Source: Eucommia ulmoides
Lineage: Eukaryota; Streptophyta; Magnoliopsida; Garryales; Eucommiaceae
Reading direction: 5' to 3'
DNA length: 64,000 bases
Assembly (NCBI GenBank): GCA_016647705.1
Contig: CM028339.1
Location: 21,378,803-21,442,802 of the forward strand
The notes below the pieces were generated by a model that did no database searches, had not been told where the DNA came from, and was given only the letters and a program-made list of their open reading frames with translations. Both the position numbers and the translations under genes were made by a program. Positions within the stretch are counted from its first letter, which is position 1; each line of letters begins with the position of its first letter. Positions 1 to 64,000 of the stretch are shown here, in pieces.

Positions 1-589
1 ACTTCTCTCTTGAGCCTTCTCTCGTGTCTAGGAAATTCTCAATCTTTCTACTTCATAAACACTCTAAAATCTTGTAAAAAATGCATTAAAAAGTGTTCGT
101 AAGATTCTTAGAACAAAATCTCAAGAAATTGTTAAGGAACAATCAAGAACAACTAAAAAGATCAAAGAATGAGAAGAAGAAAAATAGTTAGGGAAATACC
201 ACTCCCCTACGTTAGGTAAGTCCTCTTAAACCAATATTTGATTTTGTTTAAATATCGTTATATTGATTGTATATAGCATATTTGGTTAGTTCTTAGATGC
301 ATAGATCATGTACATAGTGTAAATATCAAAAAACATACCGAAAACATCTAGAATATGTAAAAAACAAAACATCAAGTTCATATCAAGAACATGTCAAGAA
401 CATCAAGAACACCATGGGTCATGCATAGAATCTTTGATTCTCTCAAGAACACATGAAATCGAACTCCAATAAACTCAAAACAAACCTTTAACAAAGGACT
501 ACTAACTACTGACTACTAACAACTAACATTTACTTTACTGAAATAGTCTAGATCATAGTCTGGCACTGTGTCACGGGCTTATGAACTAG

Positions 590-617
590 CACCTTATATA
601 TATATATATATAAGGTG
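590..617. repeat. Perfect palindrome around a (TA)n run
   Basis: A TA dinucleotide run is flanked by CACCT on the left and AGGTG on the right, so the whole 28 bp reads the same on both strands. It may be a simple microsatellite with coincidental arms, or a cruciform-prone site. Confidence 0.7.
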
Positions 618-791
618 TCACATATACGATATAGCATTGGAACATATACGATATATTTTCGTTTATTTTTAAACTAATAACCTAAACCTAAAAACTAAAC
701 TTGCCTAAGAAACTAAGTTCAGTTGGAGTGTTTTTGACAAAATCAAAAGTGTCTATTCGCTAATTATCGGTGCGATTCTTGTTCTTATCTC

Positions 792-794
<3 letters not shown>

Positions 795-828
<34 letters not shown>
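795..828 (+). repeat. Poly(A) run of 34 A
   Basis: An uninterrupted run of adenines. No LINE or SINE body is recognisable upstream and no flanking duplication was found, so it is annotated only as a homopolymer. Confidence 0.9.
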
Positions 829-830
<2 letters not shown>

Positions 831-840
831 TCTTCTCAAT

Positions 841-1095
841 ATGAACTATGTATTAACCTGATTCTTAACTACCTGAGATACGTAGGTAACCCACACACGG
901 GTTCGGTCATTTGTTTCAACAAAAACTATCTTTTCAAGATGTACTATGTATTGGCCTAATTCTCAACAAACTGATATACATGGGCAACCCATACACAGGT
1001 TTGGTCACTTGTTCAATCAAAATCATCTTGAAAAGGTGAACTACATTTTGACCTGATTCCTCGTGAAAATCGAGATATGTAGGAAACTTTTATAG
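841..1095 (+). repeat. Three diverged ~98-bp units with CCTGATTC core
   Basis: Units begin near 841, 938 and 1036. Each contains a variant of ACTACGTTTTGACCTGATTC followed by a YACRTAGGYAACC-like segment. The same unit recurs at 36,290-36,620. In my memory such units are common near the 3' end of Tat/Ogre-lineage Gypsy elements; that attribution is from family knowledge, not from a search. Confidence 0.6.
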
Positions 1096-1289
1096 GTTCA
1101 GTTGACATAAAATATACAATTTTTTTTTTTTTATCTAATGTGTTTTATTTATTGTTGCTAATAGATAGTAAATATTTCTTGTTTCTTTACATAAAAAATG
1201 TATAAAAAAAAGACCAAAATTTAAAAAAAGAAAAGAAAAGGAATCATTGTGTTAAAAAAAGCAAAGGAAGTTAATTGGATGTTGTTTAA

Positions 1290-1560
1290 ATGTGAAAATC
1301 TATTTTAGACTTAGGTACCGTCTTCGGACGAGTGTCATGGGGTGCTTAACATATTCCCTGAGCATAACCGACCCCAAAATTTTAAAAAATCTCTAGGGAA
1401 AGATCGAATGTTTTACGAGTCAAAACTTGGGTCATTTTAAAATAAAAAATGAATTTCTAAAATCTAAGTAACCTAACACACCATTTAACTTTATGCTAGG
1501 TGGTTACTCATTTTTTTAAACAAAATTCCGGCCCAATGACCGTTTTAAAATTGGCACCTA
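1290..1560 (+). mobile_element. Tat/Ogre-like LTR (R-U5) segment, fossil
   Basis: The stretch contains TTAGGTACCGTCTTCGGACG, then GTGTCATGGGGTGCT and CATAACCGACCCC, followed by a CTAGGTGGTTACTC segment. This order matches what I recall of the downstream part of LTRs in Tat/Ogre-lineage Gypsy elements (TTAGGTACCG, GGGGTGCTAATACC, GTAACCGACTCCC, GGTGGCGACTC). The LTR ends cannot be placed. It probably belongs to the oldest layer of the window. Confidence 0.5.
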
Positions 1561-2510
1561 GAAAAGCCTCTAAAACAAGTTTTAAAAAATGAATGGATTT
1601 TTGAGGATTTTGAGAGAGAGGAACAAAAACTTATTTTCCTCTTCTTTCCATTCTCTTCTTCCTCTACTTTCAAAAATCCGGGGTGCGTTAAGCGTGAACA
1701 GGTTATGCTAGAGGATCCTTCATCTTAGGAACTTAATTCGAGGGCCGAGCAATAGAGTCAACTCCTACCTTAGTTTTTGTAGTTTTTTTAAATTTTTTTC
1801 TCAATTTCTTTGTAATCGCCCAAGAAGGTAGTTATGTCATGCCGCCAGGCTCTTGACATTTACTGAAAAATGCCTCCGAGCTCTTGACATTTAATGAAAA
1901 ATGTATGTTTTTGAATTTGTTTCGCGCCTTCGGTATTGTGATGCCCAAGTAGGATTCAACACCTAGAAATGTTTTGGCTTCTAAAATAAGTTGTTTCTCT
2001 CTAACTCGATCACTGGATAATATATGGTTGGATTTTGATGTAACAAACTGAGCATATATCTCTAATGTGACTCGACGAAGTTCTAAAATGTATAAATAAT
2101 ATAAGTGTAGAGGTGATTATATAGCCCCTTCTTCTTGGTCCACTAGTCAGGTTGTCCCATTTTATTAGGTCGTGCCCGAGCATAAAAGTGTATCTAGGAG
2201 CATTTTTCAATCTATCTCTGTACCGACAACCTTTCGGAGGTTTAGGGTTGGTCAGTGGAGTTAGACTCAATATCTTGGTCAAATCACTCTATCAAGATTG
2301 GTTTAAGATCGAGAAGGTACGGGTAGGCAATGCCCAATCCTCATATGTAAAGGTAGCAGATTTTTCACACAATAGAGTAGTAGAGTTAGTTTGAAACAAT
2401 AGTTTCATTCATTGTAGACCTCATCTGGAGGTCAAAAGTAGGGGTTGAAGTCATACGATTTCATCATGCCGATCTGAGCGTTGATACCCTGTAGGATTTA
2501 GAAAGAGGGG
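1561..2510. other. Unassigned sequence, possibly old Tat-element leader
   Basis: No gene is supported. At about 1,850-1,905 there is a short direct repeat with GCTCTTGACATTTA occurring twice. The segment continues across insertion I at 7,850 once one copy of its 5-bp duplication is removed, so 1,561-2,510 and 7,850-8,486 were one piece before that insertion. Confidence 0.5.
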
Positions 2511-4155
2511 TGTATGCGCAGAGGATTTCGCATCCTCGGCATATATGATTCCTCGTAAGTGTATGAGGTCAAAGTTTTAGTATAGCGTGATCATGAAAGA
2601 TCGGGTTATCGTATCCACAGGGATTGGTGTCATTACAATCGAATATCGCGTTTGTCGCGACCTAAATTTATCTAGGCTAAAAACAAATGTATTTAATTAA
2701 TTAAACTAATACTAATATAACTTAAATTAACTACATTAATATACTAACATGTTTTAGGGTAAAGAATTGCCTAGGGATTAACGTGTTTACAAATATGTGA
2801 TCGATTTCGATTTACTCATATTCACGGTGTTCGACCAATTTGACAAACTCGGTATGTAAACTCCACCGCCACCTCTCCCGAGTGTAAGACGGGGAAATAC
2901 ATGACTTCGAGTCAACGAATAAGCCCCCCTCAACGTATTAATGACCCTAGGTCATGTGAGTCTCGCCCAGCGTCATTGATTGCACACAATCCAACTCCCG
3001 ACCGGGTCACTGGATCGTGCGTTGTATTTACTCTATCGACAATCTCCGTTCTAAAACTCCCTTGTCATCTCTCCCGAGTGTAAGACAAGGAATATAATAC
3101 AACTTCGTGTCAATGAAGAACTCCCCCTCAACATCTTAATGACCCTAGGTCGCGTGAGTCTTGCCCCAACGTCATCGATTGTCCACAATCCAAACCCCGA
3201 CCGGGTTATAGAATCGTGGCGTTTGTTTACCCTAATCTGAATCTGTGGTTTGTCACAACCCTGTATTCTCCATTTATCTAACTATGCATGATAAACAAAC
3301 AATACGATAAACACAATCAAACTACGAAGAACCAACAAAAACGCAACGCCGAAATCATCCAAACAACGTACTTATAAATATATTGTTAATCCCTATACAA
3401 TCCACATTTAACTCATGGTCATAATTGTATAAACATTGAAATCGAGTTAAACATGCTCATCCTAAGTTAAAGAAATAAGAGAAGAAATCAAAGAACTTAG
3501 CCTCATTTGAAGATTTGTCGCTAAGAACGTCCAACGATCGTTTCGCCGTCTTCCTCCACCTTAAGATGTGAGTTGTCCCTCTGAAACTACTCTATCTACC
3601 CTTAGATATATTCTAACGGGCTCAAAAATGCAAGAGAGACTAGAGAAGGGGGAGGAGAGGGGATATATATAGGCAAAATATCTTAAAAATATCTAAAAAT
3701 ATCTTCAGTCTGTGCAAAGGGTCACCGACGCGGTAGTGGGATTCAGCGCCGCGGCGGTGGGTAGGTCAGTTAGTTGATCGCTGCAGCGGTGATGACAGCG
3801 GTGGATTTGGAAAACATTCTGCTGGTTTACCGCCTAGGCGGAGGAGTTCACCGCCTAGGCGGTGATCCATCAGTAACATTTGTCTTCTTAGTATTTTCAC
3901 CGTCGCGGCGGAGGTCTGGACGCTGTGGCGGTGGGTTTCTTTCACAATTTTGCCTCCGAGCTTGTTTTTCACCGTTCTTCGACCATTTTTGATTCGATCT
4001 CATCATTTTCACTCCAGTTTCCTATCTTTTTGCCCCCACACAGCTGATTTATATAAAAAATAATAAAACTAATTAAAACGTAATAAAATACTATATAAAT
4101 ACTCGAAAATTATCTTAATTCGGTTTGAAAATATGTAGGTAGATCACACCTATCA
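2511..4155 (-). repeat. 3' LTR of element I
   Basis: On the minus strand it begins TGATAGGTGTGATCTACC right after a polypurine tract and ends ...GCATACA. A GC-rich palindrome cluster lies at 3,721-3,930, and a TATA-like stretch near 3,663-3,672 reads CCTATATATATCC on the minus strand. Confidence 0.85.
3721..3935. repeat. GC-rich palindrome cluster in LTR of element I
   Basis: Seen: a perfect 16-bp palindrome CACCGCCTAGGCGGTG at 3,849-3,864, CGCCGCGGCG at 3,747-3,756, and a CGCTGCAGCG core near 3,779, plus imperfect copies (for example near 3,830, 3,898 and 3,918). They share CACCGC/GCGGTG arms with different self-complementary 4-base centres. The surroundings are AT-rich. Matching clusters occur in the other Gypsy LTRs of this window. 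Confidence 0.85.
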
Positions 4156-4175
4156 AATACCCCCAAACTTGGAAT
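4156..4175 (-). promoter_or_regulatory. Polypurine tract of element I
   Basis: On the minus strand the sequence CCAAGTTTGGGGGTATT abuts the TGATAGG start of the LTR. This is the expected position for second-strand priming. Near-identical tracts border elements III and IV. Confidence 0.8.
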
Positions 4176-6193
4176 TTGGCTAGTCCTCGAGCCAAACACA
4201 CACACGAAAATGAAAAACACAACTGAATTAAATAACAAACAACCTAAAAATAATCTAAACATAACAACATGCGAGTTTTGACTTCTTCTAACGGCCTATT
4301 TATTTTTATCCCTCAACAACTGCCAGTCATATCGAGTTCAGGCGGTAACACACATCATGTAGTTCTAGAATTTTGACATGCAATAATGGTGAACACCATT
4401 CTAGATCCTATAAACGTGTTAGTGCATGACTCAATAATATAACTATACAATGACCGGATTGGATCATCCACCAACTAAACTCATGACTTAGACCGTAAAG
4501 TACTAGGATTTCTATAAGACTGGTTGGGGTCCACTTTCCACTAATCTAGGTTTAGTAGTTCAAAGAGATCAAAAGGACTTGATTCGGTTTTGTTTATTTG
4601 GCAAAGGGTAATTTGGAATAGAAAACGGGTTAACATTATTAACTTAATATTACCTAAGGCTCAACGCTTGGCACATTCACTCTCGAACCCTCATAGATAA
4701 ATTGGAAAATAATTTTAAACAAACATGCATTTTAGACCGACGTACTTACTTGTCAAAAGAAAGGTAAATTATTTTTTTGATTTTTTTTAACTAACTAACC
4801 ACACCCCCGAACTTATTCGATTAATCTAATTTCATGGGTGTGGTTAAAATGAAAAAAAAACGACAAGTGAGTATTCGAATACCGAACCAATTTGAAGTTT
4901 GCCTTAAACCCAACCGCTCACATCAAGTAGCATTTGTAATTGCTAACTTGATTCACTCAAATGTGCCTTTAAATTCAGTGATTAGGTTTTGGAAAAAGAT
5001 CAACTAGCTAGGGTATTTGTTTATGTGTTCAGAATTGAATTGATATTTGGGCTTCGACAGGGTAACGAGGGATAAAGATATTACAAGGTAGGCTTCAAAG
5101 GCTCAAGAGATAAAAAAGAATGCCTGAATCACGTCTCCTAAACTACCTCGCCTAGGATTTCGCCTCGAGCTTCCCCTTAATCAGGTTCTAGAATCCTTAA
5201 TATGTCATGAGTTTGGCTAATCGATAATCGTCGTCAAATCAATTGAATAGAAATACATTGAGTCTATGTGCTCGTGCAAATTAGGATCTACAATAATGTT
5301 TACTAAAAGCATTGTCAAGCACACAGAACACACATGCATGAGTATTACCCTTGACCTTGAAAACAACCAGGGGTAATTATGATCATTAGGTAATGGCCCA
5401 GATGAACACAAAACTCAGCATTCAACACAACAACAACAAATAAACACATTCTAACCTAAACACACATACAATACGAGAAAATGATAACATATAAACTAGC
5501 ATACTACATACTACACATCACTTCCGAACTTAAAACAGACAGTGTCCTCAGTGATCCCAATCATGATTCTTCAACATATGAAATTAAAATATGCTGACGA
5601 AGGGGGTTTAGAACACGTAACTGGGAGGCGAGAGAATCTCGCCTCCAAATAAATTCGGCTGTGATGGATCTAATTTATTTGACTTGGGTAGCCTCCCAAG
5701 AAACGCGTGGTTTAATGTCCTCGACCAGACATTTTCAGATTTCCCTCAAGCTTGGCAAGATTTTGCTTTAGATGGCTCGATCTTTTAATGAAACGCCTCA
5801 CTGGCTTATGTGTGTGGCCCCGCACCATAAAACGACTTGGAATCCTGTCGAAAGGGATGCATGAATACCCGTCGATCTAACATTGCCAAGTACCGTGCAT
5901 AAGAAATAAAAACAAAACTACAAACAAAAATTATATACAAAATAAATGCCTAAAGTAAAATTAAGTCATTTACTCACAATATCGACAATAAACGACAAAA
6001 CACAATCTCCGACAATCGTTACCAAAAACTAGGTGATTATCGCCAGAAACTATGAAAGTAACCAATCCTCGGCAACGGCGCAAAAAACCTGTATGGCATT
6101 GACGGGACTAGAATACGATACACTTGCTTCTCCTATCTAAAACTTAGGTCCCCGGCAACTACCAGGTTTCTCCGGCAATAACCAACAAAACAA
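4176..6193 (-). other. Non-coding internal region of element I
   Basis: About 2 kb without any reading frame resembling gag or pol; the longest frames are about 64 codons and unrecognised. It resembles the non-coding interior of large retrotransposon derivatives. It shares local phrases with the downstream internal part of element IV (for example around 4,290-4,700 and 20,400-20,870), so the two families are related. Confidence 0.7.
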
Positions 6194-6211
6194 TCCCCGG
6201 CAACGGCCCCA
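6194..6211 (-). promoter_or_regulatory. Primer-binding site (tRNA-Asp type) of element I
   Basis: The plus strand reads TCCCCGGCAACGGCCCCA, one base different from the 3' end of plant tRNA-Asp with CCA, six bases from the LTR edge. tRNA-Asp priming is typical of Athila-type Gypsy elements. This is a primer site, not a tRNA gene. Confidence 0.85.
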
Positions 6212-6217
6212 AAAACT

Positions 6218-7844
6218 TGTACGCGTAGAGGATTTCGCAACCTCGACATATATGATTACTCACAAGTGTACGAGGTCAAAGTTTTAGTCTAGGGTGATCA
6301 TGAAAGATCGGGTTATTGTATCCACAAGGATTGATGTCGTTACTATTGAATACCACGTTTGTCGTGACCTAACTTTATCTAGGCTAAAAACAAATGTATT
6401 TAATTAATTAAAGTAATACTAATATAACTTAAATTAACTACATTAATATGCTAACATGTTTTAGGGTAAAGAATTACCTAGGGATTAGCGTGTTTACCAA
6501 TACGTGTTCGATTTCGATTTACTCATGTTTACGGTGTTCGACCTATTTGACAATCTCGGTACGTAAACTCCACCGCCACCTCTCCCAAGTGCAAGACTAG
6601 GGAGTACATGACTTTAAGTCAACGAAGAAGTCCCCCTTAACATCTTAACGACCCTAGGTCACGTGAGTCTCTCCTAGCGTCATTGATTGCACACAATCTA
6701 ACTCCCGACTGGGTCATTGGATTGTGCGTTGTATTTACCCTATCTATAATTTTCGTTCTGAAACTCCATCGCCACCCCTCCCGAGTGTAAGATGACGGAT
6801 ATAACGTAACTTCGTGTCAATGAAGAAGTCCCTCTCAACGTCTTAACGACCCTAGATTGCATGAGTCTTACCCCATCGTCATCAATTGTCCACAATCCAA
6901 ACCCCGATCGGGTTATAGAATTGTGGCGTTTGTTTACTTTAATCCAAATCCAGGGTTTATCACAACCCCGTATTCTCAATTTATCTAACTAAGTATGATA
7001 AACAAACAATACGATAAACACAATCAAACTACGAAGAACATACATAAATGCAACACCGAAATCATCCAAACAACGTATTTATAAATATATTGTTAATCCC
7101 TATACAATCCATATTTAACTCGTGGTCATAACTATATAAACATTGAAATCGATCTAAACATGCTCACATGATCCTAAGTTAAAGAAGTAAGAGAAGAAAT
7201 TGAAGAACTTAGCCTCGTCCGAAGATTTGTTGCTAAGAATGTCCAATGATCGTTTCGCCGTTTTCTCCACCTTGGGATGTGAGCTCTCCCTCTAAAACTA
7301 CTTTATCTACCCTTAGATATATTTTAAGGGGCTCAAAAATGCAAGAGAGGCCGAAGAAGGGAGATGAGAGGGGATATATATAGGCAAAATATCCTTAAAA
7401 TATCTAAAAATATCTTCAGTCTGTGCAGAAGGTCATCACCACGGCGGTGGGATTCAGCGTCGTGACGGTGGGTAGGTCGATTGGTTTATCACTGCAGCAG
7501 TGAGGACAGCGATGGATTTAGAAAACATTCTGCTGGTTTACCACCTAGGCGATGATCCGTCAGTAGCATTTGTCTTCTCAGCATTTTCACTGACGTGGCG
7601 GGGGTTTGGACGCTGCGACAATGGGCTTCTTTTACAATTTTTCCTCTAAGCTTGTTTTTCCACCGTTCTTCAACTGTTTTTGGTTCGATCTCATCGTTTT
7701 CACTCCAGTTTCCTATCTTTTTGTCCCATACATTGATTTATACAAAAAGTAATAAAACTAATTAAAACATAATAAAATACTATATAAACGCTCAAAAACT
7801 AACTTAATTCGGTTTGAAAATACGTAGGTAGATCACACCTATCA
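6218..7844 (-). repeat. 5' LTR of element I
   Basis: Starts TGTACGCG on the plus strand and ends ...CACCTATCA, followed by the duplication AGGGG. It carries a weaker GC-palindrome cluster at about 7,435-7,625 and a TATATATA stretch near 7,374-7,381. Confidence 0.85.
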
Positions 7845-7849
7845 AGGGG

Positions 7850-8486
7850 TCAGTAGAAGCAAGACCATGTGGTATATCCGCTAGGATCCGGTTTCAAAGC
7901 TCGCCTCGCTTGGATTACCAACCAATGGTGGATGTTTCCCTAAGGAGGACGCCGAAGGTTTGAAGATCTGGGAGACGAACCTTTCTAGGATGCGTTAGTA
8001 GAAAATCTATGAACTCATATAGTGAACCTAAGACAGAATGGTACCCAAAACCCTTCTTTATTTAGGACACTATCTTGGAGAGAGGAATTTTTATTTTTAC
8101 CTTATGTACATTTGTTTATACATTTGTTATTTTAGATCCATAAAATGAAATTTCTAGGACTAATAAAGGGTATAATAGATAATGTAAGAATTCTTGTTCT
8201 ATCTCACATTTCTTAAGCTTGCTCAACGTAAAAAAAAGCTTTCAAAATAAGACTAGGAAGCAAGTTGTAGGAGAAGAATGAGAATCCTTATTTTTTTTAT
8301 TAGTAATGGGAGTCATTAAGCTCACATAAATTATAAATTCCTCTTACATCCGAAATAATGGACGGAAAAAAAATATGCATTAATAACCCACAAATACATT
8401 CGCCTTTGAATAATGTATGAAAGCTCCCCACCTCAATAGTCACCTAAAAATGGCCTTTGCCGAATAACCATCTAAAGGTTCATATG
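7850..8486. other. Segment between elements I and III, no gene
   Basis: No coding potential is recognised. It is the continuation of the sequence left of element I. It ends with ATATG at 8,482-8,486, the left target duplication of element III. Confidence 0.6.
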
Positions 8487-8763
8487 TGATAGGTGTAATT
8501 TATCTATTTATTCTCAAGCTTGTTTGGGTAGTTTTCGAGTATTTTTATTGTGTTTTAATACGTTTTTATTTGTTTTGTTATAAATCAGGTGTTTGCAGTG
8601 AAAAAGGATGAAAATAGTCCATAAACGAGCAAGTCAGTGGAAGAACAGTGGAGAAAAAGTGCAAAAATATCAATATTTAGAACCTACATCCACCGCTGCA
8701 GCGATGAAACCACTACTACAGTGGTCAAAATGCAGAGAGTTGCTGAATTCTTTACCGCAGCAG

Positions 8764-10291
8764 TGATAGGTATGATCTACCTATTTATTCCCAAATTGAA
8801 TTAAGTTAGTTTTCGAGCGTTTTTATAGTATTTTATTATGTTTTAATTAGTTTTTATCTTTTTGTATTAAAGTAGGTGTGTGGGGCAAAAAGATAGAAAA
8901 CTGGAGCTAAAACGATGAGATCGAACCAAAAGCGGTCGAAGAACGGTAGAAAAATAAGCTCGGAAGCAAAACTATGAAACAAGCCCACCGCCGTAGTGGT
9001 GAAGATGCTGAGAAAGACTAAAAACCTTCTGTTAGACCACCACCTAGGCGGTAACCCAGCAGAAGGTTTTCCCAAACTTGCTATGATCCAACTGCCTAGG
9101 CGGTAACCCAGCAGAAGGTTCTTCCTAAGCCACCTCTGTCTTCATCGCCGAGGTGATCAGCCAAACTGACTACCACCACCGCGGTGGTCAGCTCTGCACC
9201 AGAATAGATATTTTTTTTTTAAGATATTTTGCTTATTTATACCCCTCTCGTTTCCTCTCCTCTTCCTGCTTCCGGCTATAAGAGACCCCTTAAGGTTCCT
9301 ATGATATCAGAGAGTGTTTTGGGGGAGCTCAAGCAAATCCTAAGGGGAAGAACACAAAGCAACGAAGGAGAAGCGATCTTGGAACGCTCTTAGCGACAAA
9401 TCTTTAGATTATAGCTATTTTATCTCGTTTCTGTCTTTATCTCTTATCTTAGGATTATTGTTTGAGCATGTTTAGCTCGTTTTACATTGTATAAATAGTT
9501 AGGTCCATGAGTTAAACATGGATTGTAATAGGGGTTAACATATTATTTATGAAAATATAGTTTTGGTGAAGTTTGTGTTTCGTTTATGGTTGTTCCTTAT
9601 ATGTTCGATTGTGTTTCCGTGTTTTCTATGATTATATGCTAGTTTAGATATATTGAGAATACATGGTTTGACACTCGGGATAGGTAACCCCGGATTCGGA
9701 TTAGGGTTAACACAACACGAAAATTTAACGACCCAGGAGGGCATCAAAAAGTATGCCATCGATGATGTTGGGGTGAGACTCATGTGACCTAGAGTTGTTA
9801 AGACGTTGAGGGGGATTTCAGCGTTGACATGAAGTCACGTAATCCCCCGTCTTACACTCGAAAAAGGTGACGAGGGAGTTTACGAACTAAGATTGTTGGA
9901 TACACCAAACGCAGTTAATGTTAACTAAAATGAGATCAAACGCATTTAGGTAAATAAAGTTAATCCCTAGGTAATCTACTCCCCTAAACAATCTCAAATT
10001 AGTATTTATAGTATAGTTAATTAAATTAGTATTTTAGTTTAGTATTAGTATAAATTAAATTCAATTTATAGTCACCTAGATAAAATTAGGTTATGACAAA
10101 CTCGGTATTCAATAGTAATCTCAACCAATCCATGTGGATATGATACCCGACCGAAAGGTCCACTATACTAAAACTTGATCCGTTTGCTTGTGGTGAAAGT
10201 GGCAGTGCTAAATTAGCATCCACCAAGTTTTTAGCGCCGTTACTGGGGATTGGTTGTCATCAAATTCAGTTTTCAACCGTCACAACCAAGA
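8764..10291 (+). mobile_element. Element II: Gypsy LTR (8,764-10,225) plus primer site, inserted in element III
   Basis: An LTR starts TGATAGGTATGATCTACC and ends ...CCACCA at 10,225. It is followed by a tRNA-Asp-type primer site TAGCGCCGTTACTGGGGA at 10,232-10,249 and about 40 bp of interior, after which the LTR of element III resumes. Flanks AGCAG (8,759-8,763) and AGCGG (10,292-10,296) may be the target duplication. GC palindromes lie at 8,990-9,190, including ACCACCGCGGTGGT at 9,176-9,189. The element is broken. The right boundary is an inference from alignment with the other LTR copy. Confidence 0.65.
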
Positions 10292-10405
10292 AGCGGTAAA
10301 ACCACTGTTGTAGTGGTCAAAATGCAGAGAGTTGCTGAACTCTCCACCGCAGTGGTGGTGAAACTACCGTTGCAGCGGTCATCTAGCAAAAAGCTTATGA
10401 CTTCC

Positions 10406-12107
10406 TGTACACCAAGGATTTACACCCTCGAAGTATATGACTACTCGCAAGTGTACGAGGTCAAAGTTTTAGTATAGTGTGATTGTTAAGATCGGGTTAT
10501 CGTATCCACAGGGATTGGTGTCGTTACTATCGAATACCGCGTTTGTCGTGACCTAACTTTATCTAGGCGGAAAACAAATGTATTTAATTAATTAAGCAAA
10601 TACTAATATATCCTAAATTAACTACACTAATATGCTAATATGTTTTAGGGTGAAGAATTACCTAGGGATTAACGTGTTTACAAATACGTGTTCGATCTTG
10701 ATTTACTCACATTTACGGTGTTCGACCCATTTGACAACCTCGGTACGTAAACTCTACCGCCACCTCTCCCGAGTATAATATGGGGCAATACATGACTTCG
10801 AGTCAACGAAAAAGTCCCCCTCAATGTCTTAACAACCCTAGGTTATTGGATCGCACACAATCCAACTCCGAATCGGGTCATTGGATAATGCGTTGTATTT
10901 ACCCTATCGACAATCTTCGTTCTAAAACTTCCTCGCCACCTCTCCTGAGTGTAAGACGAGGGATATAACGCAATTTTGAGTCAACGAAAAAGTCCCCCTC
11001 AACATCTTAATGACCCTAGGTCGCATGAGTGTTGCCCCAACGTCATCGATTGTCCACGATTTAAACCCCGACCGAGTTATAGAATCGCAGCGTTTGTTTA
11101 CCCTAATCCGAATCCGGGATTTGTCAAAACCCCGTATTTTTCATTTATCAAACTAAGCATTATAAACAAACAATGCAATAAATACAATCAAACTACGAAG
11201 AACAATCACAAACGAAACACCGAAATCATCCAAACAACGTATTTATAAATATATTGTTAATCTCTACTCAAATCCATGTTTAGCTATGGCCTTAGCTGCA
11301 TTTACAATGAAATAAGATTCTAAACATGCTCACAATATCCTAAGTTAAATAAATAAGGAAAAACAATCGAAGAACTTAGCCTCGTCTGAAGATAAACTGC
11401 TAAGAACGCTGAACGATCGATTCGCCGTCTTCTCCACTTCGGGATGTGAGATCCACCTCTAAAACTCCTAAACCATAGCCTAAATATAGCCTAAGGTGCC
11501 CAAATGGCTGGGGGAGTTCACAAGGAGGGGAGAGGGAATGATATTTATAGCCAAAATATCTCAAAATATCTAATAAATATTAAGGCTGTGTTAGGGGTTT
11601 CTGCCTAGGCGAAGAGATCGTCCGCCTAGGCAGAGGTAGGTTGGTTGGTAACCGCCACGGCGATGAAAATAGTGGTGGATGTGGAAGAACATTCTGCTGG
11701 ATTTCTGCCTAGGCAAAGGATTTCTCCGCCTAGGCGGTGGACTGTCAGTAGCCTACATTGATTTCTCTGCTGGATTTTTGCTTAGGTGATAGATTTCTCC
11801 ACCTAGGCGGTGGTTCACCAGTAACATTTGCTCTTTTCTCAGCTTCTTCACCACCGCGGCGGTGGTCTGAACGCTACGACAGTGGGCTTGTTTCACAATT
11901 TTTCCTTCGAGTTTGTTTTTCCACCTTTCTTTGATCGCTTTTGGTTCGATCTCATCGTTTTTGCTCCAGTTTCCTATCTTTTTGCCCCACACGCCTGATT
12001 TATAAAAAAAAGTAAGAAAACTAATTAAAACATAATGAAATACTATATAAACGCTAGAAAACTAACTTAATTCGGTTTAGAAATACGTAGTTTGATCACA
12101 TCTATCA
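10406..12107 (-). mobile_element. Solo Gypsy LTR (element I family), minus strand
   Basis: On the plus strand it starts TGTACACCAAGG and ends ...CATCTATCA. Perfect target duplications CTTCC at 10,401-10,405 and 12,108-12,112 flank it. No primer site or polypurine tract adjoins it, so it is a solo LTR left by LTR-LTR recombination. It resembles the LTRs of element I. GC-palindrome modules lie at 11,600-11,870, including CCGCCTAGGCGG at 11,726-11,737 and CCACCGCGGCGGTGG at 11,851-11,865. Confidence 0.9.
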
Positions 12108-12649
12108 CTTCCCCACCGCTGCAACGGTGAAACCACCGCTGCAGCGATCTGACACCAAATCTTTTAGGATATTTTGAGATATTTTTTAGATATTTTGAAT
12201 CCTATATATATCCCCTCTTCTCCCCAAACACTGGGGACGTTTTTGGGAGTCTTGAGAGCTCTAAGACACATACCAACCAAAAGGAGATCACCATTTGAAA
12301 CGGAGAAATCAAGATCATAGTGGAAATCATGGATGTGCAAGCGTCGGTTATTCGGATAACGGCTAGTCTCCTTTGATTTTCTCTTTATTTCTTAGTTCAG
12401 TTGGTTGTTTTATATATGTTTAGCTTGTTTCTAGTTGTATATAGGGATAAGGATATAAGGTTGTAACCATGTGTAGCTAAACATATATTGTCTAGGGAGT
12501 GATGTACTTCATGAAATCGTTGTTTGTATAAAATCGATGTTTTGTTAATAGTTGTTCTTGTCTATTCTATTGTGTTTACCATTCTTCCATGTTTATATGC
12601 TTGTTATGATATATTGAGAATATGGGGTTTGAAACTCGGGAGAGGTAAC

Positions 12650-14348
12650 TGATAGGTGTAAATTACCTATATATTTTCAACCCGAATTTATTAGTTTTTG
12701 AGTACGTTTATAGTTATTTTTATATGTTTTAATATGTTTTTATTCTTTTTGTATTAAAACAGGTGTGTGAGGTGAAAAGGTATGAAATAGGAGTATAAAC
12801 GATCAATTCATATCGAGAACGGTGGAAAAATGAGCAAGGAGGCAAAAATCTGAAGGAAGCCCACCACCTAGGCGTCCGAACCACCACCTAGGCAGTGAAG
12901 AAACAGAGAAAAAACTAATTCAAGCTGACAGTCTACTGCCTAGGCGAAAATCCAGCAGAATGTTTTCCACAGCCACAGCTTTTCCACCGCCATGGTGAAC
13001 CTTAACCGACATACTCCAACAGTGCAGCGATAGCCTCTGCACAGTGTTATATATTTATTTTAGATATTTTGTCTATTTATACCCCTTTCCTCCCTTCTCC
13101 TTTACAGCCTCCGGCTATTACAACCCTTAAGGCTTAGGTTAGTATATAGAGAGAGTATGGGGAGTGGTTAAACATATCCGAAGGAGAAGATCAACATGCG
13201 AAGAAGGATAATCGTTCGGTGGACGGTTTTAGCGACTAATATTTAGATATTGGCTAAGTTCATCCATTTTTCCTTTTATTTCTTGTCTTCAATATATGTT
13301 TGAGCATGTTTAGCCTAGTTTTAATTGTATAAATGGGTATGGCCATAGGTTAAACGTGGATTATGTATGGGATTAATATCGTTTATAAGAACGTAATTTT
13401 GGTTAAGTTATGTTTATTTGATGATTGTTCTTCAATGTTTGGATGTGTTTATCATATTGTTCCTTTATTATACTTAGAATGATAAATAGAGAATACGGGA
13501 TTTGACAAATCCCGGATTCGGATTAAAATAAGCAAATGCCATGATCTGATAACATGGTCAGGATTAGGATTGTGGATAATCAATGACGTTGGGGCAAGAC
13601 TCACGTAACTTAGGGTCATTAAGACGTTGAGGGGGACTTCGGCGTTGACGCGAAGTCACGTATTCCCTTGTCCTACACTCGGGAGAGGTGGCAGGGGAGT
13701 TTTAAAACTGAGATTGTCGATAGTGTAAACACAACGCATAAAATCAATGACATTGGGGCGAGACTTACGTGACCTAGGGTCGTTAAGACGTTGAGGAAGA
13801 CTTCTTCATTCACATGAAGTCGCGTTATATCCCTCGTCTTACACTTGGGAGAGGTAGCGATGGAGTTTACGAATTGAGGTTTTGTGTGCAATCGATGACG
13901 GTGGGGCAAGACTCACATAACCTAGGGTCGTTAAGATGTTGAGGGGGACTTCTTCATTGACACGAGGTTGCGTATTCCCCTGTCTTATACTCGGGAGAGG
14001 TGGTGGAGGAGTTTTAGATACCGAGATTGTCGAATAGGTCAAACACCATTATTGTAGACTAAACGAAATCAAACGCATTTAAGTAAATAAAGTTAATCCC
14101 TAGATAATCCATCCCATAACTATCTTGTATTAGTAATTAGTATAGTTAAATTAGTATTTTAGTATTAGTATTAATTAATTAAATTACATTTCTAGCGCCT
14201 AGATAAAATTAGGTTATGACAATCACGGTACTCGATAGTAATCTCAACCAATCCCTGTGGATACGATACCTGACCGAAAGGTCCATTATACTAAAACTTG
14301 ATCCGTAAGCTTGCGATGAAAGTGGCAGTGCTTAATTATCGGCCACCA
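12650..14348 (+). mobile_element. Solo Gypsy LTR, plus strand
   Basis: Starts TGATAGGTGTAAATTACC and ends ...GGCCACCA. Perfect target duplications GTAAC lie at 12,645-12,649 and 14,349-14,353, splitting a sentence of element III LTR that reads continuously once one copy is removed. CCACCACCTAGGC-type modules lie at 12,860-13,030. A TATA-like TATTTATACCCC lies near 13,074-13,085. Confidence 0.9.
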
Positions 14349-14879
14349 GTAACCCCAAATTCAGATTAGGGTTTAAACACCACACGATAATCTAACGACC
14401 CAGGAGGGCGTTAGAAAGTGTGCAATCCGTGAGGTTGGGGCGAAACTCATGTAACCAAATTTCGTATAGACGGTTGAGGGGGACTTCGGCGTTGACACAA
14501 AATCACATATTTATTTACTTTACAGTCAGGAGAGGTAGTGAATGAGTTTTCGATACCTAGATTGTCGATTAGATTTGAATGTCGTTAATGTAAACGAGAT
14601 TAAAACGAACACGTTTAAGTAAACAAAGTTAATCCCTAGGCAATATTTTCCATAAATGTCATACTAGTATATTAGTATAATTAGTTTAGTTTATGATTAT
14701 TATAAAAGCCTAAATTTAAGTCACCTAGATAAAATCCAGTTATGACAATCGTGGTACTCAACGATAATCTAATCCAATTCCTATGTATACGGCAACCCTT
14801 ACTTTTCCCAATCTATACTAAAACTTGACCCGTACACTTGCTATGAAAGTAGCGATGTAATATTCCACTACCAAGTTTT

Positions 14880-14897
14880 TGGCGCTGTTGCTAGGGA
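14880..14897 (+). promoter_or_regulatory. Primer-binding site (tRNA-Asp type) of element III
   Basis: TGGCGCTGTTGCTAGGGA, six bases after the LTR end, differs from the canonical TGGCGCCGTTGCCGGGGA at three positions. It fixes the orientation of element III as plus. Confidence 0.8.
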
Positions 14898-15000
14898 TTA
14901 GTTTTTAGATTGTTGTTGATATTATGAGTAAATAACTTGATTTTAATTTAGGAATTTATTTTGTTTATAATTTTTGTTTGTAGTTTTGTTTTTCATGTAT

Positions 15001-15728
15001 GGTACTTGACGATACTAGATCAACAAATATTGTTGCATTTCTTTTAACAAGATTTCAAGCCATTTTATTATGCTTGGGATCGATACAAGGAGTTGCTATT
15101 TCGGTTCCCCAATTATCGTTTCCCGAGGGAGTGTCAACTACTGAACTTCCTCGATGGGTTACTAGCCGCAACAAGAAATTGGGTTGAAGGAGGAAACGGT
15201 ACCACCTCTTTCAACCAATTAATCGCAAACGAAACCTATTGGGTACTGGAAGACATGGCAAAGCTTAATTTTCAGAGTTGGAATTATGCAACAAACTACC
15301 AAAGCTTGGGGGATAGTTCCACAGTTTTGGCGCCATGGATTGACATCCCGGACCAATAGGAGGAGTTTTCTCCCACCTTGGAAGAAATGTTTGTTGTATT
15401 TATAGGGAAGACTCAGGCTTTCGAGAGGGAGACGAATGACCGTCTCAATGAGTATGAGGTTCTTCTTGACAATATTGAGATAACCTGCACTGAAATCGAT
15501 ACAACCGTAATGTCTATTCAGACTCAAATCGGTCAGCTCATTTGCTTCATTGAGGCCGAGTCAGATGCGGTGGCACTGAGAGACACAAACACCACATGCA
15601 TTGAAGGCCACCGTGAGGAACCAAAAACAAGCGGGAGGAACTTGGGTGCATTTTATGATGATGATTCTACTGAGGAGAAAACCCAAGTTCGTTTTACTCC
15701 TAAACTCGATATGATTGGGGGTTGTTGA
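15001..15728 (+). pseudogene. Gag-like relic of element III
   Basis: Between primer site and 3' LTR lie two open stretches (15,093-15,359 and 15,378-15,728). The second predicts a segment with FVVFIGKTQAFE, then RLNEYEVLLDNIE and a MSIQTQIGQL-like helix. Plant Gypsy Gag proteins often have such a region of QTQAF and coiled helix followed by QVGQ. The identification rests on that resemblance only. No protease, reverse transcriptase or integrase follows; the internal region is under 1.1 kb. The gene is broken, with a few breaks, and cannot be active. Confidence 0.5.
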
Positions 15729-15883
15729 GGGGAAAATGTTTTGGTCAATAGTTAAATACAAAACTCGCATGTCCTTACGTTTAGGTAGTTTGTGTTTTTA
15801 TTCGTGTTTAGTTTTTGTGTTAATTAATTTAGTTGTGTGTTTTTTTTTTAGTATGAGTATTTTTCTCTAGGACAAGGAAAATT

Positions 15884-15900
15884 TTAAGTTTGGGGGTATT
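15884..15900 (+). promoter_or_regulatory. Polypurine tract of element III
   Basis: AAGTTTGGGGGTATT immediately precedes the 3' LTR start TGATAGGTG at 15,901, the same arrangement as in elements I and IV. Confidence 0.8.
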
Positions 15901-17166
15901 TGATAGGTGTAATTTATCTATTTATTTTCAAGCCGGTTTTGGTAGTTTTCGAGAATTTTTATAGCGTTTTGATATGTTTTAATATATTTTTATTTTTTTT
16001 GTTATAAATAAGGTGTTTGGGGCAAAAATGGATGAAAACGATTTATAAACGAGAAAGACAGTGGAGAAAAAAAGCAAAAAGATCAATATTCAAAACCAGC
16101 ATCCACCGCTGTAGTAGTGGTTTTACAGCTGCAGCGGTCAAAATACAGAGAGTTGTTGAATTCTCCACTGCTGTAGTAGTCAAAATATAGAGAGTGGTTG
16201 AACTCTCCACCATTGCAGCGGTCATCCGGCAGAAAGCTGCTGACTTCCTCACCGTTGCAGTGGTCCGACACTAGATCTTTTAGGATATTTTGGGATATAT
16301 TTGAGATATTTTGAATCCTATATATATACTCTCTTCTCCCTAAACACTGGGGACGTTTTTGGGAGTCTTGAGAGATCCAAGACACATACCAACCAAGAGG
16401 AGATCACCATTTGAAAAGGAGAAATCAAGATCGGAGTGCAAATCACGGATATACAAGTGTTAATTCTTTGGATAACGGTTAGTCTGCTTCGATTCTCTCT
16501 TTATTTCTTAGTTTGGTTGGTTGGTTTATATATGTTTATCTTGTTTCTAGTTGTATATAGAGATATGGCCATGTGTAGCTAGACATATATTATCTAGGGA
16601 GCAATAAACTTCATGAAAATGTTGTTTGTATAAAATCAATGTTTTGTTAACGGTTGTTCTTGTCTATTCGATTGTATTTATCATTCTTCCTCGTTTATAT
16701 GCTTGTTATGATATATTGAGAATAAGGGGTTTGACACTTGGGAGAGGTAACCCCGAATTCGGACTAGAGTTTAAACACAACGCGACGATCTAATGACCCG
16801 GGAGGGCATTAGAAAGTGTGTAATCCATGAGGTTGGGGCAAGACTTATGTGACCAAGTGTCGTATAGATGGATAAGGGGGACTTTGGTGTTGACACGAAG
16901 TCCTATATTCATTCACTTTACACTCGGGAGAGGTAGTGATTGAGTTTTCGATACCTAATTGTCGAATAGATTGAAATGTCATTAATGTAAACTAGATTGA
17001 AATAAACATGTTTAAGTGAACGAAGTTAATCCCTAGGCAATATTTTCTCATAAACGTTATACTAGTACAATCCATGTGGATATAACAACCCCTACTCTTC
17101 TTAATCTATACTAAAACTTGACTCGTACACTTGCGGTAAAAGTAGAGACGTAATATTTCGCTACCA
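15901..17166 (+). repeat. 3' LTR of element III
   Basis: Starts TGATAGGTGTAATTTATC and ends ...TTTCGCTACCA. A TATA stretch CCTATATATATACTC lies near 16,318. CACCGCTG/GCAGCGGTC-type modules occur at 16,100-16,270, mostly with TGCA- or TGTAG-like centres. It shows the same order of blocks as the uninterrupted parts of the 5' LTR. Confidence 0.85.
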
Positions 17167-17184
17167 GTATGCTAAGACACTAAG

Positions 17185-18020
17185 ATGGGATCAACATCGC
17201 GATACCATGCTAAGTGTGTCAAAATGCAAGAAATGGTTGCTATCCTAAAGAAAACATTAAATGCGAAAAACCCGACACTGTTCCTTGGGAAGATTAAGCA
17301 AGAACCACCATCTCTGCCTAGGACAAATGAAAATATTGCCCTTTTCTGGATAAGAGAATGGTCACCTTGCATTGAATACACTAAGAATTTTGGAGCAACC
17401 CATTGGTTAACCTACTTAGAATCCATGAAAGATGTTAACAACCACAACATCAAATAGGAGGAGGAATATGAGGATAATGTTGAAGATGAGAAAGAATCTG
17501 ATGAGAACTCAGAAGACGATTAGACCACTGATGTGGAACCAATGGCTGAGACACTGGCCCTTCAACCGCCTGAATACGAGGTTCCCTAAGCTAAACTTAG
17601 TCTAGGGAAAAATCTCCACCATGTAGAATCACTTCGAGAAATGAGACTCAATACCCGACCTCTGTTGTGGGAAACCCAGTATACCCTAAGCATCAACTAT
17701 TTACCCCTGCACCATATCCCTTCTCGCAATACCCTTTAAGTTCTCAAACCTGCTCGAACCTCTCAGGAATGTAGAAATTGTATCATGCTTCCTGTCCCAC
17801 TCTCCCAAATCTACCACCATTGCCTCATTGACAACCTGCTAACACCTCTTCCTCCTCACCTACCTAATTCTCACTCTTTGCAGTTTAACCCGTATGTCTT
17901 TTGTGAATACCACCCTACTTGGATTGTTTACCACATAGATCATTGTTATCCCCTCAGGGACCATGTCGAATATCTCATTCAAGTAAGAGTGATCAACGTC
18001 AACGAAGGTACAAACTAAGT
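17185..18020 (+). pseudogene. Gag relic of a Tat/Ogre-lineage Gypsy element
   Basis: This fossil lies in the oldest layer, just right of element III. Near 17,790-18,010 the predicted peptide contains PVPLSQIYHHC, then FCEYHP and a following H-x-x-DHCYPLRDHVEYLIQ pattern. It resembles the C-terminal part of Tat-lineage Gag, where a PIP-x-x-LLPHL segment is followed by a C-x-YH...GH...C-x-x-LKHKVQDLI zinc-binding-like motif. Upstream, 17,185-17,457 is an open stretch that could be the preceding part but is not itself recognised, and 17,460-17,520 is acid-rich. The copy is broken, with several breaks. No protease or polymerase region is attached. Confidence 0.65.
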
Positions 18021-19038
18021 CAGGACGAGAAAGTAAGTTAAGAAAAGATTAAGATATCTATCTACTTTTGATCTTCTTGTTTTCCCTTAGGTAGGTATTT
18101 TGGTGTTTAAGTAATGTCCTTAAGTGACTAAAGCATAACCCTACTTTTATATAATATAGTATTATCTATCTAAAGTCAATTTCAACTTTCATTTTTGACC
18201 TTCAAAAGTTGACCTGTCTATCATAATTTATACACCACAGGAAGATTAAGGTTTTGATAATATAATTTTAACATTAAAGTGGAACATAATCTAAATAAAC
18301 ATTAAAAGGAAAGTCTTGTTTCAACCAGACGATGGTTAGATATTGACAATAAAATCTAAGAAAGTTAAGGGGAAAGCCTAAGAGCCCTGATGTGGAATCA
18401 CTACATATGTTCCAACCCGGGGATGTTAAAAAAGCCATCCAAGATCTGTAGAAGATGACTTCAACCAACTTAAGGGAGAAATATCTAGAAACTCAAAATG
18501 AGGATTCATGATAGATTATTGATAAGGAAATTTTTGGAACCTGACTTCGCCAAAAAAAAAAAAAATGTTCTTGAAAAGGATATGCAGGTGAACAAAGGGA
18601 GATTGTCTTCTAAGAAGAAATTATATAGACTAAGATTGTGCCCAGAAATAGCAGATCCATCGATGAATGTTTTGGAAACTCGTAGAAGCCTACTCGAAAT
18701 GATCAAAATGAGTATGACTTTGTTTCTATTCAAAGGAGAAAATGATCGAGTTAGACGAAGACAATAAGACTTTATTGGATAAGATCCGATAATGGAGAAG
18801 TACCTTGGAAAAGGGATAATTCAACGAAGGCCTCGGGGATCAACTCAAACTACCTTATTCTCCAAAATGTAAAATCCTGAAAGTACGTGTTAAGAGAAAA
18901 ATAATAATAAGAAAGACTATTCTCATAAATTTTTTAAACATTGAGTGGCCACACGAAGGAAATTGGGTGAATCACTCTATCTATATAATTCTAGTATTAA
19001 GTCATAAGAGTGTCTCAACACTTAGTGACTTGGCCAAC
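18021..19038 (+). other. Decayed sequence with lysine/glutamate-rich coding traces
   Basis: Open stretches such as 18,498-18,767 predict charged, helix-prone peptides. The sequence continues at 29,123 once element IV is removed. It may be a former coiled-coil region of the same old element. I do not recognise a family. The pentamer AGGAT at 19,039-19,043 is the left target duplication of element IV. Confidence 0.4.
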
Positions 19039-19043
19039 AGGAT

Positions 19044-20295
19044 TGTACGGCGAAGCGTTTGTTACAACGCTAACATATTGACTACTCGTAATTGCACGAG
19101 GTCTAGTTTTAATAGAGTGGATCATTTAAGATCGGATATCATTCCCACAGGGACAGGTTGAATAAGTTGAATACCGCGATTGGTATAGTCTCCTATTATC
19201 CAGACGGTTAAAGACATGATTTAAAATTAAACTAAGTTAAACTATAATTAGTAGGTTAATACTAACTAAGATGATTACCTAGGAATTAATTTCGTTCACT
19301 TAATACATGGTTGATTTCGTTTTAGTTAACAGTAATGGTGTCTATGGTATCCGATAATCTCGGTTTGTAAACTCCTCCGCCACCTCTTCTAAGTGCAAGA
19401 CAGGGGAACACCCAACTTCGTGTCAACAAATAGGTCCCCCTCAATGTCTTAACGACCCTAGGCCACGTGAGTCTTACCCTAACTTCATCGATTGCACACT
19501 AACTAACGTCCTGCCAGGTCGTTAGATCGTAACGATGTGTTTGCTCTAGTCTGAATCCAGGGTTACCTCTTTCGAGCGTCAAACCCTAGATTCTCAAATC
19601 CAACCCTAATATCTTAACAAGCACATTAAAGTCATCGTAAAATGATGAACACAATTGGATTTAAACACAAACAATCGTTAAAGAAACATATATTCCATCA
19701 ACTTAGTATTTACACAACTACACCGATCCCTAACTAATATTTATCTAATCTATTGTGATCTTGACCATATAAGCATTAATACAAGAGATATTCATCATCA
19801 TTTACAATAAAACATTAAATTACAAAGAGATAAATAAAGATAGAAAGATCAAATCTTAAAGTGGAGTGGTTTCCACTTTCGCCGAAGATCGATCCGCTAA
19901 TGTTTCCTTTTTTTCGGATGATGAATATACTCTTTAAGAATGGCCAAGGATCACCTCCTAAGGTTAGGACCATCCAGCAGTGTCAAGACCTCCCAAGAGT
20001 CTTTAATGGAAGTGGGAGAATGGGTATTTATAGGTGCAAGGCTTCAAAATATCTGAAAAGATCTTCTTTCTGTTTGTAGAGTGACTACCGCGGCGGTGGG
20101 GATCAGCACCTCGGAGAAAATCACTGCCTAGAAAATCTGAAAAGATTTTCCTACCGTTTTCGCTCGTTTATCGCTTGTTTGCGTCCCTACATTTAAATTA
20201 CATAAAAACTAACGAAAACACAATTAAATATAACTAATTCACTTGAAAACTATGAAATTCCGGTTTACAAGTAGATAAGTATTTTACACCTATCA
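19044..20295 (-). repeat. 3' LTR of element IV
   Basis: Plus-strand start TGTACGGCGAAGCG, end ...TTTTACACCTATCA. It shares nearly all blocks with 27,600-29,117. Its GC-rich block near 20,085-20,130 is much shorter than in the partner LTR. Confidence 0.85.
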
Positions 20296-20315
20296 AATAC
20301 CCCCAAACTTGGAAT
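20296..20315 (-). promoter_or_regulatory. Polypurine tract of element IV
   Basis: Minus strand: TTCCAAGTTTGGGGGTATT directly before the TGATAGGTG LTR start. Confidence 0.8.
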
Positions 20316-22260
20316 TTTGCTAGTTCTCAAGCAAAAGAACCTAACACTAAAGTAAACTAACTACTCCAATTAACTAACAACTAATCTAAAAATGAAATTT
20401 TTTAACAAAGAATAAATATACACATGTGAGTCCCAAATTCAATCGAAGAGACCATGTAGGTCCTCCCTCAACATCCCTCAATCTGATAAAGTTTGGGATA
20501 TAATACACACCAAGTGGTGTTCTAGAATTTCAACACTCAATTTCCATAAAAACCATTCTAGATCCATTGAAATGTGTGTGTGTGTGTGAGCCCAAATGTA
20601 TAACTAACCAAACTCTAGATTGGATCATTCTGTATTTAAGTTTATGACTTTACCTTAAAGGATTCAGGAAAACCATACGCTTGACTGGGCTCAATTATCC
20701 ACTAATGTAGGTTCGGACATTCGCAAAGATTAATAGGGCTTGATTAAGCTTTGGAGAACGACCAAAGGTATCACAAGAATAGAAAAAAGTAAATCGTTAA
20801 GATAAAATTATACCCGAAGTACAAACGCTTGTGGCTATCTCTCTCTCGTAACCCTATACATTTAAAAATACAATCTTGAATGAGAATTAAAGAACTTGGT
20901 ATTCATTTGTCGAAAGAAACGAGAATAAAAACTATATTCACATAGTTATGTTTTTTTTTTCGTTAAAGATTGTCACACCCCAAAACTTATTCGTATTTGT
21001 ACCATTTTAGGGGCATGCAAATAGAACTAAAAGATTAATAAGTGAATACGCTAATACCAATCCAATAACAATTTGTCTGAAACCCCAATCGCTTACTTCA
21101 AGCTAGCATTAGTCTATGCTACTTGATTTCACTCAATTTTAACTTTTAGGCTTAGCGACAATAGTTTGGAAAAATTTAATTGCATAGAGTATTGAAATGT
21201 GTTCAGAATTGAAAAGATTATCAGCTTCGATAGGAGACCGAGGGAATAAATTTTTCAGGTTAGCTACAAAGGTTCAAGCGATAAAAGTGAAGGCCAAAAT
21301 CATGCATCTGGAATTACCTTACCTAGAATTTCGCCTCAAGTCTACCCCAAATCAAGTTCTAGATTCCTCTTTTCTGTCATGAACTTATTACTGAAAAATC
21401 AGTGTCAATTCATTCAAATAATTATACACTGAGTCCATGCGATCATTCGATTTAAGGATCATGATAATTTTTACCTAAACGACATGCTAAGCATACAAAA
21501 CACACATGACTAGCATTATTCCCAACCTCAATATACAATTAATAGATAATTTTCATCATCGGGAAACGGCCCTAGATGAATTCAACAACTCATCAAGCAT
21601 ATACGACTTCATACATACACAAAACTGTATTAAATCTAAATACTAACATACACAAACTAATATAAGAATTTCACATACAAAAACTTGAAAATTAAACTAC
21701 AACTTAAACTATTTAATTAAGGTCCACATAACATAAAACATTTAACTTAAATACATCAAAAAATGTTCATCCTTCATCTACAAAAACCAAAATGGATGAA
21801 CATCCCCCCAAACTCAAACATGGAAAAATCCACACTGTCTAGCAGCGAACCCAATAACAATTTATAGCATTCATGAACAAAATATTGGGTTTGAACGCAT
21901 ACTTAGGAGATAAGACATAAGAGTCTTACCTCCTACTGTCCACCTGGGGGAACGTCATCACTACCACTTTCACGTCAGAAGGAAAACTGTGGTGGTTGCA
22001 AAAGGTACGGAGGCACCGACAGCATAGTCGAAAAAAAATACATATCGATGCCGAAGTGTTCACACATAAGCCAGTTGACTTGATCTTGATAGTGGCTGTA
22101 CTGATCCTGGTATGTCCTGAGCTCGTAAATTCGGAGATCTGTATTGTATTGGCCTTGGCGAAGATCCCAGAGTTCTTGATAAACTCGCTCCCTATCGAAT
22201 CTAGCCCATCGGGGTGCCTCCGGAGCTTGGGCCCTAGAAGGCCCTGCCTCATCTCTCGCT
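20316..22260 (-). other. Downstream internal region of element IV, no recognised gene
   Basis: Short open stretches occur on both strands (for example 21,926-22,306 on the minus strand) but none matches a family I know. A TG microsatellite of eight repeats lies near 20,574-20,588. The order and wording of several phrases (around 20,400-21,600) parallel the internal region of element I (4,270-5,540). Confidence 0.6.
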
Positions 22261-22261
22261 T

Positions 22262-23127
22262 ACTCTTCATCTTGTGCTGGTCTTCCCTCAGTCTGGCCTT
22301 GAGCACTTGCCTTCCACATCCTTGTAATGATGTCCAGATCGAGGTCAGCGATAGGGTCGAACAAGCTATCCTCAGGGATGACCACCCTGGCTCGCCTAAA
22401 AAGCATGGTTAAAAGTGATGGAAATGAGAGACCGGCCTTCGTCGTGTTGACTGGACGGAGAATTGAAAAATAGATCAAGGATGCAACGTTGATTGGCTTC
22501 CCAGTCTGGATCGAATATAGCACCATGGCTCTATCTTTAGAGACGTCTTAGAAGTGCGACGTGGGGAAAAGACTTCCACACACAAAATGGTGCCAAATCT
22601 TAGGGATTGGATTGAGAAATTTTGCCGAGAATGTGGTGAGACCCGGCCTAGTGTGTGTCCACTAGACATTGCCGGAAGTGATGGCTTTGATTACTGTATC
22701 CAAGCTCGAGTCTTGTCCCCCATAAGGTTCGTCAATGGGTGGTCTTATGGCCGCCAATCCCAAGGCTTCGTTGATAAACTCAGGACTAAAAGAGATGGGG
22801 CAAGTGCGAACCCTTGTTTAGCAGTCAACCGCTTCATTGACATTGGTATAAAACTCCCGCACTAGGGCCACCTCACCTTGGGGAGGTAATTTGCATAACT
22901 CTTCCCAACCGTGGCTTCGAATGACATTTTGAAATTCCGCCGGGAGGTTATCTAATGGTCTAAATCCCCTTTGTCGGATACAAGTTCACTTTTTTCTCGA
23001 ATCGGTTGAAATGCTCCTCCGCTTGCATAGACACAAAACGTGTGGAATCGTAGTCCGTGGCGGCACCTCCGGTTCGAGAACTTGACCCTTCACCCCGTTC
23101 CCTCTTTGAAACAAGTCTCTTAGTCAT
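22262..23127 (-). pseudogene. Relic of 'putative plant transposon protein' (PF20167-like) in element IV
   Basis: On the minus strand a former coding region runs from about 23,127 down to 22,262. Recognisable pieces include a basic N-terminus, a GWEELC-like phrase, REFYTN, and near 22,526-22,300 MVLYSIQTGKPINVASLI and LSFPSLLTMLFRRARV. These resemble the plant domain annotated as putative plant transposon protein, with its REFY, ALLLYCILKGKSINVG and FPSLITELCKRAGV features. That domain is common in internal ORFs of Athila-like elements; its function is unknown. The copy is broken, with several breaks. Confidence 0.65.
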
Positions 23128-23639
23128 GTTTCCTAGCAATCACAATCACAAAAGAGAACAAGCAAATCATATATGCACAATACAAAATAATCCCCAAATC
23201 AACACTATCAAGATCAAGGCATAAACTCAACACACATACACCAATTGCAACTATTTAAACAAAATACTAACAATATAGCATGCATTTTTGTTTCCCACAA
23301 TTAAACAATCCATATCAACTCAGTTTATCACAAAAAATCAAAGCAAAATCCCATAGAACATGAAAATCGCGAAAATAGGGGTTTAAGGGGTTAGGGCACA
23401 TTCCAAAATCAATGATTCTTGAAATAATATTGCAAATCAATCAAAGATTTCAACAAATATAAAAGAGGTAGAAGCTTAAACACTTACTTGTTGAGAAATG
23501 GAAGCCCAAAGGATTGAAATTTGAAGAAAATTGCACCATCGCTCTTTAAACCGTAACTTTTCGAAAATGGGCCATAATCCAATTTTTGGAGGACGATTTG
23601 CGGTGGAAATCACAAGTTTTGTAAAGAGAACACTACAAG

Positions 23640-23835
23640 GAAAAAGGGTTTTTATCACGGTTAAAAACCGTGATAAAAAGTTTTTAGCTCCAAATCTGAC
23701 CATGATAGTATGCAGTGTGATTAAAAGTAGGTTTTTTATCACAGTTAAAAACCGAGATGATATTTTTTTTTATCACAGTTAAAAAATGAGATGATTAGTC
23801 TATTTAATATCTCGATTTTCAAATGTGATTAAAAG

Positions 23836-23871
<36 letters not shown>

Positions 23872-23975
23872 GAAATGTAAAAAAACGTGATTATTTGAAC
23901 AATATTTATCTCAGTTTTGTATCAAACTAAGATGTTTACCCTATTTTCTATCACATTTAAAAACTGTGATAGTTT
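23640..23975. repeat. Left subterminal repeats of the CACTA element
   Basis: Repeated TTTTATCACGGTTAAAA-like units and their reverse complements, with an (AT)n run at about 23,838-23,869. Such arrays are the transposase-binding region in En/Spm. Related units near 26,490-26,660 form the right subterminal region. Confidence 0.7.
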
Positions 23976-24582
23976 CTCATATCTATATTAAAAAAAAATT
24001 ACAAAAAAATTAAAGCAATACTATATATTAAAAAAAAAAAATACTGCAAAAAATTAACTAAAAAATGAATTTCATATTTCTAAAACAACTAAAATATTGA
24101 TGACATAAGAATTTTAAATCAACATGAAAAACACAAGTTATTTTTCAATACAATAATCAAAAGCTTGAATTTTTTGTCATGTACAAATGTTTAAAAATAG
24201 TCATCCAATCACAAATAAAACATCATTACCCACATCATCAACTTCTTTCTTCATTTTCTTTTTCATCAACTTCATCAAGGGAACCTGAAAACAACATGCA
24301 GTGCATAGAAAAAGAATAGTGAATAAACTGGGAAGAGTTAATAATAGACCAAAAAAAATAGTGGCTAACATCAAATCAACTTCATGAAATTATAAAAGAA
24401 AAATTCAGAACTAAACTGGGAATAAGAACAGAACATAACCAAAACCAAAAGCAGAAATTGAAAAACAAAAAAATAAAATAAAAAAAATAAAAAAGCAACT
24501 TAAAAATCTATTAAGATGTAACTAGAACCAAGGAACATGAAAGCAAAGCACGGAATAGAAATAGGGAATAAATTGGGACAAC

Positions 24583-24916
24583 TTCTTCCCAAACCTTCCA
24601 CCATTGTAATAAGATTTGTTCTATAATTCTTTTGTCGAGAAAAATCAATAGATATCTCCTTCAAACTGGGGCAATTAAACACCTAAACATAATTGGAAGA
24701 AGACTATAACAATTGGTAACACAAAACAAAAGGAACTATCTCCTTGAAACACGATGATGAACAAAACTTACCATTTTAGACAGGGAGTGAAGATCAAAAA
24801 GCCAAAGGGTAGAAAGGCTTGGAGAAGACATAATAAAACCACCAACATTAGCACAACCTTCCATTTTTAGTGAGGTAAGGAACTGTCTATCACTAACAAA
24901 ATGACCTAATTCATCC
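24583..24916 (-). pseudogene. Captured F-box/LRR gene fragment (two exons, intron kept)
   Basis: On the minus strand, an exon at 24,916-24,772 predicts LTSLKMEGCANVGG, then SLSTLWLFDLHSLSKM. A GTAAGT donor follows, an 89-bp intron (24,771-24,683) ends in TTTAG, and the next exon (24,682 to about 24,583) predicts VFNCPSLKEISIDFSRQ and MVEGLGRSCPNL. These are leucine-rich repeats; wording and exon border resemble plant F-box/LRR proteins of the FBL17 kind as I remember them, so the exact parent is tentative. The F-box and the remaining repeats are absent. The retained intron shows capture at the DNA level, not from mRNA. An acceptor-like TTTTTTTTCAG precedes the first exon. Captured host fragments are well known in CACTA elements. 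Whether it is transcribed cannot be told. Confidence 0.65.
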
Positions 24917-25099
24917 CTGAAAAAAAAATTATTTCCACACATTTTCAAGAATGATGAACCATGTCTATCACTTAATGCATTAAACTCATGAATATACCAT
25001 ATTACAATTTATACAACAAAATTGAAAGTAAATAAAAAAGTTTTCAACCACTTGTTTCGGTGTTCTACATATTTCGGATCTCCATCAAAATCAATTAAA

Positions 25100-25450
25100 C
25101 GAAGCATTTCCTCAGTGGTTCACTAATATATCAACCTTGAATTTGTTAGATGTTTCCGAAAAATCATTTCCCCAGTCCGAGCATTATTGGAAATCTATGG
25201 AGATTAGAGGAGCTAAAAATGAAGAACAATTCAATCAACGACGTTGCACCAGTAGAAATCACAAAATTCATCAACCAGTGAGTCCTCGATTTCAAATGAA
25301 ATGCATTCACATGTGAAATTCCATCATTTTTAACTGAAATAAGAGGATTAAAGTTCTTATCACTCGACAAAAATCAATTATCTAGCTCGATTAACTTTCG
25401 AGTTTCGGCAATCTCACAAAGCTTGAAACCCTTGATTTGAAAGAAAATAG
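25100..25450 (+). pseudogene. Captured leucine-rich-repeat gene fragment
   Basis: The plus strand carries broken reading frames with LRR wording: near 25,150-25,245 FPSPSIIGNLWRLEELKMKN, near 25,310-25,390 EIPSFLTEIRGLKFLSLDKN. The pattern of IP-x-x-IG/LxxLxxLxLxxN fits the extracellular LRRs of plant receptor-like proteins or kinases. At least two frames are needed and stops intervene, so it is a non-functional fragment. It lies on the opposite strand to the F-box/LRR fragment, so the CACTA element appears to have picked up two unrelated genes. Confidence 0.5.
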
Positions 25451-26489
25451 CGAAGAAAGGTAGACGTCCTTCCTAGTTGAATCGATCGAGGACAGATGAG
25501 ATGCATGAATAGAAAAGCAGTAGCTTAGGTGGCAAAGAGAATCATGTACAGAGATCTACTAAAATTAAGAGATAAACATTGAATAACAGATCCATACATA
25601 CAGAAGTAAATCCCACCCGAATCGGACGTGAAGTGATAATTAAACCACCAATCTAATAAGATAATAATACTACAGAAAAAAATATCATATATAGAGATCT
25701 ACTGAAATTAAGTGAGAAACGTTGAATAAATACCTTTATTTGAACTTTAGTGATCAATTCCTCCAAAAATCGTCAATTATCTGAGAAAAGGAAAAAAAAA
25801 AAAAAACAGATCGCATCAACGATGAATTAGAGCTTTGGAGATGTGTAATGAAGTACACATATGAATAATTGTAGAAAGATATATAACAAATATAGGGAAA
25901 ACAAACTTCTAATTTGAAAAACCCTAATTCGACGAAAAATTTACACAACCCTAATTAAAAAAAAAAAAAAACATTAAACCTGGCAAATATGGGAGAGATT
26001 GAGGGAGTATTGTTCGAATCGTCACTTGGATCTGGCGTTTTTGCTTCAGGATCGTGCGATTGGGGAAGTAGTCGGTGGCATGTATGCAAAACTATGAGAA
26101 AGACGAGAAGAGAGACCTCGAGATCGGCAGAGGTTGGAGAAGACGACAATGGCGATGACTGGAAAAGACGATGATGGTGACGGCCAAAGAAGAGAGAACG
26201 AAGTGAAGGCTGACGATGATGATGAAGGCTGAAGGTTTGGCGACGGTGATGGAGAAATCTCAGCGATTTCAAGATCGAGAGAGAGAGAGAGAGAGAGAGA
26301 GAGGCTTCGACTACTAGAGTGACGGCTAGGGTAGAGAATTGAGAGACCGTGAGAGTGTTTTGAGTGCCAACGAAAATGTGAAAAAGGATTTTGACGGGAG
26401 CGGGACCTAGCACCCTTTTTTTGGGAGGGTAAAGTTTAGCGCTACTTTTCCGTAAACACCCATTAATCTCAGTCATAAATAATAACTAT
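25451..26489. other. Remaining interior of the CACTA element
   Basis: There is no convincing gene. A 173-codon minus-strand frame (26,476-25,955) is low in complexity, contains a (GA)n/(TC)n run at 26,276-26,303 that yields Ser-Leu repeats, and ends in poly-Phe from a poly(A) run. It could be a captured 5' exon with promoter-like CT-rich DNA, but I would not call it a protein. Confidence 0.5.
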
Positions 26490-26676
26490 GATAAAACTTA
26501 CAACTTATTATAACGATTTAATAAAATAGTGAGATAAAAAATATTTGTTATCACATAATAAATTTTAAACGAGATTATATCTTATTTATATTATTACAAT
26601 CACAGTTTATTCAAAAAACGAGATGACTTATATTTACTAAGCGTGATAAAAAAAAACATTTTTTCTTGTAGTGGAA

Positions 26677-27575
26677 GGACGATTTAGAGGGTTGGAAACA
26701 GTTTGGAGGGATGGGATAGAGAGATTTGGGAGTATTTTGAAAAGATGTGGTGTTTTGGTGTTAGCAGGTTGGTTTTAAACAAACAGAGACCTTACCGCCG
26801 CAGCGGTGGGAATCACCGCTGTAACGGTGTGAGCGCCTTTTTAAAACCAAATGTTTCCTCTATTTCATTGCCTCGGCGGTGAAGCGCCTTTTCTAAAACA
26901 AAACTTTTTGCTGCTTCATTACTGCGGCGGTGGATTTCTCCGCTGCGGTGGTGAGGCGTTTGTGCTAAAACTTAACTTACTGTATTTTCACCGCCTCGGC
27001 AGTGCATCCAGCGCTGCGGCAGTGTGCCTGCTTCTGGATTTTCATTTTTTATTCAAGTTTTCACACATAGGCTCTACACCATGCATTTTCACTTTGCTTT
27101 TTCAACGACTTTAAGCGCACAATACATCTCCAATTATCCTCACTCCCGAATTTACCTCCAAACACGTTCCGAGACCAATTCGGCCTCCAAAAAAAAAATA
27201 GCAAAAATCGAGTAAAAATTGATACCCTCATTTTTGGATATAAAAAAATGTAACTTGTTTGATTTAGCATCCCTAGCTAGACTTGGTTGAGCATTTTTCA
27301 CCAAAATCCATCATAGACAAGGAATTTGGGAAAAAATGCTCTGTTGGATCACGATGGTATTGAAGTTGGATTCTTGTCTCTCTCCTTATCCTTTTCAACT
27401 TACACTCGATCTCGGGATCAAGAGTCAAGAATTTCAACTTCTTCTACAATGCATGCACTGTTTATCACAACTCACGAAAAAAATTAACAAAATAAATAAA
27501 AAGAAAATTAAAACAAAAGAATTGTCTGGATTAATATTCAACTACTTAGTCGCAATATCAACCAATTCAACATTG
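26677..27575 (-). other. Upstream internal region of element IV with GC-rich modules
   Basis: Contains a cluster of CACCGC/GCGGTG half-palindromes at 26,790-27,020 outside the LTR proper, for example TTACCGCCGCAGCGGTGGG near 26,793. No gag gene is visible between it and the primer site. Confidence 0.6.
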
Positions 27576-27593
27576 TCCCCGGCAACGGCGCCA
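27576..27593 (-). promoter_or_regulatory. Primer-binding site (tRNA-Asp) of element IV
   Basis: The plus strand reads TCCCCGGCAACGGCGCCA, a perfect copy of the tRNA-Asp 3' end including CCA, six bases before the LTR. It sets minus orientation. Confidence 0.9.
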
Positions 27594-27599
27594 AAAACT

Positions 27600-29117
27600 T
27601 GTACGGCGAAACGTTTGTTACAACGCTAGCATATTGACTACTAGCAAATGAACGAGACTTAGTTTTAATATAGTGGATCTTTTAAGATTGGATATTGTTC
27701 CCACAGGGACGGCTTGAATAAGTTGAATATTGTAATTGATATAGTCTCCTATTATCCAGACAGTTAAAGACATGATTCAAAATTAAACTAAGTTAAAGTA
27801 AGCTAAATTATAATTAGTAGGTTAATCCTAACTAAGTTGATTACCTAGGAATTGATTTCGTTCACTTAATACATGGTTGATTTCGTTTTAGTTAACATTA
27901 ATGGTGTCTATGGTATCCGACAATCTCGGTTCGTAAACTCCTTCGCCACCTCTTCCGAGTGTAAGACGGGTGAATACGCGATTTCGTGTCAACGAATAGG
28001 TCCCCCTCAATGTCTTAACGACCCTAGGCCGCATGAGTCTTGCCCCAACGTCATCGATTGCACACTAACTAACGCCTTCCCGAGTCGTTAGATCGTAACG
28101 ATATGTTTACTCTAGTCCGAATCCAGGGTTACCTCTTCCGAGCGTCAAACCCTAAATTCTCAAATTCAACCCTAATACCTTAACAAGCATATTAAAGTGG
28201 TCATAAAATGATGAACACGATCGGATTTAAACACAAACAATCGTTAAAGAAACATATATTCCATCAACCTAGTATTTACACAACTACACCGATCCCTAGT
28301 TAATATTTATCTAATTTATTGTGATCTTGACCATATAAGCATTAATACAAAAGATATTCATCATTATTTACAATAAAACATTAAATTACAAAGAGAGAAA
28401 TAAAGAGAGAAAGATCAAATGTTAAAGTAGAGTGGTTTCCACTTTCGCCGAAAATCGATCCGCCAATGTTTCCTCTTTTTCGGATGATAAATATCCTCTT
28501 CAAGAATGGCTAAGGATCACCTCCTAAGGTTAGGGGCGTCCAACAATGTCCAGACCTCCCAAGAGGCTTTAATGGACATGGGAGAATGGGTATTTATAGG
28601 TGCAAGGCTTCAAAATATCTAAAAAGATCTTCTTTCTGTTTGCAGAGTGACCGTCGCAGTGGTGGGGATCAGCGCCGCGGCGGTGGGTATGTCGGCCAGC
28701 TTTCCAAAACATACTAATCATTCATCGCCTAGGCTGTGATTTTATCTGCCTAGGCGATGGTTAATTCGATTCAATCTTCGCCGCGGCATTGGATATGAGC
28801 GCCACGGCGGTGGAACAGCTCCAACTCTCTGACTCTTCTTTGCCTAGGTGGTGGTTCTTATTCATTTTTCAGCAGTCTTCTACATCTCACCACCTCAACG
28901 GTGGCTTCTTCGCCGCGGCGGTGGACCTTGTGATCTTGAAACCTTGTTTCTTCATCATTTCTTCACCGTTTTCCCACCGTTTTCGCTCGTTTATCGCTTA
29001 TTTGCGTCCCTACACCTAAATTACATAAAAACTAACAAAAACACAATTAAATATAACTAATTCACTCAAAAACTACCAAATCCGATTTAGAAGTATGTAG
29101 ATATTTTACACCTATCA
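27600..29117 (-). repeat. 5' LTR of element IV
   Basis: Plus-strand start TGTACGGCGAAACG, end ...TTTTACACCTATCA. It holds a large GC-palindrome cluster at 28,650-28,930, with CGCCGCGGCG at 28,673-28,682 and again at 28,911-28,920, and CATCGCCTAGGC-type modules between. A TATTTATAGG-type TATA lies near 28,588. Confidence 0.85.
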
Positions 29118-29122
29118 AGGAC

Positions 29123-30270
29123 CGAGATCACTACTCAAAGCTTGCTACAGGGATTATATATGAAGTATGAGTCCTTAGTTGCCAGAGTGAAAATTAAAAA
29201 AAAAAAATTGATTATCTCGACACTGTTAGCTAAACCAACATTTGTTACCCACCATTGGCTAACATTTGTCTTTCTGATATTTCTTTTCTCCCTTCTTTGA
29301 GTCATCTTGGGAAGGCCTATTCCAGTTTACTTCATTTCAAGATGAAAGCGACAAATCAGAACCATTGGAGAAACATTAGGTAGCATACAGGGCCTAGGTA
29401 ATCCTAATAGCAATCTTAGAAAAATTCAAATATCGAAACTTGATGGAATTGAGCTAGACAACTTTGGATAACAAAGTACTAAGATGATCGTTCCAAATTC
29501 TTGTTAAAATTGTAATTACCATATTCCAAAACTTCTCAAATTTAAAAGATTATGACAACAAACAAACGTTTGAATACTTGAATATGAAGATTAAATAATG
29601 CTTTAGTTAAATAATCCTGTAAGAGATGAAGAGGGCACATACGAAGGCACGATAAGGACAATAACTTAAGATAATGAAATTAAAACTAAGGAGAATTTAA
29701 GAAGATGAAAGGAATGAGAATTAGCCTAAAAAAGATTTGCTGTCCCAAAAATCGAAAATGCTGGATTTAAATAATTTGAGGAAGTCAAAAGTACGATAAA
29801 GAAGAAAGCACGTAAGAAAGCAGGAGTTATGTTGTCTGAAGAGAATAGACGGTATTTTTGTTAAGATTCTCAAGTCGAGGAGAACTAAAACAGATAACAG
29901 TAATTTTTCCCATTTAAAGAACAATGAAGGTTACCTTTAGATGGCTAAAGCCAAAGAGAATTTAACCCAACTCACAAAAATAAAAAAAAAGAACCATAAT
30001 AACAATGATAATGAAAATAGGAGAACAACGACACAGGAATCTCATATATGTAATAATTAAGATTGTTAGCTAAACCTTTCATAGGACTCAAAAGGAACGG
30101 AACTAAAAAACGAACAAGGAATGTAAATTTTACAAACTAGTACTAGGTAGAACTATTAATGTCTTAAATGTAGAAAAACGAAATACAAATTTACCGATCA
30201 CAAGCATCAGGTAACTGACGATAGGGATAAATTCATAGACCTCACATAATCTAGAGCCTCCAAACAGGCA
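29123..30270. other. Old-layer sequence right of element IV, no clear gene
   Basis: Continuation of 18,021-19,043. AT-rich, with charged-peptide traces on the plus strand near 29,120-29,220. No recognisable domain. Confidence 0.5.
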
Positions 30271-30275
30271 CAGAT

Positions 30276-31535
30276 CTAGTAAAACTCTTCCTCTGAGAAA
30301 TCCGAAGGGTAATTCGAAGTAGATGAAGTATCTCCTATCGGTAGAGAATGAACCTTAGCCACAGATGTCTCAATAGACCACGAGATCACTGGCAGAAAAT
30401 GACGATCCATCAAGACCATATACTCTAAATCAGCAGAAGGATGGGCCAAAAATGGCATCCTGTTCGAAGTCAAACGCCACCATTCCCACTAAGCATATGC
30501 CAAATATCTTGAGCCTCATTCCCTAATTAAAAGGTACATCGTGCTATGACTATACTGTAATCCATGGGAATATGTTGTGTTCGACCGAACTGGCGAATAA
30601 CTCAAAAATGGGGATATAAGGGATACAACCTCTAAATCCAAGAAGAGGGATAAATGATATATCTACGTAATCCAAATATATGTGTATGAAGATCATACAG
30701 CAAGTAGTCCATACCAGATCCGAGCTGACAATCTCCAAAATAAGTAACACCTAGTCCGGAGGATATTGAAGTCGCTGTGTAATCAAGGGAAAATGAGAGG
30801 ATAGTCGATTCATTATCGGTTCTTGCAAACACCAGACTGTTAGAGGTAATTTAATAAAGTGACAAATAAGACATATCTGCAACAATTCACAACTCCCAAA
30901 AAATTAGTGACCACCGGCTTAGCCAGAATAACCATCTGGCCTAAAAAATCAGTTCCCTTCCAAGGGAATAATGTCTCCTATAGTAACAAGGCCATCAACA
31001 TAATCATTCGACACTCGCTCCAATACTTGTAACTATTCCACATGTTTTTGTAACACCGGTATCTCTGATCATCTGAAAATCATTGTTGGAGTGTTTCAAA
31101 CTCTAGAGAATCCTAGGCAACATTCGAGCAAAGCAATAGATGTTTCCATTTGACACCAAGATCTTGGGATAAACAAGTCTTCGACGATGTTACCGAAAAG
31201 TGAGAGATCTCTCTTGATAAGGGCAGTCGAAGCAAGAAAGATAGCTCATCTAAGCAAGGGGTTAGCTTGACTGATCTGATGCAAAAGAATTAGGTTACTG
31301 GAACCCAAAGGCATACCAGAGCCCGAAGAAGTAGCCCATCCTCTGTGACATGGTGAAGCTCTATGATGTATCCGAGATTTGTCCTAAGAAGTTCCATCTT
31401 GGTCGTAGTCAGCAACTCTAACCAGTCCAACAAAGAAAAATGGCTAGGCTGATGAAATAAAAAATTTGAGACAAATTGATGACACTCTGGATGGAGTCTC
31501 CTGGAAAACATTAACTCAAGAAAGGTGTCATCCAC
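30276..31535 (-). pseudogene. DUF7745-like relic, antisense inside the old Tat-type layer
   Basis: The minus strand carries open stretches at 31,535-31,290, 30,832-30,550 and 30,473-30,276. They contain LLRTNLGYIIELHHV, DGLLLRALVCLWVPVT, and FIPLLGFRGCIPYIPIFELF. These fit, in that order, the plant-specific DUF7745 type as I remember it: a GNLAxLLxxxV helix, LLxALVxFWDPxxRCF, LTPTLEEY, and a WVPLLGPWGxxxYAPLLVxRQF block near the end. Such proteins accompany Gypsy elements in many plants; their role is unknown. The copy is broken, with perhaps ten or more breaks. Tat-lineage elements are known to carry extra antisense ORFs, which would explain the strand. Confidence 0.5.
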
Positions 31536-31619
31536 TAGTATACAAAAGCGAGGTATGTCAAGTGCATTTTTAATTTTTTTTTTTAAATTTGCTTAATTTT
31601 TATTTGGAAATAGTCCTAG

Positions 31620-31780
31620 CTGTCCAGATTAAGCAGCATCATTGCTAGGCTTCCCCACTTTCGGGAAAGAGATAGTTCGGCCTGGTGATCGGCCTCTTTT
31701 GGTGAAAAGGTGGGCCAATCTCTTTCCCTTCTTCGGAGAAGAAGGGCAGCGCCCGAGGCAACCCGACATAATGAATATTG
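31620..31780. other. GC-richer island of unknown origin
   Basis: About 160 bp with markedly higher GC than its AT-rich flanks, containing CTTCTCCGAAGAAG-like inverted repeats around 31,728-31,745 and a CCCGAGGCAACCCG segment. It could be an organelle-derived insert or the spacer of the two antisense relics; nothing decides between these. Confidence 0.3.
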
Positions 31781-32199
31781 ATACAACAAGGAAAATCCCA
31801 CACATAAATTTTGTTTATCATGATTGCTATTGATTAAGTTTACAGATAGTAGATTTTTTTTTGCTATATTTTGAAAAACGTTAGCATAGGTTGATTTAGA
31901 AAAAAAAAAATGCTGCTAATTTATAAGTGAAAAAGTGCTTTTTTAGATAAGAAATTACACTAGCCACATTTCACCACTGCTAACAATAATAGACTAAGGT
32001 AATACAGATACTCCCCATAAACAAAGATAGTAATTAAAGGAAAAAAGATACATAAGTAAAAATATATGATACCTGATCCTGAACAAGCTGATAAATAGAC
32101 AACAAAGATACCCACAATAGTACAAACATGTCAAAAAAAAATGTACAATAAAAATATCGACACCTATCAAAGGTCTGGCATCAATCAATCTGTAGCTCT

Positions 32200-34280
32200 T
32201 CTAAGCCCCCTATCGATGGGGTCGGCATCGCAAATGGGATCGAAGTCCCCAAATCGGTCGCAAACTGCACTGTACCAGGAGTGGGAGTACGAGCCTCAAG
32301 GGAAGGAATAGGAATCTGAAGAGAAGTCGGGCGACCTCCTTATGAAAATCGTCACTATCTTAACGTCGCTGCTTGCACTCCTCCCTAAAAGCATATCTCT
32401 CTGATCTAACAGCATCCAGCTCAACAACAGGAATTACCACCTCGTCACTACGACCCGCTTAGAAATCTAGCACTCTGTGGCCTAATATAGTACCACCCAC
32501 AAGGTGGGCTATGTTTTTCTGCAGGCCCATAGATACTCGTGAGAACAACTGAATATACCTCTCCTCAGGAATAGGCAGAGTAACCCAAATGTCTGTAGGA
32601 GTGTCTGGATCAAATATATCGATATCAGCAAAATCAGTGTAAGGCCTAAATCACATGGAAAGAGGCTGAGAAATCTGGCGTGACTCTCTAGGAAGTTCTG
32701 GCGATGCTTGCTTACCCATATACATCGCCCACATAGATGGCCCTCTAAAGCAACAGTGCTAAACTAATAATCTCCTCTTAGGAAGCATATCTGGTCAGCG
32801 AGGATCTTGGTGGTACGGCTGCCAAATAATGTCAACATGGGTCAAGAACTTTAACCGGGTGCGAGCCACCACGTGATCCCTAAAGGATGAGCTCTCTTCT
32901 AAAATCGAACAGTGCCATTTTGCCCCTTGGAGAAGCTATCCTCTGACATAGAAAATGGGTGGCAGGAGAGAATAAACTCGTACGCCTAGTACTGCACCAT
33001 GAAAAATACAAAAGTAATTAAGGAAAATAGAAAAGACAAAAAAGAGAAAAATTAAAGATATGAGGAAAAATGAACTCATAGGTAGAAACTCCCAAAACCT
33101 ATTCATACTGCCGACCCAAGTCGACACATGTATAAGCATAGCTGCCAGGAAAGCTATGAAGGTGAAGCTCCCGTAGTTGTAATTAGCTAAACTGTCTTAA
33201 GTCACTTAGAGTCCCTATAATTTGGAAAGGAATGGTAGTGCTCACCAAAGCCATAAAAGTACCACCGAAGAATCGGAGAAACATGATACTGCAGTACTAA
33301 TCCCTCAGCTCAGGGTCCTCAGGAGTAGGGGCCTCGAAAGTCATCTCATGCACCAGACGATTATGTCAAATGTACTCACCAGTCCTCAAGTCTGAAGGAA
33401 TATCACCAAGGAGCTCATCTACCCTCGCCCAAGAAGTTTGCTGCAGGGGCATGACTCGGCTAAGGAAGTGCATCCTAGTGATTATTGCCTAATCAAGAAA
33501 CGTCGGCACTAACTTTCCGTAATCAAATGCAGAGAATTCATAGAGGAAAACCAGTGCTCTATCGGGGCGTTCAGATATCCATTTTCTATACGGGAATCCT
33601 GAAGAGTGATGAAGTCTTTAAAGCCGCAGCCATGGAGGAAGGAACAGTAGTCAGGATACATCTTCCTCGCATAAAGAGTACAAAAAGATAACCAGGACCC
33701 TCAAAAGTTTTGATTATACAAGGGGTCTACCAATACGTAAGTCAACACATGAAGCAAGAAGATATCGTTTTCATTTAGAATAAAAGGTAAAATCGGAAAG
33801 GGTTTAGTTGAGAACCTAGGCCGCATACAGGTGTATGGAAGGGTGATGCCGGAGGTCTTCCAGTAGAGACCAATCTGCTGACACTATGTGCTGAAGTCGC
33901 CCCACATCAAGGGTTAGGGTTCTATCACAGAAAGGCCGGGGTATAAAATTACCAGGCTCGAAATCATCTCTAGGGAAATCCTTTGGAAGGCCTCCCTCAG
34001 GCACCTCATCTTATGAAGGGAAGTAATTCGGATCCGCAGCCCTCTCAACTTCATTAGAAAGGCCAACCGAGGAATAACCCGTAGAGGTACTAGATGACCC
34101 GGCCATTGAATGGTCAGTAAGTCGGGGCTCTCGTAGAGTCTTCTCAGTAGTGGAAGAAGAAGGTGCGGGCACATCATCAAAAATCCAGAGTGCTAATACC
34201 CTAGGCCGACCTCGAGCGTGCTTCAAAGTGAGCCCTCTAATAGGGGTATCAGGGGCCTTGCCCTTCCCAAGAGAGCAGGA
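32200..34280 (-). pseudogene. Plant mobile domain (PMD-like) relic, antisense in the old layer
   Basis: Reading the minus strand from about 34,280 down: a basic, Ser/Pro-rich N-terminal part with KHARGRPRVLAL; a middle part with a YLNAPIEHWF-like phrase where PMD proteins have ALVERWRPETHTF; and, near 32,900-32,700, LKFLTHVDIIWQPY, where PMD proteins have the WxPY motif. Near 32,700-32,500 comes a long tail with IWVTLPIPEERYIQLF. The PMD is found in host genes, in MULEs and in Gypsy elements of plants. Given the Tat-like surroundings I read it as the antisense ORF of that element. It is broken, with many breaks. Spliced introns may also account for some gaps between readable parts. Confidence 0.5.
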
Positions 34281-35500
34281 TTGGCAGCCACCATCACTAG
34301 AAGAGCCTACTGTTGATATAAAATCGTCTAGAAAGAATTAAAAGTCACGTTCTATTATTTAGACTTTTGATTTATGGGTAGAGTTGGGAATTTAGAGGTC
34401 ACAAATCGATCTTTGGAAGGCACATCTAATTCACCGCTTTCAATATTCTGAAGAGCCTTTTGTGGACGACCAAGGCGAACCTCTAAATAACCTACCATTA
34501 GCCGAACACGAGGAGCGAGGAGAATGAGTTAATCTCTCCAATGTCGATAGGTACATCTCATTTTCTTTAAACTAAACGCATCTCATTCGTTATCTAACCC
34601 TAGCGTGAAATCAAGAAATTGAAGTTCAAAGCTCCAGCCCCTAAAATTGAGATATACCAAAATTTTTGCAAACCCATCTCACAATGGAGAAACATAGCAA
34701 CAATGAAATTTAAGAAAACTAATTAGCCGTCAATAACTTATAACGATAGGCACGCAATATGCAAGAATCTAAAAAAAAAAAAAACTTGTCATAAATCAAA
34801 AAATAAATCTTAAGACAATTTTGAAGAGTAAAGTCTTTTAAGAAAAAACCAAAATGAAGTTGCATTATAATTGCATTACGATTTCATGTGATGAGAAGAT
34901 CAAAACAAAGGCAACTACAAGTGTTTAAACAAAACAATCTAAACACACTTACCCTAAAAGTGGGAAATGTGAATGATTTGTCCAAAAACGAGCAAGATTT
35001 TGGACCCACACATGTGAACGATTTCGAACAATAATTAATGCACAAACTACCTTTCAAATTTGTACAAGCATCATATACATGCATTATCAAAGATAAGAAC
35101 AAGAAAAATGACAACATATCCATACCCAAAGAAGCAAAATCGCCATTACACTTGGGGTATGGAATAAAACTATTTACTTTCTCTATAAACTGTATAATAA
35201 CCTTAAATTAACACATTCCATTCATGATTCAAACAATAAACTACATTGGCATGCATAGGTTTCAAAAGGAAAAAGAGATTTAAGGAAACGGAGAAAACCC
35301 TGACTTGAGGGTGATGAAAATCCAAGAAATCTTGATAAAACCAATTGGGAAGTTGATTAATCATCTCAAACTAACCTTTTGATGTCATAAATTCAAGAAA
35401 ATCAAGTGGAAATAGCAAAATCCGGTAGGAATCGTTCAAGAACCCTTGGTCTCCCCCTCTCTCCCCTGCTTTTTCAAAACAGACATACCATCTATGTCTG
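34281..35500 (-). other. Probable leader region of the antisense PMD relic
   Basis: About 1.2 kb without a recognised coding region, between the TATA-like box at 35,501-35,508 and the first readable codons near 34,280. A leader with an intron would fit, but no splice pair is convincing. Confidence 0.3.
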
Positions 35501-35508
35501 TATTTATA
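35501..35508 (-). promoter_or_regulatory. TATA-like box for the antisense unit
   Basis: The minus strand reads TATAAATAC, followed 30-70 bp downstream by a purine-rich GGGAGAGAGGGGG stretch that resembles a plant 5' leader. It faces the minus-strand PMD-like relic. Confidence 0.35.
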
Positions 35509-36285
35509 AGACAACCCTGTGCATTGGCTAATGGACAAGGTTGCAGAAATTATATTTTTCACATGTTCTTGTTAAAAATAATTTTTTTCTGATTTTTTAA
35601 AATTTTATTCGAAAAATTTAAAATGCGGTAAAAGAAATAATACAACCTTACCTCGAGATGTGTGGAGTATTATAAGGCTTGTTAGAATCAACACATTAGG
35701 CATGTTTAAATCATTTCACGTCCTATCGTCATAAAAGTAGGACAATTAAGGTGAAATAAAAAAAGTAAGGTCAAATTGAAGCAAGATCAAATCATGTTAA
35801 TTCATAATGAAAAATGTTTGGCAGATGAATTTTATTTATAAAATACTTATCAAAATCATGACAATTTAAATGGCCCAGGTGTTGAACCTATAGGCAAATT
35901 CTAGAATTGATTTCTTATTTCGAAAAAAAAATTCCCTCTCCACCCGATAATACGCCGGTGAGCATGTTTACGAATTCATCACATTCACTTTGAATTCATT
36001 TTTATCACCTCTGATAAAAGTGAGATGAACTGACTTAGGTTCTCTTACAGTGGCTAATCTGTCTTCTCCTCAGCCAGAAAGCTAGGACATATTTTACATC
36101 GGTTACATTCTTAGTTTCACGATAGGAGATGTCGGATTTGATTCCTCACGGGACATATCCATTCACTTGCCCCAGTTAAAGTCTGGGGTACATTTCACCA
36201 TATTTAGGATTTGTCTAAGGGAATCCATGTTTGGTTTTATCTTGGGTTGTAGACTATGATGCCTTGATAAATAAAATCATCACTA
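35509..36285. other. No gene seen
   Basis: AT-rich sequence without repeats or coding potential that I can support. It lies between the antisense promoter-like site and the 3' tandem arrays. Confidence 0.5.
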
Positions 36286-36289
36286 AGCC

Positions 36290-36620
36290 GAAATACGTTT
36301 CGACCTGATTCCTGACTTAGAAAATCAGGATACATAGGCAACCCTTGCATGTTTGGCCGTCAAGTTAAAAATAGAATCATCATTCTGAACTACGTTTCGA
36401 CCTGATTCCTAGCAAAGACTAGGATAGGTAGCCAACCCAAGTGGGTTTTGGTCTCCTAATCAAACAAAACAGTCATTATTTGAAACAGCGAGCTGACATG
36501 ATTTCTAAATTAAAATACATAAGTATCCCAAGTGGTTTCAGTCTCAGTTCGACACTAAAAAATTACGTACTCGGTTCGGAATACGTGGCCAGCCCATATG
36601 GGTTTTGTCATATTTTCCTA
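36290..36620 (+). repeat. Array of ~95-bp CCTGATTC units
   Basis: Units near 36,290, 36,385 and 36,479 carry variants of TACGTTTCGACCTGATTCCT followed by an AGGATACATAGGCAACCC-like segment. The same family of unit occurs at 841-1,095. It is consistent with the region before the 3' LTR of a Tat/Ogre-type element. Confidence 0.7.
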
Positions 36621-36643
36621 AACACCTAAGATTTATTCCCTTG

Positions 36644-36920
36644 CCTCAGCCTAGTACTGTGGCACATTATATTAGGTCTTTCCGTTGCAATCCTTGATTA
36701 GATTCGCCTCAACCTAGGGTTGGGGCACATTATGTTGGGTTTCTCCGTCGAAGTTCCTTGATTAGATCACCCTAACCTAGAGCTAGGGCACATTATATCA
36801 GGTTTCTCCATCAAAATTCCTTGATTAGATTTGCCTAGCCTAGGGCTAGGGCACATTATATCGGGTTTTTGCATCGCGATTCCATGATTAGATTCACCCC
36901 AACTTGGACTAGGACGAATT
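36644..36920 (+). repeat. 63-bp tandem repeat, four full copies and a partial fifth
   Basis: Copies start at 36,644, 36,707, 36,770, 36,833 and 36,896, exactly 63 bp apart. Each carries CCTAGGGCTAGGGCACATTA, then GGGTTTCTCC and TTCCTTGATTAGAT. Copies differ at several positions. Tandem arrays in this place (the hypervariable 3' untranslated region of Tat/Ogre elements) are known seeds of satellite DNA. Confidence 0.85.
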
Positions 36921-37014
36921 TAAGATTGTGAATCATTTCCCCTGAAAAAGTATGTACCATCGAGGCCTAGTCTTGGACTGGGGTGCATTTTAACTTCATT
37001 TAACTTCCTTCGTT

Positions 37015-37810
37015 AAATTCTTTATGAAATGCTAATGAAAGAAAAAATAAAGGTAAATAGAATGAAAATGTTAAAAATAAATAAAGAAAGAAAAAATAAA
37101 TGAAATAAATAAATGAATGAATGAATGTTTAAATGAACGTTTAAAATGAATGAATGAGTAAATAAATAAATGTCTAAGTAAATTTTGTTTAAATAAATAA
37201 GTAAATAAATGTTTAAGTTTTTGTTTAAATAAATAAATGTTTAATGTTTAATGTTTAATGTTCAAATAAATGTTTTATGTTTAATATTTAAATAAATATT
37301 TTTATGTTTTATGTTTAAATAAATAAATAATTTTTTTTAGGTTTAATGTTAAAATAAATGTTTTAGATTTTATGTTTAAATAAATAATTTTTTTTATGTG
37401 TAATGTTTATATAAATATATTTATGTTTTATGTTTGAATAAATAAATTGATAAATATTTTTATGTTTAATGTTTAAATAAATAAATAAATAAAGGTTTTA
37501 TATTTTATGTTTAAGTTTTTATATTTAATATTTAAATAAATAAATAAATATTTTTATGTTTTATGTTTAAGTTTTTATGTTTAAATAAATAAATGTTTAA
37601 TGTTTAATAAATGTTTATGTTTATGTTTTTATATTTAATGTTTAATAACTGTTTTTATGTTTTATGTTTCTATGTTTAATGTTTTTATGTTTTATGTTTT
37701 TATGTTTAAATATTTTTATGTTTAATGTTTAAAATGTTTTTCATGTTTTTAAATAAATAAATATTTTTTTGCTTAATATTTAAATAAATAAATAAATTTC
37801 TTTTAATGTT
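37015..37810 (+). repeat. 800-bp AAATA/ATGTTTAATG low-complexity tract
   Basis: Almost entirely AAATAAAT and ATGTTTAA(T) words with no fixed long period. It separates the 63-bp and 128-bp arrays and probably arose by slippage. Confidence 0.85.
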
Positions 37811-38110
37811 CAGAAACTTTAGTTTTTCTTATGAGAAGTGTCATTTGTCGACTTTAGTCTTATATTGAAAAGACATACCCTGGAATTAGTTTCTCAAGCC
37901 AAGAACCTTTTTTCACCCAATCATGATTTACTTTACTTGTTAGAACTACATTTGGCATGATTCTCATATGTAGAAAAACTCCTGGTTGGGTGTGATCATA
38001 ACTCAAGAGATGGCGATCAGTCTTCATTCTCTAAACGCTGCGGCCTACTCCTCTAGGACTGGTTAACTAACCCTCATTTGAGAAGATTCCTTATCCATTG
38101 GGTAAGAATT

Positions 38111-38620
38111 TAGTATTCCTAGTGTAGAGGTAGTGTTTCCCAGGGGCATCCCTAACCTTTGCTTTCCTAGGAATTTTATTTTTTGTAGAGTAGATATAGC
38201 GATTTATAAGAACATCCCTAATATCTGCTTTCCGGTTTTAATATTCCTAGTGTAGAGACAACAATTCCCAGGAACGTTCCTGGCATTAGCTTTCCTAGGA
38301 ATTTTAATTTTATTAGTTTAGATGCAGTAATTTCCAAGAACATCCTCGGTCTTTACTTCCCAGTTTTAGTATTCCTATAGTAGAGGCAACGATTCCCAAG
38401 AATGTTCCTGGACTTCACCTTCCTAGGAATTTTAGTTTTCTTAGCCTAGATGACGCAATTTCTAGGAACATCCCTGGTCGTCGCTTTCCAATTTAAGTAT
38501 TCCTTGTATAGGGCCAGCGATTCCCAGGAGCATTCTTGCCCTTCGCTTTCTTAGGAATTTTATTTTTCTTAGTATAGATGAAGTAATACCCTGGAATATC
38601 CTGGGGTTTTCTTATTTTAG
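38111..38620 (+). repeat. 128-bp tandem repeat, four copies
   Basis: Copies start near 38,111, 38,239, 38,367 and 38,495. Each unit has two related halves of about 64 bp: one with GTATTCCTAGTGTAGAGGC and CCTTCCTAGGAATTTTA, and one with TTAGTRTAGATGCAGTAATTTC and GAACATCCCTGG. The unit is thus a dimer of an older ~64-bp repeat. Confidence 0.85.
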
Positions 38621-38730
38621 ATTCATTGTTTTGAGCGTTAAGTTTCTTTACTTTCTATGTCTCCCGAAACAAATATTTGTCTCCTATATTTGTCATTACG
38701 AGTAAACTCGTATGATAAATAGGGATAGCT

Positions 38731-39040
38731 GTAGGTACCGCATTTTGTCCCGCTCATTTAAATTTTCAAAAGTATCAGATCTAAAGTAAAAATTCGGATA
38801 AAATTTAAACAAGGTTTATGGGGAACAAATTTCTACATTAAATTATATTTGATACTACAAAAGATAAAAAATGAAAAAAATGAAAAAATCATAAAATTGT
38901 CAATTCGATCGAACTTCGGTACAAACAAAGGTTTCGGGTCAATTCAGAAATTTCTAAAAGTTAATGGGCACTATAATGATAATTTTAAAAGTATGTTTTC
39001 TATGAATACCACTTTTAATATGTTCAAATTAGTTTCTACC
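38731..39040 (+). mobile_element. Start of a Tat/Ogre-like 3' LTR, cut by element V
   Basis: TGTAGGTACCGCATTTTGTCCC follows a purine-bearing AAATAGGGATAGC, as expected for a polypurine tract followed by an LTR start in Tat-lineage elements. After 310 bp it is interrupted by the Copia LTR at 39,041. Its continuation would lie beyond the nested insertions, outside this window. Confidence 0.5.
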
Positions 39041-41209
39041 TGTTGATCCTAAGATTTTAATGAACAATTAAATGTTAACGTTTTTTGTGGAACTAACGGT
39101 TTAATTAAGTGTTTCAGTTTATTAGTTCCAAATGATGAAAATTTGATGATAAAGATGATGAAGGATTAAGAGGTTGAACAATTTGAATAACATAGGGAAA
39201 ACAACTCAAGTTAAATTTCAACTCTTAATATCCCAATTAGGAACACACACGACACAAAAATATTTTTAAACAATTTTTATGTGTGTTTTAATAGGATCCT
39301 AATTAGTTAAATTATTTACTCATATGTGTAATTGAAAAAGAAATATTTATAATTGATTAAAATTAAATTTAAGTATTTAGTGGAGTTAACCAAGAAAAGA
39401 AATTGGTTAAATGGGCCAAAACGTCAATGAGAATGAATTAAAAATGAATTTAGAAGAGGTTCCAGAATCCATAAGTTGATAGGTAAGTCGACCAGAATAA
39501 AGAAAGAAAACTCTTTGTATCTTTCGGTCGATAGGTAAGTCGACCTGTACTTGAATATGAACTCTCTATATCTATAAATTGACAGAACGGTTGACCTATG
39601 AAGAGAAATGAAACTCTTTGAATCTCTAAGTCGACAGATAGATCAACCGATGAGCACATAATCTTTGGCTTGGCTACATCCTGAATCGAACAGTTGACTA
39701 CTGATCTTGGTTGATCGACTTATGGGTCTGTTTCAGTATATTATGAAATTCCGGATCTTATTCTGAAAGTAGCCATTACTAGTTGTTTTGTGGTTAGGAT
39801 TCATGAGAGATTTTAGGGATTTAATATTATTTGAGATATGTAACATATATTATGATATCCCTATAGATTTGGTTCATTAAGTTTGAATATTTCTCAATTT
39901 GGTACATATAATTGTTTCTATTCTATTTAATTGTGATTGAGATATATTTTGGGGACTTAATTAAGAAGCTGAAAAACTATAATTAAGTGATTTGAACCAG
40001 AATGAAGTCTTAATGATATAAGAGGTCTATAAGAGCAATTAAGTGTCATAACAAATGGGAACTAGCCGTTAGAGAGCTTATTTTAATCCCATTTACGTAG
40101 ACCTGCATTTTCCATATCGGTAAGTGAGATGAAGAGAGATCAAGAGATTATACTGAGCTTTTCTAAGAGAAATCATAGTGAGAATTGTGAGAGTTTTTCT
40201 AAGAGTCATTCTTGAGAATTATTTGCTATGAATCATTACTATTATCGAATCTGAAGTAACATCTCTATATAACATCTCTATAATTATTCTTTCGGTCGAT
40301 TCCGGGTGAGATCTTTTCAAATTACTTTTTATTTAGTATTGCTCGATTAATTTTTGGAATTTGATCTTTAGAAATTATTTCCTGATTTTTTATTGAAAAA
40401 TATTTTTTTTAAAAAATAATTTCTTGAATCAATCTGATTACATGCTCAATTACGTGTTACCCATTTTTGTTTAAAATCAAAATTTGAATATCTCACTTTT
40501 CTATCACTAGTTTTGGGATTTTAATTGAGTTTTAATTTATCTGGAGTGGTAGAAGCTCCGAGTGAGAAAAATCACTTGTCAATTTTTAATTGGTAAGTTG
40601 AGTGACGGATTAAATACTATTGGAAGTATTTAATCTAGCGGTAGCTAGTTTTGGTCTCTTTCTGTAAAGAGATTGAGGTAGTAATTCTTCCTGAATTGAA
40701 TTGTTGTGTGAATTTTGTAACGGTTCAATCCTAAACGGGTAAAAGAATATTTGGAGTGTTTGTGAGGTTTTGATTCTTTAGCCTTTGTTTTAAAAAGAAA
40801 TTAGGTTATTTTTGAATCTGTAAAAAGTAGAGGTTATTTCTTAGTCTGTGAAAATGAAATTTTGTAAAGGTTGATTCTGAGCCTATAAAAGAATCTTTGT
40901 GAGGGTTTGGTTCCTACCTTTAAAGAAATCTTGAGTTTAGTTGGTGCGACTCTCCGTGGGGCTCGAAAGACTAGATTAGCCAAGAGTAGCTTAGTGAATC
41001 AGTATAAATTTCTAGTGTGCTGCTATTTTTACATTATTTATTTTTATTATTTGGTGTACACCTAGTTGATTTTATATTTTCACTGTGATATAAAAATAAT
41101 AATTAATTTATGATTAAAATTAATTATTTGGGTTATTAAAGTATTTTTTCTCTGAATTTTTTTTAACTACCCAATTCTCCCCCCTCTTGGGTATTTCACT
41201 AGGCCAACA
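39041..41209 (+). repeat. 5' LTR of element V
   Basis: TGTTGATCCTAAGATTTT...TATTTCACTAGGCCAACA, 2,169 bp, with TG/CA ends. A part around 39,470-39,730 holds several GTCGAC-containing short repeats (GTCGACAGGTAGGTCGAC-like) that recur in every LTR of this family. Confidence 0.85.
39470..39735 (+). repeat. GTCGAC-rich short repeat cluster in Copia LTR
   Basis: Repeated phrases AAGTCGACAGGTAGGTCGACC and AACTCTCTGTATCTCTAAG alternate with a period of about 55-65 bp. Equivalent clusters lie at 46,120-46,375, 49,410-49,640 (opposite strand), 52,020-52,255 and 54,625-54,870. They resemble enhancer-like U3 repeats of long Copia LTRs; the function is not known. Confidence 0.75.
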
Positions 41210-42780
41210 ATTGGCATTAAAGTTGATTTAGCTCGACACACTTAGCTAACAAAGATTACATGGTGCACATAATAGGCACACAATTGAGGGGCAGTCTATG
41301 CACCGACCACCTTTATTTATAGGTGAAAGTTATTCGTTCTGAAAATATAGAATGATAGCCTTCCTTCAGGCTTCAAATTACGATGTGTGGCTAACAATCG
41401 AGGATGGTCCGTTTATTCCAATGAAAAACGGAGTCGAGAAGAAGAAAGAACAACTAACTGCTTCTGATAAGCAGAAACTCTCCATAAACTTTTAGGCTAT
41501 TAACATTCTCTTTTGTTCTTTAGATGGTAATGAATATTCTAGAGTTTCAAGTTATAAATCTGCAAAGGGGATGTGGGATAAGCTACAAGTTACCCACAAA
41601 AGGACAAGTCAAGTGAAACAATCGAAAATCAACGCTCTTATGAGGAAATTTGAGTTTTTTTATAATGAAATAAATTGAATCGGTCCATGAGATCTATACT
41701 CGCTTCAACAACATTTGCAATAACTTGAGTCAACTTGGAAAGTCATACTTCATGGAGGATAAAGTTTGAAAGGTCCTAAGATCTTTAACAAAAATATGGG
41801 AATCAAAAGTGACGGCAATTGAAGAAGTTAAGGATCTTGGCAAATACGAAGTTGATGATCTCATAGGCAACTTGATGACTCATGAAGCAACGATTAAAGG
41901 ATATGAGGATGACACCAGAAATTAAAAGAGGAAATCCGTGGTGCTAAAACTCAGAAAATTGAAGAAGATGATGACATTAATGATGAAAGTCTTGACAGTG
42001 AGCAAGAGAAAGATGTGGCGCTTATCACAAACAATTTTAGAAGAATGACTCGGCGCACATTCCGTGGGAGAAGAAACTTCAACTTCAACATGACTAAAGT
42101 GGAATGTTACAACTGACACAAGACCGATCACTTTCAAAATGATTGTCCCGAACCGAAGAAGGATAAACAAAAGGAAAAGAAGAAGAAAGAAAATAATAAA
42201 GCAAAGAAAAGTAAGAAGAAATCCATGAAGGCTACTTGGGATGATACTGATTCGAGTAGCTCAAAAAAATCGGATTGTGAAGATATATTTATGTTTACAT
42301 TGATGGCCACTGGTGGTAAGATAACTAAATGTTCAAGTTTTTCTCATTTAGATTTTGATGAATTATTTGATGTTTATCAAGAACTTTCTCTTGATTATAA
42401 AAAACAGTATTCTAAAATGAATGTCCTTCAAAGTACAATTAATACATTAAACAAATAAGTGATGGACTACGAATCTGAAAATAATGAATTGAAATCCAAG
42501 TTGATGGATTTGCAATAAATTGTTCTCAAATTCATTGGCGGTGAAAATAACTCGAAATACTTTTGGGAAGTTCACGTGGAGTTTTTGATAAAGCCAGCAT
42601 TGGATTTCAGAAAAATCTTAAACAAAAACGTTTTCACAAATTCTTTTCTGAAACCAAGGATCTTGTTAGATGTTTTAAATGTAATGTTATGGGGCATACT
42701 ATTCATAGATGTTTTGCTAAAATATCTAACTGTAGACAAGTTTGGGTTCCCAAATGAACTAAAATTGTCCCAACTAACAA
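41210..42780 (+). pseudogene. Gag relic of element V
   Basis: Just after the primer site the plus strand reads SMHRPPLFIGESYSF-like wording, then NYDVWLTIEDGPFIPM. These fit the N-terminal Gag of SIRE-type Copia elements (RPPxFNGxNYxxWKxRM...). Further on come a zinc-knuckle region near 42,100-42,150, a KEKKKK-rich tract, an acidic/serine tract (ATWDDTDSSSSKKSD) and a second knuckle near 42,690 (CFKCNVMGHTIHRC). The fossil is broken, with several breaks. The same Gag start is found in opposite orientation at 47,894-47,700 inside element VI. Confidence 0.75.
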
Positions 42781-42849
42781 AATCGGACCCACTTAGGTTG
42801 GGTACCACTTAGGAACTATTTGAGGTGCTCCTTGTAGGTTATTCTAAAA

Positions 42850-45627
42850 GCTTCAATAAGCAAAGACAAATGGTTCCTAGATAGAGGTTGTTCTCGACAC
42901 AAGACGGGAGACAAAGAAAAATTTACATCTTTGACACCTAAAGATGGAGATCATGTGACTTTTGGAGACAGCGCAAAGGGTAAAATTATCTGTATAGGTA
43001 ATATCGATAATCATACTACTATTATTAAAGATGTATTACTAGTTGATGGACTTAAATATAATTTGCTTAGTATTAGTCAACTATGTGATAAGGGCTATAA
43101 CGTTATATTTCATCATGTTAGGTGCATTATTAAGAATAGTCATGATAGTAGTATCTTGTTAGTTGCATCACGTTTTGAAAATGTTTATACTTGCTCATTT
43201 GATAATTTTAATTTACAAAATTTATCTTGTTTGAATGTTTTATCTGAAAATAGTTGGTTATGGTATAGAAGACCTGGGTATGCTAGTATGGAGCTAATCT
43301 CTAATTTATCTAAGAAGAGTCTCGTACGTGGCATACCTGATTTGAAATTTGTGAAAGATAAAGTATGTGATGCATGTCAATTAGGTAAGCATGTTAGATT
43401 ATCATTTAAGAAAAAGATACACACGTCCATGTCTAGATGTCTTGAATTATTACATCTTGATTTGTTTGTGCCTAACTCTGTTGCTAGTTTTGGTGGTAAG
43501 TTTTATGCGTTTGTTATAGTTGATGATTATTCAAGACTTACCTGGGTATTTTTTCTTGCTAAGAAAAGTGAGATTGCTTATTTTCTTGCTAAATTTTGTA
43601 AACGTATTCAAAATGAGAAGTAATGTTCCATTATTAACATTCGAAGTGACAGAGGAAGAGAGTTTAAGAATGATGATGTGGTAAGTTACTGTGATGAGCA
43701 TGGTTATGCTTATAACTTTTCTGCACCAATATCGCTGCAACAAAATGGTGTAGTGGAAAGGAAGAACAGGACGCTTCAAGAGATGGCTAGAACGATGCTT
43801 AATGAAAATCGCTTACCAACCTACTTTTGGGCCGAAGCAATAAGTACAACTTGCCACGTGTTTAATTGGGTATCGATTCATAGAGGGTTTAACAAAACCC
43901 CATATGAAATCTGGAATAGTAAGACTCCTAATATTTCCTATTTTAAAGTATTTGGATGTATGAGTTTTATTTTGAATGACAAGGATAATCTTGGTAAATT
44001 TGATGCTAAATCAGATTATGAGATTTTTCTTGGATATGCTACTAACAGTAAGGTTTATAGAGTTTATAATAAACGTTCGTTAGTAGTAGAAGAAACTACA
44101 CATGTTATTTTTGAGGAAGCTGATCCATTCTTATCGAGAAATATTTTGGATGATGATGATGCAGGTATTTCAAATAATCAAACCAAGGTAATAATGTATC
44201 TAAGGAGTCCCAACAACAGGGGGAACCTAAAGAAAATGATTCATCTTTACCAAGAGCTATAAAGACAGTACCGGGACATTCGGTAAAAGAAATCATCGGT
44301 AATTTTGAAAGAGGTATAAGTACTCGTTCTTCTCTTAGGGATATAATTAATCTTTCTTTCTTATCTCAAATTGAGCCTAAAAATATAGATGAGGCATTAA
44401 CTGATGAATCTTGGATTTCCCTAATACAAGATGAGTTAGTTCAATTTGAGCGGAACAAAGTATGGTGTCTTGTTCCAAGACCGGATTTTTATCCAGTTAT
44501 TGGTACTAAATGGATTTTTAGAAATAATAAGGATGAATTTGGAATGGTAATTAGCGACAAAGCAAGATTAGTAACATAGTGCTATAATCAAGAGGAAGAA
44601 ATTGATTATGATGAAACTTATGCTTCTATTGCTAGATTAAATGCAATTAGAATGCTACTCGCTTTTATATGTTCACGTAATTTTAAGTTATATCAAATGG
44701 ATGTAAAGAGTGCATTTCTAAATGGCTTTCTGGCAGAAGAAGTTTATGTGGAACAACCCCCGGAATTTGAAAGTGGTAAATTTCTCGATCACGTATTTAA
44801 ACTTCGCAAGGTTTTGTATAGGCTCAAACAAGTTCCTAGAGCTTGGAATGAGAGACTTAGCCAATATTTGATCGAAAACGATTTTTGAAGGGGTATTTGT
44901 GATATAAAACTATTTGTGAAACAAACATATTATGATATCCTATTAGTACAGGTGTATGTTGATGATATTATTTTGGAATCTACTAATGAGGATCTTTGCT
45001 AAGAGTTTGCTAAGATAATGCAGGTTGAATTTGAAATGAGCATGATGAGAGAGTTGAATTTCTTTCTTGGATTGAAAATTAAGCAAATCAAAGAAGGAAT
45101 ATTTATAAACCAAGATAAATAGACTAATGAGTTGTTAAAGAAATATGGCTTGGAAGGTGCTAAAGAGTACAAAACTCTCACGGAAATGGCTACAAAGATA
45201 GACAAAGACGATACAGGAAAAAGTGTTAATGAAAAAATGTATCGAGGTATGATTGGCAGTCTGTTGTATTTAACTGTTAGTAGACCTGACATTATGTATA
45301 GTGTTTGTCTTTGTGCTTCATTTCAGTCTTGTCCTAAATAATCGCACTTAACTACGGTTAAGCGAATTTTTCGATACTTTAAATGGGACGACTGACCTAG
45401 GGTTATGGTATCCTAGGGGGAGTGATTTTAAATTGGTAAGTTACTCCGATGCTGATTTTGCCAGTAGCAAAGTTGAGCGAAAAAGCACAAGTAGGTCATG
45501 TCATTTGTTAGGACATGCTTCGGTTTCTTGGTCGAGCAAGAAACAGAATTCGATAGCCTTATCCACTACTGAGGCTGAATATATGGTAGCTGATAACTGT
45601 TGTGCTCAAATTTTATATATTAAATAA
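42850..45627 (+). pseudogene. Pol relic of element V (protease-integrase-RT-RNase H)
   Basis: The parts appear in Copia order. Near 42,870-43,150 is protease-like wording with a downstream LLSISQLCDKGYNV phrase. At 43,340-44,150 comes integrase with GKHVRLSFKKK, LDLFVPNSVASFGGK, FVIVDDYSRLTWVFFL, NRTLQEMARTML and FKVFGCMSF. At 44,500-45,340 comes reverse transcriptase with YQMDVKSAFLNGFL and LYRLKQVPRAWNERL. At 45,430-45,627 comes RNase H with YSDADFASSKVERKSTS and ALSTTEAEYM. The protein would make cDNA and insert it. The copy is broken, with many breaks. Confidence 0.9.
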
Positions 45628-45687
45628 CAATTAAATGACTTTAGAATTTGAATGGAGGAGGTCCCGATCTTTTGTGATGATAAAAGT

Positions 45688-47687
45688 TGTTGATCCTAAG
45701 GTATCGATAGACAATTAAATGTTGATGTTTTTGGTGAGACTAATGGTTTGTTCAAGTGTTTCAGTTTATTAGTTCTGGTGATGAAGATACAATGACAAAT
45801 TATGAATGGATGCTAAAGGATGATGACAAAGATGATAAAGAATTAAGAATTTGAAGAAATTAGAAAAAACAACTCAGGTGAATTTCAACTCTTAATATCC
45901 TAATTAGGAACACACAAGGCAATTTTTTTTTTATTGATTATGTATATTTTGATAAGATAAAATTATTTGCTCCTATGTGTATTTGAAAAGGAATATTTAT
46001 AATTGACTTAAATGGAATTTAAGAAGTTAGTAGAGCTTATTTAGAAAATGAAATGGTTAAAGGGGCGAAAACGTAAACAAGAAGGAGTTCAAAACGAGTT
46101 TAGAAAAGAGATCCAACATACTTAAGTCGACTGGTAGGTCAACCGGATAAAACAGGTGAAACTCTCTGTATCTTTAAGTCGACAGGTAAGTCGATCGATC
46201 AAGAGAAATAAAACTCTTTGTATCTTTAAGTCGACAGGTAGGTCGATCGGTGAAGAGAAATGGAACTCTCTAAATCTCAAAGTCGACAAATAGGTCGACC
46301 GATACATGCAACAGCTTTGGCTTGGCTACATTCTGAATCGAGCGGTCGACTGGTCGATCGACTGAAGGCGCAGTTTCAGGATATTGTGGATTCCGATTTC
46401 ATATCTAAAAGTAACTGTTTTTTGTTGGGATTTGTGAGAGATTTTAGGAATTTTATGATATTTAAGATATGCTTTATATATTATTTAATTCCTATTAAGT
46501 TTGATTGTTTCTCAATTTGGTATATAAAATTATTTCTATTCTATTTAATTGAGATTGAGAAATATTTGGGAGACTTAATTGAGAGATTTAAAAGCTTTAA
46601 TTAAGTGAATTGAACTAAAATGAATTAACAATGATATAAGGGGTCTAAGAGATCATTGAAGTGTCATGACACATGGGAATTAGCCATTAGAGAGGTGATT
46701 TATATCCTATATATATAGACCTGCATTTTTCATATATGATTAAGAAGTGAAAGTGATTAAGAGATCATATTGAGCTATTCTAAGAGATATCATTTTGAGA
46801 TTTTGTGAGAGCTATTCTAAGAGATGATCTTGAGAAGCGTTTGTTATTAATCATTACTGCAACTGGATCTGAAGTAACTATGTTCTTTTTATTTTTTCGG
46901 TGGATTCCGGGTGAGATCTTTCCAATTACTTTCTATTGTGCATTGCTTGTTTAATTTTTGAAAATTGATCTTTAGAAATTATTTTTAATTCCTTATTGAA
47001 GAAAATATTTTATAAATAATTTTTTTAATCTGATTACATGCGAAATTATTTGCTACCCATCTTTTGTTTAAAAATAGATTTTTAATCTCACACTTTTGTA
47101 TCACTAGATTTGGGATATTAATCGAGTTTTAATTTATCTAGGGTGGTAGAAGTTACGAGTGAGATTATTTGCTTATCAATTTGTATTGGTGAGCAGTGTG
47201 ACAGATTATATATACTGTTGGGGGTATTTAATCAAAGGGTAGCCGATTTTAGTCTCTTCCTATAAAGAGATTGAGGTAGTAATTCTTCTTAGATAGAATT
47301 GAGTTTGAGTGAATTTTGTAACGGTTTAATTCTTACCGGGTAAAAGGATATTTAGAGTGTTGGTGAGGTTTTGATTCTTTTGTCTTTGTGTTAAAAAGAA
47401 TTAGGTTATTCTTTAACCTATAAAAAGTAGAGGTTCTTTCTTAACCTGTAAAAAAGATTTTGTAAAGGTTGATTCTTAGCATGTAAAAGAATCATTGTGA
47501 GGGTTTGGTTCCTACCTTCAAAGGTATGTTCAGTATTAGTGGGTGGGACTCTCCGTGGGGCTCGGGCGATTGGATTAGCCAAGTGTAGCTTGGTAAACCA
47601 ATATAAATCTCTGGTGTGCTGCAATCTTTAATTTGTTTATTATTGTTTTTTGGTGTGCACCTAGTTGATTATATAATTCCACTTATC
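45688..47687 (+). repeat. Left LTR of element VI
   Basis: Starts TGTTGATCCTAAGGTATC. It contains TATATATA at 46,709-46,717 followed by GACCTGC, a likely core promoter, and the GTCGAC-rich cluster. At 47,687 plus-strand LTR sequence stops and reversed Gag sequence begins. Confidence 0.8.
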
Positions 47688-47699
47688 AGAAACAGTGAG

Positions 47700-50076
47700 T
47701 TATTCCTTCTTCTTCTCAACTCCATTTTCCATTGGAATGAATGGACCATCCTCGATTGTTAGCCATACGTCATAATTTGTAGCCTGAAGAAAGGTTATTA
47801 TCCTGTCTTTTAAAAACGAGTAACTTTCACCTGCAAACAAGGGTGGTCGGTGCATAGACTGCCCCTCAGTTAGTGTGCATACTATGTGTGCCATGTGATC
47901 TTTGTTAGCAAAAAAAAAAAATTCGGGCTAAACCAGCTTTGATACCAATTGTTAGCCCAGTAGAATACCCAAGAAGGGGTGAATTGGATAATTAAAAAAT
48001 TTATCAAAATAAAACTTGAATAAATCAAATAATTAATTTTAAGACTAAATTAATTATTATCTTTATAACACAGCGGAATAATATGATCAATATATGTGCA
48101 CACTCAAACAACAAAAATAATAAAGTAGTAATGCTGCACACAAAAGATTTATACTGGTTCACCAAGCTACTCTTGGCTAATCCAGTCCCCAGAGCTCCAC
48201 GGAGGTTGCACCCACTAAAACCAAGATTCTTTTAAAGGTAGGAACCAAATTCGCACACCGATTTTTTTTACAGGCTCAGAATCAACCTTTACATTATCCT
48301 TTTCTCAGGCTAAGAAAGAACCTCTACTTTTTACACGCTAAAGAATAACCTAATTCTTTTTAACACTAAAGCACAAGAATCAAAACCTCTCAAAACACTC
48401 CAACTATCCTTTTCACAGGTAAGGATAGAACTTTTACAAATTACTCATGACACAATTCTTATCCAAGAAGAATTACTATCTTAATCTCTTTACAGGAAGA
48501 GACTAAAACCCGACTACCCTTGATTAAATACCCCTAATTGTATTTAACCCGTCACAACTCACCAATACAAAAATTGATAAGAAGTAAATCCCACTCGGAG
48601 CTTCTACCACCCCAGACAAACACTAACTCAATTATTATTCCAACTAGTGAATGAAATACGTGAGATGCAAAAATCTGATTTTAACAAGATATGGGTAGTA
48701 AATTGGAGCACATAATCAGATTCAATAAATTGTTTGTAAAAAATATTTTCTTCAAAAATCAGAAACAATTTCTAAGACCGATTTCCAAATATAGAATAAT
48801 AAACAAACAATAAGCAATATGGAAAGATCTCACCCGGAATCCACCGAAAGAAAATAGTATTGCAATATAACTTCAAATCGGTAGCAGCAATGATAAGCAA
48901 ATAATTCTCTTAGAAAAGCTCACTCAATTCTCAATAAGATATCTCTTAGAAAAACTCACTCAATTGATAAATTCCGATCTCTCTTGATAATAGATGGATT
49001 CTCTCTCTTAGAATGATTAGTCCTAAAATAAAAATTCGTAGGTCTATTTAAAGGAATATGTAATCAACCTTCTAATGGCTAGTTTACATGTGTCATGACA
49101 AATAAAACCTCTAATAGATCCCTTATATCATAAGGATTTCATTTAAGTTCAATTTTAATTAAAAACATCTTTCAAATCTCTCAATTAAACCCCCAAAGTA
49201 TTTCTCAATTTCAATTAATAAGAATAGAATCTATTTAAAGTACTAAATTGAGAAATATTAATATTTAATGAACCATATTAATAGGATTTAATTAGTATAT
49301 GAACTATATCTTAAATATAGATAATATCTCCTAAATCTCTCTCAAATCCTAACAAAAAATGGCTACTTTTGGATATAATCTCGGATCAAACAATATCTTG
49401 AAACAGTGCGTTCGGTCGACTACCTAGTCAATTACCCAATTTAGGTTGTAACCAAACTATCGTTGTTGGGTGCATAGGTCAACTGCCCAGTCGAATTTTA
49501 GATTCAGAGAGTTCTTCTTTTTTTCATCAATCGACCTATCAGTCAACCTCTTAATTCAGATAGTTTTTCTTTCACCGGTCGACTCCTTGATTCAGAGAGT
49601 TCAATCTTCTTTCACCGGTCAACTCACCAGTAGACTACTGTCATTGGATCTCTTTTCTGAATACGTTTTTAACTCATTTTCTTTTATGATTTCGCCTATT
49701 TAACTATTTGTTTCTCTTAATTAGCTTCACTAATATTCTTATATTCCATTTTGGTTATTCAAAATTATTTCTTCTTATTCCACATAGGAAAAAATAATTT
49801 AACTTAATCAAAACACACATAAAAGATAAAATATATTTTGTGCCATGTGTGTGTTCCTCCTAAATGGGATATTAAGAGTTAAGATTCACCTGGGTTATTT
49901 TCCCTAATTTCTTTAAACTCTTAATTCTTCTTCATCATCTTGACATCTTCATTTAGCATCCATTTAATTTGACGTCTTCATTAATGAAACTTTAAATCAC
50001 TGAAACACTTCAATTAAACATTAGTTCTACCAAAATATCAATACTTAATTATTCATCAAAATCTTGGGATTAATAA
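47700..50076 (-). mobile_element. Inverted Copia piece: Gag start, primer site and LTR (minus)
   Basis: On the minus strand an LTR (about 50,076 to 47,950) ends ...CTGGGCTAACA. It is followed by TTGGTATCAAAGCTGG, a good initiator-tRNA-Met primer site, and then a Gag N-terminus (47,894-47,700) with SMHRPPLFAGESYSF and TNYDVWLTIEDGPFIPM. It is the best preserved 5' end of this family in the window. Confidence 0.8.
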
Positions 50077-50089
50077 AGGGAAATTGCTG

Positions 50090-50970
50090 AGAAATTTGAT
50101 TTAGGGAGAGACAAAGCAGGATTATTATATATTGAGCATCAATTCCTTCATCTGGTGCTAACCTATTCGGTTGTCCCTAGAGGGAGAAATCATGCTAATG
50201 TAAATGACTTTGATCTCTATTTGATGAATGAGATTGTTGAAGGGAGAAAAATGGATTTGGCTCATATCATGATGGACCACATGAAGTATCATGTTCAGAA
50301 ACTTTCTGGAATACTACCCAATGTTGATGTACTCCAAAGGTTGTTGATTACTTTGGAGTTATAATTCATCCTGATGAGCAAATGTTTATGACAATCACAC
50401 TTGGATGGATCAATGTGGGAAATGCTTCGTTAATGGGGTATGAGTATAGAGAAAATAAGTGGGTAAAGAAGAGAAATCAAAAAAGGCAGAGAATGCAGGT
50501 TGTAGATGAGGAAGAAGAAAATAAAGAAGAAATAAATATAAATTAGAAGATGGATCTTTTCCATGATCGGATTGATGATCTAAGGATACATGCGGATTTG
50601 ATGGATGATAGGATGACTGGGCTAGAAAATAAAATGGTTCAGATGAATATGAACATGGAAGCTGGGTTTGGGAAAATCACAAGGAATTTGGAATAAATGT
50701 TTCAGTTTATACAGTCATCTCATCACGAATATCAGTAGCAGTACAGTGCTCAGCCACACTTTACAAAACATTCAATGTTTGGATCACAACAGTCCTTTAG
50801 AGGACCAACTGCAGCAGGGTCATCTGGAGTAGGACCGTCAACGTCGTTTCATCAGCAAATGAATCTAGGACCAATTGTTCAGCCAGGTGTTCCATATCCG
50901 CAGCAGCCAGCTACTAGTGCGATGGGACTGTATTATCACTTTTCTATACTGAGCCCATACTAGACTTTAT
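50090..50970 (+). pseudogene. Extra ORF relic of element VI (PF20167-like plus coiled coil and Pro/Gln-rich tail)
   Basis: At 50,155-50,364 an open stretch contains LTYSVVPRGRNH, DFDLYLMNEIVEGRKMDLAH and IMMDHMKYHVQ. It resembles the C-terminal half of the plant 'putative plant transposon protein' domain (LP+G..., DL-LL-x-LL-G+KINL...ILRHM). Next come a charged linker rich in Glu/Lys near 50,440-50,545, helix-prone wording with DRIDDLR and DDRMTGLENKM, and a Gln/Pro/Ser-rich tail (50,700-50,930). An extra ORF of unknown function between pol and the 3' LTR is a known SIRE-lineage feature. It is broken, with a few breaks. Confidence 0.55.
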
Positions 50971-50975
50971 CATTT

Positions 50976-51588
50976 AGTCTCTTTTGATTTGTTTTTAAAA
51001 CAAGATCCATGTTTATTCTTTTGGTCTGTAATAGTTAATCTAGGTTATTTGGTTTAACTTGACTTCTAGTGTTTGGATTTTGATGAATTACCTAGATTTG
51101 ATCTAATTGGTTAGATTTTTTTTTTTTTTTTTCTCTAATGATGAACCACATCGTATTTGTTGAAAATGATTTTATTATATAAACTTGATTTATTAAAATG
51201 GATCTTATTTCTTTCAAAGATTGAGTAGATTTGATATTTATCTATAGTGTTAATGTTTTGTGGTTTAAATGTAATTTGTTAAAATAAGTTTTGATTTTAA
51301 AGTTGATTCAATGTGCTTTTATTATATGATTGCTTAGAGTAATGTTTATGTACATTCCCCCTCCCTAAATTTTGTTTTTGAAGATGACAAAGGGGAAGAA
51401 TTAGTTGATATTTTATTAAGGGGGAGTTTTTATTTTAAATTTGTGCTTTATTGATTATGTTTTTAAAATCTTAATTCTTATGCTTAAAAGAGTTATAAAA
51501 CACGTCCTCGGATTCAGGGGGAGTGTAGTTATATTATAGTTTTGAAGAAAATATCAAAGTTAATTGTTATCATAAAAAAGAGGGAGAT
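50976..51588 (+). other. 3' untranslated region and polypurine tract of element VI
   Basis: AT-rich, with several purine tracts (GACAAAGGGGAAGAATTAG, AAGGGGGAGTTTTTA, TTCAGGGGGAGTG) and the final AAAAAAGAGGGAGAT directly before the LTR at 51,589. Repeated GGGGGAGT tracts before the 3' LTR are typical of SIRE-like elements; the same set occurs at 53,975-54,190 in element V. Confidence 0.75.
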
Positions 51589-53706
51589 TATTGATCCTAA
51601 GATTTTGATGGACAATTAAATGTTGATGTTTTTTGTGGGACTAATGGTTTGTTCAAGTGTTTCAGTTTATTAGTTTCAGTGATGAAGATGCGATGACAAA
51701 TTAGGAATGGATGCTAAATGATGATGACAAAGATGATGAAGAATTAAGAGTTTGAAGAAATTAGGAAAAAGAACTTAGGTGAATTTCAACTCTTAATATC
51801 CCAATTAGGAACACACACGGCATAAAAGTTTTTATTGTTTGTGTGTTTTGATAAGATGAAAATATTTGCACCTATGTGTATTTGAAAAGAAATATTTATA
51901 ATTGACTTAAATGGAATTTAAGAAGTTAGTGGAGCTTATTTAGAAAAAAAAAATGGTTAAAGGGGCAAAAACGTAAATAAGAATGAGTTCAAAACAAGTT
52001 TAGAAAAAAGATCTAGCATGCATAAGTCGACTGGTAGGTCAACCAGACAAAACATGTGAAACTCTCTGTATCTCTAAGTCGACAAGTAAGTTGACCGGTC
52101 AAGAGAAATGAAACTCTTTGTATCTCTAAGTCAACAGGTAGGTCGATCGGTGAAGAGAAATGAAACTCTCTGAATCTCCAAGTGGACAGATAGCTCGATC
52201 GATGAACGCAATAGCTTTGGCTTGGCTACATCCTGAATCGAGCGGTCGACTGAGGGCACAATTTCAGGATATTGTGGATTCTGATTTCATATATAAAAGT
52301 AGTTATTTTTTCTTGGGATTTGTCAAAGATTTTAGGGATTTTATGATATTTAAGATATGTTTCATCTATTATTTAATTCCTATTGATTTGGTTCATTAAG
52401 TTTGATTATTTCTCAATTTGGTACATAAAATTATTTATATTATATTTAATTGAGATTGAAAAATATTTGGGGGACTTAATTGAGAGATTTAAAAGTTATA
52501 ATTAAGTGAATTGAACCAAAATAAAGTCATAATGATATAATGGATCCAAGAGAGCATTTAAGTGTCATGACACATGGGAATTAGCCGTTAGAGAGGTGAT
52601 TTATATCCTATATATATAGACCTACGTTTTTCATATATGATTAAGAAGTGATAGTGATTAAGAGATCATATTGAGCTATTCTAAAATATATCATTCTGAG
52701 ATTTTGTGAGAGCTATTCTAAGAGACGATCTTGAAAAACATTTTCTATTAATCACTGCTGCTACCAGATTTGAAGTAACTATTTCTATTTATTTTTTTGG
52801 TGGATTCCGGGTGAGATATTTCCAATTACTTTCTCTTATGCATTGCTTGTTTAATTTTTGGAAATTGATCTTTAGAAATTGTTTTTAATTCTTGATTCAA
52901 GAAAATATTTTATAAATAATTTCTTAAATCTGATTACGTGCTAAATTATTTGCTACCGATCTTTTGTTTAAAATCAGATTTTCAATCTCACACTTTTCTA
53001 TCACTAGATTTGGGATATTAATCGAGTTTTAATTTATCTGGGGTGGTAGAAGCTCTAAGTGAGATTATTTGCTTATCAATTTGTATTGGTGAGTAGTGTG
53101 ACGGATTAAATACTGTTGAGAGTATTTAATCAAAGGGTAACCGATTTTAATCTCTTCTTGTAAAGAGATTGAGGTAGTAATTTTTTTGGGATAGAATTGA
53201 GTTTGAGTGAATTTTGTAACGGTTCAATTCATACTAGATAAATGGATATTTGGAGTATTGCTGAGGTTTTGATTCTTTTGCCTTTATGTTAAAAAGAATT
53301 AGATTATTCTTTAATTTGTAAAAAGTAGAGGTTTTTCCTTAGCCTATGAAAATGATTTTGTAAAGGTTGATTTTGAGCTTGTAAAAGAATCGTTGTGAGG
53401 GTTTGGTTCCTACCTTTAAAGAGATCTTGAGTATTAGTGGGTGCGACTCTCTGTGGGGCTCGAGGAACTAGATTAGCCAAGAGTAACTTGGTGAACCAGT
53501 ATAAATCTCTGGTGTGCTGCAATCTTTAATTTGTTTATTATTGCTGTTTGATGTGCACCTAGTTGATTATATAATTCCGCTGTGATATAAAGATAATAAT
53601 TAATTTAGAATTAAAATTAATTATTTGATTTATTAAGTATTTTATTCTGATAATTTTTAATTACCCAATTCATCCCCCATCTCTTGGGTATTCTATTGGG
53701 CCAACA
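51589..53706 (+). repeat. Right LTR of element VI
   Basis: Starts TATTGATCCTAAGATTTT (TGTTGATCC in sister copies) and ends ...TATTGGGCCAACA, followed by the AAAGT duplication. TATA stretch at 52,610-52,617. Confidence 0.85.
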
Positions 53707-53711
53707 AAAGT

Positions 53712-53938
53712 ACTCTTTGTCTAAGTAAGAATCCTACACAGCACTCATAAACTAAGCACATTGAGATTAGAAATCACTTTATTCGTGATCACATTCAGAA
53801 AAAGGACATTGTTATTGAGTATATTGATACCTCCGACTAGCTTACTAAAGTTTTTACCAAACCACTAGCGGAAGATAAGTTTGTAAAAATCATTCGCGGT
53901 TTGGGTATGGCTAAGCGTAATGATATTTTCCTAGAGTA
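53712..53938 (+). pseudogene. RNase H tail of element V
   Basis: Resumes the reading broken off at 45,687, with wording such as TKHIEIRNHFIRDHI-like and IEYIDTSD, FTKPLAEDKF, which is the usual end of Copia RNase H (KHIDxRxHFxRD...FTKPL). The final codons are followed by purine-rich 3' sequence. Confidence 0.85.
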
Positions 53939-54191
53939 GATTTCTTGTGTATTTCTCCCCTCCCTTTATTTTTTTGAGATGACAAAGGGGAAGAATTAGT
54001 AGATATTTTATTAAATATCTTAAGGAGGAGTTTATTTTTATATTTGTGCTTTGTTGATAATTTTATGAATATCTTCATTACTATGCTTAAATAAGTTATC
54101 AAATCCGTCCTCGGATTTAGCGGGAGTGTGGTTATATTATTGTTTTGAAGAAAACATCAAAGTTCATTGTCATCATAAAAAATGGGGTGAT
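53939..54191 (+). other. 3' untranslated region and polypurine tract of element V
   Basis: Contains GACAAAGGGGAAGAATTAG, AAGGAGGAGTTTA and AGCGGGAGTGTGG, then AAAAAATGGGGTGAT before the LTR. Parallel to 51,370-51,588 of element VI. Confidence 0.75.
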
Positions 54192-56264
54192 TGTTGATCC
54201 TAAGATTTTGATGAACAATTAAAGGTTGATGTTTTTGGTGGAACTAACGATTTGATTAAGTGTTTCAGTTTATTAGTTCCAAATAATGAAGATATGCTGA
54301 TAAAAATGATGAAGGATTAAGAGGTCGAAAATTTTGAAGAACCAAGGAAAAACAACTTAGATTAAATTTCAACTCTTAATATTCCAATTAGAATCACACA
54401 TGACACAAAAAGATTTTTAAATTAATTTTATGTGTGTTTCAATAGGATCCTAATTAGCTAAATTATTTGCTCCTATGTGTAATTGAAATATAAATATTTA
54501 TAATTGATTGAAATTGAATTTAAGTATTTAGTGGAGTTAACCCAGAAAAGAAATTGGTTAAAGGGGCCAAAACGTCAATGAGAATAAATTAAAAACGAAT
54601 TTAGAAGAGGTTCTAGTATCCATAAGTCAATAGGTAAATCGATCGAAACAACGAAAGAAAACTCTCTATATCTCTCGGTCGATAGGTAGGTCGACCTGTG
54701 CTTGAATATGAACTCTCTGTATCTATAAGTCAACAAAACAGTCGACCTATGAAGAGAAATAGAACTCTCTGAATCTCTAAGTCGATATATAGGTCCACCG
54801 ACGGGCACATAATCTTTGGTTTGGCTACATCCTGAATCAAACGGTCGACTGCTGATCTTGGTCGGTCGACTTATGGGTATGTTTCATGATATTATGGAAT
54901 TCCGAATCTTATTCTAAAAGTAGCCGTTACTAGCTTCTTCTTTTTTTTTGGTAAGATTCATGAGAGATTTTAGGGATTTAATATTATTTGAGATATGCAA
55001 CACATATTATGATCTCCCTATAGATTTGGTTCATTAAGTTTGATTATTTCTCAAATTGTTACATATAATTGTTTCTATTATATTTAATTGTGATTGAGAT
55101 ATATTTTGGGGACTTAATTGAGAAGTTTGAAAGCTATAATTAAGTGATTTGAACTAGAATGAAGTCTTAATGATATAAGGGGTCTATAAGAGCAATTAAG
55201 TGTCATAACCAATGAGAATTAGTCGTTAGAGAGCTTATTTTAATCCCATTTATATAGACCTGCGTTTTTCATATCAGTAAGTGAGATTAAAGAGAGATCA
55301 AGAGATTATACTGATCTTTTCTAAGAGAAATCATATTGAGAATTGTGAGAGTTTTTCTAAGGATCATTCTTGAGAATTATTTGCTGTGAATCATTGTTGC
55401 TACCGAATCTGAAGTAACATCGCTATAATTATTCTTTCGGTGGATTTCGGGTGAGATCTTTTCAAATTACTTTTTATTTAGTATTACTTGATTAATTTTT
55501 TAAATTTGATCATTAGAAATTGTTTTCTAATTTTTTATTGAAAAATGTTTTTTTTTTTTAACAATTTCTTGAATCAATTTGATTACGTGCTCAATTATGT
55601 GCTACCAATTTTTGTTTAAAATCATATCTTGAATATATCACTTTTCTATCACTAGTTTTGGATTATTAATTGAGTTTTAATTTATCTGAGGTGGTAGAAG
55701 TTTTGGGTGAGAAAAATCACTTGTCAATTTTTAATTGATAATTTGAGTGACGGATTAAATACTGTTGGGAGTATTTAATCTAAGAGTAACTGGTTTCAGT
55801 CTCTTCCTGTAAAGAGATTGAAGTGGTAATTCTTTCTAAATTGAATTGTTGTGTGAATTTTGTAACGGTTCAATCCTAACCGAGTAAAATGATATTTGGA
55901 GTGTTTGTGAGATTTTGATTCTTTAGCCTTTGTTTTAAAAAAGAATTAGGTTATTCTTGAGTCTGTAAAAAGTAAAGGTTGTTACTTAATCTGTAGGAAA
56001 TTTTGTAAAGGTTGATTCTGAGCCTGTAAAAGAATCTTTGTGAGGGTTTGGTTCCTACCTTTAAAGGAATCTTGAGTTTAGTGGATGCGACTCTCTATGG
56101 GGCTTAGAGGACTGGATTAGCCAGGAATAGTTTGGTAAACCAGTATAAATTTCTGGTGTGCTGCTATCTTTACATTATTTATTTTTGTTGTTTGGTGTGT
56201 ACCTAGTTGATTTTATATTTCCACTGTGATATAAAGATAATAATTAATTTAGGATTAAAATTAA
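54192..56264 (+). repeat. 3' LTR of element V, interrupted at its right by a MULE
   Basis: Starts TGTTGATCCTAAGATTTT. Aligns with the 5' LTR up to its ATTAATTTAGGATTAAAATTAA stretch, where a new element begins. The last ~100 bp of the LTR would be expected beyond the window end if this is a simple insertion. Confidence 0.8.
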
Positions 56265-56810
56265 GGGGCACGCACCAATAGGTCACTTTTCACAATTCTA
56301 TGTACCAATCAAACCCCAAGTTTTTTTTTTTTTTTTGCACTGTTAGGTCCTTTGTGTTTTTTCCTGACCATCTTACCCCTGCAAGTGTTCGGATTAGGCA
56401 TTCTTTGTTTTCTTTCCTCGAGCTGCAGTTAATGTTCGAGAATTACATTCCACAAAACCTAGGTGTTGACTGTGGACATCAAAAAAATATGAAACTTGGC
56501 TATTTTTATGATTTTTTTGGTGTTCAAAAAATAAAATTTTTACATCATATTAATCAGAAAAAAAAAAAAAAAATCAACGTTAATTTGATGTGCTATTCAT
56601 GATTTTTGGTCAGGTGGATATGAAGATGTGTGGGTGTCACATTCAACATTCAAATGGTGTGTGTGGAATATAGCATCCAAATATATGTATTCTGGATGCA
56701 TGGTGCCGTGTATCGCGAAACACCAAATCATTCTCCCATCTGCCGCCTCTTTCAAATCAGCCGTACTTTCTGTGAATAGGTGTGACCGTTTAGGTAGTGG
56801 CGCGTTTACC

Positions 56811-56820
56811 ATATATAGAG
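56811..56820 (+). promoter_or_regulatory. TATA box of the DUF1985/Ulp1 gene
   Basis: CATATATAGAGC lies about 115 bp before the ATG at 56,935. A transcript start would be expected near 56,845, giving a leader of about 90 bp. Confidence 0.45.
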
Positions 56821-57239
56821 CATAAACCTTCCATTATTAATCCAAAACAATAAAAAAAACCGTTCGTATTCCATATTTGCTCCCCCCGATTTCCATATCG
56901 AGACACTCTAAAAACTTTCGATCTCTGAAAGACAATGGTGACAACTCACTGTAAGATAAGAACCGTAAACCCAAATACGGCTGCAATAGCCGTGAATCTC
57001 ACCGACTCGGTTAGGTTTTATCGATTTCTCAAATGTTTCGCCCTTTTGGTGTGTGTTTATTATAATAAATACTGTATTACTTGTTTGTTTGTTGTTTGAT
57101 CCTAAAAAAGTCAACATGCAAGTGAAAGTGACAATATAAAAATAGCTTTTTTTTCGATCCTGTTGGGTCCTATTTTTGTTGTGTTTTATGGGTGTGTTTG
57201 TACTCACCCTCTTATTCGTCTTCTGTGTTTGTATGTAAT

Positions 57240-57985
57240 TGTTACATTCAACCCCATGTTACATTTCGACACTGTATCAGTCGCTCTTTCCTCGATTCTG
57301 TTGGGTACAATTTTGTTGTGTTTATGGTTATGTTTGTACTCACCCTCTGACTCGTGGTTTGTGTTTGTATTATGTTTTGTATTTGTGTGGAATGTAACGT
57401 TGGTTGAATGTAACACAAAGCTCTTTTTGGTGGAAATTTTTGAAGAACTTGGGTTGAATGTGTCATTTTTAACACATTTGACTCAAATAAGAATTCAGAG
57501 TGTGTGTTAAAAAGAATGTAGCATATTGAATCTTGCATAATGATATATGTTGTCTGTGTAAAAGACACTCGATGCATTTGAATTGAATGTAACATATGTT
57601 GAACGTAATAAAATCTCTATTTTGTGGGATTTTTTTTATAAATTTTGTTTGTCAAATTTTGTGAGTTAGCTGTATTTTTGTGTAAAATATTATGTCAGAT
57701 AGTGTGTTAAATGTAACATTTATTTGATATTGTTTGGTCTGTTGAGTGTAACATAATTTGACTGTGCATGTGTATAACACGCCGTGTATGTAGAATGATC
57801 ACATTTTCAATTTCGTGTTACATTCAACACAACAAAGAGAATATTTTTTGGTAAAAAAAAATCAAATACAGTGTGTGCCCAATCCCCCTTGTGGCTATAT
57901 TGATTATTACATTCAACCTGGTTTGTGTTGAAATGTTACATTCAACATTGATTCTCTATCAGTTAGTTTGTTGAATGTAACATTC
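57240..57985. repeat. TGTTGAATGTAACA motif cluster, intron 1
   Basis: Exact GAATGTAAC or its complement at 57,241, 57,390, 57,406, 57,585, 57,817, 57,935 and 57,973, plus near matches (57,706, 57,742, 57,906). Copies are in both orientations. The cluster stops just before the acceptor of exon 2 at 58,012. Confidence 0.85.
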
Positions 57986-59030
57986 ATTATTGTTGATTAG
58001 GTGTTTTTCTAGATGATGATGTTCCCATAAGATCCACGCAACGCGCTACGTCGCCCAGTGGGTCTCAAAACTCCATAGTGCCATCGTGTAACTCTTTCGA
58101 TTCAGATGCTATTGATTCATTGTCATCTAGAATTCCAGAATCGTGCCCGTTGTGTGCCCCCATCACTAATTACCGGGAAAACCTATCACAATTTTGCTCG
58201 CTTGTTTCCAGTATTCGTCTACGTGATTCACACCTTAAACTTCTTAAACGGACGCCCTTTGAGAACACAATGAGTGCTCTTTTTCAAGAAAATTCAGTGG
58301 ATTTAGCTTTTAACAAGATTGATAGCTTCTGTGCAAATATTATACTTATATACCAACCGCACCAGAAGGCTTTTAGAATTGGCCCGAAGTTGGTGACTTT
58401 CACTCCGGATGATGTGCAACTTATTTTTGGCTTTACATCCAGAAAGAAACCGATTCCAGCCCGGTATGTGAAGAAGACTGATAGCTCATTTGTGCGCCGA
58501 CTAATTGGATAAGTGTAGTTCAAATCAGGAGCATGCTGGTCAGAATTATGGGGAATGATGTTTAAGACGATGTTGAAGATGTCGTGTGGTTGCTCTGTTT
58601 GCATCTTATCGCGATGTGTTTTTTTGCAAACAAGGGCCAATCATGTATTATTTCTTATATAAGGCTTGTTGAGGATTTGGGTGCCCTTTTATCCTACAAT
58701 TGGGCTGATCGTGTGCATTCCAACCTGATGTCTTCAATTGAAGCTGGATACCAGACACCGTCGTCTGTCATTATATGCGTCCTCGCGTTACAGGTTATAT
58801 TTCTTTTTCATTTGTTTAAAACTAAAAACTTTAGTTAATAAGTATTGTCTGTAACTTTTTCTATTTTGATTTAAACTTTTTATATTTAGTTCTGGCTGTG
58901 TGAGTACACTAAAATTCTCCGTACTACTCCCGGGCGAGAGATATTTATACCACGATGGGGGAAGTGGAATATGCTGGAGCTTATGACTGTTGCATCCGGG
59001 TTGCACCTGTCTGAAATTGATGGGACTCAG

Positions 59031-59119
59031 GTATGTTACATTGTGTGTTGAATGTAACATCCATATGTGTTGAATGTAACATCCATACTGTATGTTGGTG
59101 AAAAATGGCATTATTTCAG
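59031..59119 (+). repeat. Motif pair inside an 89-bp intron
   Basis: A GTATGT donor at 59,031 and TTATTTCAG acceptor at 59,111-59,119 enclose two direct copies of GTGTTGAATGTAACATCCAT (exact cores at 59,050 and 59,072) and a third partial copy. The flanking exons have none. Confidence 0.85.
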
Positions 59120-60269
59120 GTCGATGAAGGTCATTTAGTTGAGACAATTGCTAAAATACAAGTCGGTGTCGTATTTCCCGTCCATGGTGATATTGAGGAG
59201 TCGAGGACAAGAAGTAAAGGCAAAACGAAAGTTAGCTCATCAAACGAGTTTCCATATTTTGATTTGGGGATATCATAGCCGTTTAGCGAGGATGCCACTG
59301 ATTTTGGTGGTGGTTCGCAAAATTTGAATGACCTTGTTGAGCAAAATCGTCAGTTGACAACCAAAGTTGAGGCATTGAGGGATTCTAGTAGGCGTCTAAG
59401 ACTGAGGAAGTCGGTGAAGATTGCAAAACTACGTGAAAAGGTACGAGACTTGAAGTAGACAGTACAACAATTGCAGGGGGATCTTATGGAATCAGAGGTG
59501 CACGTAGTTACACAGTAAGTACATCATGAGACTGAAAAAACCAATCTAGAAGATCAATTGGTCGAGGCTGTTGTCCATTCTGTAACGCAGTCAGTCGAGG
59601 AGAAGAATAAGCATGAAGATAATATTGTTGGCATCTCTAAATTCTATCAAATGGAGCTAGCAGATAGGAATAACGTAATCGTGTAGTAAGACAAATAGAT
59701 TGGGCGTCATGATGACTTGGTAATGGTCTAGCCGCTGCGACGCGTTTCGCGATCGAAGAGCCGGCCGACAACACCCAATTCGTTTGTAAAAAATGTAAAG
59801 AAACGTATGAGAACGTGAAATACATGAGAGGACTCTATTCATGAGTATACTGTCCCCGTCAAAAACCAACGTCGATTGAAGAAGAAGGAAGAAAATCCTG
59901 TCAAGGATATGGTCGTTTACACTGGTGAGCCCCCCGCATCAACTGCAGTTGTTGTTGAGCTTTATGTGTTGCCTCCCTGAGAGGGGGCTGTTGCCTGCCT
60001 GTTGCTCCCTACTGTTAAGAGAAGCTTGAGTTGATCCTACGCACAGAAGGGTCTTCATAAGTATTTATTTTCTTTTGTTATATTTATTTAAGCTTCAAAT
60101 TCAAACGTCCCCATGTCTCATATTTTGAATAAATCTGTAGTGCGTGCATATGGAGAGGTGAATTTCTGGATGCTCATTTATCAGTGTGCGGCATTCTTGG
60201 TATATTATGGGAGGATCAATTATCAAATTTTGTAAGTGGCTTCTAGAGTTTTTTGTGTATCAATATATG

Positions 60270-60370
60270 TGTATGTGTTACATTCCACATGTATTGAATG
60301 TAACAAGCTTGAGATATGTTGAATGTGGCTTGATCTCCTGTGTTGAAGGTAACATCCTATGTGTTGTGTA
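60270..60370. repeat. Motif cluster between coiled-coil and Ulp1 exons
   Basis: Exact cores at 60,277 (minus orientation) and 60,296, near matches at 60,315 and 60,343. Confidence 0.8.
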
Positions 60371-61523
60371 TAGGTTATTAATTCATATATGGAAATTATG
60401 TGGACTGAGCAGAATAGAGTTGTTACCCAGCTGTCGGATCTACCTAATTCATCTTTTTTTTATGAACAGTGCATGCTGGGTGAGTCTAAAAAAAACACAC
60501 CTATTTATCTCTTTTCCTATAGTGTAAAACACATGCACTGTAACTCCATGAAAATGCCCCAAATAATGTTTGTTCATTTTTTGCGCCTTTACTGCTGCGT
60601 CTGCCAGACCTGGATCAAGTGGAAAGTTACTAATTGCCTTGCACAATTTATCAATCCAAGCATAATGATGCATTTTCGTCCACTATCCGTTACGTGCATT
60701 TTCCTTTGCATCATGAGGGGGCAAGAGCTGATTCGGGGCATTGAACGCTCCTCTTGTATGATAAGCAAAAATCAACCTGGGATCATTATAATTCTATTGA
60801 TTAGTGGCTACCGGGATCATTTGACCATTATTATGGGGATGCCAAAAAAGTTGTAAGATTTTTTTTCAACACTTAATTGTGTGTCCAACTCGGCACCCAT
60901 TGTCCTTACATTGTTTTTTTGTCCTCACAGATATAATACATCACCAAGTTGCTTTGGACCACGGCTAAGGAATATAAGATGAAGCGTGTTCAGGTTTCCA
61001 ACGTGTCAGAAGTGCCTAATCAGGGTGGATCAGTGTAAGTGTCATTTGTTGTTCATGCATGATGCCGTTCTGTTTTAAAAAATGTACCACGTAGCACTGA
61101 CTGTCCCATTACGTTTTTGTGTGCGCAGTGTTGACTACGGTGTTACTGTGATTTACGTAATGAAGCAGATTTACAGTGCACAAAAAATCGACGTTGATTT
61201 GGGGCCTGACGGATTTCGGATGGAACGAGCTGCACTGGTCCATGCGTTCCTCAATGATCATCCCCGCTCATGGACTGTGGACAACTGTTTATCTAGGAAA
61301 ACTTAATTTATAGTGTATCTCGTACTTTCATAGTAGTTGTTGTTTGAATTGGTCGTGATATTTAGCCAGCATATGGATTTTGTGTTTTTTCCCATTATGC
61401 TGCTGAATTTTTTTATTTTTTGGGGCTGTGTATTACGATGTAACATTGATTACCATTTTCATATTATTCCCATCTTTAACGTTGATGAATGCATCAAACA
61501 TATGAAGATAAATATGGTTTGGG

Positions 61524-61749
61524 TAGTACATTCAACTTTCTCATTTGAATGTTGAATGTAACATTCAACACAGGTTGTGTTACATTCAACATGCAAATAA
61601 AAAAAATGTAAAAAGCATTCCACTTGTTGTGTTGTTTTGTCTGATATATTTCATCACCACCAATGCCCCCTCCAGACACACGACATTCAACACACGTCAT
61701 GTTACATTCAACATCTTAAAAAATTAAAAAAAATAAAAAAAATAAATAA

Positions 61750-61788
<39 letters not shown>

Positions 61789-62055
61789 GTAACATTCAAC
61801 ACACGTCATGTTACATTCAACACCGTCCTTTGAATGTTGAATGTAACATTCAACACATGTCGTGTTACGTTCAAGTATTTGCGTAATAATGTAAAACACA
61901 TCCCACTCCATTTGTGCTATTTATTTGATACATTTCACCACCACTACCCCTTTCCCCCCACACACACATTGCCCCCTCCGCACGCCAAACGTGTTACGTT
62001 CCACATCTAATTAACATGTTCAATATAACATTCAACACAAGTCGTGTTACATTAC
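61524..62055. repeat. Dense motif cluster between the two genes
   Basis: Exact cores at 61,554, 61,579, 61,701, 61,810 and 61,839; several are palindromic overlaps of the form GTTGAATGTAACATTCAAC. Near matches run to 62,050. An (AT)n run lies at 61,755-61,786. Confidence 0.85.
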
Positions 62056-62404
62056 CATGTGTGAATTATTTAGTGCATCATCAATTAACATGGAGTGACC
62101 CCCCATTCTATTCCATGCGGTGTTTTGTGTGATATTTGCTCCATCAAAACATAAGCATTGTTAGATGTTTGTATTGGTAATCGTGTACATAGATAATCAT
62201 TTTTAGCACTGCCTAAGTAGTCCATTTGACGTCCTTCACTAATTGCTGGTGATTGAAACGTCATGATAGAAAAACGTACGCCGGTTACCTGTGCACAACG
62301 CCGATATTTCTTTTGCGTTGGGGAGCGAACTGTCTCGTACGTTTGGGTATGGGGCGATGGTTATAAATCGAAGCGGTTCACATTCACCCCCATTGTCCTC
62401 CCTT

Positions 62405-62410
62405 TATATA
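62405..62410 (+). promoter_or_regulatory. TATA box of the downstream small gene
   Basis: CCTTTATATATCTCAC, with CA-type start candidates about 30 bp on. A GTAAGA donor near 62,551 and a TTTTAATAG acceptor at 62,641 would remove a leader intron directly before the ATG at 62,643. Confidence 0.35.
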
Positions 62411-62642
62411 TCTCACTTGAATCCAAAACGTTGACACCGGTTCGCGTGTCTGGTTCCTCCCCAATGATTAAGGTCTTGTTTCGTGTTGCATGTTACTTCT
62501 TCGTTCATTTCTGCGCAGATTTAAGCCTCTGAAAATCTCATGCATACATCGTAAGAGTTCCTTTTTTGAATTCGTCATGTTGTTAATTGTGGATATTTAT
62601 TTTGTAAAAATGAATATTTAAATGTTTTTTAATTTTAATAGG

Positions 62643-62930
62643 ATGGCCAGACAGCAGAACACCACCGATTTTGATAAGTCGCGCCCAAAATGGGACAAGG
62701 ACTCTAAAGTGTTGATGGATATTGCACAGGGTTTGTGGTACATGTTGGGCGGTGCCCGCTAGACGTACGCTTCGATGGCCAAGGACAACGAGGACATGAA
62801 GCTGGAGATCCAATGACTCAATTTGCTCATCTCTAGTCTACGTGATGAGGTTGAACTGTTGAAGAGCCACATTGGACCTGGTTATGTTGCACTAGCCCTA
62901 AGTGAGTCATCGGTACATATGGAGCAGTGA
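62643..62930 (+). pseudogene. Small coiled-coil gene of the MULE-like element
   Basis: A 96-codon frame from ATG at 62,643 to TGA at 62,930. It begins MARQQNTTDFDKSRPKW, contains MDIAQGLWYMLGG, and ends with a helix-prone part (MAKDNEDMKLEIQ, LISSLRDEVELLKSHI, SSVHMEQ) suited to a short coiled coil. Stops interrupt it at 62,760-62,762 (TAG) and 62,814-62,816 (TGA), each one transition from CAG/TGG and CGA. I do not recognise the family. Base composition is less AT-rich than its flanks and, as in the first gene, the GAATGTAAC motif is absent from it. It could be a nucleic-acid-binding or accessory protein of the element, but nothing shows that. Confidence 0.5.
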
Positions 62931-63149
62931 AGCCCATTGTTGGTTCTTTTTTTCTTTTTCTTTTTTTTTGTTTGTTTTTGTTTTTTTTTTTTTTGGTATC
63001 AAGTTACACATTTTTTATCTATCCTCCCCATGTGTCTTTACATAAACTAATGTCTCTGTTTTGATCGTCAAACATTATGTTTATCGCTTGTTTTATAATT
63101 TGGATGTGTGTTATACACTGTTTTGTTTTTGGTTTTTTTGGGAAAAAAA

Positions 63150-63870
63150 ATGTTACGTTCAACATCGTTTTTTCCCGGGTTTGAATGGTACATTCAACAT
63201 TGACTTGTATATGTTTTTGTGATGGAATGTTACATTCAACGTTGACTAGTCTGTTGAATGTGACATGATTGGAGTGTGCATGGGTGCAACACCCCCGTGT
63301 TTGTGGAATTATAACATTTTCTAATTAGTGTTACATTTAACGCAAAAAAGAAAATGTTTTTTTGGTAAAAAAAAAAAATCAAATACAGTGTGTGCTCGAT
63401 CCCCCATGTGGCTGTACATTCAACCAACTTAGGGTATTGAATGTGTCGTGCATATATAAAAGTAGCAGTTTTTTGTTGATATCACATTCAATGGAAACAA
63501 AAGAAATAAACATGGGCAAGCAAAAATACAATTTGTACAACAGGTTCATCATGTGGCTATACAAAAAAGAATCCGTCTATTCAATGGTGTTACATTCCAC
63601 AATATAGTCGATGTTGAATGTAACGTGCACGTAGCAAACTTATATAAAAAGCAACATACAAGGTGTAGAGCAGATTCATCATGTGACAATTCATCCCGAT
63701 GAATTTGTCAAGTAGGTAAAATACAATGTGTGGAACATATTCATCATGTGGATGTCAAAAAAATCCGTCTCTACGTTGTTGTTACATTCAACAAATTGTT
63801 GATGTTGAATGTAACGCGCACGTAACAGAACTTATGTATAAGCAACATATAAACAAATATAAATTGTGGA
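63150..63870. repeat. Right motif cluster with ~190-bp tandem units
   Basis: Exact cores at 63,229, 63,589, 63,616, 63,781 and 63,807, plus near matches. Two tandem units begin TTCATCATGTGG at about 63,545 and 63,739 and each holds an inverted motif pair (GTTACATTC... GAATGTAAC). The block at 63,215-63,430 is also a direct repeat of 57,700-57,925. Confidence 0.8.
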
Positions 63871-64000
63871 TGACAAACCAACCCCCAAATAAGAAAAAAA
63901 ATGTATGTTTTATTCATGTCCAATAAATCTATGAGGAACGTAGATTTTATTTTAGTATGAAAACTAAAAATCAAATAAAATATCAAAGTATTGAAATTCC

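Follow-up and report, generated by a model that had tools for sequence, protein, structure and literature searches.

The right-hand end of the window (the whole 64,000-nucleotide stretch of Eucommia ulmoides contig CM028339.1 analyzed here) carries a short motif at high density, which within the window is confined to the non-coding DNA of a single element. With a probability of roughly 0.7, this is a decayed, Ulp1-carrying member of the VANDAL-like (non-TIR Mutator-like) elements, together with the target motif of its VANC protein. The exact word GAATGTAAC occurs 22 times in the window, against an expectation of 0.76 and a largest count of 3 in 100 shuffles of the whole window. Twenty-one of these copies fall within 57,241–63,815, and the lone distant copy at 36,102 fits chance. 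With one mismatch, 20 copies are found at or after 56,900 and 10 before it, two of which (56,442 and 56,636) are inside the element. These counts reproduce those of an earlier note on this DNA, which had reported 21 exact copies, about 20 near matches, and a single upstream copy at 36,102. The 12-mer GTTGAATGTAAC, allowing up to one mismatch, is present 33 times in the element and not once in the remaining 56,264 bases of the window, while 200 Markov shuffles of the element yielded a mean of 0.13 and a maximum of 1. The 14-mer TGTTGAATGTAACA occurs at or after 56,900 in 11 exact and 17 one-mismatch copies; before this position, there is no exact copy and a single one-mismatch copy (56,635). 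A weight matrix detected 45 strong sites, defined by a score above 12 bits, after 56,900 and five before, three of which (56,441, 56,635, and 56,662) again lie inside the element.

The element is inserted in a copia LTR, and its left end is located at 56,265 (Table 1). When the LTR at 54,192 was compared with its relatives, three of four alignments ended exactly at 56,264 and the fourth at 56,225, whereas other LTR pairs align for about 85–90 bases beyond the corresponding point. The next 72 LTR bases were not recovered in 56,200–64,000, save for one 12-mer taken as chance. These alignments move the start of the element upstream from 57,240, where the earlier note had begun it. A search for terminal inverted repeats gave a best local alignment of 31, against shuffle maxima of 32 and 30 (100 shuffles, two trials), and the candidate was not accepted because it is AT-rich and begins near 56,494, away from the left end.

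Table 1. Features of the putative VANDAL-like element in the window.
Feature	Position	Strand	Motif sites	Basis and remarks
Putative VANDAL-like element	56,265–64,000, right end beyond the window	+		Starts GGGGCACGCACC...; LTR alignment ends
Presumed first intron	57,009–58,009	+	13 (13.0 per kb)	Exon 1 and splice sites by eye
Exon of VANC-like gene, DUF1985/PMD-like	58,010–58,793	+	None	Pfam; boundaries by eye
Exon of VANC-like gene, end of PMD-like region	58,890–59,030	+	None	Boundaries by eye
89-bp intron	59,031–59,119	+	Two exact 14-mers	In a 22-bp tandem repeat
Exon, hydrophilic	59,120–60,036	+	None	Coiled-coil-like by eye; several stops
Non-coding stretch	60,037–60,373	+	4	
Ulp1-like region, three pieces and two introns	60,597–61,306	+	None	By eye; internal stops
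Intergenic stretch	61,307–62,642	+	15	Partly in diverged repeats
Second small broken ORF	62,643–62,930	+	None	No above-cut-off family match
Non-coding stretch	62,931–64,000	+	11	

None of the 45 strong sites falls in sequence read as coding (2,819 bases), where an even spread predicts 18.2, in agreement with the previous claim that the motif is absent from exons; the two copies ascribed to the 89-bp intron are likewise there, as exact 14-mers. The motif populates the larger non-coding stretches, and four short introns or gaps (58,794–58,889, 60,478–60,596, 60,856–60,933, and 61,037–61,128) contain no site above 12 bits. In the weight matrix scan, the region around the presumed promoter and first exon (56,676–57,239) has no site above 8 bits, and that around the second gene (62,040–63,150) has one weak site only, at 62,484. 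The phase fit of the presumed first intron is poor.

Stops and a frameshift disrupt the main gene, and this copy is unable to make the protein; in the exon at 58,010–58,793, a stop and the frameshift lie near 58,510–58,566. The translated product matches DUF1985 weakly over profile positions 15–140 of 141 (E 0.0021, 18.5 bits, cut-off 35.1) and the Plant-mobile-domain (PMD) at E 0.00016 (21.4 bits, cut-off 34.9), both E values depending on manual joining of two reading frames; with X's placed across the frameshift, they become 0.061 and 0.0018, respectively. Pfam detected no Ulp1 match in the translated gene at E up to 10. The Ulp1 likeness was noticed by eye only, in GH and Q-x5-DYG read against what we take to be the Ulp1 signature, and the position expected for the catalytic Cys reads Tyr (DYG). 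Of the DUF1985/Ulp1-type gene proposed earlier, the DUF1985 half has a weak match below the cut-off, and the Ulp1 half found no Pfam counterpart. Searches of solved structures gave nothing meaningful for the Ulp1-like composite (best, the ubiquitin hydrolase USP28, E 0.078) or the DUF1985/PMD-like composite (best, a receptor fusion, E 0.99), and no match for the last Ulp1-like exon. A six-frame scan of 44,600–64,000 did not find a Mutator-type transposase; it likewise failed to pick up the DUF1985 part, so that this negative is weak for a broken, intron-split gene. Pattern scans for relatives of the element gave 0 matches in viral contigs and, among prokaryote genome contigs, 58 matches of which none was a relative, negatives that say little because the collections are viral and prokaryote.

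Anti-silencing pairs of a protein and a motif are already published. According to the Arabidopsis report (PMC5735166), the non-coding DNA of VANDAL21 carries a 9-base motif that is bound by VANC21, which demethylates this DNA, and VANC6 has the same activity through other motifs. A review (PMC13317346) describes VANC genes with an Ulp1 domain for VANDALs, their conservation in eudicots, and motif-specific hypomethylation. The Eucommia element resembles the VANDAL21/VANC21 (Hi) system in its dense short word, which avoids exons and lies in introns, between genes, and in terminal non-coding DNA, in its DUF1985-type protein (here a weak match below the cut-off), and in some tandem repeats (PMC5735166). 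In contrast, the VANDAL21 motif YAGTATTAY has one orientation, whereas TGTTGAATGTAACA occurs in both, and the anti-silencing shown for VANC21 (PMC5735166) is one that we infer for the Eucommia element. Same-orientation arraying is a trait of VANDAL21 and is not established as defining the VANDAL/VANC kind. VANDAL6/VANC6 represents a second such pair, with AGTTGTCC and AGTTGTAC in non-coding tandem repeats (PMC5735166); its motifs are other than TGTTGAATGTAACA. In Kaonashi (KIU) and the Ulp1-carrying VANC genes of non-TIR MULEs, an Ulp1-like part comes after a DUF1985/PMD-like one, an order also seen here (the Ulp1-like part by eye), but the present gene is broken, its Ulp1 part lacks a profile match, and no transposase was seen in the window. 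TGTTGAATGTAACA was not met in the literature searched, which did not extend to the Kaonashi motifs of the primary paper (EMBO J 2022, e110070), and it differs from the two published motifs compared, those of VANC21 and VANC6.

These likenesses suggest a mechanism in which TGTTGAATGTAACA copies in introns and between genes were most likely the binding sites of the DUF1985/PMD-like protein when intact in relatives of this copy. Such dense occupancy would strip DNA methylation locally and then across the whole element, which would thereby escape silencing by the host while leaving other loci little affected. The element would then be a MULE, and the C-terminal part of its protein would be of the Ulp1 type. 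The VANC-like protein–motif pair put forward in the earlier note is partly supported: it matches VANDAL21/VANC21 and VANDAL6/VANC6 in layout, while the sub-cut-off Pfam matches, the Ulp1 part without a profile match, the failure to find a transposase in 44,600–64,000, and the mixed orientation count against it.

The motif might instead be the binding site of another element protein, a transposase or the product of the second small gene, serving transposition or promoter control, as do the TnpA sites in En/Spm. Both orientations are equally common, with 17 same and 17 opposite arrangements among neighboring sites less than 120 bases apart, and near-palindromes of 21 bp, which dimeric DNA-binding proteins often prefer, are formed by five site pairs. 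Transposase sites, however, usually lie near element ends, whereas 13 sites are found in the presumed intron 0.7–1.7 kb into the element and 15 in the mid-element spacer, and the scan of both strands of 44,600–64,000 contained no transposase, leaving this alternative unlikely. The palindromes arise where TGTTGAATGTAACA is completed to TGTTGAATGTWACATTCAACA: the half-site TGTTGAATGT occurs 42 times with up to one mismatch, and in five of these the sequence that follows agrees with the other half at six or more of the seven distal bases, against a baseline of 0.8% of non-coding positions. Since the five cases represent three loci (61,550, 61,835, and 62,017), of which two were scored once from each side, and all three share flanks, the palindrome evidence is weak. 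For the VANC-like system itself, a new, partly dyad-symmetric target functioning in either orientation would suggest dimeric binding by an Ulp1-type VANC, in contrast to VANC21 with its arrays in one orientation; we consider this extension unlikely, having lowered our estimate slightly in view of the shared flanks. Helical periodicity of site spacing found no support (p 0.069 for the 45 sites and 0.29 for the 37 sites without duplicated blocks); such periodicity has reportedly been described for the VANDAL/VANC system.

Somewhat less likely still is a neutral origin, in which slippage and duplication multiplied the word in free non-coding DNA without any binding function. Selection on the coding sequence alone would account for its absence from exons, and three pairs of blocks are indeed duplicated: 57,737–57,899 with 63,249–63,416 (82%), 63,523–63,661 with 63,718–63,852 (81%; this region, near 63,523–63,852, has two copies of an approximately 190-base unit), and 61,527–61,660 with 61,812–61,944 (76%). 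In the first pair, motif bases and other bases are conserved equally (28/33 and 110/130 matched, respectively), but the three pairs summed favor motif bases, with 110/121 matched against 249/303 of the other aligned bases (Fisher p 0.025; weak). Furthermore, grouping of 52 sites by their flanks gives 35 classes, which argues that block copying is not the source of most of them. An ordinary satellite or minisatellite was rejected on the same 35 flank classes and the lack of a contiguous head-to-tail array in the window (the earlier note had named as a refutation a satellite or microsatellite found equally outside the family); the only word-bearing tandem stretches, 59,044–59,087 and 61,787–61,827, are short and hold two copies each. 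Simple amplification is exemplified by the AT-rich minisatellite at 37,065–37,790, a single tract of units that overlap. Decay of a CpG-containing ancestor, GAACGTAAC, is disfavored because its second decay product, GAACATAAC, is missing (21 GAATGTAAC, 3 GAACGTAAC, and 0 GAACATAAC in the element).

It is very improbable that the word is a target of host proteins such as a transcription factor or of other machinery of the host: it is short and partly dyad-symmetric, but a host site is expected outside the element as well, where the 12-mer is absent from the other 56,264 bases of the window even with one mismatch (much of this sequence being repeats), and the sites avoid the presumed promoters.

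If the VANDAL-like reading is right, the Eucommia element adds a further protein–motif pair of transposon anti-silencing, with a motif unlike those of VANC21 and VANC6. VANC-type pairs have been proposed as sequence-specific demethylation tools in the VANC21 report (PMC5735166). On the same reading, the mixed orientation would be informative about DNA recognition by Ulp1-type proteins. Such pairs allow testing of the joint change of a DNA-binding protein and its dozens of sites.

The 64,000-base window contains 22 copies of the 9-mer GAATGTAAC, against 0.76 expected; 21 lie at 57,241–63,815, and the sole exact copy outside this interval is at 36,102. One-mismatch copies add a further 20 from 56,900 on and 10 before it, two of these 10 within the decayed, probably VANDAL-like transposon that bears the array (the element). 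These counts reproduce the 21 exact and about 20 near copies of the earlier note, together with its lone distant copy. A k-mer ranking for the right end of the window, in which no word was chosen in advance, placed parts of this same motif sequence at the top: GTTGAATGT (listed as ACATTCAAC) occurs 28 times after 56,900 versus once before, GTTGAATGTAAC 16 times versus none, and TGTTGAATGTAACA 11 times versus none. Only one other place in the window has a 9-mer crowded to a similar degree within 6.6 kb: an AT-rich minisatellite at about 37 kb (AAACATAAA, 20 copies). This other stretch of strongly repeated 9-mers spans 37,065–37,790 and has TTTTATGTTTAATG-like units. Dense direct and inverted repeats of roughly 67–90% identity, up to kilobase size, occupy 2,511–20,296 and 27,576–29,120. 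The weight-matrix consensus is TGTTGAATGTAACAT, with GTTGAATGT as its strongest part; the matrix was trained on the motif sites themselves and is circular if used as a test. A matrix-independent count of the motif 12-mer with at most one mismatch yielded 33 copies in 56,265–64,000 versus none in the preceding 56,264 bases; in 200 first-order Markov shuffles of the element, such copies averaged 0.13 and never exceeded 1.

The left edge of the element is defined by its host LTR. Four direct copia LTRs and one inverted LTR are related; the first pairs with the last and the two inner ones pair with each other, as in one copia nested inside another, judging by sequence identity. The nested retrotransposons span 39,041–56,264. 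Three of the four alignments with the last LTR stop at 56,264 and the fourth at 56,225, whereas other LTR pairs extend about 85–90 bases more (to 41,210, 53,707, and, inverted, 47,949). The expected next 72 LTR bases are absent from 56,200–64,000 save one 12-mer at 61,403, which was taken as chance. Because the alignments break and these bases are not found again, the sequence indicates that the element starts at 56,265 with GGGGCACGCACC, is inserted in the LTR from 54,192, and continues beyond the window. The break presumably represents a MULE end. The array does occupy the previously noted 57,240–63,870, and the element itself starts farther left. Of the five strong sites (matrix score above 12 bits) formerly counted outside, three (56,441, 56,635, and 56,662) thereby fall within the element, giving 48 inside and two outside (42,098 and 46,300).

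Features of the element and its copia surroundings
Feature	Position	Detail
Outer copia LTRs	39,041–about 41,210; 54,192–56,264	88.5% identity
Copia pol domains	within 42,838–about 45,170	
Inner copia LTRs	45,687–47,683; 51,588–53,581	88.4% identity
Related inverted LTR	about 48,033–50,076	
Left 670 bases of element		3 strong sites
Presumed first intron	57,009–58,009	13 strong sites
89-bp intron	59,031–59,119	2 strong sites
Non-coding stretch	60,037–60,373	4 strong sites
Non-coding stretch	61,307–62,642	15 strong sites
Second small broken ORF	62,643–62,930	INO80F E 0.23, under cut-off; no Pfam family above cut-off
Non-coding stretch	62,931–64,000	11 strong sites

The claimed restriction to non-coding DNA held, as did the two copies in the 89-bp intron: not one of the 45 strong sites at or beyond 57,240 overlaps the 2,819 bases interpreted as coding, where 18.2 are expected if evenly spread (nominal p = 7e-11, which assumes independent sites, an assumption violated by duplicated blocks). 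Four short gaps or introns of the element hold none of the 48 strong sites.

Flank comparison grouped 52 sites above 8 bits into 35 classes. In three duplicated block pairs, motif bases are identical at 28/33, 27/28, and 55/60 positions and other aligned bases at 110/130, 87/106, and 52/67, summing to 110/121 versus 249/303 (Fisher p 0.025). A directly oriented, 82% identical stretch (57,737–57,899 and 63,249–63,416) lies close to each end of the element's readable part, and both copies bear motif sites. Neighbors within 120 bases are oriented alike in 17 cases and oppositely in 17. Five convergent pairs with a 7-base offset form 21-base near-palindromes (57,969, 61,550, 61,835, 62,017, and 63,221); since three of them share flanks, the dyad may partly echo duplication. 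A 2022 EMBO J paper on eudicot systems reportedly describes many VANC–motif systems and a helical periodicity of motifs. Here, a 10–11 base rhythm is unsupported, with p 0.069 for all 45 sites and 0.29 for the 37 left after removing one copy of each of the three duplicated blocks.

The broken VANC-like gene was delineated at 58,010–61,306 from reading frames and plausible splice sites; a first exon may lie near 56,935. Several stops interrupt the gene, as does a frameshift at about 58,510–58,566. In Pfam searches, the single frame 58,566–58,838 matched DUF1985 (E 0.018), while the preceding frame matched nothing. Splicing the DUF1985-side pieces with X's gave the Plant-mobile-domain (PMD) at E 0.0018 and DUF1985 at E 0.061, and joining the two frames gave PMD at E 0.00016 and DUF1985 at E 0.0021 (positions 15–140 of 141), all under the Pfam cut-offs. 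The joined-frame gain lends weak support to this putative identity, because the improvement stems from our choice of frames. Together with copia, the DUF1985 and PMD matches point to a plant as the host. The Ulp1 peptidase signature comprises His-Trp, Gln, and Asp-Cys-Gly; the C-terminal region resembles it by eye, with Tyr in the Cys place and a stop in the Trp place, and has no Pfam match to Ulp1 at E up to 10. For the DUF1985/Ulp1-type gene proposed earlier, Pfam supports the DUF1985 part weakly and returns no Ulp1 match. The second ORF could be another element gene; a TATA-like box was seen by eye about 240 bases upstream of it. Six-frame Pfam scans of 44,600–64,000, with X at stops, returned no transposase and only copia reverse transcriptase below E 0.1; because they missed the DUF1985 part as well, a broken transposase could escape likewise.

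A text search for four forms of the motif met no paper with the motif within its reach, which did not extend to the eudicot study, and a PDB structure search met no VANC. A VANC21 crystal structure is mentioned as unpublished in passages of PMC12844716, PMC12312487, and PMC8756742. According to passages of PMC5735166, Arabidopsis VANC21 occupies and demethylates non-coding VANDAL21 DNA and recognizes YAGTATTAY in vitro, and VANC6 acts alike with AGTTGTCC/AGTTGTAC. Sections of a later paper, PMC10398659, locate RdDM silencing in the same non-coding VANDAL regions and describe degenerate terminal repeats. Parts of a review, PMC13317346, describe KIU, Ulp1-carrying VANC genes that target motifs of their own kind, and an Ulp1 domain kept across eudicots. 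Because the layout matches what such a pair predicts, the array and gene most likely represent an Ulp1-type VANC protein–motif pair, in which the VANC-like protein of the element would bind the motif and this binding would counter silencing.
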